Shown piece by piece: positions 1 through 64,000 of a stretch of DNA of 64,000 bases. The notes under the pieces were generated by a model. That model saw only the letters and a program-made list of their open reading frames with translations. It ran no database searches and had not been told where the DNA came from. The stretch covers positions 248,001-312,000 of the forward strand of contig NZ_QJSP01000007.1 of the NCBI RefSeq assembly GCF_003217475.1. The letters run 5' to 3'. The translations under genes were made by a program, and so were the position numbers. Within the stretch, counting starts at the first letter, position 1, and the number at the start of each line of letters is the position of its first letter. Source of the DNA: Williamsia limnetica (lineage in GTDB: Bacteria > Actinomycetota > Actinomycetes > Mycobacteriales > Mycobacteriaceae).

Positions 1-444
1 TGCGGCGCTGGAGATCTGAATGATCCGTCCCCAACCGTCGGCCTTCATGCCCGGCACGACCTGGTGGATCAGTCGGCCCGCCGAAATGACGTTGCTCTCA
101 TAGGTGGCGGCCCACTCGCTGGGCGCGAGATCGAACCACGAACCACCTCCGGTCTCCGAGGCGCCCCCGGCGTTGTTCACCAAGATGTCGATTCCCCCGA
201 ACGCGTCGACGGCTTTCGCGGCGACGCCGTGGGCGCCCTCATCGGTCGACAGATCACCGGCTGCCGATGCGACGGCACCACCTCGACCTGAGATCTCGGC
301 CTCCGCCGCCGCCAGTTTCTCCTCGTTTCGGCCGTGCAGCACCACCGATACGCCCTCATCGGCGAGCGCCTGCGCAATTGCCGCGCCGATGCCCCCGTTA
401 CTACCGGTCACCAGTGCGCGTTTGCCTTTGAGCTGTAAATCCAT
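1..444 (-). CDS. SDR-family oxidoreductase (C-terminus beyond window edge)
   Basis: The first 148 codons of a short-chain dehydrogenase are visible; the rest lies outside the window. The N-terminal Rossmann fold has the cofactor motif TGSNGGIG at about residues 13-20, an HGRN segment after beta-2 and the NNAG motif near residue 90. The visible part ends just after the IIQISS strand that precedes the catalytic Ser, so the YxxxK motif cannot be seen. The ATG follows the stop of the SnoaL-like gene by 9 nt and has a strong GGAGGATGAGGA ribosome site, so the two genes form one minus-strand operon. An NAD(P)-dependent alcohol/ketone oxidoreductase role follows from the family; the substrate is unknown. 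Confidence 0.85.
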   Translation of the reverse strand, partial: MDLQLKGKRALVTGSNGGIGAAIAQALADEGVSVVLHGRNEEKLAAAEAEISGRGGAVASAAGDLSTDEGAHGVAAKAVDAFGGIDILVNNAGGASETGGGSWFDLAPSEWAATYESNVISAGRLIHQVVPGMKADGWGRIIQISSAA

Positions 445-453
445 GACGAGTCC

Positions 454-918
454 TCATCCTCCGATCATGCTCGACGCGGCAGACGAACCCGGGCGTGTTC
501 CATCGATCACAACGAGTCGGCGCTTGAACAACCACTCATCTCCCACCGGCACCAGAACATCGCGATACGTGCCCCAGTGATCGGCGGCATCGGCATGGAA
601 GACCGCGAAGTAGGCCGAGGACTCGATCCGGTCGGGCGTGATCGAATCGAAGCGAAGGCTCGCGACAAAGTGCCGGACGATGGGTCGCGTCGTCGCCGCC
701 TGAGCGGTGGCATGCGCCACCAGTTCCGCAGACACCGAGGTCAGCGTGTCGATGATGTTCTGACGCCCCGTTGTGGCAAAGGAGTTTCGCGCCTCCAGAG
801 ACCCATCCTCCGTGAAGCATGCCGCAAGCTCGTCCAGTCGCCCCTTGTCACCCGCCCGGTTGTATCGGGCATACCGATCGCGAACCAGCTCCCGAGCGAT
901 GAGATGTTCGACGTTCAA
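454..918 (-). CDS. SnoaL-like / NTF2-fold protein
   Basis: A 154-residue protein of the usual length for the SnoaL-like NTF2 superfamily. The N-terminal helix carries ARELVRDRYARYNRAGDKG, followed by the acidic FTEDG segment and later strands IVRHFVASLRF and WGTYRDVLV, a pattern typical of this cone-shaped fold. Family members act as isomerases, hydratases or dehydratases on small hydrophobic substrates, or are subunits of dioxygenases, so the fold does not define the reaction. It is the first gene of the minus-strand pair with the SDR immediately downstream (9-nt gap). A 157-bp gap separates it from the broken thioesterase upstream. Confidence 0.75.
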   Translation of the reverse strand: MNVEHLIARELVRDRYARYNRAGDKGRLDELAACFTEDGSLEARNSFATTGRQNIIDTLTSVSAELVAHATAQAATTRPIVRHFVASLRFDSITPDRIESSAYFAVFHADAADHWGTYRDVLVPVGDEWLFKRRLVVIDGTRPGSSAASSMIGG

Positions 919-1075
919 CGCATAACCTCCGTATGCTCCCTTTGCGCACCCTAGTGGAGCAAATAGTTAAATGAAAGACCTCATAACGCTATCCCCGATC
1001 CGGACAAGACGGAACACTTTCAAAGAATGCGGCGGGTGTCATAGATCAGCACCGCAGATCGCCTCCGGTAGGTGA

Positions 1076-1625
1076 TCACAATCGGTGCAGAGTCATCCGG
1101 GGTCCACAGCCGGGGTGCTTCCGGTCGGTGGCACCGATCATCGGTACGTGTTTGACGCGCGCTATCGCCGATGCCTGGCCATCGGCGCCGATGGCCACGC
1201 TGTCGGCCACTGCGGTGCCGCGCCCGATCCGAACCGGGGTCGCGTCGTAACGGGCCCCATCCCCCACCTTCATCGGCCGGAGGTAGTTGATACGCAGCGA
1301 GCCAAGATAATGGGCATCCGACTCACCCTGCTTCGATTGCAGGGCATCGGAATCAAGCTGTATCCTGACGCGGCGCCGTCCAGTCGGAGTGACAATTGCT
1401 CCAACAACGTTGCGTGCTCGTGTCGTCCGGTCGCACAATATGGTTCGACAACCCACCGGATCCGTCGAGCATCAGCGCCAGTGGCCCCAGGCTCCTCACT
1501 CCCGTCTCCGTGTTCTCGAGAGAGGCGACATCCATGGTCAGCAAACTGCGACCGGTCCTCGGATCAGCCTCCACGATTGTTATGCCGAACCTGCGTTCGA
1601 CAGGGCTCGGCTCCACAGCTGCCAC
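1076..1625 (-). pseudogene. PaaI-like hotdog thioesterase broken by a frameshift
   Basis: Two overlapping reading frames together make one hotdog-fold thioesterase. The N-terminal part, from a GTG at 1625, reads through LGPLALMLDGSGGLSNHIV. The matching continuation, CDRTTRARNVVGAIVTPTG and then LGSLRINYLRPMKVGDGARY, is in another frame that is open down to the TGA at 1076-1078. The switch must lie near 1430-1445, around the run of GTGCGACCGG on the minus strand. A single-base insertion or deletion explains it. It is either a recent pseudogene or an assembly error; the downstream half still looks protein-like, so decay cannot be old. Confidence 0.7.
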
Positions 1626-1878
1626 CGCCGGTCCGCTGCCGGCCGCGACCCTCAGTTCAGCCGAATCCTCAGGAGGCTCCGGTCAAGTAGTTCATCCCGT
1701 CAGAATATGTCCGATTTTGCGAAACCGGTTAATTAGTTATCTATACGGACGTACACTAGAAGAGTTCGCGGGCCGAGTTGTGGTTCAAGCTCCCGTCGGA
1801 CCCACCAAACCTCGCTTGTGAGGGCTATTCGGTCGCCGCCTGTCGCCTCGCCGATTCGACGGCATGAAAGGAAACGCC
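1626..1878. other. Divergent intergenic region upstream of CoA-transferase
   Basis: There is no gene in these 253 bases, which separate the minus-strand thioesterase remnant from the plus-strand CoA-transferase. An AT-rich stretch at about 1722-1750 contains the palindrome AACCGGTT (1723-1730) followed by TTAATTAGTTATCTATACGG, the best place for a promoter and operator. A ribosome site AAAGGA at 1867-1872 serves the ATG at 1879. Confidence 0.4.
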
Positions 1879-3090
1879 ATGAACGACACTCTCTCCGGTA
1901 TCCGCGTAGTTGAGCTCGCTGCCTGGACTTTTGTTCCCGCTGCCGGCGCAGTGCTCGCGGACTGGGGCGCCGATGTGATCAAGATCGAACACCCTGAGAC
2001 CGGCGATCCTCAGCGCGGACTGATCAGTTCCGGGGTGGTCACCGGCTCCGGAGGCGTCAATCACTTCGTCGAACAACCCAATCGCGGCAAGCGAAGTGTC
2101 GGTATCGACACAGGAACCCCCGAAGGCCTCGAAGTCCTGATGAAGCTGGTCGAGACCGCCGATGTGTTCGTGACAAACCTGCTGCCTGATTCGCGTGCGC
2201 GCATGGGCGTCGATGTCGACGCCATCCGCTCCCGCAACCCGAAGATCATCTACGCGCGCGGGCACGGCTACGGCACGAAGGGCGATCTGGCCGCGCAGGG
2301 TGGCTACGATCTAGCGGCCTACTGGTCGCGCGGCGGCATCGCCGAAGCTTATTCGGCCGGCAACGGCGACTACCCACCGGTGCAACGGCCCGCTTTCGGC
2401 GACTCGTATGGCGGGCTCGCGATTGCCGCAGGCATCACTGCGGCTTTGCTCAAGCGCGAACGCACCGGAGAAGGATCTGTCGTTGACGTCTCACTTCTGA
2501 ACGCCGCCATCTGGCAACTGGGGCCAGACATCGTTGGCGCCGGGGTTCTCGGCGCCGACATCCCCAAGTTCGATCTGAGCGCCATGCCGAACCCAGTGGC
2601 CAACATCTACAAGACTCAGGACAGCCGATTCATCAGCTTCGTATTGCTGCAGGCCGATCGATTCTGGAGTGATTTCTGCACCCGACTCAGTCGCACCGAC
2701 CTCATCGAGGACGAGCGCTTCTCACACGCGCTCGTCCGTTTTCAGAATCGGGTCGAATGCATCACGGAGCTGCGGGGCACATTCGAGTCGAAGCCGTTGA
2801 GCCACTGGGAAGCAGCGTTCAGCGGCTTTGACGGCGTCTGGGACGTCCTGCGAACCCCATACGAGGTGCACAACGACCCGCAGGTCATCGCAAACGGCTA
2901 CTTGCCGAGGACTTCGGACAGCAGCGGAAACGAGTTCGCGCTCGCGGCGAGTCCCGTTCAATTCGACGAGGCACCACTGGAACTTCGTCGGGCCCCAAGC
3001 CATGGTGAGCACACCGACGCGATCCTCACCGAACTCGGTCTGAGCGAAGAAGAGATCATCGAACTCAAGATCAGCTCCGCCATCTTGTGA
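1879..3090 (+). CDS. CaiB/BaiF family (family III) CoA-transferase
   Basis: A 404-residue family III CoA-transferase, the standard length. It transfers CoA between acyl-CoA and free acids, or acts as a racemase in some relatives. The N-terminus has the CoA-binding GIRVVELAAWTFVP segment and GADVIKIEHPETGDPQR; the catalytic aspartate is expected at about residue 144 in GGYDLAAYWSRGG. The ATG at 1879 is preferred over one five codons upstream because AAAGGA lies at the right distance. It is clearly paralogous to the protein encoded at 48753-49967, sharing the same length and C-terminal EHTDA(I/V)L-EELGLS pattern. A 14-bp hairpin follows the stop, before a DoxX gene. Substrate unknown. Confidence 0.9.
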   Translation: MNDTLSGIRVVELAAWTFVPAAGAVLADWGADVIKIEHPETGDPQRGLISSGVVTGSGGVNHFVEQPNRGKRSVGIDTGTPEGLEVLMKLVETADVFVTNLLPDSRARMGVDVDAIRSRNPKIIYARGHGYGTKGDLAAQGGYDLAAYWSRGGIAEAYSAGNGDYPPVQRPAFGDSYGGLAIAAGITAALLKRERTGEGSVVDVSLLNAAIWQLGPDIVGAGVLGADIPKFDLSAMPNPVANIYKTQDSRFISFVLLQADRFWSDFCTRLSRTDLIEDERFSHALVRFQNRVECITELRGTFESKPLSHWEAAFSGFDGVWDVLRTPYEVHNDPQVIANGYLPRTSDSSGNEFALAASPVQFDEAPLELRRAPSHGEHTDAILTELGLSEEEIIELKISSAIL

Positions 3091-3099
3091 GCAACCGGG

Positions 3100-3137
3100 G
3101 ATCGGGTTTGCGGAACGAGTGTGCCGCAAACCCGATC
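3100..3137. terminator. Hairpin after CoA-transferase gene
   Basis: A perfect 14-bp inverted repeat, arms GATCGGGTTTGCGG (3100-3113) and its complement (3124-3137), with a 10-nt loop. It starts 9 nt after the CoA-transferase stop and ends 29 nt before the DoxX start. There is no T-run, so it may be a weak terminator or an attenuator that lets part of the transcript reach DoxX. Confidence 0.55.
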
Positions 3138-3166
3138 TCGCATCATCTGATCCAAGGACTACACAT

Positions 3167-3697
3167 ATGACCCGCGTGCGAATCAAGCCCGATTCAGCAA
3201 CAACCCATTCCGGCCACTCCAGCGTCCAGCTGCTACTGCGCGCGGCAATCGGCGCCACAATGATCGCTCATGGGGTCAAGCACGGCCGCAGCATCGACGG
3301 CACGGCCGGCTGGTTCGGATCGATTGGCTTTCGCCGGCCCAGACTTCAGGCCCAGGCCAGTGCGGTCGTAGAAGTCGGTTCCGGAGCTGCGATAGTCGCC
3401 GGCGCCGCAACACCGCTGGCTGCCGCGGCGGTGGTCGGGACAATGGCCGTCGCGGCCCGCTCAGTGCACGCCTCGAAAGGATTCTTCATAACCTCGGAAG
3501 GATGGGAGTACGTCGCCAACCTCGCCGTCGGCGCTGTCGCCCTGGCCGGCATCGGTCCCGGTCGTTGGAGTGTCGATCGGGCGCTCGGACTCGACACCAC
3601 TATCAGTGGAAATCACGCTGCGGCATTGACTGCCGGTCTCGGGCTCATTGCCGCAGGTGCACAGCTGGCCGCTTTCCACCGACCTGTGCCGAATTAG
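3167..3697 (+). CDS. DoxX-like integral membrane protein
   Basis: A 176-residue membrane protein. The first hydrophobic segment, VQLLLRAAIGATMIAHGVKHG, is the recognisable DoxX-type start; two Ala/Val-rich segments follow (AAIVAGAATPLAAAAVVGTMA and NLAVGAVALAGIGPG) and a last one near the C-terminus (AAALTAGLGLIAAGAQLAA), giving four predicted helices. DoxX-like proteins are associated with redox or quinone-linked membrane functions but are poorly defined. The ATG at 3167 has AAGGA at 3153; a GTG upstream would run into the hairpin. It lies downstream of the CoA-transferase. Confidence 0.75.
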   Translation: MTRVRIKPDSATTHSGHSSVQLLLRAAIGATMIAHGVKHGRSIDGTAGWFGSIGFRRPRLQAQASAVVEVGSGAAIVAGAATPLAAAAVVGTMAVAARSVHASKGFFITSEGWEYVANLAVGAVALAGIGPGRWSVDRALGLDTTISGNHAAALTAGLGLIAAGAQLAAFHRPVPN

Positions 3698-3712
3698 CGC
3701 CGACGCCGGGGC

Positions 3713-4081
3713 TCAGCCTTTCGACGACCGGCAATCTACCTGGTCGATGGCACCGAACGCGCCCAAGGGCTTGTCTTGAGCAAGGACGTGGCCGAAGATC
3801 GTATTCAGATGCCTTCACATGTGCGCTCTCAGGGGCAACAGCCGCGATCTCCTGGCCGCCGATGTGCCTGTGGCAGTTGTCAATCCGCCGGGCGTCGGCG
3901 TCGAACGTGTTGGAGATGTCGACGAGGATCTTGCGGCCAGCGGTTCCCCGTAGATTCGCGACCGCTGGAACCACAGTGGTGTACGGGACGGCCACGAAGA
4001 CGATGTCACCTGACGGAATTACGCCGAACGTGCCGACGGTGGTTCCGTGGCCGAGCCGATGATGCTGATGGTGGTCGTCAT
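3713..4081 (-). pseudogene. Decayed NADPH-dependent F420 reductase-like gene
   Basis: Pieces of an F420:NADPH oxidoreductase-like protein can be read in three segments. An ATG at 4081 with an AAGGAGG site gives MTTTISIIGS, the usual start of the Rossmann fold. The frame is then lost by a deletion, and a second frame gives GDIVFVAVPYTT and KILVDISNTFDAD and VAPESAHV. A further shift near 3806 gives NTIFGHVLAQDKPLGAF up to a TGA at 3713. The region between the glycine-rich loop and the second strand is missing. With two frame breaks and an internal deletion it cannot encode an active enzyme. It is convergent to DoxX. Confidence 0.6.
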
Positions 4082-4770
4082 GATGAAGTCCTCCTTGGTG
4101 TCTCGGAGGCACGTGTCGACATCACCTACGCTGCCATCGTCAACCTCATCTGGTCGAAGGGCCGAATCATCGACGCCACCAGTGTTGATGCGCCCCAGGG
4201 CATGGCGACGTTACCTCTATCTCATGCCCGACGCCTACCGGGCCGAGCGGGCACACCCGCTACCCGAGCCGCCGATGACGTACGTTTCCTCACCCAACCG
4301 CGCGCCGCCAATTGTCCGGAATCGAGTATCACCCCACGCATGAAATTGACGGGTCGTGCCAAGTCACGGTGCGCGAACGCGGCTCACCCCAATCGGTTCC
4401 GCCGATTGCCTCAGCAACGGACGACTCGTGGATCCATCTGCACTCATGAAGAACTCCTGGGTTCGGACTGCCCGTATCGGACGGTCGTAGGGCTAGGAAT
4501 GGCTGAGTATGAAAGCACAACCGACAGCGTTGCACGACCGCGGACTGGCCGTCGCTGAAGCCTTCACCGGCGGCCGATTCGACCACACTGCAGCAGGTGT
4601 GGTCGCTCTACGACGGGCGATCCGATGACGGGATCGCTGATGCCCTCGCCCGAGAGACCGAAGTCAACCGGGCCTGGACCGCCGAAGTGAGCGCAGTCGC
4701 CCAGTCCACCAGAGCGGTCTTCGCACACGGCCGGTCGCAGAATGCCGCCGGGCACTGACCGCAGACCACA
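4082..4770. other. Degraded stretch without an intact gene
   Basis: No convincing intact gene was found in about 690 bases. Short plus-strand frames near 4509-4760 contain a segment reading VWSLYDGRSDDGIADALARE followed by TEVNRAWTAEVSAVAQ, which is reminiscent of the C-terminal helices of a crotonase-family protein, but the upstream part is in a different frame and unrecognisable. Together with the decayed F420 reductase next to it, this looks like a graveyard of former genes. The crotonase suggestion is weak. Confidence 0.4.
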
Positions 4771-4803
4771 CCTGTGGTCACCCTTGCGCAGGGTGACCAC
4801 AGG
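4771..4803 (-). terminator. Hairpin terminator of the SDR/ALDH operon
   Basis: A perfect 14-bp inverted repeat with arms CCTGTGGTCACCCT (4771-4784) and AGGGTGACCACAGG (4790-4803) around a 5-nt loop. It begins 14 nt beyond the stop codon of the minus-strand SDR gene, in the right place to end that transcript. No clear T-run follows on the minus strand. Confidence 0.7.
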
Positions 4804-4817
4804 GAACTAACAGCTAC

Positions 4818-5687
4818 CTACATGTTGGTGGGGCCGCCCGGCATCTTCAGAAGCGACCCCGCATCAACACGGAGTTGCTGGCCTGTGATGTAACGCGATT
4901 CGTCCGACGCGAAGAAGAGCACGGCGTTCGAGATGTCCACTGTTTCCACGTATGGGATGGGCATCGCCTGGAACATCGTGAAGGCGGGTTCGACGTCCTC
5001 ACGGGTCGGGTTCTCCAGATCCGGCCGGAACATCGAGTAGAGGCCGTCGTTGTGCAGGAGATGGGTGTTGACGTTGGTCGGGTGGATCACGTTGACACGG
5101 ATGAACTCTGGCGCCAGGTGCAACGCGAGCTGCTCTGAGTAGCCCATCAAGGTCTTCTTGGCCCATCCGTATCCGGCAGACCCTGGTCCCATCGCTGGAT
5201 TGTCAGTCGTGTTGGGCAACATTGCGGCAGTCGACCCGGTGATCACGACCGAAGCCTGCTTGCCCAGGTGCGGCATGGACACCGCCACAGCGTTCATCAC
5301 ACCGACGAGGTCGACGTCGACGGCATCAACGAAGTCGGACGCGTGCGGGTCACCCATGGCCATCGGCAGGATGCCGGCGTTGGCGACCACGATGTCGAGA
5401 TGGCCGAGCGCGGCCAATCCTTCATCGAGCGCCGCCTGCAGCTGCGACCGGTCGCGCACATCCGCCTTGACGGTCACGATCCGACGGTCCAGCTTTTCGA
5501 CCAGCTTGGCGGTCTCGGCCAGATCTTCCTCAGTGGCAAGTGGATAGGGATTCGACTCGATCTGCTCGCAGATGTCGACTGCGATGATGTCGGCGCCCTC
5601 TTCAGCCAGTCGCACTGCGTGACTTCGGCCCTGGCCGCGTGCCGCACCGGTGATGAAAGCAACTTTGCCTTCGACTCTTCCCGCCAT
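4818..5687 (-). CDS. Mycofactocin-type SDR-family oxidoreductase
   Basis: A 289-residue SDR of the subfamily that holds its nicotinamide tightly and depends on the redox peptide mycofactocin (carveol-dehydrogenase-like). Diagnostic features are the start RVEGKVAFITGAARGQGRSH, the long insert after beta-2 (VDICEQIESNPYPLATEEDL), NAGILPM, the catalytic SAGYGWAKK motif and the C-terminal DESRYITGQQLRVDAG. Members oxidise secondary alcohols of terpenoids and steroids. The ATG has a GAGGAGAAC site. It lies 45 nt downstream of the aldehyde dehydrogenase gene, in the same operon, and ends in a hairpin. The substrate is unknown; the mycofactocin dependence is inferred from subfamily features. Confidence 0.88.
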   Translation of the reverse strand: MAGRVEGKVAFITGAARGQGRSHAVRLAEEGADIIAVDICEQIESNPYPLATEEDLAETAKLVEKLDRRIVTVKADVRDRSQLQAALDEGLAALGHLDIVVANAGILPMAMGDPHASDFVDAVDVDLVGVMNAVAVSMPHLGKQASVVITGSTAAMLPNTTDNPAMGPGSAGYGWAKKTLMGYSEQLALHLAPEFIRVNVIHPTNVNTHLLHNDGLYSMFRPDLENPTREDVEPAFTMFQAMPIPYVETVDISNAVLFFASDESRYITGQQLRVDAGSLLKMPGGPTNM

Positions 5688-5732
5688 GATGTGTTCTCCT
5701 CGTTCAGTTCTCGATGGTGTTGTATGTGTTGT

Positions 5733-7229
5733 TCAGGGGATGTCGAGCGGCAGCGTGGTGGCCACCGCTTTGGTCTCGAGGTAGGTCTCTAGGCCCTCGA
5801 TGCCACCTTGCCTGCCGACGCCGCTGCGCTTGTAGCCGCCGTACGGAGAGTCCGACCCGTAGAACATCCCGCCGTTGATCATGAAAGAACCGGTGCGAAC
5901 CCCGCGAGCAACATTCAGCGCGCGCTCAGGCGAACTCGTGAACACGTTGCCGGACAATCCGTAGACACTGTCATTGGCAATCCTGATCGCGTCGGCGTCG
6001 TCGTCGAACGGTGTCACCGACAAGACCGGGCCGAAGATCTCGGCCTGCGAGATCGTGGCCGAGTTGTCGACATCAGCGAACAGCGTCGGCTGCACGAAGT
6101 AGCCGTTCGGTTGGTCCTCGGGGATTTTTCCACCGACGACCAACCTTCCACCCTCGGACTGACCGCGCGCGATCAGATCGAGAATGTTGGTCCGCTGCTT
6201 CTCTGTGATCACCGGACCACAGAACACGCCGGGATCGGCGGGATCACCGTACGGGAGTGCGGCGTAGACCTGCTCCAGGGTGGCGACCGCCTCGTCGTAC
6301 TTGGACCGGTGAACCAGCAGACGAGTCGGCAGTGCGCACCCCTGACCGGCATGCATACACGCCGACATTGCAGATGGCAGAGCCAACGCGAGATCAGCAT
6401 CTTCCAAGATGATTCCGGCGCTCTTGCCACCCAGCTCGAGCAGGAGCTTCTTGAACGTCGGGGCGGACTTCTCGGTGATCAGCTGCCCGGTCCTGGTGGA
6501 TCCGGTGAACGAGATCATGTCGATACGAGGGTCGGTGACCAACTGCTGCGCAACGGTGGTGTCGCCGGTCGTGATGATGTTGACGACGCCGGCGGGGATT
6601 TCGGTCTTCTCTGCGATCAACCGCCCGACGCGCGTGGCGTTCCAGGGAGTCTCCGACGCCGCTTTGATGACCACCGTGTTCCCCGTCGCAAGAATCGGTC
6701 CCAGCTTGCTGATCAAGATCTCGAACGGGAAGTTCCACGGGATGATGCCCGCCACGACGCCGACGGGCTCTTTGAACACGTAGCGCATGTTGATCATCCC
6801 GAGCAGCGAACTGTCGGCAATGCGCCGATGCCAGGGAAGATCCCCGACAGCCTCGGCCGGCCACAGAAGTCCGTCGGACAAGGGCCAATCGAGTTGTGCC
6901 ATATACGTTGTCATGAGCGGAGCGCCCACTTCGGTGACCAGCTCCATTCGAAGCTCTTCCGCTTCTGAACTGATCGCCTCATGAAGCTGACGCAGGCACC
7001 GCTGCCGGAACTCGAGGTCCGTAGCCCATGTCGTGGTGTCGAAGGCCCGACGAGCCGCCGCGATCGCCGCGTCCATGTCGCCGTCGGTGGCATCGGCGAC
7101 GACGCCGACCACCCCGCCGGTCGCCGGGTTCACGACGTCGATGGTCGCTCCGTTTCCGGAGTGCCTCAGGGTGCCATCGAGGAGAAATCGCTCCTCGTGG
7201 GTGACCGAAACCGATTGTGCTGCTGACAT
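5733..7229 (-). CDS. NAD(P)-dependent aldehyde dehydrogenase
   Basis: A 498-residue aldehyde dehydrogenase that would oxidise an aldehyde to a carboxylate. It shows the cofactor-site PWNFPFEI and FTGSTRTGQL motifs, the general-base LELGGKSAGI and the catalytic cysteine in HAGQGCALPTR. The ATG at 7229 follows GGAGGACACAA closely and is chosen over an upstream in-frame ATG. It is the first gene of the operon with the mycofactocin-type SDR, which suggests an alcohol to aldehyde/ketone to acid sequence. It is divergent from a TetR gene with a palindrome between them. Confidence 0.9.
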   Translation of the reverse strand: MSAAQSVSVTHEERFLLDGTLRHSGNGATIDVVNPATGGVVGVVADATDGDMDAAIAAARRAFDTTTWATDLEFRQRCLRQLHEAISSEAEELRMELVTEVGAPLMTTYMAQLDWPLSDGLLWPAEAVGDLPWHRRIADSSLLGMINMRYVFKEPVGVVAGIIPWNFPFEILISKLGPILATGNTVVIKAASETPWNATRVGRLIAEKTEIPAGVVNIITTGDTTVAQQLVTDPRIDMISFTGSTRTGQLITEKSAPTFKKLLLELGGKSAGIILEDADLALALPSAMSACMHAGQGCALPTRLLVHRSKYDEAVATLEQVYAALPYGDPADPGVFCGPVITEKQRTNILDLIARGQSEGGRLVVGGKIPEDQPNGYFVQPTLFADVDNSATISQAEIFGPVLSVTPFDDDADAIRIANDSVYGLSGNVFTSSPERALNVARGVRTGSFMINGGMFYGSDSPYGGYKRSGVGRQGGIEGLETYLETKAVATTLPLDIP

Positions 7230-7297
7230 TTGTGTCCTCCAATCCCGCACATCCATGTGCGGGGCGACCTGTGTCCCCTGTCACATACGGTACCTTT

Positions 7298-7312
7298 TGG
7301 ACCTAAGGTCCA
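7298..7312. promoter_or_regulatory. Palindromic operator candidate TGGACC-N3-GGTCCA
   Basis: A perfect inverted repeat with 6-bp arms, TGGACCTAAGGTCCA, lies between the divergent aldehyde dehydrogenase (starts 7229) and TetR (starts 7355) genes. Its position fits a TetR-family operator controlling both directions. Binding is inferred, not shown. Confidence 0.5.
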
Positions 7313-7354
7313 CAACCCCTGTTCGTAGTACAGTTCTCGCGTGAAGGAGGCCCG

Positions 7355-7954
7355 ATGACCGAGCTACAGAAGACGAACCGCGGCGGACGGCCCCGCGTCA
7401 CCGACAAGAGCGCAATTGCGGCGGTCGGGCTGCGATTGTTCGCCGATCGCGGCTACGACTCGGTCACGATGGCCGACATCGCGGAGGAATGCGGCATCGG
7501 GCGCAGCACGCTCCTGCGGTACTTTGCCGCCAAGGCCGACATCCTCTGGGATCGGTCCACCGACGAAGTCACCGCGCTGGCCGAGAAGCTGCGGACGGTG
7601 CCGGACTCCGAAGAGCCGATCGCCGTTCTCTGTGTCGAGCTCCCCGCGATGCTCACCTACCTTGATTCCGAGATCGATCTCTTGCGCACGCAAGTGTCGA
7701 TCATCGCGGAGTCGTCCAACGGTTGGCCCCTCGGATCGACCCGGTTCAATCCCTGGGAATCCGTGGTGATCGGGTTCATCACGGAACGCACGCATCACAA
7801 CGCTGACGATCTGTTCACGAAATTGTTGGCGCAGAGCCTCTTCAGCGCCGGTTGGACCGCACTGACCGTCTGGGCCGATTCCGACGAAGCTCGGCCGGAT
7901 CGACTGCTCGAGGAAGCTTTCGCTCTGGTGCGCAACGGATTCACAACCACCTGA
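7355..7954 (+). CDS. TetR-family regulator, MftR-like
   Basis: A 199-residue TetR-type repressor. Residues about 12-60 form the DNA-binding domain, with LRLFADRGYDSVTMADIAEE and GIGRSTLLRYFAAKADILWD as the helix-turn-helix region. The C-terminal half, with the ILWD-R segment after the HTH, resembles the ligand domain of MftR, the regulator of mycofactocin-linked genes. It sits divergent from the ALDH/mycofactocin-type SDR operon with a palindrome between, so local repression and self-control are likely. Strong GAAGGAGG ribosome site. The effector is unknown (acyl-CoA effectors are known for MftR relatives). Confidence 0.85.
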   Translation: MTELQKTNRGGRPRVTDKSAIAAVGLRLFADRGYDSVTMADIAEECGIGRSTLLRYFAAKADILWDRSTDEVTALAEKLRTVPDSEEPIAVLCVELPAMLTYLDSEIDLLRTQVSIIAESSNGWPLGSTRFNPWESVVIGFITERTHHNADDLFTKLLAQSLFSAGWTALTVWADSDEARPDRLLEEAFALVRNGFTTT

Positions 7955-7959
7955 CCCTC

Positions 7960-8043
7960 CGCCGAGCGGGCCTTTGGTTACGTCGACCGTGCCCTTGTTT
8001 CCGCCGAGCGTGCCCTTGTTGCAACCGAACGTGCCGCCGCGGA
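7960..8043. repeat. Degenerate 21-bp tandem repeat, four units
   Basis: Four back-to-back 21-nt units occupy the space after the TetR stop: 7960-7980, 7981-8001, 8002-8022 and 8023-8043. Units 2 and 3 share CGA(C/G)CGTGCCCTTGTT; units 1 and 4 are more diverged. A reverse-complement copy of the core (GGCACGGTCGG) lies at about 8094-8104, so the region can also fold. A similar unit pair occurs at 50022-50063. Confidence 0.6.
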
Positions 8044-8121
8044 GTTCAACGGCCCGCTCGATCGGCATAGAGACCCGCTCAACGGAATCAAAGGCACGGT
8101 CGGCGGCTGTCTCGCGGGAGG

Positions 8122-8871
8122 TCAATCCCACATCAGGCCGCCGTCGATGAGAAGGGTGTGCCCAGTGACGAAGCCTGCCTCATCCGACAACAGGTAGGCG
8201 ACGGCGGCTGCAACCTCTTCGGGCTTTCCCATGCGGCCGACCGGAATGAGATCCGCCCATCTTTCCTGCTGGTCGGCACCGAAAGCGATGATCCCTTCGG
8301 TCAGGATCGTCCCGGGGCCCACCGCGTTGACCTGGATGTTGCGACGAGCGTACTGCAGCGCGGCATTCTTCGTCAGACCCACGACACCGTGCTTGGCAGC
8401 GGTATAGGCGGCCATACCGGGCGCATTCTTGGTGCCGGCATTCGACGCCATGTTGACGATCTTGCCGTGACCGGCCTCCACCATATGTGCCAATTCGCCA
8501 CGCATGCACAGGAACGTGCCGCGCAGGTCGACACCCATCACCGCATCCCACTCCGCGATCGACAATTGGTGCAGATCCCCCGGCGTGTGGGCGATACCGG
8601 CGTTGTTGACGGCCAGATCCAGTCCGCCGAGGTATTCGATCGACCCTGCGATCAGCGCCTCGACGCTGTCGGCATCAGAAACGTCCGCCTCGATGAAGGC
8701 AGCCTTTCCTCCCGCCGCCTCGATGGCGTCGACCGTGACAGCGCCGCCTTCTTGGCTGATGTCCGAAACAACTACTTTCGCACCGTCTTTCGCCAGACGG
8801 ATCGCGATTGCCCGGCCGAGACCGGATCCCGCCCCGGTAACCAAAACACCGGCATCCTCAAATGTCATCAT
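8122..8871 (-). CDS. SDR-family oxidoreductase
   Basis: A 249-residue classical SDR. It shows TGAGSGLGRA at the cofactor site, ADVSD (adenine ring), NNAGIA, the catalytic YTAAK motif and the C-terminal SDEAGFVTGHTLLIDGG characteristic of FabG/cyclohexanol-dehydrogenase-like members. The ATG at 8871 (or the adjacent one at 8868) has AGGGAGA just upstream. It is the last gene of the 14.6-kb minus-strand operon that starts with the small protein at 22718. A role in oxidising a 3-hydroxyacyl-CoA or a cyclic diol of the pathway is possible; in particular a ring-dihydrodiol dehydrogenase would be expected somewhere near the Rieske genes. Confidence 0.85.
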   Translation of the reverse strand: MMTFEDAGVLVTGAGSGLGRAIAIRLAKDGAKVVVSDISQEGGAVTVDAIEAAGGKAAFIEADVSDADSVEALIAGSIEYLGGLDLAVNNAGIAHTPGDLHQLSIAEWDAVMGVDLRGTFLCMRGELAHMVEAGHGKIVNMASNAGTKNAPGMAAYTAAKHGVVGLTKNAALQYARRNIQVNAVGPGTILTEGIIAFGADQQERWADLIPVGRMGKPEEVAAAVAYLLSDEAGFVTGHTLLIDGGLMWD

Positions 8872-8905
8872 CTTCTCCCTAATTGGGTCCGGCCGAAGCC
8901 GTCGA

Positions 8906-9481
8906 TCACGGACGACCCGGCAGAAGCTGGACGAACAGTGCTTCCGCCTCGGCGCACACGATGTCGCCATCGGACAGGGTGCCGGTCACAAACGTCTTGC
9001 GCCCTTCGATCTTGTCGATTGATGCGGTCATCCGCAGTTCGCGGTTGACGGGGGTGGTGTTGCGGTAGTTGACCTTCAGAAACGCCGTTCGGGAATTCGG
9101 TTGACCCTTACGGCTGACGAACATCCCGAGGACGTCGTCGAACAGCATGGTGATCACTCCACCGTGGACGGTATTGGTGCTTCCCATGTGTGCGTAACTG
9201 AACGTGACCGATCCGAGCATGCCGGTGTCGGACATGTCGGTCGCCTGGTACGGAACGAGGACCGGATGTCCGATCCCCCGCAACCCCAGCTCACGAGCGA
9301 CGCGATCCCCCTCGGGTGCCTCGAATTCTTTGAGCCGATTAGTCACATCCTCAATTGTCGCCGTCAGCTCGGTGGTCGCCTCGGGCGGCGGCGCGACCAG
9401 GCAAAGTGTCGCCTGCAGGTCTCGGAACGCTTCGATCATGTCGACGAAAACGTCGGTGTCGTAGGCCTGCGCCTCTGTCAT
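8906..9481 (-). CDS. PaaI-like hotdog-fold thioesterase
   Basis: A 191-residue protein whose C-terminal 120 residues form a hotdog thioesterase domain with the signature HGGVITMLFDDVLGMF, in which the His-Gly-Gly and downstream Asp form the usual acyl-CoA site, then FLKVNYRNTTPVNREL. The N-terminal 60 residues form an extra helical segment. Such enzymes release CoA from dead-end or aromatic acyl-CoA esters and so protect the free CoA pool. It lies 12 nt after the F420 enzyme gene and 34 nt before the SDR, within the operon. Confidence 0.82.
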   Translation of the reverse strand: MTEAQAYDTDVFVDMIEAFRDLQATLCLVAPPPEATTELTATIEDVTNRLKEFEAPEGDRVARELGLRGIGHPVLVPYQATDMSDTGMLGSVTFSYAHMGSTNTVHGGVITMLFDDVLGMFVSRKGQPNSRTAFLKVNYRNTTPVNRELRMTASIDKIEGRKTFVTGTLSDGDIVCAEAEALFVQLLPGRP

Positions 9482-9493
9482 CTGTGACTCCTT

Positions 9494-10426
9494 CTACGCG
9501 CGAGCGGGCGGCCGGTTGACGAGTCCATCGCTCATCACGGCGAGGTCTGTTCTGAAGTCAGCGAACGTGCGGCTGGTCGGCTCGATAGTGATCCAGGTGA
9601 CCCCGGCATCCTCGTAGGCGGCCAGCTTCGGCGCCACGGCGGCTACGAACTCCTTGGCGCCACCCGTGCGAAGCACGCCACTCTCGAACGGCACGAACGA
9701 GACGTCGATGTCGGACTTGCCTGCCTCCGCGCGCAGCTTGTTCTGTGCAGTGACCTGTGCACCGAGAGCCCCGATGTCCTCGAGGGGCGGGGTTTTGGTG
9801 ATCGCTGCCATCTCGGCCTTCTGGGCGATGGGCATCCAGCCGTCGGCCTTCTCGATCACCCGACGCCGCGCAGCCTTGCTGTTGCCGCCGATCCAGATCG
9901 GCGGACCGCCGACGGTCAGCGGCAGCGGCAACGCCACATGGCCTGCGACACCGAACGCCGGACCGTCGTGTTCTTCGCCTCGCCAGGTCGCGCGCATGGC
10001 GTCGATGCCCTCGTCGAAGAGTTTGCCGCGACCTTTGTAGTCGACGCGAAGGGCATCGAACTCTGATTCCAGGTAACCGGCACCGAGACCGAGTGTCACC
10101 CGGCCGCCGGACAAGAGATCCAGACTGGTAACAGCTTTGGCACCGAGATACGGACTGCGGTATCCCACCACCATCAGGTAGGTGATCAGTCGAATGTCTT
10201 TCGTCGCCTCGGCAGCGATCGCCAGCGACACAAACGGATCGAACGCGTGGTGGCCGCCGTTCGCGAGCCACTCACGGTCCGGATAGGGATGTTCGCTCAT
10301 CGAGAAGCCTTCGAACCCAGCTTCTTCGGAATACTTCGCGACCTCACCGAGACTGCCGTCCCCGATCCATTCGCGGTAATGCTTGACCGCACGCATCGGG
10401 AACATCAAATTGAACTTCAAAGCCAT
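9494..10426 (-). CDS. LLM-class F420-dependent oxidoreductase
   Basis: A 310-residue luciferase-like TIM-barrel protein. Features are AGFEGFSMSEHPYPDREW near the N-terminus, the TYLMVVGYRSP strand, LDLLSGGRVTLGLGAGYLESEF and GGPPIWIGGNS, the typical order for F420-binding members (TIGR03619-like). The reaction could be hydride transfer from F420H2 to an enoyl or keto group or oxidation in the reverse direction. The ATG at 10426 fits AAGG spacing better than a GTG six bases upstream. It sits 10 nt after the acyl-CoA dehydrogenase gene in the operon. A second LLM enzyme lies at 52850-53932. Confidence 0.85.
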   Translation of the reverse strand: MALKFNLMFPMRAVKHYREWIGDGSLGEVAKYSEEAGFEGFSMSEHPYPDREWLANGGHHAFDPFVSLAIAAEATKDIRLITYLMVVGYRSPYLGAKAVTSLDLLSGGRVTLGLGAGYLESEFDALRVDYKGRGKLFDEGIDAMRATWRGEEHDGPAFGVAGHVALPLPLTVGGPPIWIGGNSKAARRRVIEKADGWMPIAQKAEMAAITKTPPLEDIGALGAQVTAQNKLRAEAGKSDIDVSFVPFESGVLRTGGAKEFVAAVAPKLAAYEDAGVTWITIEPTSRTFADFRTDLAVMSDGLVNRPPARA

Positions 10427-10436
10427 CGTCACACCT

Positions 10437-11624
10437 TCATTTGAAGAGTTCGCGGGCGATCACAACACGCTGCACTTCGGTAGCGCCTTCGCCGAGCCGT
10501 TTCACGCGCAGATCGCGGAACCACCGCTCCAGGGGCAATTCGTCGGAGAGGCCGAGAGCACCGTGGACCTGGATGCACTTGTCGATGACCTTGTAGGCCA
10601 CCTCGGTGCCGTACATCTTGGCGATCGACGCATCGACCTTGACGTCTTTACCGAGGTCGGCGTTCCAGGCCGCCTGATACATCAGCAGCCGGGCCGCCCG
10701 CAGTTCCACTTCGGCGTCGACCAACATCCAGGCAATGCCTTGCTTGTCAGAGAGTTTGCCGCCGAAGACCTCTCGGTCCTTGGCCCAGCGGCACGCCGCG
10801 TCCAGGGCTTCTTGCGCGATACCGATCGGCCCGGCGGCGTAGATGATCCGGCTGTAGATCAGGAAGTCGCTGGCCAGTTTGAACCCGCCGCCTTCGGCGC
10901 CGATCAGGTTCGACACCGGCAGTCGCACGTTGTCGAAATGCAGCTCGTACGGCGAGAACGACGCCATCACACCGATACGGCTGAAGGACAGTCCGGGTGT
11001 GTCCTTTTCAACAATGAAGCACGAGATGCCGGCCCTGCCCTCACCGGTCCGGGCATACACCACACCCCAGTCGGCGTTCTCGGCGTGTGAGGTCCACATC
11101 TTACTGCCGTTGAGAACGTAGTCGTCGCCGTCTCGCACAGCCTTGAGGGTGATGGCCCGGGCCGGATCCGACCCGCCGGTCGCCTCACTGATGGCCGTGT
11201 AGGCCTTGGTCATCCGGCCGTCGAGTATCGGTTGCGCGAACTTCTCGAACTGCTCGGCCGACGCCTTGAACATCACATTGGGTGGATTGCCGCCGAAAGC
11301 ACCCAACGCCGGGAAAAACGCTCCCATTCGGCACTTGGATGCTTCTTCGGCCACCACCACCTGGCCGAGCACGCTCAGTCCCGCACCGCCGAACTCCTCC
11401 GGGGTCTGCAGGGCCCACAGTCCGAGTCGGCGGGCTATGTCCTGCAACCGGATCAACTGATCCCGAGGAAGTCCGGCGGCGTCGTGCGGAAGGGTGGCCT
11501 CGAGCGGGTGCACCTCGCGCTCCATGAACCGCCGCACCGTCTCGCGAAGCATGCGCAACTCATCGGGCAGCTCCCAAGATCCGAGCGGCGGACCTTGGAC
11601 GTCTGTGACGGCATCCACAGTCAT
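10437..11624 (-). CDS. Acyl-CoA dehydrogenase
   Basis: A 395-residue FAD-dependent acyl-CoA dehydrogenase of full length. It has the helical N-domain, the FAD-binding TAISEATGGSDPA and KMWTSHAENADWGVV motifs, and the C-terminal QVHGALGLSDELP followed by RLGEGATEVQRVVI, where the Glu of EGAT is the expected catalytic base. It would introduce an alpha,beta double bond into an acyl-CoA or act on a cyclic acyl-CoA. Eight nt separate it from the flavin reductase gene upstream, and it is followed by the LLM enzyme. Confidence 0.9.
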   Translation of the reverse strand: MTVDAVTDVQGPPLGSWELPDELRMLRETVRRFMEREVHPLEATLPHDAAGLPRDQLIRLQDIARRLGLWALQTPEEFGGAGLSVLGQVVVAEEASKCRMGAFFPALGAFGGNPPNVMFKASAEQFEKFAQPILDGRMTKAYTAISEATGGSDPARAITLKAVRDGDDYVLNGSKMWTSHAENADWGVVYARTGEGRAGISCFIVEKDTPGLSFSRIGVMASFSPYELHFDNVRLPVSNLIGAEGGGFKLASDFLIYSRIIYAAGPIGIAQEALDAACRWAKDREVFGGKLSDKQGIAWMLVDAEVELRAARLLMYQAAWNADLGKDVKVDASIAKMYGTEVAYKVIDKCIQVHGALGLSDELPLERWFRDLRVKRLGEGATEVQRVVIARELFK

Positions 11625-11632
11625 GTGTGGCC

Positions 11633-12217
11633 TCAGACCTTCTGACCGAAGCGGTGGTCCTTGGCGCTCTGCAACTGTGGAACGTGGTTGGCGTCGTACT
11701 GCTCGATCCAGTCCTCGGGTAGTTTGCCCCAGGCCTCACCGATTTTGATGCGTTGAGCTTCGCTGAACACCTCGGAGGCGACAACGTCGCCGACGAAGAT
11801 AGTGCTCTCCTGGACGTCTAGGGATCCGACCACGCGGCACTCTACGTAGCTGTGCGCGTCGAGAAGGATCGGCGCTCCCGTCTCGCCGGTCTTGGTTCGC
11901 AGCTTCCCGATCTTGTCACCATCGCGGCCCGAGCTGCCGCCGAGTGTCATCAGGATTTCCATCGACGCATCGACCTCGTCGTCCCCGGCACTGAGCATGT
12001 GCATGACGAATACGCCCGAGTTCAGGACCATGTCATGGGTCATGTTGTATTTGGTCAGCCCACACATCGCCCTCGGAGCTTCGGGGATGATGCTCGCCGA
12101 ACCGGCAGACAAGGACATCAGGCCGTTGGCGAACCCGCCGTCGACTGTCGTGATGGCGACCGGGAACGGGCGCAGGCCGGCCAGCGTTTTATTTGCCGCG
12201 TTGATATCTACCGTCAT
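11633..12217 (-). CDS. Flavin reductase-domain protein
   Basis: A 194-residue FMN-binding split-barrel protein: PFPVAITTVDGGFANGLMSLSAGSAS and later GVFVMHMLSAG are the usual flavin reductase-like signatures. It could supply reduced flavin to a two-component monooxygenase or transfer electrons directly to a substrate. No flavin-dependent monooxygenase is visible next to it; the nearest flavin enzymes are the acyl-CoA dehydrogenase and the F420 enzyme downstream. A sterol/aromatic HsaB-like role would need an HsaA partner, which is not seen. Spacing in the operon is tight on both sides. Confidence 0.75.
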   Translation of the reverse strand: MTVDINAANKTLAGLRPFPVAITTVDGGFANGLMSLSAGSASIIPEAPRAMCGLTKYNMTHDMVLNSGVFVMHMLSAGDDEVDASMEILMTLGGSSGRDGDKIGKLRTKTGETGAPILLDAHSYVECRVVGSLDVQESTIFVGDVVASEVFSEAQRIKIGEAWGKLPEDWIEQYDANHVPQLQSAKDHRFGQKV

Positions 12218-12247
12218 GTCAATTCCTTCGGATTGTTGTGGTTGGGT

Positions 12248-13447
12248 TCAGCTCTTGGCGGGCGAGGGCACGTCGATGACCACTGCTCCGGCTTGTCCAC
12301 CACCGGCGCACATCGCCGCGACACCGTATCCGCCTCCGCGACGGCGTAATTCGTTGATCAGGGAGAGAATCATGCGCGCGCCCGACGCCGCCACCGGATG
12401 ACCGATTGAGCATCCGCTTCCGAGTACGTTGACGATGTCCTCGCTGATGCCGAGCTTCTTGCACGCTGCGACCGGCACCGCGGCAAAAGCCTCATTGATT
12501 TCCCAGAGCGCCACATCGGACACCCCGATGCCGGCGCGGTCGAGGACCTTGGGAATGACGTCCAGAACAGCAAGGCCGGTGTGGGCCGGGTTGATACCGG
12601 TTGCTGCCCAGGCCTTCACGGTGGCCAAGACCTCGAGCTCCTCGGCCGCGGCAAGATCGGAGCCGACCACCATGACGGCGGCGGCGGCGTCATTGATGCC
12701 GCTGGAGTTACCGGCCGTGATCGAGAATCCCTCGATCTCGGGGTGCAGGGTCTTCAGACCGGCCAGCCGTTCCGCTGTGGTGTCGCGACGCGGGTGCTCG
12801 TCCGTGGTGAACTCGACGAACGTGCCGTCTTGCTGTCGCGCCGAGACAGGGATGATCTCGTCGACAAAGGCCCCCGAGTCGATGGCGGCGATGGCTCGCT
12901 GATGTGAACGAAGTGCCCAGGCGTCCATTTCTTCGCGGGTCAGGTCGAGTTCGGTCGCGGTGTTCCACCCGACCGTGATCGACATGTCCATGTTCGGGGC
13001 CTCAGGGCTGTCCGGATGGGTCGGCGGCATCCACTTGTTGGTGAACTCGTCGACGGTGCCGGGCGTCCGGAAGGACTGCAGTGGGCTGGTGGAGATCGAT
13101 TGCGTGCCGCCGGCGATGATTGCCCGCTCGGCACCGGAGATGATCTGCGCTGCCGCGTTTCCGATCGCGGTCAGGCTGCCCGCACAATGCCGGTTGATGG
13201 CCTGGCCGGGGACCTGGGTCATCCCGGTCACCACCGCCGCGTGCCGCGCGACATCGCCGCCGCCGTAGTTCGACTCGGCGAGGATGATGTCATCGATCTG
13301 CGAAGGCTCGAGGCCCGAGCGCTTCTGGACCTCTGCGACAACGACTTCGGCGAGTTCCATCGCCGTCGTGTCGCGCAGGGTTCCCTTGAAGGAGGTGCCG
13401 ACCGGGGTGCGCGCTCCGGCGACGATGACGGCTTCGATGGCTGACAT
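12248..13447 (-). CDS. Acetyl-CoA acyltransferase (classical thiolase)
   Basis: A 399-residue thiolase with all catalytic residues: the nucleophilic Cys88 in NRHCAGSL, the GHPVAASGARM histidine motif and MCAGGGQAGA near the C-terminus. It would cleave a 3-ketoacyl-CoA to acetyl- or propionyl-CoA and a shortened acyl-CoA. The ATG at 13447 gives the standard family start SAIEAVIVAGARTPVG. It lies between an aldehyde dehydrogenase and the flavin reductase gene. Unlike the three SCP2-type thiolases elsewhere in the window it retains the cysteine and is a true thiolase. Confidence 0.9.
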   Translation of the reverse strand: MSAIEAVIVAGARTPVGTSFKGTLRDTTAMELAEVVVAEVQKRSGLEPSQIDDIILAESNYGGGDVARHAAVVTGMTQVPGQAINRHCAGSLTAIGNAAAQIISGAERAIIAGGTQSISTSPLQSFRTPGTVDEFTNKWMPPTHPDSPEAPNMDMSITVGWNTATELDLTREEMDAWALRSHQRAIAAIDSGAFVDEIIPVSARQQDGTFVEFTTDEHPRRDTTAERLAGLKTLHPEIEGFSITAGNSSGINDAAAAVMVVGSDLAAAEELEVLATVKAWAATGINPAHTGLAVLDVIPKVLDRAGIGVSDVALWEINEAFAAVPVAACKKLGISEDIVNVLGSGCSIGHPVAASGARMILSLINELRRRGGGYGVAAMCAGGGQAGAVVIDVPSPAKS

Positions 13448-13478
13448 GGTGTGAACCTTTCGTTCGGGGTGCGCGGCC

Positions 13479-14972
13479 TTAGCCGAGCGTGAAGGGGTCG
13501 CGCGTGGCACCGCTGAGTTCGACCCAGACGGATTTGGTTTCGGTGAAATCCTTGACGGCGTCGATGCCGTTCTCGCGGCCGATACCGCTGGCACCCACTC
13601 CACCGAAGGGGACGTGTGGTGCGACGGTCCGGTAGGAATTGATCCAGACCGTGCCCGCCCGCAGCTTCGCGGCGACCCGGTGGGCGCGGTGCACATCCTT
13701 GGTCCACACCGAACCGGCCAGCCCGAACTCGGTGGAGTTCGCGACCGTGATCGCCTCGTCCTCGTCGGCGAACGTCGAGACCGTGAGCACCGGTCCGAAG
13801 ATCTCCTCGGACACCGCACGCATGTCCGCGGTGACTCCGGTCAGTACGGTCGGTTTGACGAAGTACCCGCCCAGTTCGCCGGCGGGCTCACCGCCGTAGG
13901 CGATGGTTGCGCCCTGTTCGCGCGCAGAGTCGAAGTGCGACAGCACCTTCTGATACTGCGGCTCGTTGGACACGGGCCCCATCTCGGTACGTGGGTCCTT
14001 GGGATCGCCGAGGACGATCGTCGACGCGCGGGCGACGACCCTCTGGATCAGTTCGTCGGCCACACTCTCGTGGACGAGCAGCCGGGAGCCCGCCAGACAG
14101 GTCTGTCCGGTGGCGGCGAAGATCCCGGAGATGACTCCGTTGGCCGCGGCATCGAGGTCGGCATCTCCGAAGACCACCTGCGCCGATTTGCCGCCGAGCT
14201 CGAGGGTGAACCGGGTCATGTTCGCCACCGCGGCCTGACCGACCCGGATTCCGGTTCCGGTCGACCCCGTGAACGCAATCTTGTCGACGTCGGGATGCGA
14301 GGCCAGCGCGGCGCCGGTCTCCGGGCCCCAGCCGGTGACCACGTTGACCACGCCCGGCGGGAAGCCGGCTTCGGCGAAGAGCTTCCCGAATGCCAGGGTG
14401 GACGCCGGGGTGTGGTCGCTCGGCTTGATCACGAACGTGCAGCCCGCGGCGAGGCCGGCGGCCAATTTCCACGACAGCAAGAGTAATGGGGAGTTCCACG
14501 GGGTGATCGCGCCGACCACACCGACCGGCTCGTGGGTGGTGTACACGAGGAAATTGGGCTTGTCGGTGGGGATCACGCTACCTTCGAGCTTGTCGGCCAT
14601 TCCCGCGTAGTAGTAGAAGTATTCGGGCAATCCGCGCATCTGTCCGGACATCTCGCGGAGCAGCTTGCCACCGTCGCGGACCTCGAGTTCGGCCAGTTCG
14701 TCGGCGTCCCGCGCGATGAGCTCGGCGAGGCGCCAGATCAATTTGCCTCGGGCCGAGGCGGTCAGGTCGCCCCACGGTCCGGACAGCGCTGCGCGCGCGG
14801 CCTTCACCGCCCTGTCGATGTCTGCGGCACCGGCGTCGGGAACCTGCACCCATGGCTCACCGGTGAAAGGATCGACACTCTCGTACGTCTTGCCTGATTC
14901 CGCCGCCATTTCGTCGCCTCCGATGAGCAGTGGATAGCTGGCGATCTGGTCGGTGAGGGTATGTGTGCTCAC
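13479..14972 (-). CDS. Aldehyde dehydrogenase
   Basis: A 497-residue aldehyde dehydrogenase with TPWNSPLLLLSWK, FTGSTGTGIRV, the LELGGKSAQV base and the catalytic Cys in AATGQTCLAGSRLLV. It is closest in style to the broad ALDH group that includes betaine-aldehyde and phenylacetaldehyde dehydrogenases. In the operon it lies 30 nt after the ligase/hydratase fusion gene. It could oxidise the aldehyde released by the HpcH-type aldolase encoded on the divergent strand, or a side-chain aldehyde; both are inference. Confidence 0.9.
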   Translation of the reverse strand: MSTHTLTDQIASYPLLIGGDEMAAESGKTYESVDPFTGEPWVQVPDAGAADIDRAVKAARAALSGPWGDLTASARGKLIWRLAELIARDADELAELEVRDGGKLLREMSGQMRGLPEYFYYYAGMADKLEGSVIPTDKPNFLVYTTHEPVGVVGAITPWNSPLLLLSWKLAAGLAAGCTFVIKPSDHTPASTLAFGKLFAEAGFPPGVVNVVTGWGPETGAALASHPDVDKIAFTGSTGTGIRVGQAAVANMTRFTLELGGKSAQVVFGDADLDAAANGVISGIFAATGQTCLAGSRLLVHESVADELIQRVVARASTIVLGDPKDPRTEMGPVSNEPQYQKVLSHFDSAREQGATIAYGGEPAGELGGYFVKPTVLTGVTADMRAVSEEIFGPVLTVSTFADEDEAITVANSTEFGLAGSVWTKDVHRAHRVAAKLRAGTVWINSYRTVAPHVPFGGVGASGIGRENGIDAVKDFTETKSVWVELSGATRDPFTLG

Positions 14973-15002
14973 GTGAACTCCTTAGAAAACCTGGCGGGCG
15001 GG

Positions 15003-17375
15003 TCAGCGAAAACGTGGGGTGCGCTTGTTCTTCCGGGAATCGCTCCGGCCTGATCCCACATTCCCGATCTGCGTGTACGACAGACCGGTTCGCAGCGCGG
15101 TGGACGGTGTCATGTCCAGCGACTCCCAGATCGCACGCACCGTGCCCTGGATGGCCTCCGGGCGCCGTCCGGCGATCTCGGTTGCAAGTTGTTGCGCACG
15201 ATCACGCAGTTCGGTTCGGGACGTGATCTCGGTGACGATGCCGGTCCGCAGAGCACTGTCAGCGGTCATCCTCTCGTCACTACCGATCAGCGCCCACCGC
15301 AATACCTCGCCCAGTGGTATCCCACGGGCCAGCATGCCCATCGGTTCGAGCGCGGAGACGATGCCGGCGTTGGCATGGGGGTCGAAGAAGGTGGTGTCGT
15401 CGCTGCAGATGACGATGTCGGACTCGTTGACGAAATACATCGCGCCACCGGCGACCATCCCATGGAGCGCACAGACAACCGGCTTCCAGACCCGATGTTG
15501 TTTCGGTCCCAGCAGAACGCCGGGGTCTTCCTGGTTGAATCGGTTGATGTGTGTCCACCAGGCGCCTTCGCTGACGTCCACACCGGTGCAGAAGGCGCGG
15601 TCACCGTTGGCTTGCAGCACAGCGACGCGGATGTCGTCGTCATCGCGGACCCGTCCCCAGATCTCCGCCATTTCATTGGCCATCGTCTCGTTGAAACAAT
15701 TCAGCCGATCAGGCCGGTTCAGCGTGATGGTGGCGATGTGGTCGGCGACCTCGAACTCCACTGTTGTGTACTGTGATTCGGACGTCATCGTGGACACCGA
15801 GACCTTTTCTGCGGGGTCGAGGAGATCGCTGCGCACCTGCGACTTGGTGATCTTCCCGAGAGAGTTGCGGGGAATCCGGTCGACTACTTCAACCTGTTCC
15901 GGGTACTTGCGCTTGTTGAGGGTCGTGGTCGCGAGGTATGCGCGGATAGAATCCAGGTCCGGCGGTACATTCGGATCGTTCGGCACCACCACCGCGCACA
16001 CCCGCTCCCCTGATACGTTGTCGGGCATGCCGATCACAGTGAGGTCGGCGATGGCGGGATCGTTGATCAGCGCTTCCTCGACCTCGCGCGCCGAGATGTT
16101 TTCCATCTTGCGCACGATGATGTCCTTGATCCGTCCGGTCACCGAGAGCCGGCCGGCAGTGTTCAGGAAACCGAGATCGCCCGTGCGGAAGAATCCCTGC
16201 TCGTCGAGCGCACCCTCATCCTGGGCCGAGTCCACGTAGCCGTGGAACAGTTGTGGGCCGTGCACGCGGATCTCGCCGATCTCGCCGACTGGCAGTTCGG
16301 TGCCATCGGCACCCACGATGCGCACCCGTCCCTGCGGACCGGGTGTACCTTCGAAGACCGCATGTTCGTCGTCCGTGTCGTCCGGACTACCCCATGTCAG
16401 GTACGGGCATTCGGTCATCCCGTATCCCGAGATGATGCCTACTCCCCCGAGATGTTGTGATGTCGCCCGGCTCAATTCGGCCGGTCGACCCGACCCGCCA
16501 CCGAGAGTGGCACGTGCCCGAGGGAACAGTGGAGCAACACCGCTCTCACGTGAGATGCGAACGTATTCGGTGGTGAACGGCAGGCCCGAACCGATCAGGG
16601 TGGCGCCCTCGGAGATCAGCTGTTTCGCATTGTCCTCGGGAACAAAGGCGGCCGCTGTGATCAGGGTGTGCCCGACCAACAGACTGCTCAAGACGTGGGC
16701 GATGCCTCCCACGTGTGTGATCGGCACGTAGGCGGCGCAGCGCTCATCGGGAGTCACCTGCACATTGGTGACAAAGGTCTTTGCAGCAGAGATCAATCCG
16801 GCATCACCGTGTTTGACGCCTTTGGGCGCCGCTGTGGTCCCGGAAGTGTAGAAGATCCAGCTCACCGCGTTGTCGTCGCGTTCCGAGCGGGTCGGCAGCG
16901 TCGAGGGATCCCCGGACATCCACGTCTCGTCGACGATCAAGGTCCGCAGGCCGTCGGTCCGCTCGGCGACCGCGATCGCCATGGCCCCGTGATCAAAACC
17001 CCGGAACCCGGCGGGCACGATAAGCAGCGATGCGCCGACCTGCCCGGTGATGAACGCGACCTCACTCTCCCGCAGCATCGGGATGATCGGATTCTGCACC
17101 GCGCCCAGGCGCGACAGGGCCAGCGACAGCGCCATGGATTCGACACTGCTCGGCAGCTGCCACGACACCACGTCGCCGACCCGGACGCCGTGGGCGTAAA
17201 GGGCTGCGGCCGTGGTCTCTGCCAGATCCGACAGGGCGGCGAAGGTGAAGCGGCGTCCGTGTTCGTCGACGGCGAACTCCCGCGACGGGCTCAGTTCCAC
17301 CCGCTCGCTCAGGAGATCCCAGTAGTTCGTCGCCTTTGCGATCGCGACCACCGGCTTGTTCTGTGTGGAGGTCAC
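15003..17375 (-). CDS. Acyl-CoA ligase fused to enoyl-CoA hydratase-like domain
   Basis: A single 790-residue open frame with two enzymes. Residues 1-520 form an AMP-forming acyl-CoA ligase with the P-loop FYTSGTTAAPKGVKHG, YGMTECPYLTWG, TGDLGF and the catalytic Lys in PRNSLGKITKS. After a short linker (LDPAEKVSVST), residues 530-790 form a crotonase domain starting TTVEFEVADHIATITLNRPD with the oxyanion-hole motif RAFCTGVDV. The two hydratase glutamates are replaced (VAGGAMYFV and FFDPHANAG), so it is unlikely to be a normal hydratase; isomerase, hydrolase or C-C lyase activity is possible. An internal ATG at residue 530 has no convincing ribosome site. Start overlaps the previous ligase stop (ATGA). 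Confidence 0.85.
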   Translation of the reverse strand: MTSTQNKPVVAIAKATNYWDLLSERVELSPSREFAVDEHGRRFTFAALSDLAETTAAALYAHGVRVGDVVSWQLPSSVESMALSLALSRLGAVQNPIIPMLRESEVAFITGQVGASLLIVPAGFRGFDHGAMAIAVAERTDGLRTLIVDETWMSGDPSTLPTRSERDDNAVSWIFYTSGTTAAPKGVKHGDAGLISAAKTFVTNVQVTPDERCAAYVPITHVGGIAHVLSSLLVGHTLITAAAFVPEDNAKQLISEGATLIGSGLPFTTEYVRISRESGVAPLFPRARATLGGGSGRPAELSRATSQHLGGVGIISGYGMTECPYLTWGSPDDTDDEHAVFEGTPGPQGRVRIVGADGTELPVGEIGEIRVHGPQLFHGYVDSAQDEGALDEQGFFRTGDLGFLNTAGRLSVTGRIKDIIVRKMENISAREVEEALINDPAIADLTVIGMPDNVSGERVCAVVVPNDPNVPPDLDSIRAYLATTTLNKRKYPEQVEVVDRIPRNSLGKITKSQVRSDLLDPAEKVSVSTMTSESQYTTVEFEVADHIATITLNRPDRLNCFNETMANEMAEIWGRVRDDDDIRVAVLQANGDRAFCTGVDVSEGAWWTHINRFNQEDPGVLLGPKQHRVWKPVVCALHGMVAGGAMYFVNESDIVICSDDTTFFDPHANAGIVSALEPMGMLARGIPLGEVLRWALIGSDERMTADSALRTGIVTEITSRTELRDRAQQLATEIAGRRPEAIQGTVRAIWESLDMTPSTALRTGLSYTQIGNVGSGRSDSRKNKRTPRFR

Positions 17376-18940
17376 GACGACACCTGGGAGGCCGCAACCT
17401 TCTCCGGGGCCGGGACCAGCGAATCAGCGATCACACGCTTGAGGATCTTGCCGGCCGGTCCGAGCGGGAACTCGGTCCGGAACTCGAAGCGTCTCGGTTG
17501 CTTGTAGCCGGCCAATTCGGCGCGGCACAGCGCGGTGAGTTCGGCCGTCACGGCGTCTTCGTGGATGTTTCCCTTGGGGACCACAACAGCGATGGGCGTC
17601 TCGCCCCATTCCGGGTCCGGGACACCGACGACGGCGACCATCTCCACTGCGGGATGATGTCCGATGACGCGTTCGATCTCGGCCGGGTACACGTTGAAGC
17701 CACCGGAGATGATCATGTCCGTCTTGCGGCCGGTGATGTGCAGGTAGCGCTCGGAGTCCAGGTATCCGAGGTCACCGGACCACAGGCCACTCGGGCGGAA
17801 CGACTGCTTGGTCTGATCCGGACGATTCCAGTACCCGACGGCGTTGGCTTCGCTCACGATGACGATCTCGCCGACCTCACCGGTGGGCAGGTCGTTCCCG
17901 TCGGCATCGACGATCCTGATCGAGCACATCGGGGTCTCCTGGCCGCAGGAGGTCAGGATGCTCGTCTTGCCGTCGACCATGTCGCGGTGATCCTGCGGCG
18001 TCAGGATGGTTGCCTGACCGCCACATTCGGTGAGTCCGTAGCGCTGCTGCAGATCGCACCCGAGCAGATCCATTGCTTTCTTGGCCAGGCCCGGAGGAAC
18101 GGGTGCCGAACCGTAGCTGATCCGGCGCAGACTCGACATGTCCCGCGGCGGGCCTTCTTCGAGGATCCGCAGGGTGCGCTGCAACATTGTGGGGATGAAC
18201 GTGGTGAAGGTGACTCCGCTGCGCTCGATCTCGTCTATGACCGCCTGCGGATCGAATCGCTTGTGGATCACCATGGTCTGGCCGAGGTACGTCCACGACA
18301 GCGTCCGAACCATTCCGCCCGCGGTGAAGAACGGAGTGGTCGCGAGGAACACGTCGCTTCGGTTGGTCTCGGTGACCAGACTGGTGTCGACGGCTTGCGC
18401 GAGCATGCCGCGGTGGGTATTGATAACGCCCTTGGAACGGCCTGTGGTGCCGCTCGTGTACAGGATGAACTGAATATCGTCCGGCCGCAGCGATTCCGGC
18501 GTCGGATCGTTGTCGTCGGCGGCGCGCAGTGCTGTCTCGTAGTCAGCTCCCACCGTGCTTCCGCCGATTTCGAGTAGTGCCTTCAGATCGCCCAGCTCTG
18601 AACCGAACCGCTCGACCTGATCGGTGTGGACCACCGCGGCCACCGCCCCCGAGTCGTCGCGGACATGGGCCAGTTCGTCTGGCGCCAGCCGGATGTTCAC
18701 CGGCACGGTCACGAGTCCCGCCTTAGCGAAGGCGAAGGTGATCTCCGGCCATTCGATGCAGTTGCGGGCGATCACGATGACCCGGTCGCCCTTGCGCAGC
18801 CCCGCGGCAAGCATGTGGTTGGCCAGGCGGCGGGCCCGCTCATCGACGTCACCCCAGGTGTGGGTCCGCCCGGACTCGACGACGGCGGGTTTGTCCGGGT
18901 ATCGACGAGCGTTGTTCGTGGAGATGTCGCCTACAAGCAC
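17372..18940 (-). CDS. AMP-forming acyl-CoA ligase
   Basis: A 522-residue ANL-superfamily ligase that would activate a carboxylic acid to its CoA thioester with ATP. Motifs: LYTSGTTGRSKGV (phosphate loop), YGLTECGGQ, SGDLGYLD hinge, GGFNVYPAEIE and the C-terminal PAGKILKR with catalytic Lys. It starts with GTG after GTGAGG. It follows the Rieske beta gene by 57 nt and overlaps the fused ligase by 4 nt. By its place beside the Rieske/thiolase/DUF35 set it is the candidate for the ligase that activates the aromatic acid substrate, the position held by IpfF in ibuprofen degraders. Confidence 0.88.
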   Translation of the reverse strand: MLVGDISTNNARRYPDKPAVVESGRTHTWGDVDERARRLANHMLAAGLRKGDRVIVIARNCIEWPEITFAFAKAGLVTVPVNIRLAPDELAHVRDDSGAVAAVVHTDQVERFGSELGDLKALLEIGGSTVGADYETALRAADDNDPTPESLRPDDIQFILYTSGTTGRSKGVINTHRGMLAQAVDTSLVTETNRSDVFLATTPFFTAGGMVRTLSWTYLGQTMVIHKRFDPQAVIDEIERSGVTFTTFIPTMLQRTLRILEEGPPRDMSSLRRISYGSAPVPPGLAKKAMDLLGCDLQQRYGLTECGGQATILTPQDHRDMVDGKTSILTSCGQETPMCSIRIVDADGNDLPTGEVGEIVIVSEANAVGYWNRPDQTKQSFRPSGLWSGDLGYLDSERYLHITGRKTDMIISGGFNVYPAEIERVIGHHPAVEMVAVVGVPDPEWGETPIAVVVPKGNIHEDAVTAELTALCRAELAGYKQPRRFEFRTEFPLGPAGKILKRVIADSLVPAPEKVAASQVSS

Positions 18941-18997
18941 GTTGCCTCACAGGTACTTCGGCGCGAAGGGGTGTCCTTCGCGGGATGGGATGGTGGT

Positions 18998-19513
18998 TCA
19001 GATCAGGAATGCGAGAGTGTCGACCGGTCCACCGGCGCTGATCATGTGGACGGTTTTGCTCGCCAGCTTGAATCCGCCGGCATGGCGGCGGACCTTGTGG
19101 ATCACCCGGCCGGCCCAGACCCGTTGGGTGTGTCGGTATTCGAAGAGGGCGAAGTTCGAGCCGACCGTGACTGTGTCGTCGGTGGAGTCGAGAACCTCCA
19201 TGTTGGTCAACTGGCGTCGCATCACCGACGGCGGGGTCTGCGAATGCCGGTTCCCGGTGTTGAGCTGTGCAACACGACTTTTGATGCGTCGGCGGTTGTC
19301 ATAGATGTACGACAGGTTGGTCGCGGGATCGTCGTCGGGATGCATGGGCACCCAATACAGCGCGTCGTCGTCCCACAGCAACTCCCACTCGGAGTACCGC
19401 GCCTCGTCGGCCAGCCGGGCCTCGAGATACAAGAAGCCTGCCACTTCCGGCGACGGCGCCGGCAGCGGCTGCAGAGCCGACGAGAAGACGTCGGTGTCAT
19501 CGAGGGTGCTCAT
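18998..19513 (-). CDS. Rieske ring-hydroxylating dioxygenase, small (beta) subunit
   Basis: A 171-residue SnoaL-fold beta subunit. The order FLYLEARLADEARYSEWELL, WVPMHPDD, SYIYDNRRRIKSRVAQL and FALFEYRHTQRVWAGRVIHKVRR is that of aromatic-ring dioxygenase beta subunits of the benzoate/cumate/biphenyl type. It has no metal site and stabilises the alpha3beta3 hexamer. The ATG at 19513 overlaps the alpha stop by 4 nt, showing coupled translation of the two subunits. Confidence 0.92.
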   Translation of the reverse strand: MSTLDDTDVFSSALQPLPAPSPEVAGFLYLEARLADEARYSEWELLWDDDALYWVPMHPDDDPATNLSYIYDNRRRIKSRVAQLNTGNRHSQTPPSVMRRQLTNMEVLDSTDDTVTVGSNFALFEYRHTQRVWAGRVIHKVRRHAGGFKLASKTVHMISAGGPVDTLAFLI

Positions 19514-20808
19514 TTGCTGATCTCCTGTCCCACGACGCCGGCCCACTGGCGATAGAAGCCCCGCTGGGGCGTCTCGGCGCTTTTGTCGCTGTTCACGATT
19601 CCGGTCTCGTCGGTGATGTCGGTCTCGAGTCCACGGGACAGCCGCAGCCATTCCGGATCCCGGGCTGCCAGACCTGCCTGGTTACGCATGCCGATCTCAC
19701 CGTCGTCGGCGATGAGAAATCCGGCTGGCCCCATGGCGCCCTCGGAGCGACGCAGGGTGCGCACGTTCAGATCGTCTTGTCCCGGGATCAGGGCCGCCGT
19801 GGTGTACGCGATCGTCTCGTCGGGACCGATGGGTTCGACGAACATCACGTTCATCTCGGCCAGGAACAGATTGGGCCAGATCAATGTGTGCGGCGGACCG
19901 ACGACCATCGAATCGTGTGCCTTTTCTTCGCCGTACTTCTTCTCCAGCGCCGCAACATATTTGGGTAGCTTGGTGCGGGGCATCCGGCCGTACCAGATGA
20001 ACTCCTCGTCCAGCTTGCGATATTCGGCAGAGTAGTCGATCTCGGAGTGACCGTCGCCGAGGTCCCGAACCACCACGTCGGTCTTCGACGGGATGTGCGA
20101 CACCTTGGCCGGGCGGATCGCGTCGTAGACCGACGCATGGGTGAACAGCGCGTGATAGCCATCGACGTTGTTCTCCACCACCATCTTCCAATTGGCGTGA
20201 TGCAGGTGCTTCATCCAGTTGGCACGCAGATCGATCGTCCCGGTCGGCGACAGGTTCAGCAGGCGGTCGAAGGCCGCGATCGAACCGCCGAGATGTTCGG
20301 TGAGCGAAGGGCCGTCGGCGGCCAGAGAAGCGAAGATGAAGCCGCCGTAGCTGTCGACCCGAGGCGCCTCGGCCATCCCGAGCTCGGACCTCACAGCGCG
20401 GAAAGCCTCGCCGTAGCCCTCCTTCATCGGAACAGCGGTCAGCGAACCGGTGTTGCTGAACGTCCACCCGTGGTACGGGCACCGGAACGAGCTGGCATTG
20501 CCCTTCTCGGCGTTGCACAGCTTGTTCGCGCGGTGCGAGCACCGGTTGAGCAGAACCCTGATCTCACCGTCCTTGCCATGGGACACGACGACCGGTTCGC
20601 TGCCGATCCGACGGGTCAGGTAGTCGCCGGGTTCGGCAACCTCGCTGTCATGCGCGACGTAGACCCAACCGGAGCGGAAAATGGTGTCCATCTCGCGCTG
20701 GAAGATCTCCGGTGACGTGTAAACCGAACCATGCACGCGGTCTTCCTGCACGATCTTCGACACGTCGAAGTCATTGGCGGTGCCGGGGTTCGACTCAGTG
20801 GTTGTCAT
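19510..20808 (-). CDS. Rieske ring-hydroxylating dioxygenase, large (alpha) subunit
   Basis: The 432-residue catalytic subunit. The [2Fe-2S] motif is C-x-H-x17-C-x2-H (NRCSHRANKL to FRCPYHGWTF, about residues 88-112). The mononuclear iron site is in MVVENNVDGYHALFTHASV with the bridging Asp before the two histidines. It adds two oxygens to an aromatic ring to give a cis-dihydrodiol; with CoA-linked substrates the product can collapse to a catechol. No dedicated reductase or plant-type ferredoxin is nearby, so electrons must come from elsewhere. The start overlaps the DUF35 gene by 14 nt. Confidence 0.93.
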   Translation of the reverse strand: MTTTESNPGTANDFDVSKIVQEDRVHGSVYTSPEIFQREMDTIFRSGWVYVAHDSEVAEPGDYLTRRIGSEPVVVSHGKDGEIRVLLNRCSHRANKLCNAEKGNASSFRCPYHGWTFSNTGSLTAVPMKEGYGEAFRAVRSELGMAEAPRVDSYGGFIFASLAADGPSLTEHLGGSIAAFDRLLNLSPTGTIDLRANWMKHLHHANWKMVVENNVDGYHALFTHASVYDAIRPAKVSHIPSKTDVVVRDLGDGHSEIDYSAEYRKLDEEFIWYGRMPRTKLPKYVAALEKKYGEEKAHDSMVVGPPHTLIWPNLFLAEMNVMFVEPIGPDETIAYTTAALIPGQDDLNVRTLRRSEGAMGPAGFLIADDGEIGMRNQAGLAARDPEWLRLSRGLETDITDETGIVNSDKSAETPQRGFYRQWAGVVGQEISK

Positions 20809-21256
20809 TGATGGCCTCCGTATCAGGGGAATTGATGGGCTGTACGGCCGGGATCGCTACTCCGGCGAGATTTCTGAAACCGATGTCGACGACATCGCCG
20901 ATCCGCGGCGCCCGGGTCACCGACTCGACCGTGGTCATGATCAACCGGTGGCCGCCGGCGAGTTCGATATCGACGATCGGGTACGGACCGGACGCGGTGA
21001 CCAGTCCCGGTTCGAGGCGGTGCATCAGGGTCGACGAATGAACAACTCCGGTCGGAGCTGTTTCGAGCCAATCGATCCGGTGAGACCCGCAGCCATCGCA
21101 GACGTGCTGCTCGAGGTCCAGTGCAAGAGAGCACACCGCGCAGAACGGGAGCACCAGCGCTCCCCGGGCGGCGCCGACGTACAGCTGTTCGAGCGGGTCA
21201 CCCGTCACCATTGGTGCGAGAGAATCGCTGAGCAGCCAATCGGTCGCGACACTCAT
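20795..21256 (-). CDS. DUF35 OB-fold protein with zinc ribbon
   Basis: A 153-residue protein with an N-terminal zinc ribbon (FCAVC and CDGCG, two CxxC pairs) and a C-terminal OB fold, RLEPGLVTASGPYPIVDIEL to GDVVDIGF. DUF35 proteins bind Ltp2-type thiolases and form the active complex; ChsH2 and IpfE are examples. It overlaps the thiolase gene by 4 nt and the Rieske alpha gene by 14 nt, so the three products are probably made in equal amounts. It is the partner of the protein encoded at 21253-22407. Confidence 0.88.
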   Translation of the reverse strand: MSVATDWLLSDSLAPMVTGDPLEQLYVGAARGALVLPFCAVCSLALDLEQHVCDGCGSHRIDWLETAPTGVVHSSTLMHRLEPGLVTASGPYPIVDIELAGGHRLIMTTVESVTRAPRIGDVVDIGFRNLAGVAIPAVQPINSPDTEAINDNH

Positions 21257-22407
21257 GCCGCACGCTCCAGGATCAGGGCGGCATGGTGATCGATCCGACC
21301 CCCGATGCCGCCGACCAACGCCGTCGAGGCGCCCGGTACCTGCCGACCGCCGCCGGTGCCGCGCAACTGCACGAGCGCCTCGGCCAACGGGGTCATCCCC
21401 TGCAAGTAGAACCCGGACAGCTGACCGCCGCCGGTGTTGGTGGGCAGAGTGCCGCCCGCAGCAGTGTTGCCTTCGCGCACAAACTTTCCGGCCGGCGCTC
21501 CCCCGGTGAGTCCGTATTCTTCGAGGAGGATCAGCGTTACCACCGAGAAGGGGTCATAGAGTTGGACCGTGTCCAAGTTGTCGCGAGTCATCCCGGCCTT
21601 GGCCAGCGCGTCGTCCACGCATCGCCTGCCCCCGCCGAACCAGGACTCTGCTCCGGTGCGCCGGTGACGGACCGGATGATCCCGGCCGGTACCGCGGATG
21701 TCCACGCGCACCGGGTTTCCCACTGCCGGGTCGGCACTGACGATGACCGCTACGGCGCCATTGACGGGCCGTGCGCAGTCGAGCCGTCGCAGCGGATCGG
21801 AGATCATCGGGCTGTCCAGGTAGCCCTGGATGTCCAGCGGTGTGCGGATCACCGCATCGGGATTGTCGAGCGCCCAGGTGCGCGTCGTCGTGGCCACCGC
21901 GCAGAGATCCTCGGGCAAACCATCACTGACATGCATCCATCGCTGAGTGAGCAGGGCGTAGGTGGGTACTGAGCCGAGCACGCCACTGGCGCGCTCCAGG
22001 CCACGTGATCCGGATTGGCCGCCGCTCTGCGCATAGGTGGAGCCCGCAGCCTTCCCGGCAACGAGGGGCGCGTCGGCAAAGACGCACATGACCACGCGTG
22101 CGGCCCCGGTCTCCACCGCGTGCTGAGCCCGCTGGATCATCGCAATGGTGGTGGCGCCCTTGATCTCCACGTGCTCGAGCAGTCGCAGATCAGAGAATCC
22201 ACCCGACGATGCGAACCCGACGCCGAGCCGGTCCGGCCGGATCCCCTGTGACGAACCGACCAGCAGTCCGTCCACGTCTGACAGCTCGATCCCGGCGTCG
22301 GCCACTGCATCTCGGCTCGCGCTACAGGCGAGTTCGAGGGGGCTGTCCCCCGGCTTGAGGGACATCGGCGTCATACCCAAGCCAACGATCCCTGCGGTCG
22401 CCGTCAC
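21253..22407 (-). CDS. SCP2/Ltp2-type thiolase-fold protein (cysteine-less, retro-aldolase type)
   Basis: A 384-residue thiolase-fold protein of the lipid-transfer (SCP2/Ltp2) group. The place of the thiolase cysteine is occupied by VEIKGATTIAMIQ, so it cannot do normal Claisen chemistry. It keeps the tyrosine motif LYDPFSVV and LPTNTGGGQLSGFYLQG seen in Ltp2 retro-aldolases. With its DUF35 partner it would cleave a C-C bond next to a hydroxylated carbon. Next to a Rieske dioxygenase and a ligase, this fits IpfD, which removes the acyl-CoA side chain from a ring diol. GTG start, 4-nt overlaps on both sides. Confidence 0.87.
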   Translation of the reverse strand: MTATAGIVGLGMTPMSLKPGDSPLELACSASRDAVADAGIELSDVDGLLVGSSQGIRPDRLGVGFASSGGFSDLRLLEHVEIKGATTIAMIQRAQHAVETGAARVVMCVFADAPLVAGKAAGSTYAQSGGQSGSRGLERASGVLGSVPTYALLTQRWMHVSDGLPEDLCAVATTTRTWALDNPDAVIRTPLDIQGYLDSPMISDPLRRLDCARPVNGAVAVIVSADPAVGNPVRVDIRGTGRDHPVRHRRTGAESWFGGGRRCVDDALAKAGMTRDNLDTVQLYDPFSVVTLILLEEYGLTGGAPAGKFVREGNTAAGGTLPTNTGGGQLSGFYLQGMTPLAEALVQLRGTGGGRQVPGASTALVGGIGGRIDHHAALILERAA

Positions 22408-22718
22408 GGTGTCCTCCCGCGCACGGGTCCCAGAGAGCGGTCACGGCGCTCGTCCCGGTAGTTCCCGACGCGCAGCCAGTCCTCCCTGTCGTCGGGCGTC
22501 GCCAGACACAGGCTGACGAGTTCGAGCGGTGACAGGAAGATGTAGTCATCACTCTCGAGGTCTTCGACGAGCAGCCTGTCCCCGTTACCGGTCGAGTCCA
22601 GCGACACGCGTACCGCCGCGAACTCGTTGATCAGGGATGCCAGTTCTCGACGGCGCACCCGGCGCGCATCGGCGTCGCCGTGTCCGGCGTCAGCATCTTC
22701 ATGTTCGGTGATAGTCAT
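22404..22718 (-). CDS. Small conserved protein, first gene of the Rieske operon
   Basis: A 104-residue hydrophilic protein: an Arg-rich N-terminal helix (ADARRVRRRELASLINEFA), then strands VRVSLDSTGNGDRLLVEDLE and the segment IFLSPLELVSLCLATPDD. Proteins with this pattern sit beside Rieske genes in other actinobacteria and are sometimes labelled dihydrodiol dehydrogenase, but there is no Rossmann fold or catalytic motif here, so that name should not be carried over. It leads the 14.6-kb operon and overlaps the thiolase gene by 4 nt. Function unknown; an assembly or regulatory role is possible. Confidence 0.65.
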   Translation of the reverse strand: MTITEHEDADAGHGDADARRVRRRELASLINEFAAVRVSLDSTGNGDRLLVEDLESDDYIFLSPLELVSLCLATPDDREDWLRVGNYRDERRDRSLGPVRGRTP

Positions 22719-22964
22719 CGACGACCCGTTCGCCCAACCTTGTTCTGGTGACTTTCGGAAAAGTTGTGACCAACTAGTCCAAGGCACTTGCTCTTGCGGT
22801 GATCCCGCCTCATAGTCATATCGTATACGGGTGTCAGAAACAATCCCTCGATTCCGAGCATTCAAGACTCAATTTCTGGTACCTACCCAGTTCAAGGCGC
22901 TAAGAGTGCTAAGACTGAAAGTGCACACAGTGGAGAATTACGTACTACAACGGAGGCCCCGACC
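22719..22964. promoter_or_regulatory. Divergent promoter region of the two aromatic operons
   Basis: These 246 bases separate the starts of the minus-strand Rieske operon and the plus-strand hydrolase operon and must hold both promoters. Notable elements are GGTGTCAGAAAC at about 22828-22839 (a half-site of the palindrome found elsewhere in the window, reading TCTGACA on the minus strand), GTATAC at 22822-22827, and a direct repeat of GCTAAGA around 22900-22915. No perfect TGACA-N4-TGTCA palindrome is present. Confidence 0.5.
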
Positions 22965-23861
22965 ATGACTGAGACAGTGATTTCCGCCCCCGCGGCCGAC
23001 ACCGACGAGTACCGCAGCATCTGGAGCCATCTGCGGGAATTGGAGTTCCGGCAGGGCTTCGTGGACATCGGCGGGGTGCGGACACGGTTCGCCGAGGCTG
23101 GATCTCCCGACAAACCGCACGCCATCCTGCTGCACGGGACCGGCGGACATTGGGAGACCTTCGCGCCGAACCTCGGTCCACTCTCGAAGGACTACCACTG
23201 CGTCGCGATCGACATGGTCGGCAACGGTTTCTCCGACAAGCCCGACTACGACTACGAGATCGCGGTCTACGTCAAACAGATCCTCGGCGTGATGGAGCAC
23301 TTCGGAATGGAGAAGGCGCACTTCATCGGCATGTCCCTGGGCGCCTGGGTCTCGGCTGCCATCGCGGTGGAGCACCCGGAACGGGTCGACAAGGTGATCC
23401 TGATGTCGCCCGCCGGCCTGATCGCCACCGCATCGAACATGGCCCGCATCCGCGCCGAGCGCACCGAAGCGGTCAACAACCCCAGCTGGGAGTCCCTCCA
23501 CAAGGTGTTCGCACACCTCATCGCGGATGAATCAAACCGGCTGCCTGATCTCATCGCACTCCGGCAGGCGATCTACCGCCGCGACGACACCCGCACCACG
23601 ATCGACCATCTGCTGATCCTGCAGGAGGCCGAAGCCCGTGATCGCAACCTCATTCCCGAGGAGAAGTGGGCGACCATCGCCGCCCCGACCATGGTGGTGG
23701 CATCAGGCAAGGACGACGGCGAGTATCAGAGCACCGCGCACATCGTCGCCAGCTTGATCCCGAATGCCGAGGTGTTCCAGATGGCCGAGGTCCGGCACTG
23801 GCCGCACTTCGAGGATCCCGCGGCCTTCAACCCGGCTGCGCTGGAGTTCTTGCGGCGATGA
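22965..23861 (+). CDS. Alpha/beta hydrolase, meta-cleavage-product hydrolase type
   Basis: A 298-residue serine hydrolase. It shows the HGTGG oxyanion loop (LLHGTGGHWETF), the nucleophile elbow GMSLGAW with Ser near residue 125, a late Asp (VASGKDDGEY) and His in VRHWPHFEDP. The lid region and the DMVGNGFSDKP segment match the group that hydrolyses the C-C bond of 2-hydroxy-6-oxo-dienoates after ring cleavage. It starts the plus-strand operon, opposite the Rieske operon, and overlaps the hydratase gene by 4 nt. The three-gene order hydrolase, hydratase, aldolase supports the meta-cleavage role. Confidence 0.85.
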   Translation: MTETVISAPAADTDEYRSIWSHLRELEFRQGFVDIGGVRTRFAEAGSPDKPHAILLHGTGGHWETFAPNLGPLSKDYHCVAIDMVGNGFSDKPDYDYEIAVYVKQILGVMEHFGMEKAHFIGMSLGAWVSAAIAVEHPERVDKVILMSPAGLIATASNMARIRAERTEAVNNPSWESLHKVFAHLIADESNRLPDLIALRQAIYRRDDTRTTIDHLLILQEAEARDRNLIPEEKWATIAAPTMVVASGKDDGEYQSTAHIVASLIPNAEVFQMAEVRHWPHFEDPAAFNPAALEFLRR

Positions 23862-24688
23862 CGAACACGACCCTGCCCGATACGGAGATCGCCGAGCTGG
23901 CGCGCCGCCTGCACGAGGCCGAACAGACGCGGGTCCCGATCCGGCAGATCTCGCTGCAGTATCCCGAGATGACCGTCGAGGACTCGTATGCGGTCCAGCG
24001 GGAACTGATCCGCCTGAAGGTCGCCGGCGGCGCCGTGGTTCGCGGCCGGAAGATCGGTCTCACGTCCAAGGTGATGCAACGCGCCGTCTCCATCACCGAA
24101 CCCGACTACGGCGCGCTGCTCGACGACATGTTCTTCGACGACGGCGGAATCGTGCCGGCCGGCCGCTTCATCCGGCCCCGCATCGAGGTCGAACTCGCCT
24201 TCATCCTCGGCGAGCCGCTGACCGGACCCGGCGTGACCCTGTACGACGTGCTGCGGGCGGCGGAGTACGTGACGCCGGCACTCGAGATCCTCGACGCGCG
24301 CGTGCAGATGGCTGATCCGGACACCGGGCACCTGCGCACCATCGTCGACACCATCAGCGACAACGCAGCCGACGCCGGCATCGTGCTCGGCGGGCGGGTG
24401 ATGAAGCCGATGGACGTCGACCTGCGATGGGTTGCCGCACTGCTGCTCAAGAACGGCTCGATCGAAGATTCCGGTGTTGCTGCGTCGGTATTGGGCCACC
24501 CGGCCAACGGTGTGGCGTGGCTCGCCAACCGACTTGCACCTCATGGGGTTTCGTTGAACGCGGGCGAGGTGATCCTGGCCGGCTCCTTCACCGCACCGGT
24601 CTTCGCCGAGCCCGGTGACACCTTCGTCGCCGACTACGGACCGATGGGGACCGTGTCGATACATTTCGCCAAGGAGAGTTCCGAATGA
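23858..24688 (+). CDS. 2-hydroxypenta-2,4-dienoate hydratase (2-keto-4-pentenoate hydratase)
   Basis: A 276-residue member of the fumarylacetoacetate-hydrolase-fold hydratases. It has [29 protein letters not shown], the acidic metal ligands in [13 protein letters not shown] and [12 protein letters not shown], and the closing [23 protein letters not shown]. It adds water to the dienol acid left by the hydrolase to give a 4-hydroxy-2-oxoacid. It overlaps the genes on both sides by 4 nt (ATGA), so hydrolase, hydratase and aldolase are translationally coupled. Confidence 0.92.
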
Positions 24689-25473
24689 CGAACGCTGCGC
24701 AATCCAACACCTGGAATCGGCAGATCCACGGAGACCGCGCCCAGATCGGGATGTGGATCGCGTCCGGCAACGCCTACAGCGCCGAGATCTGCGCCGGCGC
24801 CGGTCTCGACTGGCTGATGCTCGATCTCGAGCACGTCCCCAACGACATCAGGTCGACTCTGGCGCAGCTCCAGGCCCTCGCGGCCTACCCGGTCCAGGTG
24901 TTGGTGCGTCCGGCGTCCGGGGACCCGATCGCCATCAAACAGCTCCTCGACATCGGTGCGACGAATCTGATCGTTCCGATGGTCGAATCCGCTGACGAGG
25001 CCCGGGCGCTGGTCGCGGCCACGCGTTACCCACCAGAGGGCATTCGTGGAGTCGGTAGCGCCCTCGCCCGAGCCTCACGCTGGAATCGCATTTCTGACTA
25101 TCTGGCCACAGCAGATGACTCCGTGTCACTCACCGTCCAGGTCGAATCCGCGGCTGCTCTCGAGCGCCTCGATGAGATCGCCGCAGTCGACGGCGTCGAC
25201 GCCGTCTTCATCGGCCCGGCTGATCTGGCAGCGTCGTTGGGATACCTGGGCAAGCCTGAACATCCCGAGATGGTGGCACTGATCGAGAAAGCGTTGTCGC
25301 AGATCAAAGCCACCGGAAAGGCGGCAGGCGTCAACGCGTTCAACCCGGAACTCGCTCAGCGATACATGGCCGCGGGCGCTTCGTTCGTCTTGGTCGGCGC
25401 CGACGTCACGGTGCTGGCCCGCGGCAGCGAGGCACTGACCGCGCGCTTCATCCCGGGACCGGACAAAATCTGA
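24685..25473 (+). CDS. HpcH/HpaI-family 4-hydroxy-2-oxoacid aldolase
   Basis: A 262-residue class II pyruvate aldolase. Key elements are [31 protein letters not shown], the arginine in VLVRPASGD, the metal-binding [13 protein letters not shown] to [10 protein letters not shown] and [12 protein letters not shown]. It would cleave a 4-hydroxy-2-oxoacid to pyruvate and an aldehyde. Most meta pathways use the DmpG/BphI aldolase with an acylating aldehyde dehydrogenase; here the HpaI type is used and no DmpF-like partner is seen, so a separate aldehyde dehydrogenase (such as the one at 13479) would be needed. Confidence 0.9.
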
Positions 25474-25498
25474 CACTTGACTCCGAGTGATTTAGATC

Positions 25499-25512
25499 TG
25501 ACAATAGTGTCA
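25499..25512. promoter_or_regulatory. Operator TGACA-ATAG-TGTCA
   Basis: A perfect inverted repeat with 5-bp arms and 4-nt spacer, 46 nt upstream of the acyl-CoA dehydrogenase start at 25558, in the 84-bp gap after the aldolase. It is followed by CTATAGAAG. The same palindrome occurs at 44847 and 57509, so it is a strong candidate for a shared operator and marks an internal promoter in this gene run. Confidence 0.6.
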
Positions 25513-25557
25513 CTATAGAAGTGAAGACCGCGACGCACGACGACGGAAGGCCCCCAC

Positions 25558-26730
25558 ATGGATTTGGACTTCAGCACCGAACAGTTGGAGTTCCGAGATG
25601 AGGTGCGCACGTGGCTCCGGGAGAACAAGCCCACCGAGCCCCGCCCCCGCGAGGCCGACGGCATCCGTGAGTACGACACCGCGTGGCAGCGCACCCAGTG
25701 GAACGGCGGCTGGGCTGGCATTGCCTGGCCGAAAGAATACGGTGGCGGCGGCCTGACCCTGCTGCAGCAGCTCATCTGGTACGAAGAGTATGCGGCGCAG
25801 GGATTTCCAGGAATCGACGCCAACTTCGTCGGGCTCTCGCACGCCGGCCCCACTCTGATCACCAGAGCCGACGAAACCATGAAAGACTTCCACCTCCGAA
25901 AGATCCTGCGCGGAGAAGTGATCTGGTGCCAGGGGTTCTCGGAGCCCGAAGCAGGTTCCGACCTCGCCTCACTGCGCGCCAAGGCCGTCATCGACGGCGA
26001 TCATCTCGTGGTCAACGGCCAGAAGATCTGGACCAGCTTCGCGACGATCGCCGACTACCAAGAGCTGCTGGTACGCACCGACAACACCGGATCCAAACAC
26101 CAGGGGATCACCTGGATCATCTGCGACATGGCAACGCCCGGCATCGAGATCCGTCCGATCGAGACCATCGAGGGTGGCGCCGAGTTCTGCGAGGTGTTCT
26201 ACGACGACGTTCGAATCCCGTTGTCGAACATCGTGGGTGAGATCAATGACGGCTGGAGTGTCGCGATGTCGACGCTCTCGTTCGAGCGTGGCACCGCATT
26301 CACGGCCAACCAGGTCCGTCTCGCCAAGGTCGTCGAGGACCTCATCGAGTTCTCCCGTGACCACGTCGGACCGGACGGCCGCCGTCCCGCCATCGCCGAC
26401 GACGAGATCGCCCGGCGACTGGCACGTGCCCGCGCGGCCGTGACCTCGCTGCGAGCCATGACGTACGTCGGAATCTGTCGCAGCATGCAGACGGACACCC
26501 CGGGCCCCAAGGGGTCGATGCTCAAACTGTTCTACGCCGACTTGGCCAAACAGGTGGCGGAACTGGCGATGGACATCATCGGGTCGGACGCCCTGCGCAG
26601 CACCTCCCGATGGGACAAGAACGGTTGGGTCGGCAACTACCTCTACGCGTTCTCCCAGTCCATCGGCGGCGGCACCTCCGAGATCCAGCGAAACATCGTC
26701 GGCGACCGGGTCCTCGGACTCCCACGCTGA
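25558..26730 (+). CDS. Acyl-CoA dehydrogenase, FAD-binding subunit of a split pair
   Basis: A 390-residue acyl-CoA dehydrogenase. It begins MDLDFSTEQLEFRDEVRTWL, has WCQGFSEPEAGSDLASLRA and GQKIWTSFATIADY at the FAD site and ends IGGGTSEIQRNIVGDRVLGLPR. With the shorter gene that follows 16 nt later it forms the arrangement of heteromeric FadE pairs such as ChsE1/ChsE2, which oxidise CoA esters of rings and branched side chains. In the related fused protein at 58453 the two halves are one chain. It opens a transcription unit with an operator 46 nt upstream. Confidence 0.9.
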   Translation: MDLDFSTEQLEFRDEVRTWLRENKPTEPRPREADGIREYDTAWQRTQWNGGWAGIAWPKEYGGGGLTLLQQLIWYEEYAAQGFPGIDANFVGLSHAGPTLITRADETMKDFHLRKILRGEVIWCQGFSEPEAGSDLASLRAKAVIDGDHLVVNGQKIWTSFATIADYQELLVRTDNTGSKHQGITWIICDMATPGIEIRPIETIEGGAEFCEVFYDDVRIPLSNIVGEINDGWSVAMSTLSFERGTAFTANQVRLAKVVEDLIEFSRDHVGPDGRRPAIADDEIARRLARARAAVTSLRAMTYVGICRSMQTDTPGPKGSMLKLFYADLAKQVAELAMDIIGSDALRSTSRWDKNGWVGNYLYAFSQSIGGGTSEIQRNIVGDRVLGLPR

Positions 26731-26746
26731 AGGAAAGAAGCACACC

Positions 26747-27775
26747 ATGAATCTGCTCCCCTCTGACGATCAACTCGAATTGGTCGCTGCCGCCGGAGAC
26801 TTCATCAGCTCTCGGCCGCCCATCGACGAGATCCGCAAGCACCGGGACGATACGACGCTGGTCGATCCCGAAGTCTGGCGCGACGGCGCGGAACTGGGTT
26901 TGCTGACACTCGGTCTCGGCGAAGAGTTCGGCGGGTCCGGCCAGTCGATCGACGACGAGGTCATGCTGTTCATGGAGCTGGCCAAACACCTCGCGGTCGG
27001 TCCTTTCCTCGCTTCCACCCTGGGCGCCCGGGTCGCCGCCGCCACCGGAGAGGACGAACTCGTCCGCCGGATCGGCGCCGGAACCGCGATGATCGGTCTC
27101 GCCGAACTGCGCGGAGACGGAGAGATCGGGGCCGACGGCTTCAAGGGGTCATTTGACCTCCTGGACTGCGCAGGGTGCAGCCACGCCCTGCTCGTCTCCC
27201 GCGAAGGTGCCGCGCTCATCGAACTCAGCGAGTTCGGGGAGATCACCTCAGCCGAATCGGTAGATCCCGGAACGCGATTGGGCGGGGCCACGGTCACCTC
27301 GGGCCGCGTCACCGCCTGGCTTCCGGCGAAGACCGAGTGGATCTGGGGCCGCGGTCAGATCCTCGCCTCGGCGTACCTCGCCGGCTTGGCCGAAGCGATC
27401 ACCGAGATCTGCACCGAACACGCAAAAACCCGCGAACAGTTCGGACGTCCGATCGGGGTCCACCAGGCCATCAAACACGCCGTCGTGGACATGACTGTTC
27501 GCGCCGAATCCGCCTCGGCACAAACGTTGTTCGCCGCCGCCGCCCTCAAGGCCGACCGCCCCGACACCGAGTTCCAGATCCTGGCGGCCAAGACCGTCGC
27601 AGGTCAGGCGGCGATCAGCAACGGCAGCGGCAGCATCCAGGTGCACGGTGGCATGGGCTACACCTACGAGCACAACGCCCATCTCTACCTGAAGCGGGCC
27701 ATCGTCTACAAGCAGCTGTTCGCCGGCGCGTCCGAAGTACTCGCCGATCTGCTCGATCTGGAGGCTGCACAATGA
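26747..27775 (+). CDS. Acyl-CoA dehydrogenase, short partner subunit
   Basis: A 342-residue acyl-CoA dehydrogenase-like protein, shorter than single-gene members. It shares LLTLGLGEEFGGSGQ in the N-domain, AKTREQFGRPIGVHQAIKH, and IQVHGGMGYTYEHNAHLYLKR near the end. The middle beta-domain is divergent (YEHNAH is retained but the usual FAD-contacting STSEPEAGSD segment is absent), typical of the partner subunit of alpha2beta2 FadE enzymes. It overlaps the following thiolase gene by 4 nt. Confidence 0.87.
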   Translation: MNLLPSDDQLELVAAAGDFISSRPPIDEIRKHRDDTTLVDPEVWRDGAELGLLTLGLGEEFGGSGQSIDDEVMLFMELAKHLAVGPFLASTLGARVAAATGEDELVRRIGAGTAMIGLAELRGDGEIGADGFKGSFDLLDCAGCSHALLVSREGAALIELSEFGEITSAESVDPGTRLGGATVTSGRVTAWLPAKTEWIWGRGQILASAYLAGLAEAITEICTEHAKTREQFGRPIGVHQAIKHAVVDMTVRAESASAQTLFAAAALKADRPDTEFQILAAKTVAGQAAISNGSGSIQVHGGMGYTYEHNAHLYLKRAIVYKQLFAGASEVLADLLDLEAAQ

Positions 27776-28923
27776 ATCGCAAAGTTGCCATCGCCGGTGT
27801 CGCATTGTCCGATGTGGGCAAGGTGGACAACAAGAATGCCTACGAACTCATGGCCCAGGCCAGTCGGCGAGCGCTCGCGGACACCGGTCTGACTCCTGCC
27901 GACATCGACGGGCTCGCGTCGACCAGTCAGGGCACGTTGCCCCCCACCGATGTCGGCGAATACCTCGGCATCAAGCCACGGTGGATCGACTCCACCTCGG
28001 TTGGTGGGGCGTCATGGGAGGTCATGGTCTCCCACGCCACCGACGCGATCGCCGCCGGGCACGCCGACGTCGTCTTGCTGACCTACGGATCCACCGCACG
28101 TGCCGACATCAAGAAGGGACTGCGAGGCGCGAACATCAACTGGGGCGCGCGCGGTCCCTTGCAGTGGGATGCACCCTATGGGCACACCCTGATCTCCAAG
28201 TACGCCATGGCCGCCCGCCGGCACATGCACCAGTACGGGACAACGATCGAGCAACTCGCCGAGGTCGCGGTGTCGGCGCGATTCAACGCCGCCGAGAACC
28301 CGGAAGCGATGTACCGGGATCCGATCACCATCGACGACGTGCTGTCCGGACCGATGATCGCCGATCCGTTCACGAAGCTGCACTGCTGCATCCGCTCCGA
28401 CGGTGGGGCCGCAGTCATCCTGGTCGCCGAAGACCGGGTACCCGACCTCAAGTCGCCACCGGTCTGGGTCTTGGGATCGGCCGATGCCACCTCGCACATG
28501 CTGACCAGCCAATGGGACGACATGACCGTGGGTCCCGCCACGGTGACCGGTCCCCTCGCCTTCGAACGGGCCGGCCTCAAGCCGTCCGACGTCGATGTCG
28601 CCGAGATCTACGACGCTTTCACCTACATGCTCCTGCTGACCATCGAAGACCTCGGATTCTGCGAAAGGGGCGAAGGCGGTGCCTTTGCGGCCAAACAGAG
28701 TCTGCGCCTCGGGGGCGAGTTGCCGACCAACACCGACGGCGGCGGTCTGTCGGCCTGCCATCCGGGACAGCGTGGCCTCTTCCTCCTCGTCGAAGCGGCC
28801 CGACAGCTGCGGGGCGAGAGCGGTGCCCGACAGGTTCCGGACGCGAAGATCGCCTGCGTCAGCGGAACCGGTGGCTGGTTCTGCTCGAGCGGCACCGTAT
28901 TGCTCGGCTCGGAAGAGCCGTGA
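27772..28923 (+). CDS. SCP2/Ltp2-type thiolase-fold protein (cysteine-less)
   Basis: A 383-residue thiolase-fold protein. The catalytic cysteine position reads STSVGGASWEVMVSHA, without Cys. It has IYDAFTYMLLLTIEDLGF and LPTNTDGGGLSACHPGQRG, the pattern of Ltp2 retro-aldolases. A retro-aldol or retro-Claisen cleavage with a DUF35 partner is likely, but no DUF35 gene lies in this operon; the nearest orphan is at 39117-39557. It overlaps the acyl-CoA dehydrogenase before it and the ligase after it by 4 nt each. Confidence 0.86.
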   Translation: MNRKVAIAGVALSDVGKVDNKNAYELMAQASRRALADTGLTPADIDGLASTSQGTLPPTDVGEYLGIKPRWIDSTSVGGASWEVMVSHATDAIAAGHADVVLLTYGSTARADIKKGLRGANINWGARGPLQWDAPYGHTLISKYAMAARRHMHQYGTTIEQLAEVAVSARFNAAENPEAMYRDPITIDDVLSGPMIADPFTKLHCCIRSDGGAAVILVAEDRVPDLKSPPVWVLGSADATSHMLTSQWDDMTVGPATVTGPLAFERAGLKPSDVDVAEIYDAFTYMLLLTIEDLGFCERGEGGAFAAKQSLRLGGELPTNTDGGGLSACHPGQRGLFLLVEAARQLRGESGARQVPDAKIACVSGTGGWFCSSGTVLLGSEEP

Positions 28924-30467
28924 CCACCCAGACCCGCTCGACAACGACCCGTCCGTCACTAGAGGACACCTTTGCCAACACCCGCGAACTGCTCGACGCC
29001 GCCGCCAGGGTGCACGGAGACCGTGACGCTTACGTCCAGCCAGGATCACGAACCACGTTTGCACAGTGGATATCTCAGTCGAAGGCCGTAGCCCGGCACT
29101 TCGTCGATGCCGGGGTCGGCAAGGGTGACGTCGTCACGCTGCTGCTCCCCTCCGGAATCGATTACGCCACCTGCTACGCCGCGGCCGCGATGGTCGGAGC
29201 CATCACCTCGGGTGTGAACGGTCGACTGGGTCCGACCGAGACCCGATCTATCTTGGCGGTGTCCGCGCCGGCGCTCGTGGTGTACGGATCGCAGCCGCCG
29301 CCCGAATTGGAGTCCACCAGAGCGAGCGTGAGCCTCGAAGAACTCCGAACGTGGTATTCCGATCAGGGTGGCGATCTGCCGGCCGTCGATATCGGTCGCG
29401 ACGATCCGGTGGCCATCATCTTCAGTAGCGGCACCACCGGTCTGCCCAAGGGCGCCTGGTTCGACGCCGCCAACCTCGCCGCCTCCGCCCAGGCCGCCGG
29501 GATCATGAGTGCCCCGTACGACCGCCGGATGACATCCACTCCGTTCTCCCATGCCGGATACATGTCCAAGTTGTGGGACCAATTACTCTGGGGCACCGCC
29601 ATTGTCATCCCGCCGACGCCATGGACGGCAGCCGGCATGGCGCGCACCCTGACCGATGAACGGGTCACGGTCGGCGGCGGTGTACCGACCCAGTGGGCCA
29701 AGCTGCTGGAACAACCCGGTCTCGATCGCACGTCCTTCCCGGACCTCCGTGTCGGTGTCGTCGCCACGGCACCGGCCTCCCCCGACCTGGTCCAGCGCAC
29801 CGCCGAATTGATCGGGGTGCCTCTGGTCGTCCGTTACGCCATGACCGAATCGCCCACCGTCTGCGGGACCGACCCGGAGGACTCTCCCGAGGTCCAGTTC
29901 CGGACCGTCGGCCGACCTCAGTACGGGATGACGGTGCATGTCACCGGCAGCGACGGCACCACACTGCCGTCCGGTGAGGTCGGTCGCGTCCGGATCAAGG
30001 GCGGATGCGTGATGCGGGGATATTGGCGCGATCCCGAGCTGACGTCCGGTGCGTTCGATTCCGAAGGTTTCTTCGTGACCGGCGACCTCGGAAAGTTCAC
30101 GCCGCAAGGCAATCTCGTGTTGGCCGGCCGCTTCGGCGACATGTACATCCGCGGAGGTTTCAACGTCCATCCCGTCGAGGTCGAACAGGTCATCGCCCGT
30201 CATACCGCCGTCCGCGATGCCGCTGTGATCGGTCACAGCGCCCCAGTCATCGGTGAGATCGGGGTCGCGTTCGTCGTACCGGCCGATCCCGCCCACCCAC
30301 CGACACTGGCCGAACTGCGGGCATGGACCACGACCATGCTGGCCGACTACAAGGCTCCCGATCACGTCATCGTGGTTGATGCCATCCCCCAGACCGCGAT
30401 GGCCAAGACCGATCGGGCCCGGTTGAGGGAACTCGCTGTCGCCGATCCACCCCCGGCACGCTCGTGA
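28920..30467 (+). CDS. AMP-forming acyl-CoA ligase
   Basis: A 515-residue ANL ligase starting with GTG inside a GTGA overlap with the thiolase stop. Motifs: IFSSGTTGLPKGAWF, YAMTESPTVCGTD, VTGDLGKF and GGFNVHPVEVEQ. The C-terminal catalytic Lys is in PQTAMAKTDRARL, an atypical variant of the usual GK motif but with Lys retained. It may activate an acid intermediate that the split acyl-CoA dehydrogenase and the thiolase then process. It is followed by a phosphatase-like gene with a 4-nt overlap. Confidence 0.87.
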   Translation: MTTQTRSTTTRPSLEDTFANTRELLDAAARVHGDRDAYVQPGSRTTFAQWISQSKAVARHFVDAGVGKGDVVTLLLPSGIDYATCYAAAAMVGAITSGVNGRLGPTETRSILAVSAPALVVYGSQPPPELESTRASVSLEELRTWYSDQGGDLPAVDIGRDDPVAIIFSSGTTGLPKGAWFDAANLAASAQAAGIMSAPYDRRMTSTPFSHAGYMSKLWDQLLWGTAIVIPPTPWTAAGMARTLTDERVTVGGGVPTQWAKLLEQPGLDRTSFPDLRVGVVATAPASPDLVQRTAELIGVPLVVRYAMTESPTVCGTDPEDSPEVQFRTVGRPQYGMTVHVTGSDGTTLPSGEVGRVRIKGGCVMRGYWRDPELTSGAFDSEGFFVTGDLGKFTPQGNLVLAGRFGDMYIRGGFNVHPVEVEQVIARHTAVRDAAVIGHSAPVIGEIGVAFVVPADPAHPPTLAELRAWTTTMLADYKAPDHVIVVDAIPQTAMAKTDRARLRELAVADPPPARS

Positions 30468-31180
30468 GCGCGCCGACGATCGATCAATTGGTGAACTTGC
30501 GAGATGTCGGGGGTCTGCCCTTGATCACAGGCGGGCACACCGTCTCCGGCGTGCTGTATCGCAGCGACGCACCCCATGTCGGCGACTCCGTTCCGGCGCA
30601 CGTCGGTGCGTGGCCACCCGCCACCGTCGTCGATCTGCGATCGGTCAAAGAGCGGCATCGCACCGGGTTCGACTGGGACAGCGGCACCGTCGTGCACCCC
30701 CTTCCTCTCAACGATGCGGCCGCGCCCGGCGACGTCCTACCTCCCGACCTGCGCGCTCTCTACCTCACCACGCTCGAGACCAAGGCTGATCGAGCCGCTC
30801 GAATCCTGGCGATCGTTGCCCACGGCGACGGACCGGTCCTCGTGCACTGCACGGCGGGCAAAGACCGCACCGGCCTCGTCGTTGCCGCACTGCTGCTGGT
30901 CGCGGGCGTCGAACCCTGGGCAGTCCGAGATGACTACCTGGCCACCACGGCCAACATGGCGCTTCTTCGTGATCGGTGGAAAGCCAAGGGTCCCAAGTCA
31001 GCACCGACGATCACCTTGCCACGCAGTTGGCTGACCACGTCACCGGAGGCCATCGACGACGTGATCGGTCATCTCACCGGATGGCCTGGCGGCGTGGACG
31101 GATGGTTCGCCGACGCCGGCGCCGCGGAGACTGAGATAAACCACTGGCGACGCCGACTCACCCTCGGCGACACGCCCTGA
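30464..31180 (+). CDS. Tyrosine/serine protein phosphatase-like protein (MptpB type)
   Basis: A 238-residue protein of the actinobacterial tyrosine phosphatase family related to PtpB. It starts with NLRDVGGLPL and contains VDLRSVKERHRTGF and the active-site P-loop VHCTAGKDRTGLV with Cys and Arg both present, so it looks catalytic; it could act on phosphoproteins, phosphoinositides or small phosphate esters. There is no signal peptide. Its GTG start overlaps the ligase stop by 4 nt, so it belongs to a CoA-ester catabolic operon, an unusual place for a phosphatase. Confidence 0.87.
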   Translation: MSAPTIDQLVNLRDVGGLPLITGGHTVSGVLYRSDAPHVGDSVPAHVGAWPPATVVDLRSVKERHRTGFDWDSGTVVHPLPLNDAAAPGDVLPPDLRALYLTTLETKADRAARILAIVAHGDGPVLVHCTAGKDRTGLVVAALLLVAGVEPWAVRDDYLATTANMALLRDRWKAKGPKSAPTITLPRSWLTTSPEAIDDVIGHLTGWPGGVDGWFADAGAAETEINHWRRRLTLGDTP

Positions 31181-31208
31181 AATGCCACAAGACTTTTAGG
31201 AGATCACC

Positions 31209-31403
31209 ATGCGGATCCACATCGCCCTCGACGAATGCGAGGCGCACGGGATGTGCGCCCTACACGAGCCCGATCTGTACCAACTCGACGATGAGGGTTA
31301 CGCCGCCAACGCGGATTTTCCTGTCCCCCAGGGTATGGAGGCCGCAGCACGCAACGGCGCAAGTCGCTGCCCGATGAGCGCGATCAAGGTCGTCGAAGAC
31401 TGA
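31209..31403 (+). CDS. Small [3Fe-4S] ferredoxin, P450 type
   Basis: A 64-residue ferredoxin. The cluster motif is C-x2-H-x2-C (DECEAHGMC) with the third Cys in SRCPMSAI; His in place of one cysteine is typical of the ferredoxins that serve actinobacterial P450s. It follows the phosphatase by 28 nt and has AGGAG 7 nt upstream of the ATG. The only P450 in the window is 9 kb away at 40381-41646, so either it serves that enzyme in trans or it feeds electrons to another oxygenase. The Rieske dioxygenase would normally use a [2Fe-2S] ferredoxin. Confidence 0.88.
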   Translation: MRIHIALDECEAHGMCALHEPDLYQLDDEGYAANADFPVPQGMEAAARNGASRCPMSAIKVVED

Positions 31404-31421
31404 CAGCTCGTCGTGGACGGT

Positions 31422-32246
31422 TCACCGCGACGGATCTGCGCGCAATTCCAGCGGTCCATCGACCGCGACGGCGCCGAGGACTCCTTGCTGTGCACCGAGA
31501 TCTCGCACCGCATCGAGGCATACCGTGATGTCCTTGCTGAGAAACGGGCGCGCCCGGTCCACAAAGTTCGCCAGTCCGCCGACTTCGACGACTCGCTTGG
31601 ATGCCGAGCTGGCACCGCTGCAGTGCTGCACCGCATCCAACAGACCGTCAACTTCGATGCCGAGTTCCCGGCCGAGCCTCACAGCGTCCGCAACCAGTTG
31701 GAGGTTGGCGGCGAACAGCAGGTTGTTGATCAGTTTCACCTTCAACGCAGATCCGAGCTCTCCGGTCCGAACAATTTGTTGTGCATAGCTTTCCAGGATT
31801 GGCACTGCGCGGTTGATCGGCTCGGGGTCTCCGCCGAGCAACACAGTCAACGTACCGGCAAGGATCTCATCCGCAGTCCCACTGATGGGCGCGTCGACCA
31901 CGTTTACCCCGCCCGCTGCCGCGACGTCGGCGAGTCGACGGATCGTCTCGACGCTACCCGTGGTGTGCGAGACCAACGTGCTTCCGACTTTCATCGCAGC
32001 GATGAGACCTCCGTTGCCCAGCGCCACATCCTCGAGCTGCAGGTCTGAGAACAGCGTGCAGACGACGACGTCGCACGGCCCGAGCTCCGCCACTGACGGT
32101 GCCGAATACGCTCCCCGGGCCCGCAATCTGTCCAGTACTTTGTCCCTGCGGGCATACACATGCACTTCGTGGCCCGCCGCGAGCATGCGTATCACCATGG
32201 GCTCACCCATCTGGCCCGCACCGACAAAGCCCACTACTGAAGGCAT
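31422..32246 (-). CDS. 3-hydroxyisobutyrate dehydrogenase-family NAD(P)-binding protein
   Basis: A 274-residue beta-hydroxyacid dehydrogenase. It has the glycine motif GFVGAGQMGEPMVIRMLAAG, the substrate-binding DAPISGTADEILAGTL, LKVKLINNLLFAAN with the catalytic Lys, and FLSKDITVCLDAV. It would oxidise a beta-hydroxyacid or reduce a tartronate-semialdehyde-like compound, or an imine in IRED relatives. It is a lone minus-strand gene between two plus-strand operons, divergent from the APH gene with a promoter/operator region between. Confidence 0.85.
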   Translation of the reverse strand: MPSVVGFVGAGQMGEPMVIRMLAAGHEVHVYARRDKVLDRLRARGAYSAPSVAELGPCDVVVCTLFSDLQLEDVALGNGGLIAAMKVGSTLVSHTTGSVETIRRLADVAAAGGVNVVDAPISGTADEILAGTLTVLLGGDPEPINRAVPILESYAQQIVRTGELGSALKVKLINNLLFAANLQLVADAVRLGRELGIEVDGLLDAVQHCSGASSASKRVVEVGGLANFVDRARPFLSKDITVCLDAVRDLGAQQGVLGAVAVDGPLELRADPSR

Positions 32247-32413
32247 TCCTCATCCTCTCCACCGAGAACCGGGCCAAGTCACCCACATCCGTTCGAGTGC
32301 GATCCAATCATTCACGCGCCGAACCGATGTCCCCGACCATAGGGCCGTGCGACCTGGCGAGTCAACATCCAGCACGACTGGCGGTCACATCTGAACCTCA
32401 TTTTGGGAACCTC

Positions 32414-32442
32414 TTGACCTCCATAATGGAGAACGCTATTCT
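32414..32442 (+). promoter_or_regulatory. Sigma70-type promoter for the APH operon
   Basis: TTGACC (32414-32419) and TATTCT (32437-32442) are separated by 17 bp, a near-consensus vegetative promoter. It lies 33 nt upstream of the GTG start of the APH gene and is overlapped by three copies of a TGGAGAA/TTCTCCA half-site. Confidence 0.6.
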
Positions 32443-32445
32443 CCA
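32419..32445. promoter_or_regulatory. Overlapping palindromes covering the promoter spacer and -10
   Basis: CTCCA-TAA-TGGAG (32419-32431) and TGGAGAA-CGCTA-TTCTCCA (32427-32445) share a half-site, so three half-sites occupy one promoter. The layout fits a repressor that blocks RNA polymerase. The TetR gene at 35645, in the same operon, is the obvious candidate protein. This motif is different from the TGACA palindrome found elsewhere. Confidence 0.55.
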
Positions 32446-32475
32446 GGTATCGACATTCTCGATTCGGAGGTAGCT

Positions 32476-33495
32476 GTGGAAAATCCAGAAGACAAGGCCG
32501 CGTTGGCCAAGTGGCTCGATGACGTCGGGGCACCCGGCATCGGTGAGGCACCGGAGATCGAACGCCTGACCGGCGGATCTCAGAACGAGCTGTTCACTGT
32601 CACACGTAGTGGCCTCACCGGTGTGCTGCGGATGCCGCCGACGGGCGCCGACGATGCCCGGCTCGATGGGTTGCGCCGTGAGTTACGACTACTGGCCGCA
32701 CTCAAGGGTTCTGAAGTTCCTCACGCCGAACTCATCGGTGGCGAGCCGACCGGCGAGGTACTGGGATCGCCGTTCTATCTGATGGAGGCCATCGACGGGT
32801 GGAGCCCGACAGGGTCGTGGGCCGCGCCGTTCGACACCGACCTCAAAGCCCGCGGCGAGCTGGCGTTCGAACTGGTCGGCGGAATAGCCCAGCTGTCCAA
32901 GGTGGACTGGCAGGCCCGCGGTCTGACGGGATTCGGACGGCCGGAGAACTTTCACGAACGTCAGGTAGACCGCTGGCTCGCGTTCTTGGAAAGCTACCGG
33001 TTCCGTGAACTCCCCGGGCTCGACGTAGCCGCGGACTGGCTTCGCAACAACCGGCCGGCCAGCTGGTCTCCGGGAATCATGCACGGCGACTATCAATTTG
33101 CCAACGTGATGTTCGAGAACGGTGCGCCGGCGAAGCTCGCGGCGATCATCGACTGGGAGATGACCACCATCGGTGATCCCCTGCTCGACCTCGGTTGGGC
33201 ACTGCTGGGCTGGGACGGCGAATCCCCGAAGACCGACTTCTACGTCGACCTCGAGGGCATGCCGAAACGGTCAGAACTGATCGCCCATTACGAGAAGATC
33301 AGCGGGCGGTCGACAGCTGACATCCACTACTACCTGGTGCTGGCCAACTGGAAACTCGGTGTGGTCCTCGAGAAGAGCTACGCGGCACTGGTCAAGGGCG
33401 ACCGCAAGGACGACAAGATCGAGACTTTCGGCCCACTGATCCTCGACCTGATCGCGACCGCCGCCGACCTGACCACGCAGAAAGAGAGTGTGTGA
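32476..33495 (+). CDS. APH-family phosphotransferase (acyl-CoA-dehydrogenase-associated kinase)
   Basis: A 339-residue aminoglycoside-phosphotransferase-fold protein. The ATP site is IERLTGGSQNELFTVT, the catalytic loop is GIMHGDYQFANVMF and the metal-binding segment is AIIDWEMTTIGDPLLDLGW, all intact, so it should be a working kinase. It belongs to the group found with acyl-CoA dehydrogenases and fused to them in eukaryotic ACAD10/ACAD11; the bacterial LvaA phosphorylates 4-hydroxyacyl-CoA. It starts at GTG with CGGAGG upstream and is the first gene of an operon with SDR and acyl-CoA dehydrogenase, which supports a hydroxyacyl-CoA kinase role. Confidence 0.87.
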   Translation: MENPEDKAALAKWLDDVGAPGIGEAPEIERLTGGSQNELFTVTRSGLTGVLRMPPTGADDARLDGLRRELRLLAALKGSEVPHAELIGGEPTGEVLGSPFYLMEAIDGWSPTGSWAAPFDTDLKARGELAFELVGGIAQLSKVDWQARGLTGFGRPENFHERQVDRWLAFLESYRFRELPGLDVAADWLRNNRPASWSPGIMHGDYQFANVMFENGAPAKLAAIIDWEMTTIGDPLLDLGWALLGWDGESPKTDFYVDLEGMPKRSELIAHYEKISGRSTADIHYYLVLANWKLGVVLEKSYAALVKGDRKDDKIETFGPLILDLIATAADLTTQKESV

Positions 33496-33496
33496 C

Positions 33497-34258
33497 ATGG
33501 GATATGCCGATACTCTGTTCGATCTGACCGACAAGGTGGTCGTCGTCACCGGCGGGAGCCGCGGCCTGGGGCGTCAAATGGCTTTCGGTGCGGCGCAGTG
33601 CGGGGCCGATGTGGTGATCGCCAGTCGCGACTTCGAGTCGTGCGCGACCACGGCCAAGGAAATCGAGGACGCGACCGGCCGCACCGCCATGCCTTTCGGG
33701 GTTCACGTCGGTCGCTGGGATCAACTCGACGGACTGACCGACGCCGTCTACGACCGATTTGGTCGCGCGGATGTCCTGATCAACAATGCCGGAATGTCCC
33801 CGGTCTACGACTCGGTGTCCGACATCAGCGAGAAGATGTTCGACTCGGTGGTCAACCTCAATCTCAAAGGACCTTTCCGCCTTTCGGTCCTCTTCGGTGA
33901 GCGGATGGCGAAGGCCGGCGGTGGATCGATCATCAACGTCAGCTCGACTGGTTCCATCCGGCCAGCGCCCTGGATCATTCCCTACGCCGCGGCCAAAGCC
34001 GGGCTCAACGCACTCACCGAGGGCCTGGCACTGACCCTGGGACCCACCGTCCGCGTCAACACACTGATGTCCGGGCCGTTCTACACCGACGTCAGCAAAC
34101 ACTGGGATCTCGAGGCGACCAAAGAGGCAACCAAAGCCCACGCCCTACAGCGGGCCGGCGATCCACCCGAAATCATCGGCGCCGCCCTCTATCTGATGTC
34201 CGGCGCATCCAGCTACACCAGCGGCGCGACCCTTCGGGTCGACGGCGGCATCCCGTGA
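33497..34258 (+). CDS. SDR-family oxidoreductase
   Basis: A 253-residue classical SDR: VVTGGSRGLGRQ cofactor loop, NNAGMSPVYDSV, NVSSTGSIRPAPWIIPYAAAK with the catalytic Ser/Tyr/Lys, and SSYTSGATLRVDGGIP at the end. The ATG at 33497 is one nt after the APH stop and is chosen over an overlapping upstream GTG. It would oxidise or reduce a hydroxy/oxo group on the acyl-CoA handled by the kinase and the dehydrogenase on either side. Confidence 0.87.
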   Translation: MGYADTLFDLTDKVVVVTGGSRGLGRQMAFGAAQCGADVVIASRDFESCATTAKEIEDATGRTAMPFGVHVGRWDQLDGLTDAVYDRFGRADVLINNAGMSPVYDSVSDISEKMFDSVVNLNLKGPFRLSVLFGERMAKAGGGSIINVSSTGSIRPAPWIIPYAAAKAGLNALTEGLALTLGPTVRVNTLMSGPFYTDVSKHWDLEATKEATKAHALQRAGDPPEIIGAALYLMSGASSYTSGATLRVDGGIP

Positions 34259-34277
34259 ACACGAAGGAGCATTGACC

Positions 34278-35597
34278 ATGACATGGGACTTTTCCACCGA
34301 ACCGGAATTCCAGGAAAAGCTCGAGTGGATAAAAACATTCGTCGAGCAGGAAGTCGAGCCCCTCGACGTCCTCTTCCCCGGATGTGAGTATCTGCCACTC
34401 GACGATGAGCGTCGCAAGATCGTCGACCCACTCAAACAACGAGTCCGCGATCAAGGATTGTGGGCCGCGCACCTGGGCGCCGAGCTCGGTGGACAGGGTT
34501 ACGGTGCCGTCAAACTGACACTCATCAACGAGATCCTCGGTCGGACCGACTGGGGACCCATCATCTTCGGCACCCAGGCACCCGACACCGGCAACGCCGA
34601 GATCCTGGCCCGGTTCGGGACCGACGCTCAACGTGAGCGCTACCTCGCGCCGCTGCTCGCCGGTGAGGTCTTCTCATGCTTCTCGATGACCGAACCCCAA
34701 GGCGGGGCCGATCCGGGTGTGTTCACCACCCGCGCCGAGCGCGACGGCGACGACTGGATCATCACCGGCAGCAAATACTGGTCGTCGAACGCGGCGGTCG
34801 CATCGTTCTTCATCGTCGTCGCGATCACCAACCCCGACGTCCCGGTCCACAAAGGCGCCACCACCTTCCTGGTCCCGGCCGAATCCGAAGGTGTGGTCAT
34901 CGAGGCCAGTCACCACCTGTTCGGAGCCCACCGGCACGAACCCGGACATTCACTGGTCCGCTACGAGAGCGTCCGGGTCAGCAGTGATGCGATGCTCGGC
35001 ACCGAGGGCGCCGGGTTCGAGGTCGCCCAGTCCCGGCTGGCCGGCGGCCGATTGCATCACGCCATGCGGTCCATCGGTGTCGCCCAGAAAGCCATCGACA
35101 TGATGGCCGAACGGGCCCTGAGTCGTGAGACCAAAGGCTCGTTGCTCGCCGACAAGCAGCTGGTGCAGGCCGCGATCGCCGACTCCTACACCGAGCTCAT
35201 GCCGTTCCGCTTGGCCGTGCTGCACGCTGCCTGGCTGATCGACGAACGCGGTGAGCACGCGGCCCGCACCGACATCGGTGCTCTCAAGGTGCTCACACCC
35301 AAGGTGCTCCAGTCGATCACCCTGCGGGCCATCCAGATCCACGGCGGGCTGGGGGCCACCGAGCAGCTACCACTTGTGGACATGCTGATGACCGGCATCG
35401 CCCTGGGACTGGCCGACGGACCCACCGACGTCCACAAGATGAATCTGGCTCGCGGCCTGCTCAAGGGTTACAAGGCCGACGACCCCATGTGGCCGTCGCA
35501 GTTCCTCGGACGCAAGATCGAGGCGGCGCAGATCAAGTACGGCGATCTGGTCGACGCCGTACCGACGGTACCGGCCGGACCTCCGAACAGTCCGTGA
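34278..35597 (+). CDS. Acyl-CoA dehydrogenase, ACAD10/11-like
   Basis: A 439-residue acyl-CoA dehydrogenase, longer than usual by a C-terminal tail. It has FSCFSMTEPQGGADPGVF and GSKYWSSNAAVASFF at the FAD site, FEVAQSRLAGGRLHHAMRSIG, and IQIHGGLGATEQLPLVDM. The extended FAD-loop ITEPxxGADP pattern is that of the ACAD11/LvaC group, which works together with an APH kinase; that kinase is two genes upstream. The proposed job is removal of phosphate from a phosphorylated hydroxyacyl-CoA to give an enoyl-CoA. AAGGAG precedes the ATG at 34278. Confidence 0.88.
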   Translation: MTWDFSTEPEFQEKLEWIKTFVEQEVEPLDVLFPGCEYLPLDDERRKIVDPLKQRVRDQGLWAAHLGAELGGQGYGAVKLTLINEILGRTDWGPIIFGTQAPDTGNAEILARFGTDAQRERYLAPLLAGEVFSCFSMTEPQGGADPGVFTTRAERDGDDWIITGSKYWSSNAAVASFFIVVAITNPDVPVHKGATTFLVPAESEGVVIEASHHLFGAHRHEPGHSLVRYESVRVSSDAMLGTEGAGFEVAQSRLAGGRLHHAMRSIGVAQKAIDMMAERALSRETKGSLLADKQLVQAAIADSYTELMPFRLAVLHAAWLIDERGEHAARTDIGALKVLTPKVLQSITLRAIQIHGGLGATEQLPLVDMLMTGIALGLADGPTDVHKMNLARGLLKGYKADDPMWPSQFLGRKIEAAQIKYGDLVDAVPTVPAGPPNSP

Positions 35598-35644
35598 CGA
35601 CGAGCGATATCCTCGAAGCTCGCAGTCATCATCAGGAGTCGCAA

Positions 35645-36256
35645 ATGAGTTCACGTGCAACCGCGGCGGTCGACCGGGCGCTGGACAAGAGGCAGCGCCA
35701 GGCGACTGCCGATGTCGAGCGAATCCTGGTCGCCGCGGCTGCCGTGATGGAACGGACCACTCCCGCCGACCCGAGGGTGTCGGACATCGTTGCCGAAGCG
35801 GGTACCTCGAACAAGACCTTTTACCGATACTTCACGGGCAAGGACGATTTGATCCTGGCCGTGATGGAGCGCGGTATCGGAATCGTTGCGTCGTATCTCG
35901 ACCACCAGATGTCCAAGGAATCCGAACCCACTGCGCAGATCGCCCGGTGGATCAGGGGCGTGCTCGCACAGGTGGGTGATCCCCAGCTCGCGAACATGAG
36001 TCGGGCGGTCACCCGGCAACTCAGCGTCACCCAGAACTCGGAGCAGGCAGACCTGCGGGTCACCCAGCCGTTACGCGATCTGCTGTACCGGCCCGTCTCC
36101 GAATTGGGTATCGACGAACCTGATCGCGCCACCGACACGGTGTTCACGGCGGCGCTGGGAATGATGCGCAGACAACTCTCGTTGGACCAGCCCGCGGTCG
36201 CCGACGATGTCGATTACTTCATCTCGTTCTGCCTGAAAGGGCTTGGAGCAGAATAG
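35645..36256 (+). CDS. TetR-family transcriptional regulator
   Basis: A 203-residue TetR-type regulator. The DNA-binding domain spans about residues 15-65 with VSDIVAEAGTSNKTFYRYFTGKDDLILAV as the helix-turn-helix (here given as two parts: VSDIVAEAGTSNKTFY and RYFTGKDDLI). The ATG at 35645 has CAGGAG 7 nt upstream; a GTG at 35594 that overlaps the acyl-CoA dehydrogenase stop is a possible earlier start. It is in the operon with the APH kinase and may control the promoter at 32414, whose palindromes differ from those of the other units. Confidence 0.85.
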   Translation: MSSRATAAVDRALDKRQRQATADVERILVAAAAVMERTTPADPRVSDIVAEAGTSNKTFYRYFTGKDDLILAVMERGIGIVASYLDHQMSKESEPTAQIARWIRGVLAQVGDPQLANMSRAVTRQLSVTQNSEQADLRVTQPLRDLLYRPVSELGIDEPDRATDTVFTAALGMMRRQLSLDQPAVADDVDYFISFCLKGLGAE

Positions 36257-36265
36257 GTTTCTCAT

Positions 36266-37237
36266 ATGCGTGCAGCGATCTGCCGGCAGTACGGTCCACC
36301 GGAGGTGATCGAGGTCGGAGAGTTTCCCGACCCCGAACCGGCGGCGGCGGATGACGTCCTGGTGGCCGTGCGGTCAGCCGCAGTCAACTTTCCCGACGTG
36401 CTCGTGCTGGCCGATGAGTACCAGCGCTCGACCCCGTTGCCCTACGTGCCAGGAAGCGAGTTCGCCGGCGTCGTGACAGCCGCCGGCACCGACAGCGGCT
36501 TCGCCCCTGGCGACCGTGTGTACGGCACCGTCCCCACCGGGGCGTTCGCAGACTGTGTGACTCTTCCCGCAGGTCAGGTGCAGCGAATGCCGGACGCCGT
36601 CGACTTCGACGCCGCTGCAGGCTTCGGGGTCGCGTACACGACCGCCTACCACGCGCTGAGCACTGCGGGCGGAATCCGCTTCGGTGACTGGATCGTCGTC
36701 ATCGGTGCAGCCGGTGGTGTCGGGCTGGCAACGGTCGATCTCGCCCGCCATCTCGGCGCTCGGGTGGTCGCGGCTGCCTCGGGCCACGAGAAGACGGCGT
36801 TGTGCCTCGATCGGGGAGCCACGGCGGCCGTCGACTATCGGAACGAGGATCTGCGGCGCCGGATCAAGGAGATCACCGGTGAGGGCGCGCATGTTGTCGT
36901 CGACCCCGTGGGCGGCGCAGCGTCGGAATCCGCTCTGCGGGCCCTGCGCCGCGGAGGAACCTTCGTCACCGTCGGCTACGCATCCGGAGAGATACCGGCG
37001 ATCCCACTCAATCTTGTCCTACTCAAGGGGATCACGATCACAAGCGTGGACATCGGAACGATGTCCATCCATCATCCCGAAGTCAAAAAGCAAGGCCGGG
37101 CCGAACTACACCGACTGTTCGCGACCGGTGCACTGACGCCGTATGTGCACGAGGTGTACCCACTGGCCGAGACCGCGGCAGCACTTCGCCACGTAGCCGA
37201 CCGCAAAGCGCTCGGCAAGGTCATCATCCGTCCCTGA
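36266..37237 (+). CDS. MDR-superfamily quinone oxidoreductase-like protein
   Basis: A 323-residue zinc-free medium-chain reductase. It shows the GroES-like N-domain (MRAAICRQYGPPEVIEVGE), VPGSEFAGVV, the NADPH-binding VIGAAGGVGLATVDLARHLGA (written here as VIGAAGGVGLA), and the closing GKVIIRP. There are no zinc-ligand cysteines. Relatives reduce quinones or enoyl/enone double bonds. It starts 10 nt after the TetR stop and ends the operon before a 22-bp hairpin. Confidence 0.87.
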   Translation: MRAAICRQYGPPEVIEVGEFPDPEPAAADDVLVAVRSAAVNFPDVLVLADEYQRSTPLPYVPGSEFAGVVTAAGTDSGFAPGDRVYGTVPTGAFADCVTLPAGQVQRMPDAVDFDAAAGFGVAYTTAYHALSTAGGIRFGDWIVVIGAAGGVGLATVDLARHLGARVVAAASGHEKTALCLDRGATAAVDYRNEDLRRRIKEITGEGAHVVVDPVGGAASESALRALRRGGTFVTVGYASGEIPAIPLNLVLLKGITITSVDIGTMSIHHPEVKKQGRAELHRLFATGALTPYVHEVYPLAETAAALRHVADRKALGKVIIRP

Positions 37238-37242
37238 CCCAC

Positions 37243-37307
37243 CCGATGATGTGCCCTTTTGGCGAACGTAACCCCAGGTCGGGTCCGCCAAAAGGGCACA
37301 TCATCGG
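37243..37307. terminator. Bidirectional terminator, 22-bp stem
   Basis: A perfect inverted repeat with 22-nt arms at 37243-37264 and 37286-37307 around a 21-nt loop. It lies between the convergent quinone-oxidoreductase gene and the broken enoyl-CoA hydratase gene, where it can stop both transcripts. The arms carry GTGCCCTTTTGGCG and its complement. Confidence 0.75.
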
Positions 37308-37308
37308 A

Positions 37309-38121
37309 TTAGAGGCGGCCTTCGACGCGAAGCTCTTCGGGCACCCAGGAGGGTGAGCGGCGTTCCTTGAAGGCGTGGAACCCCTCGATCGCCTCGGCTC
37401 CGGTTTGGCTCTGCCGCATGGCGATCCGATCGAACAACCCAAGATAGTCGTCCAGGCTCTTCTTGATGTCGAGTCACGCGACCGGCGCGGTCCGGCAGAT
37501 GCCCGTCAACATCTCGGTCGCGCGTTCCATGAGCTGATCGTGCGGCACGACCCGGTTCACGAGTCCCCAGTCCAGTGCTTCAGCAGCGGTGAGCACCCGT
37601 CCGGTCAGCATGAGATCGCGGGTCCGGACCGGGCCGATGGTCCGCGCGAGAATCTGCGCGTAGTACGTATCGCTGATGCCGCGGAAGAGTTCCGGGACCC
37701 GGAAAGTCGCGCGCTCGCTGACCACCGAGAGATCGCTGCAGAGCGTGATCATGAACCCGCCACCCTGGCAGATGCCGTTCACGGCCGCGACCACCGGCAG
37801 CGAGGTGACGCGCAAGGTGTCGAAGGGGGTGGCGTCCATCCCCAGGTGGCCGATGTCCATCCAGTCATCGACGCCGGTCCGTCCCAGATCACCGCCCGGG
37901 ATGAAGACGTCGCCGGTACCGGTCAGGATCAATCCGTGGATATCCGGATCCGCCTCACAATGGGCGATCGCGTACCGCAGTCCGAAGTACATCGCCGGAC
38001 TCAGCGCATTACGCGCATCCGGACGATCCACGGTGACCACGGCGAAGGGCCCGCGACGTTCCAGCGTCAGGAACGGGGTGCCCAGCCAGTCGCCCTCTGG
38101 CGGACGCGGTGTCGATGACAC
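37309..38121 (-). pseudogene. Enoyl-CoA hydratase/isomerase with in-frame TGA
   Basis: From a GTG at 38121 the frame encodes 215 residues of a crotonase: AVVTVDRPDARNALSP, the oxyanion loop FIPGGDLGRT, AAVNGICQGGGFMITLCSDL and ATFRVPELFRGISD (Glu164 equivalent present, Glu144 replaced). A TGA at 37474-37476 then interrupts, but the same frame continues for 54 residues (LDIKKSLDDYLGLF to PEELRVEGRL) and ends at a normal TAA. The continuation is the usual C-terminal helices of the family, and an Arg codon CGA is expected where TGA stands. So one C-to-T change has truncated an otherwise intact gene. It follows the SDR by 5 nt. Confidence 0.8.
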
Positions 38122-38126
38122 GGCGA

Positions 38127-39050
38127 CTATCCGCCCATACGTAGACCCGAGGCGCGCGTACCGAACACGTCGATACCCATGATGCCACCGAGCTTGCTGG
38201 CATCCCAACGTTTTCCACCGTTGGACACCACGCTGATCGGTGTCCAGCCCTTGAGCCACTGGATGTTCTCGCCGAGGGCCTTGATGACCTGGCCGCTGAC
38301 GTGCCCGGCTTCCGGGCTCGCAAGCCACGCGACGACCGGCGACCCCAGAGACGGATCCTTGGGATCGAACTCTTCCTCGGAACGCTCGTCGGGTTCGATG
38401 GGTGCCGCGGCGCCGGCCATGGTGGCCGACATGCGAGTGCGTCCACCCGGGCTGATGGCATTGACGGTTGCACCCGTCGACGCCAGTTCGAGACTGAGCG
38501 TCTGCGTCAGACCAACGATGGCCGCCTTCGCGGCACTGTAGTTGGTCTGTCCGAAGTGGCCCTGCAGGCCGGCACCGGATGTGGTGTTGATGATGCGGCC
38601 GTAGACCTTCCCACCGGTCTCCTTGGATTCGTCACGCCACTTACGGGCGACGGCGCGGCTGGTCAACCAGCTGCCGCGCACATGCACGCGCATCACGAGA
38701 TCGAAGTCGTCGACACTCATGTTCCAGATGGCTTTGTCCCGGACGATTCCGGCGTTGTTGACGACGATGTCGAGGCGGCCCAGCTGTGAGTACGCGCGTT
38801 CGACGAGCAGGTCGACCGACTCTTCGTCACCGACATCGCTGAAGTCCGAGATCGCCTTGCCACCACGATCTTCGATGATCTGGACGACCTCGTCGGCGAC
38901 TTTGCCGGTGCCCTGACCATCGAGGGAGGTACCCAGGTCGTTGACGATCACGGTGGCGCCGTGTTTCGCGAGTTCGAGTGCGTGGCCCCGTCCGATGCCG
39001 TGTCCGGAACCGGTGACCAGTGCAACCTTGCCGTCGAGCAATCCGCTCAT
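38127..39050 (-). CDS. SDR-family 3-hydroxyacyl-CoA dehydrogenase, HSD17B4-like
   Basis: A 307-residue SDR of the MFE-2/HSD17B4 dehydrogenase type: VTGSGHGIGRGHALEL, VNDLGTSLDGQGTGK, NNAGIVRDKAIWNMS and the catalytic QTNYSAAKAAIVGL. The GQGTGKVADEVV insert is typical of these steroid/acyl-CoA dehydrogenases. It would oxidise a 3-hydroxyacyl-CoA, including one with a bulky side chain. The ATG at 39050 has no strong ribosome site; ACTATG flanks it and GGGAGTACC lies upstream. It pairs with the broken crotonase gene 5 nt downstream. Confidence 0.87.
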   Translation of the reverse strand: MSGLLDGKVALVTGSGHGIGRGHALELAKHGATVIVNDLGTSLDGQGTGKVADEVVQIIEDRGGKAISDFSDVGDEESVDLLVERAYSQLGRLDIVVNNAGIVRDKAIWNMSVDDFDLVMRVHVRGSWLTSRAVARKWRDESKETGGKVYGRIINTTSGAGLQGHFGQTNYSAAKAAIVGLTQTLSLELASTGATVNAISPGGRTRMSATMAGAAAPIEPDERSEEEFDPKDPSLGSPVVAWLASPEAGHVSGQVIKALGENIQWLKGWTPISVVSNGGKRWDASKLGGIMGIDVFGTRASGLRMGG

Positions 39051-39116
39051 AGTGGTGGTACTCCCTCTTGAATAGATATGTGTATGCGAGCGTCTGAACA
39101 CGGTCCCGTCGAAAGA

Positions 39117-39557
39117 TCAGGCCGGGCGAAATATGGTCGCCGTGAAGTCATCGGTGATCGGACGGAATCCGACCGTCACCGGCATCCCGACCTCGAGGTC
39201 GGCGGGTTCGCAGTCCTCCATGTTGGTCATCAACCGCGGGCCCTCGTCGAGTTCGACGATGGCCGCAACATAGGGCAGTCGTTCTTTGAACGGATGCAGA
39301 TCGTTCATGTAGACCGTCGAGTACGTGTACAGCGTTCCGCGACCGGTTGATTCGATGCTGGTCACGTTCTCGCTCCAGCAGGACGGGCAGAACGGCCGCG
39401 GATAATGATGGACCTTGCCGCAGTCCTCACATTTCGCGATGAGGAGTTTGCCCTCAGCCGCTGCGTCCCAGTACGACTTGGTCGCGGTCTCGACTGTCGG
39501 GATGTCTGCGCGCGGCTTCGCGGGCCTGGTCGCATCCGACTTAGCTGTCCCCGCCAT
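39117..39557 (-). CDS. DUF35 OB-fold protein with zinc ribbon (orphan)
   Basis: A 146-residue DUF35 protein. Its zinc ribbon is AKCEDCGKVHHYPRPFCPSC (two CxxC pairs 11 residues apart) and the OB fold follows (TLYTYSTVYM to GMPVTVGFRP). DUF35 proteins work with Ltp2-type thiolases or MaoC hydratases. Here no thiolase is adjacent: the neighbours are a PaaG-like isomerase and a P450. It may serve the partnerless thiolase at 27772. The ATG at 39557 lies 2 nt beyond the upstream stop; a GTGA overlap start at 39563 is also possible. Confidence 0.85.
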   Translation of the reverse strand: MAGTAKSDATRPAKPRADIPTVETATKSYWDAAAEGKLLIAKCEDCGKVHHYPRPFCPSCWSENVTSIESTGRGTLYTYSTVYMNDLHPFKERLPYVAAIVELDEGPRLMTNMEDCEPADLEVGMPVTVGFRPITDDFTATIFRPA

Positions 39558-39559
39558 CG

Positions 39560-40384
39560 TCACCACCCCACAAAATTCGCCGGCCGCTTCTGCACGAACG
39601 CCTGGACACCCTCGCGGGCATCCAGTGAATACGACTGGATCTCCTGGGCCATGGCCTCGGTCACGAACGATCCGGCGCGGTCGACGTCGGGAGATTCGTT
39701 GAACAGCCGCTTGGTCAAGCCGATCGCGCTGGTGGGGGCGCCCGCCAATCGGTGGACGTAGTCGTCGATGGTTGCGTCGAGGTCTTCCGCCGGCACAACC
39801 TTGTTGACGAGACCGAGATCGAATGCTTCGGTAGCCGAGAGCTTTTCGCCGAAGAACGCCATCTCTTTGGCCTTCTGCATACCGATACGACGGGGCAGCA
39901 GGTAGGCGCCGCCACCGTCCACGACAAGTCCACGTTTGACGAAGGACTCCGCGAAGTAGGCATTGTCGGTCGCGACCACCAGGTCAGAGGCGTACGCGAG
40001 ATGGGCACCGATACCGGCTGCCGCACCCTGGACCGCCGTGACCACCGGTTTGCTGCAATCGAGCACAGAGGCGACCAGCCGCTGCGCACCATCCATGATG
40101 GTCTTCATCGGTCCGGTGGTCCGCTTGACGTTCTTCGCATGACCGTCGGCGAGTTTCACCACATCGGCTCCGGCACAGAACTGTCTGCCCCGGGCCCGCA
40201 ACACCACAACGCGCACCTCATGGTCGACGCTCGCGTCGGTGAACAGATCGATCAACCTGTTGCGGTCGTCGGGCCGGATCGCATTGGCCGCCTTCGGACG
40301 GTTCAGATTAATCGTGAGGACGCCGTCGGCCAGCTCGCTCTGGATGGCTTCCTCTTCGATCCGCACGTCTGTCACATCCGTCAT
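39560..40384 (-). CDS. Crotonase-family protein, PaaG-like isomerase
   Basis: A 274-residue crotonase. It starts ADGVLTINLNRPKAANAI and has RQFCAGADVV for the oxyanion hole. The usual hydratase glutamates are missing (GAAAGIGAHLAYASD and FAESFVKRGL), but the LVVDGGGAYLLPRRIG segment carries the Asp typical of PaaG-type ring isomerases. So it more likely isomerises a double bond or epoxide than hydrates one. It overlaps the P450 stop by 4 nt and the DUF35 gene follows, a three-gene operon. Confidence 0.85.
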   Translation of the reverse strand: MTDVTDVRIEEEAIQSELADGVLTINLNRPKAANAIRPDDRNRLIDLFTDASVDHEVRVVVLRARGRQFCAGADVVKLADGHAKNVKRTTGPMKTIMDGAQRLVASVLDCSKPVVTAVQGAAAGIGAHLAYASDLVVATDNAYFAESFVKRGLVVDGGGAYLLPRRIGMQKAKEMAFFGEKLSATEAFDLGLVNKVVPAEDLDATIDDYVHRLAGAPTSAIGLTKRLFNESPDVDRAGSFVTEAMAQEIQSYSLDAREGVQAFVQKRPANFVGW

Positions 40385-41646
40385 CGCGGAGCCACGGTGT
40401 ACTCGGCGCGAAGGTGCTTGATCCCGTTGAGGAAGTTCGACCGCAACCGCACCGGCTCCCCTACTGCCCGGATGTCCGGATACCGCTCGAAGAGCATGCG
40501 GAAGGCGACGTCGAGTTCGAGCCGGGCCAGATGTGCACCCAAGCAGAAGTGCGCGCCGGCGCCGCCGAATGCCACGTGAGGGTTGGGATCCCGGGTGATG
40601 TCGAACTTCTCGGGGTCATCGAAGATGGTCTCGTCGCGGTTGGCCGAGGTGTACCACATCACGACCTTGTCGCCCTCGAACAATTCGAGGTCCCCCAGCA
40701 TCACGCCATCGCGCGTCACCGTCCGGCGGAAGTGGATGACCGGTGTCGCCCAGCGGAGCATCTCTTCGATGGCCGTCGTCGCGTACTCCTCGTAGTCCGA
40801 CAGCCAGAGGTCACGTTGTTCCGGATGCTGGGTCAGAACGTGGAGACCGTGCGAAATCACATTGCGAGTGGTCTCGTTGCCGGCACCGACCAGCAAGATG
40901 AAGAATTTCGCCATCTCCTGCGGAGTAAGGTTCTCATCGTCAGCGGCGACCAGTTTGGTGATCAGATCGTCCTGCGGGTTGGCGATCCGGTCCTCGGCGA
41001 GATCATTGAGGAGCGCGATGAGCGCCTCACTCGCCGCGGTGACCGCCTTGCCGATTCCTCGGGCCGACTGGTCCTCGATGTACTCCGAGTCCGACGCACC
41101 GAGAATGGTGTTGGTCGCCTCCAGGATGAATTTCTCGTGCTCACGCGGGATTCCGAGCAGGTTGTCGATGATACGAAGAGGCAACAACGACGCGAACTCC
41201 TCCACGAAGTCGCACTCCCCCGTCTCGGACATCTCGTCGAGGATTTCGCTGACGGTCTCCTCGATCTCGTCTCGCAGCCCCGACAGATTGCGGGCGGTGA
41301 ATCCACGCGAGACGATCTTGCGCAGACGCGCATGCTCAGGGTTGTCCATGTCGATGATGGAACCGCGATACTCCTGGAGCTCGGCCGGCTGGTCGAAGAT
41401 CTGCGTTCCGCCGATTCCCGACGAGAAGTCCTCGGGACGCCGGCTCACTTCAAGGATGTCCTCGTAGGTGGTCAAGGCCCAGAAGCCCTTGGGTCGCGAG
41501 CCTTCCTTGGCCGGTCCCAGCGGAACGAACATCCGCGGCCGGTCACGGCGCAGGCTTGCGAAGGCCGCGTCCCGTTCGGCCGGCGACTGCTGCCACCAGG
41601 AAAGGTCATGTAACGGGGTCGACGCGATCTCGTCGGTTTCGATCAT
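40381..41646 (-). CDS. Cytochrome P450
   Basis: A 421-residue soluble bacterial P450. The oxygen-binding I-helix is LLVGAGNETTRNVISH, the K-helix ExxR is EEMLRW, and the heme loop is FGGAGAHFCLGAHLAR with the axial Cys. The subfamily is close in style to the actinobacterial CYP125/CYP142/CYP51-neighbour group that hydroxylates terpenoid and sterol side chains, but assignment needs alignment. The ATG at 41646 has AGAGGCGG upstream. It is the first gene of the minus-strand operon with the isomerase and DUF35. A TGGCA-N4-TGTCA site lies 36-49 nt upstream. Confidence 0.92.
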   Translation of the reverse strand: MIETDEIASTPLHDLSWWQQSPAERDAAFASLRRDRPRMFVPLGPAKEGSRPKGFWALTTYEDILEVSRRPEDFSSGIGGTQIFDQPAELQEYRGSIIDMDNPEHARLRKIVSRGFTARNLSGLRDEIEETVSEILDEMSETGECDFVEEFASLLPLRIIDNLLGIPREHEKFILEATNTILGASDSEYIEDQSARGIGKAVTAASEALIALLNDLAEDRIANPQDDLITKLVAADDENLTPQEMAKFFILLVGAGNETTRNVISHGLHVLTQHPEQRDLWLSDYEEYATTAIEEMLRWATPVIHFRRTVTRDGVMLGDLELFEGDKVVMWYTSANRDETIFDDPEKFDITRDPNPHVAFGGAGAHFCLGAHLARLELDVAFRMLFERYPDIRAVGEPVRLRSNFLNGIKHLRAEYTVAPR

Positions 41647-41681
41647 GGGCACCGCCTCTGATAGATATGCTGGATTTATTC

Positions 41682-41695
41682 TGGCATTGGTGTCA
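41682..41695. promoter_or_regulatory. Operator variant TGGCA-TTGG-TGTCA
   Basis: An imperfect copy of the TGACA-N4-TGTCA palindrome (one mismatch), upstream of the P450 start (41646, minus strand) and the isochorismatase-like start (41793, plus strand). Its place suggests control of one or both. Confidence 0.5.
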
Positions 41696-41792
41696 CGTTT
41701 TGGCAACCGTGCTGAACTGCATGTTCAGTCTTTTCTATTGCACGCTATCCGAACATAACTGGCTACCACGTCACTTCAATCACGGAGGAAGA

Positions 41793-42395
41793 ATGACCAA
41801 ATACGCCGCACCCGCCCTTGTTATCAGCGAATGTCAGCAAGGGCTGCTCGATCCACCCCCGGGTGCCTTCTCCGGGCTCGCCGAGCAGGCCGCGGACCGC
41901 CGGCTGGTCGAGCACACGGCAGAGCTGGCCCGCGCCTTTCGCGCGCGTTCATTACCCGTGGTGCACTGCATCATTTCCCATCGCGCCGATCAGATGGGCA
42001 TGGTGCCCAATTCCTACCTCGGAAAGCTCGCCATCCGTGGCCGGATGATGGTCGAGGGGACCCCGGACGTCGCGATTCCCGCCGAGCTCGGGCCCGAGCC
42101 CACCGACCTGGTCAGCTCGCGCGCAACCGGTCTGACGGCGTTCTACGGCACCAATCTCGATGCCATGCTCCGTTTACAGCGTGTTCAGACCCTTGTCCTG
42201 GCCGGCATCTCCACCAACGTCGCGATTCCCGGACTGGCGATGGAAGCCGTGAACCGGGGGTACGACATCGTCCTCGCCGAGGACTGCACCGCCGGGACAA
42301 CCGCTGAAGGCCACGACTACATGGTGAAGAACATGCTGGCGATGCTGACGCGAATCACCCCGGCAGCCGACGTGATCGGCCGGCTGCCGGGGTGA
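41793..42395 (+). CDS. Isochorismatase-fold protein lacking the catalytic residues
   Basis: A 200-residue isochorismatase-fold protein: PALVISECQQGLLDPPPG, LPVVHCIISHR, and TLVLAGISTNVAIPGLAMEAVNRGYDIVLAEDC. In active cysteine hydrolases the strand after GVST ends with Cys, and the first strand carries Asp. Here the Cys position is Ala (TNVAIPG) and the Asp position is not Asp, so hydrolase chemistry is doubtful. Such forms are common in actinobacteria with no known role. CGGAGGAA gives a strong ribosome site before the ATG at 41793. It is a single plus-strand gene, divergent from the P450. Confidence 0.82.
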   Translation: MTKYAAPALVISECQQGLLDPPPGAFSGLAEQAADRRLVEHTAELARAFRARSLPVVHCIISHRADQMGMVPNSYLGKLAIRGRMMVEGTPDVAIPAELGPEPTDLVSSRATGLTAFYGTNLDAMLRLQRVQTLVLAGISTNVAIPGLAMEAVNRGYDIVLAEDCTAGTTAEGHDYMVKNMLAMLTRITPAADVIGRLPG

Positions 42396-42408
42396 TGATC
42401 CGCGATAT

Positions 42409-43212
42409 TCAGTTGGTGGCGAACGCCGCAGCTTCCGCGTCGGACACCGCATCACCGTTGATGGAGAACCCTCCGTCGACGGTGACCATCGAACCTGTGG
42501 CAAAGGCCGCCTCGTCGGAAGCCAGATAGGTTGCCGCGTATGCAATATCCATCGGGTTGCCGATACGGGTGAGGCGACCCCCGCCGGTGTGGTGCCCGGA
42601 ATCCCCACGCCCGGAGACCACTCGGCCCACCAGGATGCAGTTCGCCCGGATGCCGTCAGGGCCACCTTCGACGGCGAGCGAGCGCGTCAGGCTCGTCACC
42701 GCGGACTTGGCCGCTCCGTAGGCGCCGAAGCCCTTGAAGCCCGCGATCGCTTGTCCCGACGAGATGTTCAAGATCGACGCACCCTCCGCCGACACCAGAT
42801 GTGGCCAGGCGTACTTCGATGCCCAGAACACATTTCCGGTCAGGGTTCCGGTCATGATCGAATCCCATTCGGCGGTGGTGTATTCGTGCAGCGGCTTCAC
42901 CGTCGTGGCGACCACCTCGGTCGGAGCCGCGTTGTTGACGAGAGTCGACAGTCCACCGAACCGCGCCACCACTGCATCGATCGTGCTTCGCACGCTGTCC
43001 TCAGAGGTGACGTCGAGTGGGAAGAACTCGGCCTCACCACCCGCATCGCGGATGAACTTCACGACCTTGTTGCCACGCTCGACGGTTCGTCCGGTCACAG
43101 CGACCTTGGCACCCTCGGCGGCGAAGTGCTGAGCGATGGACCGCCCGATACCCCGAGTGGAACCGGAAACCAATGCCACTTTGCCCTGTAGGCGCGGGCC
43201 CTGTGCGCTCAC
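42409..43212 (-). CDS. SDR-family oxidoreductase
   Basis: A 267-residue classical SDR: VSGSTRGIGRSIAQHFAAEG at the cofactor site, NNAAPTEVVA in place of NNAG, SGQAIAGFKGFGAYGAAKSA with the catalytic Tyr and Lys, and FATGSMVTVDGGFS. GTG start in a GTGA overlap with the small gene upstream. It is the last of a three-gene minus-strand operon (amidohydrolase, small acidic protein, SDR). Confidence 0.85.
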   Translation of the reverse strand: MSAQGPRLQGKVALVSGSTRGIGRSIAQHFAAEGAKVAVTGRTVERGNKVVKFIRDAGGEAEFFPLDVTSEDSVRSTIDAVVARFGGLSTLVNNAAPTEVVATTVKPLHEYTTAEWDSIMTGTLTGNVFWASKYAWPHLVSAEGASILNISSGQAIAGFKGFGAYGAAKSAVTSLTRSLAVEGGPDGIRANCILVGRVVSGRGDSGHHTGGGRLTRIGNPMDIAYAATYLASDEAAFATGSMVTVDGGFSINGDAVSDAEAAAFATN

Positions 43213-43415
43213 AATGAATCCCTCAAGTTCTCCATGGCCACTAGTCTGCGCCTCGTCAAGGTCAGCGAATCCTCACTGCTTTGAACAGATTCGAGATCTT
43301 TGAGCTTGTTCCGCTCGATCTCGATTTCCTCGTCGAGACGATCACGGGATTCTTCGCGGGTGAGCAGGTCCTGATCGATCCAGTCGGCTGCATCGATGTC
43401 TTTTCCGTGGGCCAT
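43209..43415 (-). CDS. Small acidic coiled-coil protein
   Basis: A 68-residue protein, MAHGKDIDAADW followed by a highly charged helix (REESRDRLDEEIEIERNKLK and DLESVQSSEDSLTLTRRRLV). It is predicted to be mostly helical, probably a coiled coil, and has no known domain that I recognise. It is 11 nt after the amidohydrolase and overlaps the SDR by 4 nt, so it is likely translated. Possible roles are as an adaptor or stabiliser of a neighbouring enzyme. Confidence 0.6.
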   Translation of the reverse strand: MAHGKDIDAADWIDQDLLTREESRDRLDEEIEIERNKLKDLESVQSSEDSLTLTRRRLVAMENLRDSL

Positions 43416-43426
43416 GTCAGACGTCC

Positions 43427-44659
43427 CTACAGTGCCGCGGCCTCGACGCGCGGGAAGTTGTACAACTTGCGCGCGTTGAGTTCGACGATCTTGTGGGCTT
43501 CGTCGTCGGGAACCTCGGCGAGGAGCTTCTCGGTGTACCGGCGACTGTTGGGCCAGTTGGAATCCGAATGCGGGTAGTCGCATTCCCAGGTGATGTTGTC
43601 GATGCCGACCTTGTGGCGACGGGCCACGCCTTCGTGGTCATCGATGAAGCAGCCGTAGATATTCGAACGGAACAGATCCGAAGGGCGGACCTCTTTGTTG
43701 ACGTTCTGGTACCAGCGGTGCTTCTCCCACGTGAGGTCGATCCGCTCGAGCAGGTAAGGCATCCAGCCAATTCCACCCTCGGACAGTGCAACCTTCAGGT
43801 TCGGGAACTTGTAGAACACCGGCGAGAACAGCAGATCGGCGGTCGCGTACATCGAGTTGGTACCAAACAGCGCGATCATCACCGCCATCGGTGCTTCCGG
43901 GGAGGTGATGGGCGCACGGCCCGACGACCCGAAGTGCATGCACAACGGCAGTTTGGTCTCCTCGGCGGCGCGGAATACCGGATCCCAGTGATCGGTGTAG
44001 AACGACGGAAGGCCAAGCGAAACCGTATTTTCCGGGAACGTGATGGCCTTCGCACCCTTGGCTGCGCAGCGGTAGATCTCGGCCGCGGCCTCTTGTGGAT
44101 CCCACAACGGCAGAATGATCAGTGGGATGATGCGATCCGGTGCCGCTGCCGCCCACTCATCGAGGTGGAAGTCGTTCCAGGCCTTCACCGACAGCAGGGC
44201 GAGCTCTTTGTCCTTGCCCTCGAGGAACACCGTGCCGGCGAAGCGCGGGAACGACGGGAAGCACAGGGCAGCCTGCACGCCGTCGATGTCCATGTCGGCG
44301 ACACGGGCCTTGGGGTCGTAGCAGCCGGGCAGCATGTCCGAGTAACGCGTCGGATCCATGCCGTACTCCTGCGGCTTCTTTCCGGCAACCGCATTCAAAC
44401 CGATGTTCGGGTAGATGCGTCCTTCGTAGGTCCACACCTCAGCGATCTTCTTCTGAGCGGCACGGCCACCCTCGCCGCGCGCGGCGTCGAGAAGCAGAGC
44501 CGAGAGGCCCTCATCGCCGTGTTGCTCGCTCATGTCCATCTCGACGATCCGGGGACCCTGATCGAGGAACTTCTGCGGTAACCGCGTCGACCAGACATCC
44601 GGTGGCTCGATCAAGTGATCGTCGACTGAAATCAAATGCATGTAATCCTGGAGCGGCAC
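43427..44659 (-). CDS. Amidohydrolase-2-family TIM-barrel protein (decarboxylase/hydrolase type)
   Basis: A 410-residue metal-dependent hydrolase of the amidohydrolase-2 family. It starts HLISVDDHLIEPPDVW, with D-H in place of the usual HxH, then MDIDGVQAALCFPSFPRF, LPLCMHFGSSG (metal His), and ITWECDYPHSDSNWP (metal Asp). Family members decarboxylate aromatic or dienoic acids or hydrolyse C-N and C-C bonds. The GTG start at 44659 is chosen for its AGGAGG six nt away; an upstream frame without a ribosome site is ignored. First gene of a three-gene operon. Confidence 0.85.
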   Translation of the reverse strand: MPLQDYMHLISVDDHLIEPPDVWSTRLPQKFLDQGPRIVEMDMSEQHGDEGLSALLLDAARGEGGRAAQKKIAEVWTYEGRIYPNIGLNAVAGKKPQEYGMDPTRYSDMLPGCYDPKARVADMDIDGVQAALCFPSFPRFAGTVFLEGKDKELALLSVKAWNDFHLDEWAAAAPDRIIPLIILPLWDPQEAAAEIYRCAAKGAKAITFPENTVSLGLPSFYTDHWDPVFRAAEETKLPLCMHFGSSGRAPITSPEAPMAVMIALFGTNSMYATADLLFSPVFYKFPNLKVALSEGGIGWMPYLLERIDLTWEKHRWYQNVNKEVRPSDLFRSNIYGCFIDDHEGVARRHKVGIDNITWECDYPHSDSNWPNSRRYTEKLLAEVPDDEAHKIVELNARKLYNFPRVEAAAL

Positions 44660-44846
44660 AACGCCTCCTGCTACGTATGACGGGCTGAAGAAGAAACGGG
44701 GCACCTGTGACTACGGCGCCGTTCCCGTGTATCTGACACTACGTCACGCTAGTGACAGCGATCACAACTGTCAAGCCCTACCAGCATCTTTCTTCGATAT
44801 ACAGAAAACTCACTGGCCCTCGAGCCAACCAGGTACCGTTTCTGTC
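44660..44846. promoter_or_regulatory. Divergent promoter region between amidohydrolase and SDR operons
   Basis: No gene. The centre contains TCTGACACTACGTCACGCTAGTGACAG (given in parts: TGACA at 44735-44739, and a perfect GTCAC-GCTA-GTGAC palindrome at 44743-44756) and ACTGTCA at 44768-44774. On the minus strand, TTGACA is followed 17 bp later by TAGCGT, a possible promoter for the amidohydrolase operon. Together with the operator at 44847, four related half-sites lie within 125 bp. Confidence 0.5.
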
Positions 44847-44860
44847 TGACATCAATGTCA
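44847..44860. promoter_or_regulatory. Operator TGACA-TCAA-TGTCA
   Basis: A perfect 5-bp inverted repeat with 4-nt spacer, directly before the ribosome site AGAGAAGG and 21 nt upstream of the GTG start of the SDR at 44881. The right flank CTAGAGAAGG resembles CTATAGAAG at the 25499 site. At this position a bound repressor would cover the transcription start or the ribosome site. Confidence 0.6.
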
Positions 44861-44880
44861 CTAGAGAAGGTTGGTTGCCA

Positions 44881-45672
44881 GTGGACTTGCAGGTACGTGA
44901 CAAACGGTTTGTCCTCATCGGCGGTACCGCGGGGATGGGGCTCGCGACCGCGAAGGTCCTCGCAGAGGACGGCGCCTCGCTGGTCCTCGTCGGCCGGGAT
45001 GATTCGCGAGCCCGATCCGCCGCTCGCACCGCCGAAGAGGCCGGTGCCACGAAGGCGTTCGGAATCGCCCACGACGCGAGCGTCGCCGGCGGCGCTCAAG
45101 CCGCCATCGACGCCGCTGTCGACCTTCTGGGTGGTATCGACGGACTGTCCGTGACCATGGGAACCGAAGGTATGGTCCCGGTCGAATCGACGGACGACGT
45201 CTGGACGTCTGCATTCCGTGACGTCCTCCTGGCCACCACCCGATCGGTCGAGGCGGCCCTTCCCTACTTGACGCAGTCTCGCGGCACCGTCGTCACCACT
45301 GCCGCATACTCGATCCGCTCCCCCGAAATCGCCAGGCTCCCTTACGCCTCGCTGAAGGCCGGTGTCGCGGTCTTCACGAAGGGAATCGCAAAGACCTACG
45401 GCAAGCACGGCATTCGAGCGAACTGCGTCTGTCCAGGCGCCGTCGAGACCGGTCCAATGGCGGCACTGCGTATCCAGCTCGCCGAGCAACGCGGTTACCC
45501 ACTGGAGACCGCACTCGAACGAGTCATGTTCGAAGAGTGGGGATTTGACGCGGCCTTGGGCCGGCCCGGCAAACCCGAAGAGGTCGGCGAGCTGATCGCT
45601 TTCCTCCTGTCACCACGCGCGGGTTTTCTCACCGGGTCCCTCATCAACATCGACGGTGGCACGAACTTCTAG
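44881..45672 (+). CDS. SDR-family oxidoreductase
   Basis: A 263-residue SDR: VLIGGTAGMGLATAKVLAED at the cofactor site, VTMGTEGMVP at the NNAG position (diverged), TTAAYSIRSPEIARLPYASLK with Tyr and Lys in place, and GFLTGSLINIDGGTNF. The NNAG variant VTMG is unusual. GTG start at 44881 with AGAGAAGG upstream. The neighbour 22 nt downstream is a secreted hydrolase, and a hairpin after that closes the unit. Confidence 0.82.
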   Translation: MDLQVRDKRFVLIGGTAGMGLATAKVLAEDGASLVLVGRDDSRARSAARTAEEAGATKAFGIAHDASVAGGAQAAIDAAVDLLGGIDGLSVTMGTEGMVPVESTDDVWTSAFRDVLLATTRSVEAALPYLTQSRGTVVTTAAYSIRSPEIARLPYASLKAGVAVFTKGIAKTYGKHGIRANCVCPGAVETGPMAALRIQLAEQRGYPLETALERVMFEEWGFDAALGRPGKPEEVGELIAFLLSPRAGFLTGSLINIDGGTNF

Positions 45673-45694
45673 CTCGAGGAAAGTAGGTAAAGCG

Positions 45695-46744
45695 ATGAAA
45701 CTCACCCTTCCACTCCGCTATTGCATCGTCCCGGTGATCGCATCTGCCGTGGCCGTCGGACTGTGCGCACCGGTTGCCGGCGCAACCCCACCTCCGACCG
45801 CCGGGTGCACTGAGGTCTCGGTTCCGGTCACGCTCGATCCCAGCGGCCCGGACACCTCCCACATAGCCGGTAGCTACTGCCTCCCGAGCGGTGATCCGGG
45901 AACCACTCTGCAGATTCTGATACCGGGCGCGACCTATGACCGCTCGTACTGGGACTTCCCTGGATTCGACGGACGGTACTCGTACGTCGCGCACGCCTTG
46001 GAATCCGGAAGCGCGACACTGGCGATCGATCCCATCGGCGTCGGGGCGAGCTCGAAACCACCAGGCGCTCAGGTCTCCGCGTACACGGCCGCGCAGACTG
46101 TTCACGAAGTGATCGCAGCCGCCCGCAACGGCCACTTGGGCCGTCGCTGGGAGAAGATCGTGCTGGTCGGCCACTCGTTCGGTTCCCTCACGGCCATGAT
46201 GGAGGTCGGCACCTATCGCGACGTCGACGGACTGGTGATAAGCGGCGCCTCGCACGCTCCCGGACCGGCCGGAATCCTGCAGATCCAAGGAACCGTGCGG
46301 CCCGCACTTCTCGATCCCCTCACCAAGAACTCCGTGCCCGCGGGCGACTACACCTACCTCAGCGTGCCCGACGCCCGAGCGAAAGCTTTTCATGCACCTG
46401 GCGACTCGGATCCGGCGGTCGTCGCCGCCGACGAGGCGAGCCGGGTTGCCGGGACGATCGGCGTTCTCGCGACCATCCCGGTGTTCATCCCGACGACCTT
46501 CGACATCGACGTCCCCGTGCTCATCGCAAACGGTCGCGCCGACAAGGTCTTCTGCGCCCAGGGCGGAGGTGGTTCGCTCACCGACTGCACCGATGCCGAG
46601 AGCCTCTACCGGTCCGAACAACCGTTCTTCCCCAAGGCCGACCTCAGCACGTACGTACTACCGAGGGCGGGGCATTCGATGAACCTCGCCCTGAACAATC
46701 GGGAGTTCTTCGACCATGCGCTCTCGTGGATCGATGGGATCTGA
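45695..46744 (+). CDS. Secreted alpha/beta hydrolase
   Basis: A 349-residue protein with an N-terminal signal peptide (MKLTLPLRYCIVPVIASAVA then VGLCAPVAGA, cleavage likely after AGA before TPPP). The mature part is an alpha/beta hydrolase with the nucleophile elbow VGHSFGSL, an Asp in LIANGRADKVFC, and His in LPRAGHSMN. Cysteine pairs in the mature region suggest disulfides, fitting an exported enzyme. It may release an acid or alcohol from an ester outside the cell. It follows the SDR by 22 nt. Confidence 0.85.
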   Translation: MKLTLPLRYCIVPVIASAVAVGLCAPVAGATPPPTAGCTEVSVPVTLDPSGPDTSHIAGSYCLPSGDPGTTLQILIPGATYDRSYWDFPGFDGRYSYVAHALESGSATLAIDPIGVGASSKPPGAQVSAYTAAQTVHEVIAAARNGHLGRRWEKIVLVGHSFGSLTAMMEVGTYRDVDGLVISGASHAPGPAGILQIQGTVRPALLDPLTKNSVPAGDYTYLSVPDARAKAFHAPGDSDPAVVAADEASRVAGTIGVLATIPVFIPTTFDIDVPVLIANGRADKVFCAQGGGGSLTDCTDAESLYRSEQPFFPKADLSTYVLPRAGHSMNLALNNREFFDHALSWIDGI

Positions 46745-46781
46745 TCCGCCCTGGGCCACCGGTAGAGGTCTACCCTCATCT

Positions 46782-46827
46782 GAATTCCCAGTGCCCACCC
46801 GCAATTGCGGGTGGGCACTGGGAATTC
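46782..46827. terminator. Perfect 46-bp palindrome between convergent genes
   Basis: The sequence from 46782 to 46827 is its own reverse complement with no spacer: arms GAATTCCCAGTGCCCACCCG... and its complement meet at the central CAATTG. It lies 38 nt after the secreted hydrolase stop and 17 nt before the end of the minus-strand thiolase gene. As RNA it forms a 21-bp stem or longer with a tiny loop, so it is a bidirectional terminator candidate. Confidence 0.7.
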
Positions 46828-46843
46828 GGGTGGACCGGAAGTG

Positions 46844-48028
46844 TCAGGCGTCCAAGCGGAGGAGCATCGAGCCCGCCTCGGGACCGCCACCAATACCTAC
46901 CGCTGCGACAGACAGATCCTTCTTGATCTGCCGGTCTCCCGCCTCTCGCCAGAGTTGAGTGCAGGCTTCGTGAAGGAATCCGTAGCCGTGCAGGCGTCCG
47001 GCAGAGAGTTGTCCTCCATGAGGATTGATGGGCAACGTGCCATCGATCGCGTAGTAGCCCTCATCGTCGAGGAACTGCCCGACCTTCCCGTGATCGGCGA
47101 ATCCAAGCGCTTCGATCCACTGCGAGCACAGATAGCTGAATCCGTCGTAGAGGGTCGCGAAGTCCACGTCGGCCGGCGTGAGGTCGGTGCTGTCCCACAT
47201 CGATGCGGCGGCATCGTGCGAAGCCATGGTGGTGAAATCGGTGCGCTGGTCCCACGTGTGCCGCTCATAGAGGGCCGAACCGGCTGCCTCGATGGTGATC
47301 GGCGTATGGGCGAGCCCACCGGTCTCCTCCCGCCGAGACAGGATGATCGCCGTTGCGCCATCGCACGGCACATCGCAGTCGTAGAGCCCCATCGGTGTGG
47401 AGATCATCCGCGCATCGAGGTAGTCGTCCATCGTCATCGGCTTGCGGTAGATCGCGTTTGGATTCAACGCTGCGTTGTTGCGGGCGTTGATCACCAACTT
47501 GCCGAGATGCTCACGCGTCAGACCGAATTCGTACATGTAGCGCTGGGCGTACATGCCGATCCAGTTCGCGGGAGAGGCAGCCCCGAAAGGCATTCTGAAC
47601 TCTGCGTGGCCCGATGCCCGCATCGCCTTCCCGGTCAGGGCAGCAGCCCGCCCGGATGCCTGCGCGGTGGCCTCCCATACGGACCGGAAGCACAGGACAT
47701 GTGTCGCCCGCCCGGACGAGATCGCTGCCGCGGCGTCGAGCAAGGTGCCGATCTGGCCGGAGGTCTCGACACCGCTGACGTGCCACTTGGTCTTGAGACC
47801 GAATGCGTCGCGAACGTCATGAGTGGTGGCTCCGACGAAGCCGCCCTCGGCGAGGACCGGTCCGGGATAGCTGGCGACGCCATCGATGTCGTCGAACGAC
47901 AGGCCGGCGTGGGCCACTGCCCGTTCGGTGGCCTCGAGTGCGAGATCGATGCCCGAGCGTCCGATCCGCCTGCCGATCTGTGATTGGCCGATACCGCTGA
48001 TGACGGCCTTGTCGTCTACGAAGCTCAT
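46844..48028 (-). CDS. SCP2/Ltp2-type thiolase-fold protein (cysteine-less)
   Basis: A 394-residue thiolase-fold protein. At the catalytic cysteine position it has HVSGVETSGQIGTLLDA, no Cys. It keeps TLYDGFSYLCSQWIEALGF and LPINPHGGQLSAGRLHGYG, the Ltp2 tyrosine and glycine-rich motifs. It overlaps the DUF35 gene by 4 nt and should form a complex with that protein, cleaving a C-C bond in a beta-hydroxy or diol acyl-CoA. This is the third such protein in the window. Confidence 0.86.
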   Translation of the reverse strand: MSFVDDKAVISGIGQSQIGRRIGRSGIDLALEATERAVAHAGLSFDDIDGVASYPGPVLAEGGFVGATTHDVRDAFGLKTKWHVSGVETSGQIGTLLDAAAAISSGRATHVLCFRSVWEATAQASGRAAALTGKAMRASGHAEFRMPFGAASPANWIGMYAQRYMYEFGLTREHLGKLVINARNNAALNPNAIYRKPMTMDDYLDARMISTPMGLYDCDVPCDGATAIILSRREETGGLAHTPITIEAAGSALYERHTWDQRTDFTTMASHDAAASMWDSTDLTPADVDFATLYDGFSYLCSQWIEALGFADHGKVGQFLDDEGYYAIDGTLPINPHGGQLSAGRLHGYGFLHEACTQLWREAGDRQIKKDLSVAAVGIGGGPEAGSMLLRLDA

Positions 48029-48438
48029 GCCGCCACCGGCCTGAAGAATGGCAGGGCCACGTCGTCATGCTCTTCGAAGACGACCTCGACCGCCATCCCG
48101 ATCTCGACTGCGTCGACGTCGATCTCGACGATGCAGGTGGTCAGCCGCACATCCGGCTGGTCATCCAGCTCGACGACTGCGATGACGTACGGCGGCGGGA
48201 ATGCAGGCAGCCATGGGTGATGGTTGATGGTGAAGGACGCGATGCGCGCACGTCCGGACGCCGCTTCGGGCCCGACATTCCGGCTCCGGCAGCGCCAGCA
48301 GGCGCCGACCGGCGGATGGATCCAGCCGCGGCAGTCCTGGCAGCGGTAAATGCGGAGTTCGCCCTCGAATCCACCAGTCCAGAAGGCCTGGGATTCCAAG
48401 GTCACCTCCGGGAGCATCCGGCCTGTCTCAATAGACAT
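48025..48438 (-). CDS. DUF35 OB-fold protein with zinc ribbon
   Basis: A 137-residue DUF35 protein. The zinc ribbon is YRCQDCRGWIHPPVGACWRC, two CxxC pairs, and the OB fold follows (IASFTINHHPWLPAFPPPYV to IGMAVEVVFEEHDD). It is the first gene of a two-gene operon, followed by its thiolase partner with a 4-nt overlap. GGAAGGAA precedes the ATG. Confidence 0.87.
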   Translation of the reverse strand: MSIETGRMLPEVTLESQAFWTGGFEGELRIYRCQDCRGWIHPPVGACWRCRSRNVGPEAASGRARIASFTINHHPWLPAFPPPYVIAVVELDDQPDVRLTTCIVEIDVDAVEIGMAVEVVFEEHDDVALPFFRPVAA

Positions 48439-48752
48439 CGTCTAATTCCTTCCGAAAACCACTGGTTGCCCAGGTGGCAGTACGTGGTGCCGGGCGTGAC
48501 GCCGGTCACGAGAGGTCAGGCTACCACTTATGGTCATACCGTCAGATCACTTCAGCCCGATCCAGTGGTGGACGGGCACAATCTTCCCAGATAGTCCTTT
48601 GCACCAGCAGTATCGTCTCAAAATTTGGTAGTGATGCGCGACACAAAACGGACAAAATTATGTGTACACTCAGTCAGATACTGGTCGATGGGATACGCCG
48701 ACACTCGGTCGCGATCCGTTCCATCGAAGTCTGGACCGAAAGGAACAATGCC
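48439..48752. other. Divergent intergenic region, DUF35 and CoA-transferase
   Basis: No gene of recognisable kind in these 314 bases. They must carry promoters for the DUF35/thiolase operon (minus) and the CoA-transferase (plus). An AT-rich run at 48600-48665 ends in the palindrome GTGTACAC at 48662-48669. GTCATACCGTCAGATCAC at about 48533-48550 resembles a loose half-site of the shared operator. The ribosome site AAAGGA for the CoA-transferase is at 48739-48744. Confidence 0.4.
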
Positions 48753-49967
48753 GTGGTCGGTGTGATGAATGGAATCCGTGTCGTCGAGGTGGCGGCCTGG
48801 ACGTATGTGCCGGTCGCGGGGGCGATCCTGGCGGAGTGGGGGGCCGACGTGCTGAAGATTGAGCACCCCGAATCCGGCGATCCTCAGCGCGGTCTGGTCA
48901 CGTCCGGCCTGATCCCGGCTGGCGGGGTCAACCACATGTTCGAACTTCCGAACCGCGGAAAACGCAGTGTTGCAATCGATCTCAAGTCCGAAGAGGGACA
49001 CGAGATTCTCATGAAACTGATTGCGACAGCTGACGTCTTCCTCACCAACTTCCGCCCCGACGCTCGCAAAAAGCTCGGACTGGACGTCGACGACGTCCGG
49101 GCGGTCAACGACAAGATCGTCTACGTCCGCGGATCTTCGACCGGCCAGCGCGGCGAGGAATCCAACCGTGGTGGATACGACATGACGTCCTTCTGGAGTC
49201 GTGGCGGGGCTGCCGACAACGTCAGCCCGGACGAACTCGATTACCGACTCACCATGCCCGGGCCCGCCTTTGGCGATGTCCTCGGGGGACTGACCATTGC
49301 CGGTGCTATCTCCACCGCACTCCTGCACCGCGAGCGGACCGGCGAGGCACTCACCGTCGACAGCTCGCTGCTGGCAATGGGCGCCTGGTCGATGGGTGCC
49401 ACGATCGCAGGTGCGCACGCATTCAACATGGAGCGCTACCCGAAGCACACGCCGTCGACCGCCGCGAACCCCTTGGTCAACATGTACAAGACGTCGGACG
49501 GCCGGTTCATCTCCCTGGTGATGCTCGAGTCCGATCGCTTCTGGCCGGAGCTGGTCACCGCTCTGGGTATTCCGGAGATGATCACCGACCCCCGATTCGA
49601 GAACCACGCCAAGCGCGGCGAACACCGGCTCGAGGCCATCGAGGTTCTCAACAACGCCTTCGGCAAGCGGACCCTCGAAGAATGGAAGAAGGACCTGGCC
49701 AACATCGACGGCTCCTGGTCCGTTGTCCAGACACCTCGCGAGGTCGTCACGGACCCACAGGTCCTCGCCAACGGATACATCTCGGACCTCACCGATTCCA
49801 ACGGCGTGGACTACAAGTTGGTCAACACACCGATCCAGTTCAACGAGACGCCCAACGAACTGACCCGAGCACCCGATCACGGCGAACACACCGACGCCGT
49901 GCTCGAAGAGCTGGGACTGTCGATGGACGAGATCATCGGATACAAGGTCAGCGGCGCCATCCTGTAG
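48753..49967 (+). CDS. CaiB/BaiF family (family III) CoA-transferase
   Basis: A 404-residue CoA-transferase with GIRVVEVAAWTYVPVAGAIL, GADVLKIEHPESGDPQR and the catalytic Asp at about residue 143 in RGGYDMTSFWSRGG. It is a paralogue of the protein at 1879-3090: same length, same order, many identical stretches. The GTG at 48753 is chosen because AAAGGA lies 8 nt upstream; the GTG and ATG a few codons on are alternatives. It is a single-gene unit ended by a textbook hairpin. Substrate unknown. Confidence 0.9.
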   Translation: MVGVMNGIRVVEVAAWTYVPVAGAILAEWGADVLKIEHPESGDPQRGLVTSGLIPAGGVNHMFELPNRGKRSVAIDLKSEEGHEILMKLIATADVFLTNFRPDARKKLGLDVDDVRAVNDKIVYVRGSSTGQRGEESNRGGYDMTSFWSRGGAADNVSPDELDYRLTMPGPAFGDVLGGLTIAGAISTALLHRERTGEALTVDSSLLAMGAWSMGATIAGAHAFNMERYPKHTPSTAANPLVNMYKTSDGRFISLVMLESDRFWPELVTALGIPEMITDPRFENHAKRGEHRLEAIEVLNNAFGKRTLEEWKKDLANIDGSWSVVQTPREVVTDPQVLANGYISDLTDSNGVDYKLVNTPIQFNETPNELTRAPDHGEHTDAVLEELGLSMDEIIGYKVSGAIL

Positions 49968-49980
49968 CTCGCAGTCAACG

Positions 49981-50014
49981 AAAAGGGAGTGCACCGAAAG
50001 GTGCACTCCCTTTT
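49981..50014 (+). terminator. GAAA-tetraloop terminator
   Basis: Arms AAAAGGGAGTGCACC (49981-49995) and its complement (50000-50014) with a GAAA tetraloop. The right arm ends in TTTT and follows the CoA-transferase stop by 13 nt. This is a canonical intrinsic terminator, rare in such GC-rich DNA. Confidence 0.85.
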
Positions 50015-50021
50015 CCATTGC

Positions 50022-50063
50022 CGTCGATCGTGCTCTAATCGCCATCGACCGTGCCGTTATCGC
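50022..50063. repeat. Two 21-nt units related to the 7960 repeat
   Basis: Units at 50022-50042 and 50043-50063 share CGTCGATCGTGC / CATCGACCGTGCC with the 21-nt units at 7960-8043, in the same 21-nt phase. They lie between the GAAA terminator and the ADH gene end. Confidence 0.5.
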
Positions 50064-50079
50064 CGCCAGGGCACGGTCG
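50046..50079 (-). terminator. Hairpin after NDMA-type alcohol dehydrogenase gene
   Basis: CGACCGTGCC (50046-50055) and GGCACGGTCG (50070-50079) form a 10-bp stem with a 14-nt loop. It begins 12 nt after the stop of the minus-strand alcohol dehydrogenase. The arms come from the 21-nt repeat units. Confidence 0.5.
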
Positions 50080-50090
50080 GCGTGCGCGGA

Positions 50091-51254
50091 TCAAACTCCG
50101 GCAGAGGCGGTTTCCAACACAGCGGCATCGGCGGCATCGGCGGCCGGATACCGCAGGATGCCGCGGACGTTCTTACCGGCACGCATGTCGTCGTAGCCGT
50201 CGTTGACACCCTCGAGCGGGTAGCTGCGGGTCACCATGGCGTCGAGGTCGACAAATCCGCCGCTCCACAGTTCCAGGATCTTGGGGATGTCGGCACGCGG
50301 GTTGGCCGAGCCATAGAGGCTGCCGACGATCTGCTTTTCCTGCAGGGTCAGGTCCATCAGATTCACCGACACCTCACGCTCCATCATCGGATGGATGTTG
50401 GTGACAACGAGCCGTCCGCGTTTGGCGGTCATGGCCAAAGCCTTTGCGATCAAACGACCTTCACCCACACCCATGGCGCAGATGAACTTGTCGGCCCCCC
50501 GGTGCCAGGTCGCCTCGGCGACCACCTCCGGCGCTTCTTTCCACGACGCCGCGACGTGCGTGGCTCCCATGGACAAAGCGATCTCGCGCTTGTACTCGGA
50601 CGGATCGATCACCGTGATGGTCCGGGCACCGGACAGCTTCGCGCCCTGGACCGCGGCGGCACCGATGCCGCCGACACCGGCCACGACGACGTTCTCCCCC
50701 GGTTGCACGTCTGCGGTGTAGACCGCCGAGCCCCACCCGGTGATGAATCCGCAACCGAGCAGGCAGGCACGGTCGAGCGGATGGTGCGGTTCGATCTTGA
50801 TGCAACTGGCCTCGTTCACCACCGTGTGGTGGGCGAAGGAACCGACGCCGCACGACAGTGCCAGGTCTTCACCCTTGGTGTGATGCCGGGCGGTGTCGTC
50901 CTGAATCTGATTGCCGGAATATATCTTTGCACCGAGATCGCACAGGTTCTGGTGTCCGTTCGAGCACGACGGGCACCGGCCACACGACGGGATGAATCCG
51001 AAGACCACATGATCACCCGGCTCGAGCCAGGACACATGGGAGCCAACCTGCTTCACGACACCCGCACCTTCGTGTCCACCGATGCAGGGCAACCGGAACG
51101 GCATGTCGCCGGTCACGATGTGCTCGTCGGAGTGGCACATTCCCGACGCATGCAACTCGACGAGCACCTCTTGCTCCTTGGGTGCATCGAGTTCGATCGT
51201 CTCGATCTGCCATGCAGCATTGCGCTCCCACAGGACCGCGGCCTTGGTCTCCAT
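50091..51254 (-). CDS. NDMA-dependent zinc alcohol dehydrogenase
   Basis: A 387-residue medium-chain zinc alcohol dehydrogenase of the group that holds NAD firmly and is assayed with NDMA; it works with mycofactocin. The catalytic zinc ligands are in ASGMCHSDEH and GGHEGAGVV; the structural zinc loop is PSCGRCPSCSNGHQNLC, and FITGWGSAVYTADV precedes the Rossmann fold (VVAGVGGIGAAAVQGAK). The start METKAAVLWERNAAW is typical of this group. It would oxidise a primary alcohol to an aldehyde for the aldehyde dehydrogenase next to it. Last gene of the minus-strand operon. Confidence 0.88.
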   Translation of the reverse strand: METKAAVLWERNAAWQIETIELDAPKEQEVLVELHASGMCHSDEHIVTGDMPFRLPCIGGHEGAGVVKQVGSHVSWLEPGDHVVFGFIPSCGRCPSCSNGHQNLCDLGAKIYSGNQIQDDTARHHTKGEDLALSCGVGSFAHHTVVNEASCIKIEPHHPLDRACLLGCGFITGWGSAVYTADVQPGENVVVAGVGGIGAAAVQGAKLSGARTITVIDPSEYKREIALSMGATHVAASWKEAPEVVAEATWHRGADKFICAMGVGEGRLIAKALAMTAKRGRLVVTNIHPMMEREVSVNLMDLTLQEKQIVGSLYGSANPRADIPKILELWSGGFVDLDAMVTRSYPLEGVNDGYDDMRAGKNVRGILRYPAADAADAAVLETASAGV

Positions 51255-51291
51255 ATTGATTGTCCTTCCACACTGAGTTTTTGACGAGACG

Positions 51292-52743
51292 TCAGAGAAT
51301 GATCGATTGCGACTCGAGATATGCCGCGATGCCTTCCGGCCCACCTTCACGCCCGATACCCGACTTCTTGAATCCACCGAAAGGACTTCCGAAATCAAGC
51401 GGCGCGGGAGAATTGATCGACACCGAACCGGTTTGCATACGCGTCGCGACGCGCGTGGCCCGGGCGGGATCGGCCGACCAAACCGCACCCGCAAGTCCGT
51501 ATTCGGAATCGTTGGCCACGGCAACCGCATCGTCATCGTCGTCATAGGCGATGACAACGGCCACCGGACCGAACAACTCGTCCCGGGCGACCGCCATGTC
51601 GTTGTCGACATCCGCGAGCACTGTCGGGCTGACATACGACCCGTTGTCGAAACCCTCCGGCCGGTTTCCGCCTGCGACCACGCGGGCGCCGGCCTCGATC
51701 GCGGCGGCTACTGCAGTCTCGATCCGGTCACGTGATGCGACGTTGATCACCGGGCCGACTTCGGTGTCGCGCTCCGCCGGATCACCGATTCGCATCGCGG
51801 TGACGGCAGCGGCGAAAGGTTCGAGTATTTCGTCGTAGCGGCTGCGCGGCAGCAAGATACGGGTCTGTGCGGCGCAGATCTGACCGTTGTTGGCCATCAC
51901 GCCGGTGACCAGACCCTTGATGAGTTTGGAGTCTACGACGACGTCGTCGAGAACGACGGCGGCCGACTTACCGCCGAGTTCCAGCGTGACGCGGCGGACG
52001 TCCTGCGCGCAGGCGGCGCCGATTTGCTTTCCGGCACCGGTCGATCCGGTGAAGCTGACCTTGTCGACGCCGGGATGCGAAACGAGTGCCACGCCGGTGT
52101 CGACGCCACCGGAAACGATGTTGATCACGCCGGGCGGGATCCCGGCCTCTTCGATGCACTCACTGAGCATCGACAAACCAAGAGGCGCATCCGGCGACGG
52201 TTTGAGGACGATCGTGCACCCGGCGGCCAACGCCGGCGCCATCTTCAGCGCGGCGGTGAACAACGGGGCGTTCCAGGGAACGATCGCTCCGACCACACCG
52301 ACCGGGACTCGGCGGACCAGTACCTCGCCACCCATCACGGAAGGACGTTTCGCCTCGAACTCGTAGTCCGGAACGATTGCGGCACAGGACCGGTAGACGC
52401 CGAGAGTGGTGGCCAGCTGACCGAACGGTGTCCACTTGCGCGGCGAGCCGACTTCAGCCGAGATGACGTCGGCGAAGACCTTGGTCCTGGATTCGATCGC
52501 GTCGGCCAACGCGCCGATCGCCGTAGCGCGCTCGGTGGGGGTGCTGCGGCTCCAGGGACCGTGCTCGAGGGCCGCGCGGGCAGCCTCGACGGCGACCCCG
52601 ACGTCGGATGCCGTCGCCTCGCTGACCCGTCCGAGCACTTCACCGGACGCCGGGGACCGAACCTCGATCTCGGGCCCGGACGTCGGGCTCCACTTGCCCG
52701 ACACGTACATGCCTTCGTATTCGTACAACGTGCAACCTTTCAT
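51292..52743 (-). CDS. Aldehyde dehydrogenase
   Basis: A 483-residue aldehyde dehydrogenase with VPWNAPLFTAALKMAPA, FTGSTGAGKQI, LELGGKSAAVV and the catalytic Cys in NNGQICAAQTRILL. The ATG at 52743 follows GGAGAAGAA; an open frame further upstream lacks a ribosome site and runs through the F420 enzyme gene. It lies 37 nt before the alcohol dehydrogenase, so alcohol to acid oxidation is a likely pair. An operator variant (52804) is upstream. Confidence 0.89.
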   Translation of the reverse strand: MKGCTLYEYEGMYVSGKWSPTSGPEIEVRSPASGEVLGRVSEATASDVGVAVEAARAALEHGPWSRSTPTERATAIGALADAIESRTKVFADVISAEVGSPRKWTPFGQLATTLGVYRSCAAIVPDYEFEAKRPSVMGGEVLVRRVPVGVVGAIVPWNAPLFTAALKMAPALAAGCTIVLKPSPDAPLGLSMLSECIEEAGIPPGVINIVSGGVDTGVALVSHPGVDKVSFTGSTGAGKQIGAACAQDVRRVTLELGGKSAAVVLDDVVVDSKLIKGLVTGVMANNGQICAAQTRILLPRSRYDEILEPFAAAVTAMRIGDPAERDTEVGPVINVASRDRIETAVAAAIEAGARVVAGGNRPEGFDNGSYVSPTVLADVDNDMAVARDELFGPVAVVIAYDDDDDAVAVANDSEYGLAGAVWSADPARATRVATRMQTGSVSINSPAPLDFGSPFGGFKKSGIGREGGPEGIAAYLESQSIIL

Positions 52744-52803
52744 TTCTTCTCCGCGAGCGTCGGAGCCAAGGTGCAGCGGTCGCCCATCGAATCGGATCAA
52801 TTC

Positions 52804-52817
52804 TGGCAGTAATGTCA
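52804..52817. promoter_or_regulatory. Operator variant TGGCA-GTAA-TGTCA
   Basis: One mismatch from the perfect palindrome. It lies in the 106-bp gap between the F420 enzyme gene (ends 52850) and the aldehyde dehydrogenase start (52743), 61 nt upstream of the latter. It is followed on the plus strand by CTCTAGGG, like CTATAG at other sites. It marks an internal promoter for the ALDH/ADH pair. Confidence 0.5.
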
Positions 52818-52849
52818 CTCTAGGGCAAGGATCGCTCCCTGCCACCGTT

Positions 52850-53932
52850 TCAGCCGAACAGGGGCCCGAGTTGATCAGGCGTGCTGCCGTGTAGGACCAG
52901 TTCGTCGGCACCGGCGTCGCGGTACTTCTCGAAGGTCGCCCAACAGTCGCTCGCCGGGCCCACCGCTGACGCGGAGCGGATCCACTCCTCGGGCAGCGAA
53001 GACGCCACCTCGGTGAGTTGCTCGCGCGTCCGCACCGAATCCGCGGCCCCACGCACGCCGACCAGGTGTGGGTGGGCACGCAAGGCGTCGAGGTCATCGA
53101 CCGACCAGCCGTTGACCTTCGCCAACTGCTCGCCGAAATTGGGTATTTGGTAATACGTGACCGCACGTCCCCCGACGACGGCCATCTCCTCGGCGGGATC
53201 GAGGCCGGTCGCGACAACGACCGTCGCGTAAACACGCACGCTGCCGGCCGGCCGGCCGGCTTCCTTCTCGGCCTCCCGAACAATGTGCACCGAGCGTCCG
53301 ACCGCCTCCGGCGTCAGGAACGGGTGCAACAGGACCCCGTCAAAGTGCCGGCCGGCGATGCCGAGCCCCTTGGGCCCGATGGCCGCGAACACCAGCGGAG
53401 GAACCGGCTGGTCAGGAAGGTCCGTGAGTCGCAGGGACGGGTACTTGCCTGCGGGCCCGTCATATTTGACCTTCTCCCCGCGACACAGTCGCCGGAAGAG
53501 TTCCACCGAATCGACGATCGACGCATTCGTCGACGGCGGCAGGCCGACGGCTTTCCACATCGCGTCGACGGACCTACCTATACCGATGACGATGCGGCCA
53601 TTCGACATCGCCTGAGCAGTCATCGCCATCGATGCGAGCATCGCCGGATGCCGGGACTGAAAATGCGTGATGCCCGAGGCGATCTTGATCGAATCGGTGA
53701 CCTGGCCCATCGCACCGGCGAGGACCCCGAAATCCTTGGTGCCCCATCGTTCGCTGAGCCAGAGTGTGCGCAGCCCCAGTCGCTCGGCCTCGATCGCCTG
53801 ACCGATCGCCGGTCGCGGATCGGGCACCCGCCCCGGAAGCGTGTACGCACCGAGCGCGAGGGACGTCTGCTGCCCCGCGTCACCGATCGGGTTCGGCGCA
53901 ATTTCCACATTGTTGGATTTTCTGTCCGTCAT
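52850..53932 (-). CDS. LLM-class F420-dependent oxidoreductase
   Basis: A 360-residue luciferase-like protein: LGAYTLPGRVPDPRPAIGQA, LGLRTLWLSERWGTKDFGVL, IASGITHFQSRHPAMLASMA, MSNGRIVIGIGRS and PPLVFAAIGPKGLGIAGRHFDG. This pattern is that of the TIGR03857-type F420 group. It may oxidise an alcohol or reduce an enone with F420. It is divergent from the APH gene with an operator variant (53943) between the two starts. Confidence 0.85.
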   Translation of the reverse strand: MTDRKSNNVEIAPNPIGDAGQQTSLALGAYTLPGRVPDPRPAIGQAIEAERLGLRTLWLSERWGTKDFGVLAGAMGQVTDSIKIASGITHFQSRHPAMLASMAMTAQAMSNGRIVIGIGRSVDAMWKAVGLPPSTNASIVDSVELFRRLCRGEKVKYDGPAGKYPSLRLTDLPDQPVPPLVFAAIGPKGLGIAGRHFDGVLLHPFLTPEAVGRSVHIVREAEKEAGRPAGSVRVYATVVVATGLDPAEEMAVVGGRAVTYYQIPNFGEQLAKVNGWSVDDLDALRAHPHLVGVRGAADSVRTREQLTEVASSLPEEWIRSASAVGPASDCWATFEKYRDAGADELVLHGSTPDQLGPLFG

Positions 53933-53942
53933 AGCCCTATTC

Positions 53943-53957
53943 TGACAGTATTGGTCA
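53943..53957. promoter_or_regulatory. Operator variant TGACA-N5-GGTCA
   Basis: TGACA-GTATT-GGTCA lies between the divergent F420 enzyme (starts 53932) and APH (starts 54020) genes, directly before CTTTAGGAAAGG. The N5/GGTCA form is shared with the sites at 56062 and 60650 when read on the minus strand. Confidence 0.5.
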
Positions 53958-54019
53958 CTTTAGGAAAGGGCGTTCGCTTCCGAGTTCTCGGTGGCGTGCA
54001 ACCCAGGGAAGGCATTCGC

Positions 54020-55123
54020 ATGGTTTACACACCGACCCGAGGTGAACTCGGCGGCGGCGCTCGCGAGATTCTGGACTCGTGGTTGCCCGAACGTGTCGCT
54101 CCGGGCGGCACCGGATTCGAGATCTCGGACTTCTCCGCGCCCGACGCGGGCTACTCGGGCAAGACAGTCTTCTTCACTGCCAATTGGACGGACACCACCG
54201 GCACCCGGCAGGAAGTCGATTTGGTGCTGCGCATGCAGGCTTCCGACCATCAGTTGTTCACTGAACCGGACGCTCCCCGGCAGGCGGAGATCATGCAACG
54301 TCTCGGACGTAGCGCCGGCATCGCGGTGCCCCAGATCGTTTGGATCGAACACGACGACTCGATCCTCGGAGCCCCGTTCTATCTGATGCGTCGCGTCACC
54401 GGCCGGACGCCATCCGATGTCCCCAGCTGGCACAAGCGCGGCTGGACCACCGAGCTGTCGACATCCGAACGAGAGCTGTTGTGTGACAACGCGATCAAAT
54501 CGCTGGTCGCAATACACCAAGTCGACGACCGAGAACTGCTGAACTTTCTCCGCGCCGACCCGGCCACCGGAACCACCGGGCTGGCGCGCTATCTCGACAA
54601 CCTTCGCAGGTCGTACGAGTGGGCGCGCGAGGACCTCGTGGTCGGCGCCGATGTGCTGGAGCGGGCATTCGACGTCATCATGACCGAGGCCCCGGCCACC
54701 GACCGCGACGGCGTGGTGTGGGGCGACGCCCGGGTGGGCAATATGTCTTTCGCCGACGACATGTCCGTCGCCGCGCTCTTCGACTGGGAAACCGCCACCA
54801 CAGGCCCACCCGAGATCGACCTGGGTTGGTGGTTGATGTTCGAGGAGTTCCTCTGCGAGGCCTTGGGGTTCGCCCGGATGCCGGGAGTTCTCGACACCGA
54901 CGGCACCATTGATCGCTACCTCGAGTTCGGCGGCCGGATCGACGGCGACATCACCTATTACAAACTGGTGGCTGCGTTTGTGTTGTCGCTCATCAACAAT
55001 CGACTGGCCGTCCTGCTCGCCAGAGACGGCCTCGACGTCGATGTCGCACACAGCTATCCGAAAACCGTTGTCGCACTCGTCGAGCGATACCTGTCCGAAC
55101 TGCATACCGAAGGAACGAGATGA
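54020..55123 (+). CDS. APH-family phosphotransferase
   Basis: A 367-residue APH-fold kinase. The nucleotide loop is FSAPDAGYSGKTVFFTANW, the catalytic loop is DGVVWGDARVGNMSF (Asp and Asn kept; the His before Gly-Asp is Trp) and the metal site is AALFDWETATTGPPEIDLGW. It differs clearly from the APH protein at 32476. It opens a plus-strand operon with a MaoC pair and the tandem TetR. By analogy with LvaA it may phosphorylate a hydroxyacyl-CoA, but no acyl-CoA dehydrogenase of the LvaC type is next to it. AGGGAAGG before the ATG at 54020. Confidence 0.84.
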   Translation: MVYTPTRGELGGGAREILDSWLPERVAPGGTGFEISDFSAPDAGYSGKTVFFTANWTDTTGTRQEVDLVLRMQASDHQLFTEPDAPRQAEIMQRLGRSAGIAVPQIVWIEHDDSILGAPFYLMRRVTGRTPSDVPSWHKRGWTTELSTSERELLCDNAIKSLVAIHQVDDRELLNFLRADPATGTTGLARYLDNLRRSYEWAREDLVVGADVLERAFDVIMTEAPATDRDGVVWGDARVGNMSFADDMSVAALFDWETATTGPPEIDLGWWLMFEEFLCEALGFARMPGVLDTDGTIDRYLEFGGRIDGDITYYKLVAAFVLSLINNRLAVLLARDGLDVDVAHSYPKTVVALVERYLSELHTEGTR

Positions 55124-55572
55124 CCAGCACCTCCAACCCAGAAGCCTCGCCTGTCGGCGCCACCGGGCAACCCTGGGACATGGTGATCGAACAGGGCAAG
55201 ATTCGTGAGTTTGCGGCCGCCATGCAGTCGGACAACCCCGCATACCAGGGTCCGGACGCGATCATCCCTCCGACCTTTCTGGTCAACGCCGCGCACTGGG
55301 CCCCGGCCGGCGTACGGGTCACAGTCGGATTCGAACGCAAACGTCTCCTGCACGGCGAACAGGAGTACACATTCATCGGTCCACCGCCGAAAGTCGGTGA
55401 TGTGTTGACCGCGCAAGAACGGCTTGTCGACCGATACGAGAAGCCGGGCAAGCGAGGCGGGCAGATGCGTTTCGCAGTGGTGCTCACCGAGTACCGCGAT
55501 CGGGACGGCAACTTGGTTGCCCAGGCACAGGCCACCTTCATCGAACGAGCGGCACGAGGAGCATCTCAATGA
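55120..55572 (+). CDS. MaoC-like hydratase, N-terminal-type (FAS1 dehydratase) subunit
   Basis: A 150-residue hotdog protein of the FAS1-DH/MaoC N-terminal type: IEQGKIREFAAAMQSDNPAY, PPTFLVNAAHW and FIGPPPKVGDVLTAQERLVD. It lacks a full catalytic Asp-His pair and is expected to pair with the next protein as a heteromeric enoyl-CoA hydratase, as ChsH1/ChsH2 or HadAB do. ATGA overlaps on both sides. Confidence 0.85.
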   Translation: MTSTSNPEASPVGATGQPWDMVIEQGKIREFAAAMQSDNPAYQGPDAIIPPTFLVNAAHWAPAGVRVTVGFERKRLLHGEQEYTFIGPPPKVGDVLTAQERLVDRYEKPGKRGGQMRFAVVLTEYRDRDGNLVAQAQATFIERAARGASQ

Positions 55573-56000
55573 CCAGAACACAGGCCTCACTCGCCGTCGG
55601 CGACACTGCGACCCCGCGCGACTTCGGCCCCCTGACCCGTCAGATGTTCGTCCGCTATTCCTGCGCCTCGGGTGACCTCAACCCGATGCACTACGACGAC
55701 ACCATGGCGCGGAGTGCTGGAAACCCGTCCGTGTTCTCCCAAGGCATGCACCAGTCGGCACTGCTGGCGACGTTCGCGACCGACTGGCTCGGCGCCGAGA
55801 ACGTGCGACGGTTCGGCGTCCGGTTCCGCGAGCAGGTCTGGCCGGACGATGTCTTGACCTGTACCGGGACGGTCACTGCGATCATTGACGGAGCCGGCGG
55901 CGAGGTCCTGGTCACCGTAGAACTGCTCTGCACACGGCAAACCGGTGCCGTCGCGATCGCGGGATCAGCCGATTTCGTCGTCCCAGGGGCCACGACGTGA
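55569..56000 (+). CDS. MaoC-like enoyl-CoA hydratase, catalytic subunit
   Basis: A 143-residue MaoC hydratase. The hydratase-2 motif is present as YSCASGDLNPMHYDDTMAR, with Asp and His at the catalytic positions, then FSQGMHQSALLATFATDWLG. It would add water to an enoyl-CoA together with the preceding subunit. It is followed after 70 nt by the tandem TetR gene. Confidence 0.87.
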   Translation: MTRTQASLAVGDTATPRDFGPLTRQMFVRYSCASGDLNPMHYDDTMARSAGNPSVFSQGMHQSALLATFATDWLGAENVRRFGVRFREQVWPDDVLTCTGTVTAIIDGAGGEVLVTVELLCTRQTGAVAIAGSADFVVPGATT

Positions 56001-56061
56001 GGAAATCGACGGCACCCGACCCGGGCTGTCGTTCGTCAATCTCGCCGATCAGCAGTTAGGC

Positions 56062-56076
56062 TGACCTCCAGTGTCA
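56062..56076. promoter_or_regulatory. Operator variant over the start codon of the tandem-TetR gene
   Basis: TGACC-TCCAG-TGTCA (reading TGACA-N5-GGTCA on the minus strand) covers the GTG start codon at 56071-56073. It has the same form as the sites at 53943 and 60650. Its position suggests that the tandem TetR controls its own synthesis. Confidence 0.5.
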
Positions 56077-57405
56077 GATACAACGCCGATTACACGCAGA
56101 GCCAGCTACGGCCCGTCCAGCCCCGACGTGGGCAGCCGGGGCGCGAACACGCGTACCAAGATCGTCGACGTCTCGTTGGAGCTGTTCGGCCGGGTGGGGT
56201 TCTTCAACACCTCGGTCGATGCCATCGCCAAAGAAGCCGACATCTCCAGGGCCACTCTCTACCAGTATTTCCCGGGCAAGGACGAGATCTTTCTCGAGCT
56301 GCTCGATGTCTGCGGGCGGGCTCTCTTCCGCGTTGCGCGGCGCATCGGGCCGCTGGGCCCGACCAAGGTCGGGTTCGACAATCTGAACTGGTGGCTCGGC
56401 GAGTGGAGTTGGGTCTTCGACCGGTACTCGACGATGTTCGTGCAGTGGACGAGTGTGGCGATGGCAGACACCTCGGTCCGACCGCAGATCGATACATTCA
56501 TGTCCGGATACACGAGAATGGTCACCGCCCGCCTCGAGCAGTCCGAGTTGCAGGGCATGGAACCGCGGGTGGCTTCGATGGCGATGATCGCGATCGTGCA
56601 CCGCATCAACCTGTTCCTGGCCACCGACCGAACCTACGGGCGGGACACCCAGGCCGTCGTCGACTCGCTGTCCGTCTATCTGCAGTTGCTGCTGTTTCCG
56701 GAGACACCGTCATCCGTCCTGAACAGCATTCCCCTGGAGACGCCACCAGAAGATCCGGTCATCGAAGTACCCCCGCTGCCATCGACCGCTGGCCTGTCGG
56801 CCGCCGACCGAACCGCGAACCTCAGCAAGCGTGCGGTCAATACCGTTCGCACCCTTGTCGATGCCGGAGCAACCCAGTTCCAGCTCAAGGGCTACCACCG
56901 CACCAGCGTCGACGACATCGTCGAGCAGGCCGGTCTCGCCCGCGGAACGTTCTACAAGTATTTCAGCGAAAAGCAGGATCTTCTCGTAGCCATCAGTATC
57001 GAGGGAACCGAGCAGGCGATCGACCATGCCGCACGCTTGAGCAAGATCGATCTCACTGATCCCGACACGACTGAACTCCGCGCCTGGATCAGCAGCTTCA
57101 CCGCGTTCATGACGCGATACTCGGGTTCCATCGGTGCCTGGACCGAGAAGACCACGGACAACGATGTCGTGACCCAGTTGGGTATCTGCGGCCAGGCGGC
57201 GATGGATTCGGCCATGGTTGCGGACCTCATCACCAGAAAGCGGGACTACCCTTTCGATCCCGTGGTCGCGGCCATCATCTTCAGGTCACTTGTCGCGAGG
57301 ATCCCGCAAGCCGCACAAGAGCTTTCACCGCCGTTGTCGGACGAAGCAACTGCCGACCTCTTGATCGACTGCATCAGGCGCGGTTTCTTCACCCACCTGA
57401 CCTGA
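56071..57405 (+). CDS. Tandem TetR-domain regulator, Mce3R-like
   Basis: A 444-residue regulator with two complete TetR DNA-binding domains in one chain. The first is at about residues 25-75 (GFFNTSVDAIAKEADISRAT, LYQYFPGKDEIFLEL), the second at about 260-310 (GYHRTSVDDIVEQAGLARGT, FYKYFSEKQDLLVAI), each with its own ligand domain. This architecture is rare; Mce3R of M. tuberculosis is the known example. GTG start with no strong ribosome site and an operator-like palindrome over it. It lies after the MaoC pair. As a single chain with two HTH domains it could bind one palindrome as a monomer. Confidence 0.87.
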   Translation: MSDTTPITRRASYGPSSPDVGSRGANTRTKIVDVSLELFGRVGFFNTSVDAIAKEADISRATLYQYFPGKDEIFLELLDVCGRALFRVARRIGPLGPTKVGFDNLNWWLGEWSWVFDRYSTMFVQWTSVAMADTSVRPQIDTFMSGYTRMVTARLEQSELQGMEPRVASMAMIAIVHRINLFLATDRTYGRDTQAVVDSLSVYLQLLLFPETPSSVLNSIPLETPPEDPVIEVPPLPSTAGLSAADRTANLSKRAVNTVRTLVDAGATQFQLKGYHRTSVDDIVEQAGLARGTFYKYFSEKQDLLVAISIEGTEQAIDHAARLSKIDLTDPDTTELRAWISSFTAFMTRYSGSIGAWTEKTTDNDVVTQLGICGQAAMDSAMVADLITRKRDYPFDPVVAAIIFRSLVARIPQAAQELSPPLSDEATADLLIDCIRRGFFTHLT

Positions 57406-57508
57406 GTCACCCCTCTTGAATCTGACCACAGATCTTCATCTTCTGGCAGTCATTAGTACTGCCCTACTGCGTGTTTGAATCTCGATCACCGGCGCTCTTG
57501 ATTGTTTC

Positions 57509-57522
57509 TGACAATTATGTCA
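57509..57522. promoter_or_regulatory. Operator TGACA-ATTA-TGTCA
   Basis: A perfect copy of the palindrome, 70 nt upstream of the SDR start at 57592 and about 100 nt after the tandem-TetR stop. A second inverted repeat, GGCAGT-N7-ACTGCC, lies just upstream at 57445-57463. Confidence 0.6.
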
Positions 57523-57591
57523 TCTTTGATGAGGTTCTATTCGCCACGTCGGTACTCGATCGGGGTACCGCGGCAGGAGAGGAAACTCCAG

Positions 57592-58362
57592 ATGGATATA
57601 AGTCGCGCATCCGCACTCGTCACCGGTGGCGCCGGTGGTCTCGGCGAGGCCACGGTTCGCACCCTGGCCGCAGCCGGTACGTCGGTCGTCATCGCCGACC
57701 TCAATGACGAAAAGGGCAAAGCTCTCGAGGTCGAACTCGGTGACCACGTCCGCTACGTCAGCACCGATGTGCTGGACGAGAACAGTGTCAACGCGGCACT
57801 GGCGGTCGCCAATGAACTTGCGCCACTTCGTATTGTCGTCAACGCCCACGGTGGTTCCGCGGGTGCATCGCGCGTTGTCGGACGCGATGGCGAGCCGGCA
57901 TCGTTCGAACAGTTCCAGTGGTACATCAACCTCTTCCTCAACGGCACGTTCAACGTGCTGCGCCTGGGCGCTGCCGCGATGTCCAAAAACGAGCCCGATG
58001 AGGTCGGCAACCGTGGCGTCATCGTGAACACCGCGAGTATCGCTGCGTTCGAGGGCCAGATCGGCCAGACGGCCTACTCGGCCGCGAAGGGTGGTGTCGT
58101 AGGACTGACGCTGCCTGCCGCACGCGATCTGACGAAGCAGGGCATCCGCGTGATGGCCATCGCCCCCGGCACTTTCTTCACCCCCGCTTTCCAGATGGAA
58201 CGCGAAGAGGCCGAAAAGCACTGGGGATCAACGGTTCCCTATCCGAACCGGATGGGCAGCCCGTCAGAGTACGCGGCTCTGGTCGAGCACATCGCCAAGA
58301 ACGATTACCTCAATGGTGAGGTCATCCGTATCGACGGTGCACTGCGCTTCCAGCCGAAGTAG
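57592..58362 (+). CDS. SDR-family 3-hydroxyacyl-CoA dehydrogenase, HSD10-like
   Basis: A 256-residue SDR similar to type II 3-hydroxyacyl-CoA dehydrogenases: [59 protein letters not shown] with the catalytic residues, and the closing [23 protein letters not shown] is upstream of the ATG at 57592. It is a single-gene unit between a TGACA-N4-TGTCA operator and a long hairpin. Confidence 0.88.
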
Positions 58363-58383
58363 CAGGTTCGACACGTACGACGA

Positions 58384-58441
58384 ACAAAGTACACCGTTCA
58401 GTCACAACCACATGTGGTCATGTCTGAACGGTGTACTTTGT
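58384..58441. terminator. Bidirectional terminator, 18-bp stem
   Basis: Arms ACAAAGTACACCGTTCAG (58384-58401) and its complement (58424-58441). The 22-nt loop contains a smaller palindrome, ACCACATGTGGT. It lies between the convergent SDR and double acyl-CoA dehydrogenase genes. Confidence 0.75.
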
Positions 58442-58452
58442 GTTGCGGCCGG

Positions 58453-60597
58453 CTATCGCGCCACGGGGTCGCGCGGCAGACCGAGCAGGCGTTCGGCGAT
58501 GGTGTTGCGCATGATTTCCGACGTGCCACCGGCGATGGTCAGACAACGCGCGAAAAGGTACGCGTAGGTCAGCTCCGGGGTATCCCCCGTGACCGCCGCG
58601 GTACCGGCCAGATCGATACCGAGCTCGGTAATACGCTGCGAATGCTCCGCTTTGACCAATTTCGTCACGTTGGCCTCCGGTCCAGGACCGGCGCCGATCA
58701 CCGCGCGAGCAGCCTGCCGGAGATTGAGCAGACGGAGTGTGTGAGCCTCGGCAATCATCTCGCCGACGCGGTGCTCGCCGTCAGATGAGCCGGTCTCATC
58801 GAGCAACTTCACCAACTCTGCGGTACCGAATGCGATGGAACCGCTACCGCCACCGATGGATACGCGTTCGTTGCCCAGGGTCGCGCGGGCGACCTTCCAG
58901 CCCTCGCCCACTCCCCCGACCACATCGGAGTCGGGCACGAACACATCGTCGAAAAACACCTCGTTGAACAGCGCATCACCGGTGATCTCACGCAATGGGC
59001 GGATCTGGACACCCTCGGACGAGAGGTCGATCGCCATCATCGACACTCCCGCATGCTTCGATGCATCAGGATCGGTCCGCACGGTTGCCAGACCCCACTG
59101 ACATTCGAGTGCCACACTGGTCCAGACTTTTTGACCGGTCACGCGCCAGCCCCCGTCCACCTTCTTCCCGACGGTCCGGACGGCGGCGGCATCCGACCCG
59201 GCGCCGGGTTCGCTGAACAATTGGCACCATTGGTCCCGCCCGCGGAGCACAGGCTCGATCCAGCGGTTGCGCTGATCATGCGAACCCACCTGCGCGATGG
59301 TCAGATTGACCCAGCCTGTGATTCCCAGGTCGGGCAGGTCGATGCCCTCGAATTCTTCCTCGATGACCAACTGCTCCATGGCCCCGGCCTCGCGTCCCCA
59401 GGGCTTACGCCAGTGCGGGACAAGATATCCGCTGTCGACGAGGTGGTCACGGCGTTCCGCCTCCGACAGGGGCCGTACGGCGTCCGCTTCGGCGCGCGCG
59501 GCGGCCCTGAATGCCTCGGCTTCCTCGGGGAGCTCGAAGGACGCACCCTGTGCCTGTCCGGCCCGGTAGGCGGCGACGATGTCGGACAGCGGATCAATAT
59601 CGTCGGACAGGATGGCGGCGACCGTGGTCGCGCGCCGCAGGTACAGGTGCGCGTCGTGCTCCCAGGTGAAGCCGATGCCACCGTGCAGCTGGATGTTCAT
59701 CCGTGCGTTCTTGAGTTGTGTCGGGCCCGCGTAGGAGGCCGCGACAGCCGCGGCGAACCAGGTTCCGTCGATGTCGTTCGCGCGAGCGGCATCCCATGTG
59801 CTCGCAATGGTCGCCTCGGTGGCGATGAGCATGTTGGCGCAATGATGTTTGACCGCCTGGAATGAACCGATGGTCCGCCCGAACTGTTCGCGAACCTTCG
59901 CGTACTCGGTCGCCATCTCCAGACATGCCAATGCACCGCCGATGGCCTCGGCCGACGCGAGAATCCGCAAGATGCTTCGGCTCGAACGCGCTGCGCCGCC
60001 AAGGATTCGATGGGCCGGGGCCGCGACGCCGGCACACGAGACAGTGCCGAGACCACGCGTGGTGTCGAGAGCCTTCGCGGCGGTGACCTCCACTCCTGCG
60101 GTGTCCTTGTCGAGGACGACGATATCGTCGCCGAGCGCGAGAACCAGCACGTCGGCCTCTGGCGCTGACAGGACGGCGCGCACCTGGCCGCTGATCAAAC
60201 CGTCGGCGTCCAGCGTCAATCCAGCGGACAGCCCGACGCCGCCGACCGCGGATCCATCGCCGAGACCCTCGAGGAGTGCCGACTTGAGGCCGGCGTCGCC
60301 CGCATGCGCGATGACAGCCGATGCGACGACTGTCGCCAGAAACGGACCGGGAGCAAGCTCGTGACCCAGCGCTTCGAGCACGACGGTGAGCTCCGCGATG
60401 CCGTAGCCCGAGCCGCCGTATTCCTCCGGGAGATGCAGGCCCAGCCAGCCGAGGTCTGCCGTGCTCGACCAGAATTTGGCTAGGTCGGCCGATCCATCGA
60501 GGGAATCACGCGCAGCACCGCGGACATCGTGGCGCTGCAGATGGCCGGCGGCGGCATCGGCCAGCTCGATGTGTTCGGAGGATATGGCAAGCGCCAT
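58453..60597 (-). CDS. Double acyl-CoA dehydrogenase, FadE34-like fusion
   Basis: A 714-residue protein made of two acyl-CoA dehydrogenase domains. Residues 1 to about 350 match the short partner type (LGLHLPEEYGGSGYGIAELT, YAKVREQFGRTIGSFQAVKH, IQLHGGIGFTWEHDAHLYLR); residues about 360-714 match the FAD-binding type (QLFSEPGAGSDAAAVRTVGK, GQKVWTSVALECQW, IAGGTSEIMRNTIAERLLGL). FadE34 of M. tuberculosis has the same architecture and length and oxidises sterol side-chain CoA esters. The ATG at 60597 follows AAAGGTGG. The separate genes at 25558 and 26747 are the split form of the same pair. Confidence 0.9.
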   Translation of the reverse strand: MALAISSEHIELADAAAGHLQRHDVRGAARDSLDGSADLAKFWSSTADLGWLGLHLPEEYGGSGYGIAELTVVLEALGHELAPGPFLATVVASAVIAHAGDAGLKSALLEGLGDGSAVGGVGLSAGLTLDADGLISGQVRAVLSAPEADVLVLALGDDIVVLDKDTAGVEVTAAKALDTTRGLGTVSCAGVAAPAHRILGGAARSSRSILRILASAEAIGGALACLEMATEYAKVREQFGRTIGSFQAVKHHCANMLIATEATIASTWDAARANDIDGTWFAAAVAASYAGPTQLKNARMNIQLHGGIGFTWEHDAHLYLRRATTVAAILSDDIDPLSDIVAAYRAGQAQGASFELPEEAEAFRAAARAEADAVRPLSEAERRDHLVDSGYLVPHWRKPWGREAGAMEQLVIEEEFEGIDLPDLGITGWVNLTIAQVGSHDQRNRWIEPVLRGRDQWCQLFSEPGAGSDAAAVRTVGKKVDGGWRVTGQKVWTSVALECQWGLATVRTDPDASKHAGVSMMAIDLSSEGVQIRPLREITGDALFNEVFFDDVFVPDSDVVGGVGEGWKVARATLGNERVSIGGGSGSIAFGTAELVKLLDETGSSDGEHRVGEMIAEAHTLRLLNLRQAARAVIGAGPGPEANVTKLVKAEHSQRITELGIDLAGTAAVTGDTPELTYAYLFARCLTIAGGTSEIMRNTIAERLLGLPRDPVAR

Positions 60598-60649
60598 CTC
60601 GGCCACCTTTCGATTGCGAACTCGTTCTAGGTCTGTCGGCATACGCAAC

Positions 60650-60664
60650 TGACCCTAGATGTCA
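60650..60664. promoter_or_regulatory. Operator variant upstream of the FadE34-like gene
   Basis: TGACC-CTAGA-TGTCA on the plus strand, TGACA-N5-GGTCA on the minus strand, 53 nt upstream of the fused acyl-CoA dehydrogenase start. The remaining 215 bases to the ligase start at 60880 hold another half-site, GACAATGTGTC at about 60801-60811, but no gene. Confidence 0.5.
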
Positions 60665-60879
60665 GATGAAGGATATTCAAGGTTCAGTCCCAGACGGCTT
60701 TGGGAACCGCCCCAGACACCGTCTGGCAAAGATTGATACGTGCTGAACTGCACAAACAAACCCATGTGAAGCCACAGAAAACCGATTCGTCCAACTCGTA
60801 GACAATGTGTCAGATGATCTACTATGGTTTCAGCCAGGAGTGACCCACGTCATTCACATGAGAGATTTGGAAGTCTTGT

Positions 60880-62391
60880 ATGAGCATCTCGCTGATCTTG
60901 GACATGGCGATGTCGGGCAACCCCGACCAGAAGGCCATCACGGTCGATGGAACCTCGCTGACCTACGCCGAGTTCGGCGGGCTGGTCGCCGGTGCCGCAA
61001 CCGTCATCGCGAAGGCCGACGCCAAGAACGTTGTCTTCTTGGGCAACTCCGGACTGGAACTCCCGGTGCTGTTGTTCGCCGCCGCCCATGCGGGTGTGCC
61101 CTTCGTTCCGGTCAATTACCGGTTGGCCACCGCACAGCTCGAACAGTTGATCGCACGCACGGAATCACCGCTGATCATTGCCGACCCCAGATACGTGTCC
61201 GAGCTGTCGTCCTTCCCCGGTGTGATGACGACCGACGAGTTCGCGACCGCCGCGCGTGCTGCCGCGGCCGATCCGCTGCCGGCCGCGATGGTCGATCCGG
61301 ATGACCCGGCCATCGTTCTGTTCACCAGCGGAACAACGTCCGCGCCCAAGGGCGTGATCCTCCGGCACAGCCACCTGCTCAGCTATGTGATGGGCACCGT
61401 CGAATACGGTTCGGCGGCGGAGTCGGACGGCGCGCTGATCAGCGTTCCGCCGTACCACATTGCGGGTATGGGAACGATTCTGACGAACGTCTACGCCGGG
61501 CGCCGCATGATCTACCTGCCGCAGTTCGATGCGCGGGCCTGGGTGGAACTGGTGCGCCGCGAAGGTGCGACGTCGGCGATGGTCGTGCCGACGATGCTGG
61601 ACCGTATCGTCGACGTCCTGGCCGGCGAGCAAGCGGATGTCCCCAGCCTGAAATCACTGTCGTACGGCGGTGCGCGGATGCCGCGTCCCACCCTCGAAGC
61701 GGCTTTGCGTGCCTTCCCAGGTGCCGGTTTCGTCAACGCCTACGGTCTGACCGAGACCAGTTCGACCATCGCACTTCTCGGGCCCGACGATCACCGGGCC
61801 GCCCTCGAGAGCGACGTCCCGTCCGTCCAGGCCCGCCTCGGATCGATCGGACGCCCGGTGCCCGGCATCGAGATCCAGCTACGGAGCGCCGACGGCATCC
61901 CGGCTGCATCTGGCGAGCAGGGTGAACTGTGGGTCCGCGGACCGCAGGTGTCCGGCGAGTACATGGGTGCCGGTTCCGTCCTCGACGCCGAGGGCTGGTT
62001 TCCCACCAAGGACCTCGCGTACACCGATGACGAGGGGTTCCTGTTCATCGTCGGTCGGAACGACGACACCATCATCCGCGGCGGTGAGAACATCGCGCCC
62101 GCCGAGATCGAAGACGTCCTGGTGAATCATCCACTGGTTCGCTCGGTGGTCGTTGTCGGTGTGCCCGATGATCATTGGGGCGAGGCCATTGTCGCCGCCG
62201 TGGTCGTCGAGCCGGCGGCGAACCCCGACCCCGAAGAGCTGCGCACCTATGTTCGTGAACGCCTCCGGGGCTCGCGCACACCGGATCGCATCGTGTTTCT
62301 CGACGATCTCCCGACAACCGCGACGGGAAAGATCCTGCGCAAGAAGGTCGTGGCAGACATCGTCGAGCCATCGGCGGCATCCCGCACGTAG
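60880..62391 (+). CDS. AMP-forming acyl-CoA ligase
   Basis: A 503-residue ANL ligase: LFTSGTTSAPKGVILRH, VPPYHIAGMG, NAYGLTETSSTI, TKDLAYTD, RGGENIAPAEIEDVL and the catalytic Lys in TTATGKILRKK. It begins a plus-strand operon with a small protein, a racemase and an enoyl-CoA hydratase, which together suggest activation and alpha-oxidation-independent processing of a methyl-branched acid. The substrate is unknown. Confidence 0.88.
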   Translation: MSISLILDMAMSGNPDQKAITVDGTSLTYAEFGGLVAGAATVIAKADAKNVVFLGNSGLELPVLLFAAAHAGVPFVPVNYRLATAQLEQLIARTESPLIIADPRYVSELSSFPGVMTTDEFATAARAAAADPLPAAMVDPDDPAIVLFTSGTTSAPKGVILRHSHLLSYVMGTVEYGSAAESDGALISVPPYHIAGMGTILTNVYAGRRMIYLPQFDARAWVELVRREGATSAMVVPTMLDRIVDVLAGEQADVPSLKSLSYGGARMPRPTLEAALRAFPGAGFVNAYGLTETSSTIALLGPDDHRAALESDVPSVQARLGSIGRPVPGIEIQLRSADGIPAASGEQGELWVRGPQVSGEYMGAGSVLDAEGWFPTKDLAYTDDEGFLFIVGRNDDTIIRGGENIAPAEIEDVLVNHPLVRSVVVVGVPDDHWGEAIVAAVVVEPAANPDPEELRTYVRERLRGSRTPDRIVFLDDLPTTATGKILRKKVVADIVEPSAASRT

Positions 62392-62438
62392 TAGCGGACC
62401 GAACTGTTGAAGTAACAAACCAGAACAAAGGAGACACC

Positions 62439-62744
62439 GTGTTGAAAACCGGAAGTCGTCTGCAGAGCCAGGTGTGCGGTACGCAGGTCATCGTCATCAA
62501 AGCCACGACAGCCGATTCAGAACTCGATTGCGGCGGCCAGCCCATGGTCGATGTGGCACAGGCGCCGTCGTCCGGACTGACCCCGGCGGCCGGGTTGGAC
62601 GGTGGAACGCAGATCGGTAAGCGTTACGTCGACGCCGCCGACACCGTCGAAATCCTCGTCACCAAGTCGGGTGCCGGGAGTCTGTCACTCGGCGGCACGC
62701 CACTGGACATCAAGAGCGCCAAGCCACTTCCCTCCAGTGACTGA
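62439..62744 (+). CDS. Small conserved protein between ligase and racemase genes
   Basis: A 101-residue protein starting GTG TTG after AAAGGAG. It has [20 protein letters not shown] and ELDCGGQPM, with two cysteines about 20 residues apart, then a Gly/Thr-rich middle and the strands [20 protein letters not shown]. It looks like a small beta-rich domain, possibly metal- or nucleotide-binding; I do not recognise the family by function. It overlaps the racemase start by 8 nt, so it is translated with its neighbours. Confidence 0.65.
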
Positions 62745-63837
62745 TCGCAGCATTCCTGCCGGCGGTCCGCTCGCCGGAATCCGCGTGCTCGAACTCGCGG
62801 GCGTCGGTCCCGGTCCCCACGCCGCCATGGTGCTGGGAGACCTGGGTGCCGATGTCGTGCGGGTTCAGCGACGTGGTGGACTCCCGACACCCGGGACGCC
62901 GTCGAGCGCCGGCCTTCGCAATCGGACGATCGTGGAGGCCGACCTCAAGAACCCTGATGACCTGGTGGAAATGAAACGGCTTGTGCAACAAGCCGACATC
63001 TTGATCGAAGGATTTCGCCCGGGTGTGACGGAGCGGGTCGGCCTCGGTCCTGACGATGTCACCGCCCTCAATCCCCGGCTCATCTACGGTCGTATGACCG
63101 GCTGGGGCCAGACCGGACCCCGAGCAATGGAGGCGGGTCACGACCTCAATTACATCGGGCTGACCGGACTGTTGCACGCCGTGGGGCGACCGGGTGAACG
63201 CCCGGTGCCGCCACTGAACCTGTTCGGCGACTTCGGTGGCGGCTCGATGTTCCTGGTGATCGGTCTGATCTCCGCGCTCGTCGAGCGCCAGACGTCCGGG
63301 CGCGGACAAGTCGTGGATGCGGCGATCGTGAACGGCACTCCGGCTCTGGGCCATCTGTTGTGGTCCATGCGCGGATCCGGCCGGTGGTCTGATGATCGTG
63401 GTGAGAACGTCTTCGACGGGTCCGCGCCGTTCTACGACACCTACGAATGCTCCGACGGCAAGTACGTTGCGGTCGGAGCCTTGGAGCCCCAGTTCTTTTC
63501 GACGCTGCTCGACACTCTCGGTGTCGATCCCGCCGAGGTGGGCGCTCAGCGCGATCCGGAGAACTACCCGCGAATGCGCAAACTCTTCACCGAGCGCTTC
63601 GGCTCTGCGCCCAGGCACCATTGGGCAGCTGTCTTCGCCGGAGTCGATGCCTGCGTCACCCCGGTGCTCACCTTTGCCGAGGCCGAAGCCGATCCGCAGC
63701 TCATTGCCCGTGACGTGTTCACGACCATCGACGGAGTCACCCAGCCCGCACCGGCGCCCTCGTTCTCCCGCACTCCGTCCTCGACTCCGGCGCCACCACC
63801 GCGACACGCGGTCGCGGCCTCCGACATCTGGGCTTGA
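62737..63837 (+). CDS. Alpha-methylacyl-CoA racemase-like family III CoA-transferase
   Basis: A 366-residue protein of the CaiB family, in the branch of alpha-methylacyl-CoA racemases. It starts [20 protein letters not shown] and has the racemase-type segment [20 protein letters not shown], with the catalytic Asp at about residue 136, and [16 protein letters not shown]-like sequence (here [16 protein letters not shown]). Racemases of this type interconvert 2-methylacyl-CoA epimers and also 2-arylpropionyl-CoA. GTG start overlapping the small gene. The C-terminus is Pro-rich and ends ASDIWA. Confidence 0.86.
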
Positions 63838-63876
63838 CGATCAGCATTGCCAAACAACAACTTCTAAGGAATCGAC

Positions 63877-64000
63877 ATGACCGAAACACTCGAAGCCCCC
63901 GCTCTCATCGAGCGCCGCGGACACGTCATGCTCATCACCCTCAATCGTCCGCAAGCGCGTAACGCCGTCAACGCCGAGATGTGCATCGTTGTCGGCGATG
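63877..64000 (+). CDS. Enoyl-CoA hydratase/isomerase (C-terminus beyond window edge)
   Basis: The first 41 codons of a crotonase-family protein: TETLEAPALIERRGHVMLIT then LNRPQARNAVNAEM, the typical first strands and helix. The rest is outside the window. ATG with TAAGGA upstream, 39 nt after the racemase stop, same operon. Confidence 0.8.
   Translation, partial: MTETLEAPALIERRGHVMLITLNRPQARNAVNAEMCIVVGD

Follow-up and report, generated by a model that had tools for sequence, protein, structure and literature searches.

The window analysed here, a 64,000-nucleotide stretch from the soil bacterium Williamsia limnetica, carries six co-directional genes on its minus strand (22718-17372), which encode a small protein, a thiolase-fold protein, an OB-fold protein, the alpha and beta subunits of a Rieske oxygenase and an acyl-CoA ligase. 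All genes named in the first-pass annotation were recovered at their positions by ORF and Pfam checks, and its operon bounds (17372-22718) hold for these six genes, although co-directional genes run on to about 8906. Overlaps of 4, 4, 14 and 4 nt bear out the 4- to 14-nt overlaps reported earlier, with the exception of the beta subunit and ligase genes, which are separated by 57 nt. The ligase gene (lig1) overlaps by 4 nt a ligase-hydratase fusion gene; in a Mycolicibacterium, Frankia and others the hydratase is encoded separately.

22404-22718, minus strand: small protein (104 aa), unannotated family of actinobacterial Rieske operons (HMM matches, no Pfam match)
21253-22407, minus strand: Ltp2/IpfD-type thiolase-fold protein, predicted retro-aldolase; Cys and His lost, Tyr284 (YDPF) and Tyr334 kept (Pfam Thiolase_C_1, tree)
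20795-21256, minus strand: OB-fold (DUF35/ChsH2-C) partner, IpfE counterpart, with CxxC...CxxC zinc-ribbon-like motif (Pfam OB_ChsH2_C)
19510-20808, minus strand: Rieske oxygenase alpha subunit, IpfA clade (Pfam Rieske and Ring_hydroxyl_A, tree)
18998-19513, minus strand: Rieske oxygenase beta subunit (Pfam Ring_hydroxyl_B; start picked from sequence)
17372-18940, minus strand: acyl-CoA ligase (lig1), AMP-binding, possible IpfF counterpart (34% identity; domain match)
15003-17375, minus strand: fused acyl-CoA ligase and enoyl-CoA hydratase/isomerase (ECH), 790 aa (domain matches)
13479-14972, minus strand: aldehyde dehydrogenase (domain match)
12248-13438, minus strand: true thiolase, Cys and GHP kept (domain match, alignment)
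11633-12217, minus strand: flavin reductase (family match)
10437-11624, minus strand: acyl-CoA dehydrogenase with a Glu in its GEGATE motif, which we take to be the usual catalytic Glu (family match)
9494-10432, minus strand: luciferase-like (LLM) oxidoreductase (family match)
8906-9481, minus strand: PaaI-type thioesterase (4HBT domain; 54% to a PaaI-family gene of DK17)

A divergent operon begins at 22965, opposite the Rieske operon, within a larger island:

22965-23861, plus strand: alpha/beta hydrolase of the meta-cleavage C-C hydrolase kind (HsaD/BphD/CumD-like; HsaD 103 bits, cut-off 400)
23858-24688, plus strand: HpaH-type 2-oxo-hept-4-ene-1,7-dioate hydratase (NCBIfam TIGR02312, 416.6 bits, cut-off 351.5)
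24685-25473, plus strand: HpaI-type aldolase (TIGR02311, 350.4 bits, slightly below the cut-off of 368.8)
25558-26730, plus strand: acyl-CoA dehydrogenase, PimC-like, well below the PimC cut-off (family match)
26747-27775, plus strand: acyl-CoA dehydrogenase, IpdE2/PimD-like partner, below both cut-offs (family match)
27772-28923, plus strand: SCPx-type thiolase (family match, tree)
28960-30467, plus strand: acyl-CoA ligase, start approximate (AMP-binding domain in ORF 27981-30467; start estimated from the DK17 gene layout)
31209-31403, plus strand: small single-cluster [4Fe-4S]-type ferredoxin, possible electron carrier (sequence match)
38127-41706, minus strand: P450, ECH, zinc-ribbon OB-fold and SDR block of the same island
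46844-48438, minus strand: second thiolase-fold and OB-fold pair of the island

MaoC proteins are also present in the island. The best NCBIfam family for lig1 is a general fatty-acid ligase, with a score below the cut-off. Within the operon we saw neither a Rieske-type ferredoxin nor a dedicated reductase, and our electron-carrier candidates for the oxygenase are guesses. We discarded the idea that an acyl-CoA dehydrogenase-like gene encodes a monooxygenase of the DszC/HsaA type, since DszC reached 29 bits against up to 254 bits for ordinary dehydrogenases, HsaA not being among the families scored.

Phylogeny of the oxygenase and the thiolase-fold protein

The alpha subunit falls into a clade of 31 rows together with IpfA (WP_208634570.1 according to the available text of PMC11347016) with a support of 100/99, within which the window type and the Ipf type join at 88/73 only. 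BenA/XylX form a group of their own (100/100), separate from this clade, and HcaE, the NBDO/naphthalene-type and PAH dioxygenases, AndAc and IadD likewise lie outside it. The row labelled IadD is chain 7yls, which was assigned by near identity to 9O71, the IadDE of PMC12633357 (as far as the available text goes); it forms a long branch. A grouping of alpha with free-acid dioxygenases, named in the first-pass annotation as the result that would contradict it, was thus not obtained for the benzoate enzymes; the p-cumate dioxygenase, which had been named as well, is not among the references. Kinship with IpfAB alone suggests a CoA ester as the substrate of alpha. Within the clade, activity on a CoA ester is to our knowledge established for IpfAB only.

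The description of the second gene product as a thiolase without cysteine proved correct: in the alignment the nucleophilic Cys is replaced by Gly, and the catalytic His of GHP by Tyr. In the thiolase tree, which has no row for IadG, the protein groups with IpfD in a clade of 15 rows (100/100) and not with the true thiolases, the branching put forward earlier as contrary to an Ipf-like function; TcLtp2 and SCPx also stand apart. The YDxF motif and both tyrosine positions (Y284, Y334) are conserved in all 15 clade members sampled. For TcLtp2, Tyr294 (in YDxF) and Tyr344 are given as catalytic base and acid in the available text of PMC12329534. The OB-fold partner contains an OB_ChsH2_C domain and is 29% identical to IpfE.

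Conservation and the small protein

The thiolase-fold protein, the OB-fold protein and the beta subunit (at least 45% identity) are encoded in all 42 loci whose alpha subunit is at least 65% identical and which span at least 20 kb; near-duplicate species are included in this number, and a further 16 of the 58 loci with such an alpha subunit fell short of 20 kb and were not counted. This co-occurrence indicates that the association of the genes is not due to chance. The hydrolase, HpaH-type, HpaI-type and PimC/D-like dehydrogenase genes are kept in 37 to 42 of these 42 loci. Because dozens of actinobacteria share this gene set, enzymes for opening and dismantling the ring included, the predicted side-chain removal looks natural and widespread and not like a recent response to drugs. 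A limited literature search found no description of this cluster.

The small protein was detected in 41 of the 42 long loci by BLAST and in the remaining one by HMM. It has no Pfam match, and its predicted fold (four strands and two to three helices, pLDDT 75.6) gave no convincing match in the PDB (best E 0.41). The first-pass annotation had treated it as an unknown addition to this pathway; it is indeed present and unannotated, but it is not special to the pathway, as HMM matches occur not only in those alpha-ortholog loci that reach far enough upstream but also in 11 other actinobacterial Rieske gene sets. In a context-free search of 199 genomes of one order, all 26 matches lie in Rieske operons, with the qualification that the models were built only from copies adjoining Rieske genes, so that very divergent members elsewhere could escape. 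The family offers a new handle on the assembly or electron supply of actinobacterial Rieske oxygenases.

Two kinds of predicted ring-cleavage enzyme

A gene for a LigB-type extradiol dioxygenase, located 45 kb from the operon, was traced by co-occurrence. Within the order, all four genomes that encode an alpha ortholog (68-100%) also have LigB (E up to 1e-60), as does one of the 393 others; we take the LigB and alpha searches to cover the identical 397 genomes. Among 72,556 plasmids, the five with LigB of at least 60% are the same five that have an alpha subunit of at least 80%. Strain DK17 has its copy on a plasmid. We compared 35 distinct ortholog-bearing genomes (41 searched, minus four outgroups and two duplicates with the same coordinates), a set that does not include all ortholog loci but does include an Acidimicrobiia locus with alpha in pieces, which is outside the 58 loci above. 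LigB of at least 51% is present in 27 of them and an unrelated VOC protein of at least 56% in 7, while none has both at these levels and one, a MAG, has neither. In 7 of the 27 genomes LigB and alpha are on different contigs; one Nocardioides genome has LigB at 51% and VOC at 44%, and the LigB frame of Gordonia contains one TGA. The VOC protein, encoded inside the operon in Frankia and others in place of LigB, has weak dioxygenase family scores, and the best match to it in the genome of the Williamsia window has an E value of only 0.0014. Since one or the other putative extradiol dioxygenase co-occurs with the operon, these data independently support a catechol intermediate.

Proposed pathway and alternative explanations

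Our observations concern gene content, tree position, active-site residues, conservation and co-occurrence; the reactions and the substrate are all inferred. The operon is probably an actinobacterial sister of the Ipf upper pathway, in which a CoA ester undergoes ipso-dioxygenation and retro-aldol cleavage to a catechol that is then opened and broken down; the earlier proposal of an Ipf-like removal of an acyl side chain from an aromatic acid thus gains support from both trees and from the LigB/VOC co-occurrence. The ligase would convert an aryl-acetic or 2-aryl-alkanoic acid to its CoA ester, and the alpha-beta oxygenase would add O2 to the ring carbon bearing the side chain (ipso) and the adjacent carbon. 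The Ltp2-like protein and its OB-fold partner would then perform a retro-aldol cleavage via Tyr284 and Tyr334, releasing an acyl-CoA and a catechol, whose ring would be opened by the LigB-type dioxygenase (VOC-type in Frankia and others). In the divergent operon, C-C hydrolase, HpaH-type hydratase and HpaI-type aldolase would successively yield pyruvate and an acid-bearing aldehyde, which may pass through the aldehyde dehydrogenase to the PimC/D-like dehydrogenases and thiolase. The presence of HpaH/HpaI and PimC/D-like enzymes suggests that the catechol bears a carboxyalkyl group or a fused ring.

Alternatively, the free acid might be oxygenated first, as in the iad system, and only then be activated with CoA by the ligase and stripped of its side chain by the thiolase-fold protein. 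The kinds of genes are identical, and the best PDB sequence match of alpha is 9O71, named as IadDE in the available text of PMC12633357, according to which IadDE acts on free indole-3-acetic acid while the subsequent removal of the acetyl group is attributed, as a proposal, to the ligase IadF and the thiolase IadG. We nevertheless consider this order of reactions unlikely, given that IadD, albeit a long branch, is outside the clade of alpha and IpfA and that the nearest characterised aldolase in a tree without IadG is IpfD and not a general thiolase. It is likewise improbable that the thiolase-fold/OB-fold pair is an ordinary Ltp2-ChsH2 aldolase that shortens the aliphatic chain of a steroid- or terpenoid-like substrate, the Rieske enzyme catalysing a separate step: the protein has kept both Ltp2 tyrosines, and the island also contains a second thiolase/OB pair together with a P450 and MaoC proteins, but the pair goes with alpha in all 42 long loci, the tree places it with IpfD and not with TcLtp2, and the operon itself yielded no MaoC-type hydratase. 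That the genes form an ordinary operon for a free-acid dioxygenase of the benzoate or cumate type, next to CoA genes unrelated to it, is hardly credible, because the score of alpha for its best NCBIfam family, BenA (TIGR03229, 195.5 bits), is far below the cut-off of 780.95, BenA/XylX and alpha are separate in a tree without the p-cumate enzyme, and we recognised no diol dehydrogenase among the operon's gene products; on score and tree we ruled out the benzoate-type reading, and a BenA above cut-off is encoded elsewhere in the host genome.

If the reading as an Ipf-like pathway is correct, the host range (Williamsia, Gordonia, Rhodococcus, Nocardia, Mycobacterium, Nocardioides, Streptomyces, Pseudonocardia, Frankia, Modestobacter and an Acidimicrobiia bacterium) would imply the same chemistry in all of these, hint at the origin of ibuprofen-type genes, allow 35 or more sequenced genomes to be tested for the breakdown of arylpropionate drugs and illustrate how two unrelated enzymes can each take the same step of a pathway. 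More tentatively, and quite possibly wrongly, one might regard Ipf-type ipso-dioxygenation and deacylation as an old natural actinobacterial route by which aromatic plant or terpenoid compounds, some perhaps with fused rings, lose acyl (perhaps oxidised isopropyl) chains, with the ibuprofen genes as one branch, two unrelated extradiol dioxygenases exchanged for one another at the ring-opening step, and the small protein an unrecognised accessory of actinobacterial alpha-beta Rieske oxygenases generally. The idea of resin (dehydroabietic) acid as substrate, its isopropyl group being oxidised to a 2-arylpropionate, was not supported; R. rhodochrous IEGM 107 is reported to degrade dehydroabietic acid via 7-oxo and 11,12-dihydroxy intermediates (available text of PMC6891630).

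Comparison with known systems

The LigB and P450 genes of the island suggested an aed-type estrogen cluster as in Rhodococcus sp. B50, which is likewise actinobacterial with a P450 and an extradiol dioxygenase; this was rejected, as the steps listed in the available text of the review PMC12507874, our only means of comparison, include no Rieske, HpaH or HpaI step. According to the same text, strain B50 has no homolog of the 2-oxoacid-ferredoxin oxidoreductase EdcC; the DK17 and GD02 islands have annotated enzymes of this type. The steroid side-chain aldolase Ltp2-ChsH2 shares with the window pair the fold, both tyrosines and the OB-fold partner, but TcLtp2 belongs to a separate clade, and the window pair has no MaoC partner in its operon and goes with a Rieske oxygenase instead. 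The iad auxin operon of Variovorax also employs Rieske alpha and beta subunits, a ligase and a thiolase to strip an acetyl chain (available text of PMC12633357), yet its IadD lies outside the clade, its substrate is a free acid and its product is anthranilate and not catechol.

The closest non-actinobacterial relatives in the alpha and thiolase trees are those of Phenylobacterium sp. J367 and Ramlibacter albus (copy 1), which form the sister group in both (84/64 in the thiolase tree). Phenylobacterium sp. J367 encodes ligase, alpha, beta, IpfD-like, OB-fold, LigB-like, hydrolase, aldehyde dehydrogenase and HpaH proteins in about 12.6 kb, with the aldolase adjoining. These loci differ from the window in being proteobacterial, in that no small protein was found in them and in their LigB, which is 35% identical to that of the window.

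Ibuprofen genes have been described from a few sphingomonads. The upper pathway genes ipfABDEF on pIBU218 of Rhizorhabdus wittichii MPO218 provide the same five functions as the window operon (tentatively so for the ligase), with identities of 40% (alpha), 47% (beta) and 42-43% (thiolase) and common clades for alpha and thiolase. The window system is actinobacterial and part of a large island, and gives no sign of ibuprofen as substrate. As noticed in the first-pass annotation, the thiolase and DUF35 genes come first here, the order being small protein-D-E-A-B-F instead of A-B-D-E-F; the small protein is additional, and the CxxC motifs of the OB-fold protein are absent from IpfE. Judged by gene families, the lower pathways also differ, with LigB (or VOC), C-C hydrolase, HpaH and HpaI in the window system and IpfL followed by a semialdehyde dehydrogenase in Ipf. 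In both systems, the ring-cleavage gene is located away from the upper operon (ipfL according to the available text of PMC9195938).

Operon organization

The original observation of Rieske alpha and beta subunits, an acyl-CoA ligase, a thiolase and a DUF35 protein in one operon with overlaps of 4 to 14 nt is confirmed with one small correction. From 22718 downward on the minus strand, a 104-aa protein, a thiolase-fold protein, an OB-fold (DUF35) protein, alpha and beta overlap successively by 4, 4, 14 and 4 nt, and a 57-nt gap separates beta from the ligase (lig1). The co-directional run extends beyond lig1 to 8906, and a divergent operon begins on the plus strand at 22965.

22404-22718, minus: 104-aa small protein, first gene of the operon, which starts at 22718
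15003-17375, minus: 790-aa ligase-ECH fusion, first gene after lig1
Further minus-strand genes of the run: aldehyde dehydrogenase, true thiolase, flavin reductase, acyl-CoA dehydrogenase, LLM oxidoreductase, thioesterase
Divergent operon, plus: C-C hydrolase
Divergent operon, plus: HpaH-type hydratase (416.6 bits, above the curated cut-off of 351.5)
Divergent operon, plus: HpaI-type aldolase (350.4 bits, slightly below the cut-off of 368.8)
Divergent operon, plus: PimC-like and IpdE2/PimD-like acyl-CoA dehydrogenases (both well below those cut-offs)
Divergent operon, plus: SCPx thiolase, then a ligase

Not all loci have this ligase-ECH fusion: an unfused ECH gene, 60-70% identical, occurs in a Mycolicibacterium MAG, S. 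sulphureus, Frankia and Modestobacter.

Phylogeny of the alpha subunit and the thiolase-fold protein

The IpfA sequence was taken from plasmid pIBU218; WP_208634570.1 is named as IpfA in an excerpt of PMC11347016. In a maximum likelihood tree of 51 rows, with p-cumate dioxygenase left out, the window alpha and 15 orthologs form a single group (branch supports 100/100), whose sister is Phenylobacterium sp. J367 plus one Ramlibacter copy (96/92), and together these meet the Ipf branch at 88/73. A 31-row clade (100/99) holds the window-type and Ipf alphas, and BenA/XylX, HcaE, nitrobenzene and PAH dioxygenases, AndAc and IadD fall outside it; the outer branching order is uncertain owing to the long branches of IadD and AndAc. 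A sister branch of nine alphas (100/100; loci L013 to L018, L076, L078 and L099) lies in operons with enoyl-CoA hydratases, SDRs and, in most, ordinary thiolase-like genes, in which no Ltp2-like match was found; it perhaps represents another CoA-linked ring pathway.

In a 30-row tree including TcLtp2, SCPx and true thiolases, the window thiolase-fold protein shares a 15-row clade (100/100) with IpfD and the proteins of Phenylobacterium J367 and Ramlibacter, its proteobacterial neighbours in the alpha tree too, apart from those three references. It was rightly described as an Ltp2-type thiolase without cysteine, as Gly stands at its nucleophile position and Tyr replaces the His of GHP. The YDxF Tyr is retained across all 15 rows, and Tyr284 and Tyr334 of the window protein align with TcLtp2 Tyr294 (YDHF) and Tyr344, given as catalytic base and acid, respectively, in an excerpt of PMC12329534. 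The first-pass annotation had named two placements that would speak against its reading, alpha among free-acid dioxygenases and the thiolase among true thiolases; both proteins group with their Ipf counterparts instead. A second thiolase-fold/OB-fold pair of the surrounding island (46844-48438, minus), 84% and 79% identical to that of Rhodococcus strain DK17, has YDxF and an Arg at the position of Ltp2 Tyr344.

Distribution and conservation

A scan of named genomes yielded 78 relatives. Alpha of at least 65% identity is found at 58 loci, four of them on plasmids. These 58 loci belong to Williamsia (the genus of the window, whose alpha matches Williamsia sp. 1138 at 99% and W. muralis at 98%), Gordonia, Rhodococcus, Nocardia, Nocardioides, Mycobacterium and kin, Tomitella, Streptomyces, Pseudonocardia, Frankia, Modestobacter, Actinoallomurus and others. 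In an Acidimicrobiia MAG, alpha is broken up (L080 10001-11282, spanning two frames), with hydrolase and HpaH likewise fragmented; these are either pseudogenes or assembly errors. When 397 genomes were drawn evenly from the order, four had an ortholog (at least 68%) and nine others had relatives of 42-47%; the ortholog is thus widespread but rare.

Of the 58 loci, 42 cover 20 kb or more, some of them from near-duplicate species. Matches of at least 45% identity were found at every one of the 42 for thiolase-fold, OB-fold, beta, ECH domain, hydrolase and HpaH. Aldolase was present in 41, lig1 in 40, SCPx in 38 and each PimC/D-like dehydrogenase in 37, with lower counts for the other acyl-CoA dehydrogenase (32) and for flavin reductase (30); the small protein was found in 41, and by HMM in the remaining one.

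The small protein

The small protein had been regarded as an unknown addition to the pathway. The window's copy has no Pfam match. An HMM finds this unannotated family in those alpha-ortholog loci that extend sufficiently upstream, and close to the beta gene in 11 other actinobacterial Rieske loci, including plasmids pRWAY01 and pNAPH; 18 non-actinobacterial loci with a beta gene gave no match. Besides the window, copies of the family lie at L165 5765-6073, at L163 4921-5211 and in L167-L192. When 199 whole genomes of the order were searched irrespective of context, 26 matches appeared in 21 genomes, all tied to Rieske operons: 23 have alpha and beta within a 1.5-kb flank, and three belong to the window operon type, which opens with the small gene and has its alpha start some 1.6 to 1.9 kb further on. 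A beta-subunit match occurs in 21/21 genomes with the small protein versus 70/199 overall. Because of this general association, it appears to be an accessory of Rieske oxygenases in actinobacteria and not something peculiar to this pathway. Its predicted model (four strands, two to three helices, pLDDT 75.6) has no convincing PDB match.

Candidate ring-cleaving enzymes

No ring-cleaving enzyme was recognised within the window's operon. A LigB-type extradiol dioxygenase lies just past the window end, 45 kb from the Rieske genes, and other loci contain a single-domain VOC protein:

L118 (stretch past the window) 5386-6264, minus: LigB-type enzyme (443.7 bits, PRK13370.1-3 cut-off 286)
L012 13235-13783, minus: VOC protein

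In Streptomyces NBC_00564, Frankia, Actinoallomurus, a Streptosporangiaceae bacterium and an Acidimicrobiia bacterium, the VOC gene is flanked by those of the hydrolase and the small protein. Of 35 distinct genomes with the ortholog, LigB is present at 63-99% in 25 (in one, a Gordonia, with TGA in frame) and at 51-52% in two Nocardioides, VOC is present at 56-74% in seven, and a single MAG lacks both. At these levels the two do not occur together in any genome, and one Nocardioides has an extra VOC at 44%. LigB and alpha share a contig in 20/27 LigB genomes, 11 to 93 kb apart, and lie on different contigs in seven. LigB of at least 60% identity occurs in 5 of 72,556 plasmids, the same five that hold alpha of at least 80%. 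In the 397 genomes LigB (E<=1e-60) was found in five, all four with the ortholog plus one other at 46% (Fisher's exact p = 4.9e-9, kinship ignored).

VOC takes the place of LigB, and this swap pattern, together with weak family scores (the top curated relative, extradiol enzyme HpaD, reaches only 30 bits), makes it a putative extradiol dioxygenase. That one slot is filled by two unrelated extradiol-type enzymes provides good evidence for a catechol among the pathway intermediates, as the Ipf reading predicts. The gene beside LigB encodes a protein of 571 aa that has Fer4 and pyridine-nucleotide reductase domains and could feed electrons to the oxygenase.

Four outgroup genomes (alpha 45-48%), Phenylobacterium J367 among them, had no LigB above 42%. 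Phenylobacterium J367 encodes within ~12.6 kb an IpfF-like ligase, alpha, beta, an IpfD-like protein (51% to IpfD), an OB-fold protein, a LigB-like protein (35%), hydrolase (43%), ALDH and HpaH (56%); the ligase gene is adjoined by one for an HpaI-like aldolase, for which the match falls into two pieces.

A larger island

The operon is a portion of a larger island, whose counterpart on Rhodococcus plasmid pDK3 spans ~100 kb. Among 78 pDK3 island genes compared, 56 match at 45% or more in the window or adjoining stretches and 65 in plasmid pGD02.2.1, with gene order only partly shared; the 22 without such a match in the window and adjoining stretches include transporter, OFOR and DUF2889 genes. 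A block conserved with the island (38127-41706, minus; P450, ECH, zinc-ribbon OB-fold, SDR; 72-90% to DK17) is possibly an upstream side-chain module.

Proposed pathway and comparison with known systems

Beyond gene content, phylogeny and co-occurrence, we infer that the substrate acid would be ligated to CoA and dioxygenated at the side-chain-bearing ring carbon, and that a retro-aldol step would free acyl-CoA and leave a catechol; an excerpt of PMC9195938 gives these first steps for ibuprofen. Extradiol cleavage, C-C hydrolysis, hydration and aldol cleavage would then yield pyruvate and an acid-bearing aldehyde, which would be oxidised and enter beta-oxidation-like steps. The HpaH match and the PimC/D-like dehydrogenases suggest a catechol with a carboxyalkyl group or fused ring.

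Judged by gene content alone, these parts might possibly be used in another order, oxygenation first and CoA afterwards, as an excerpt of PMC12633357 describes for the auxin-degradation (iad) pathway, which has parts of the same kinds; however, its alpha subunit IadD, a long branch in the 51-row tree, lies outside the 31-row clade shared with IpfA. Ipso-dioxygenation followed by deacylation is supported on the points open to computation. The window operon resembles Ipf in its predicted functions and in the clades of alpha and the thiolase-fold protein, but differs from it in lower pathway, hosts and, as noted in the first-pass annotation, gene order, with the thiolase-fold and OB-fold genes preceding alpha and beta.
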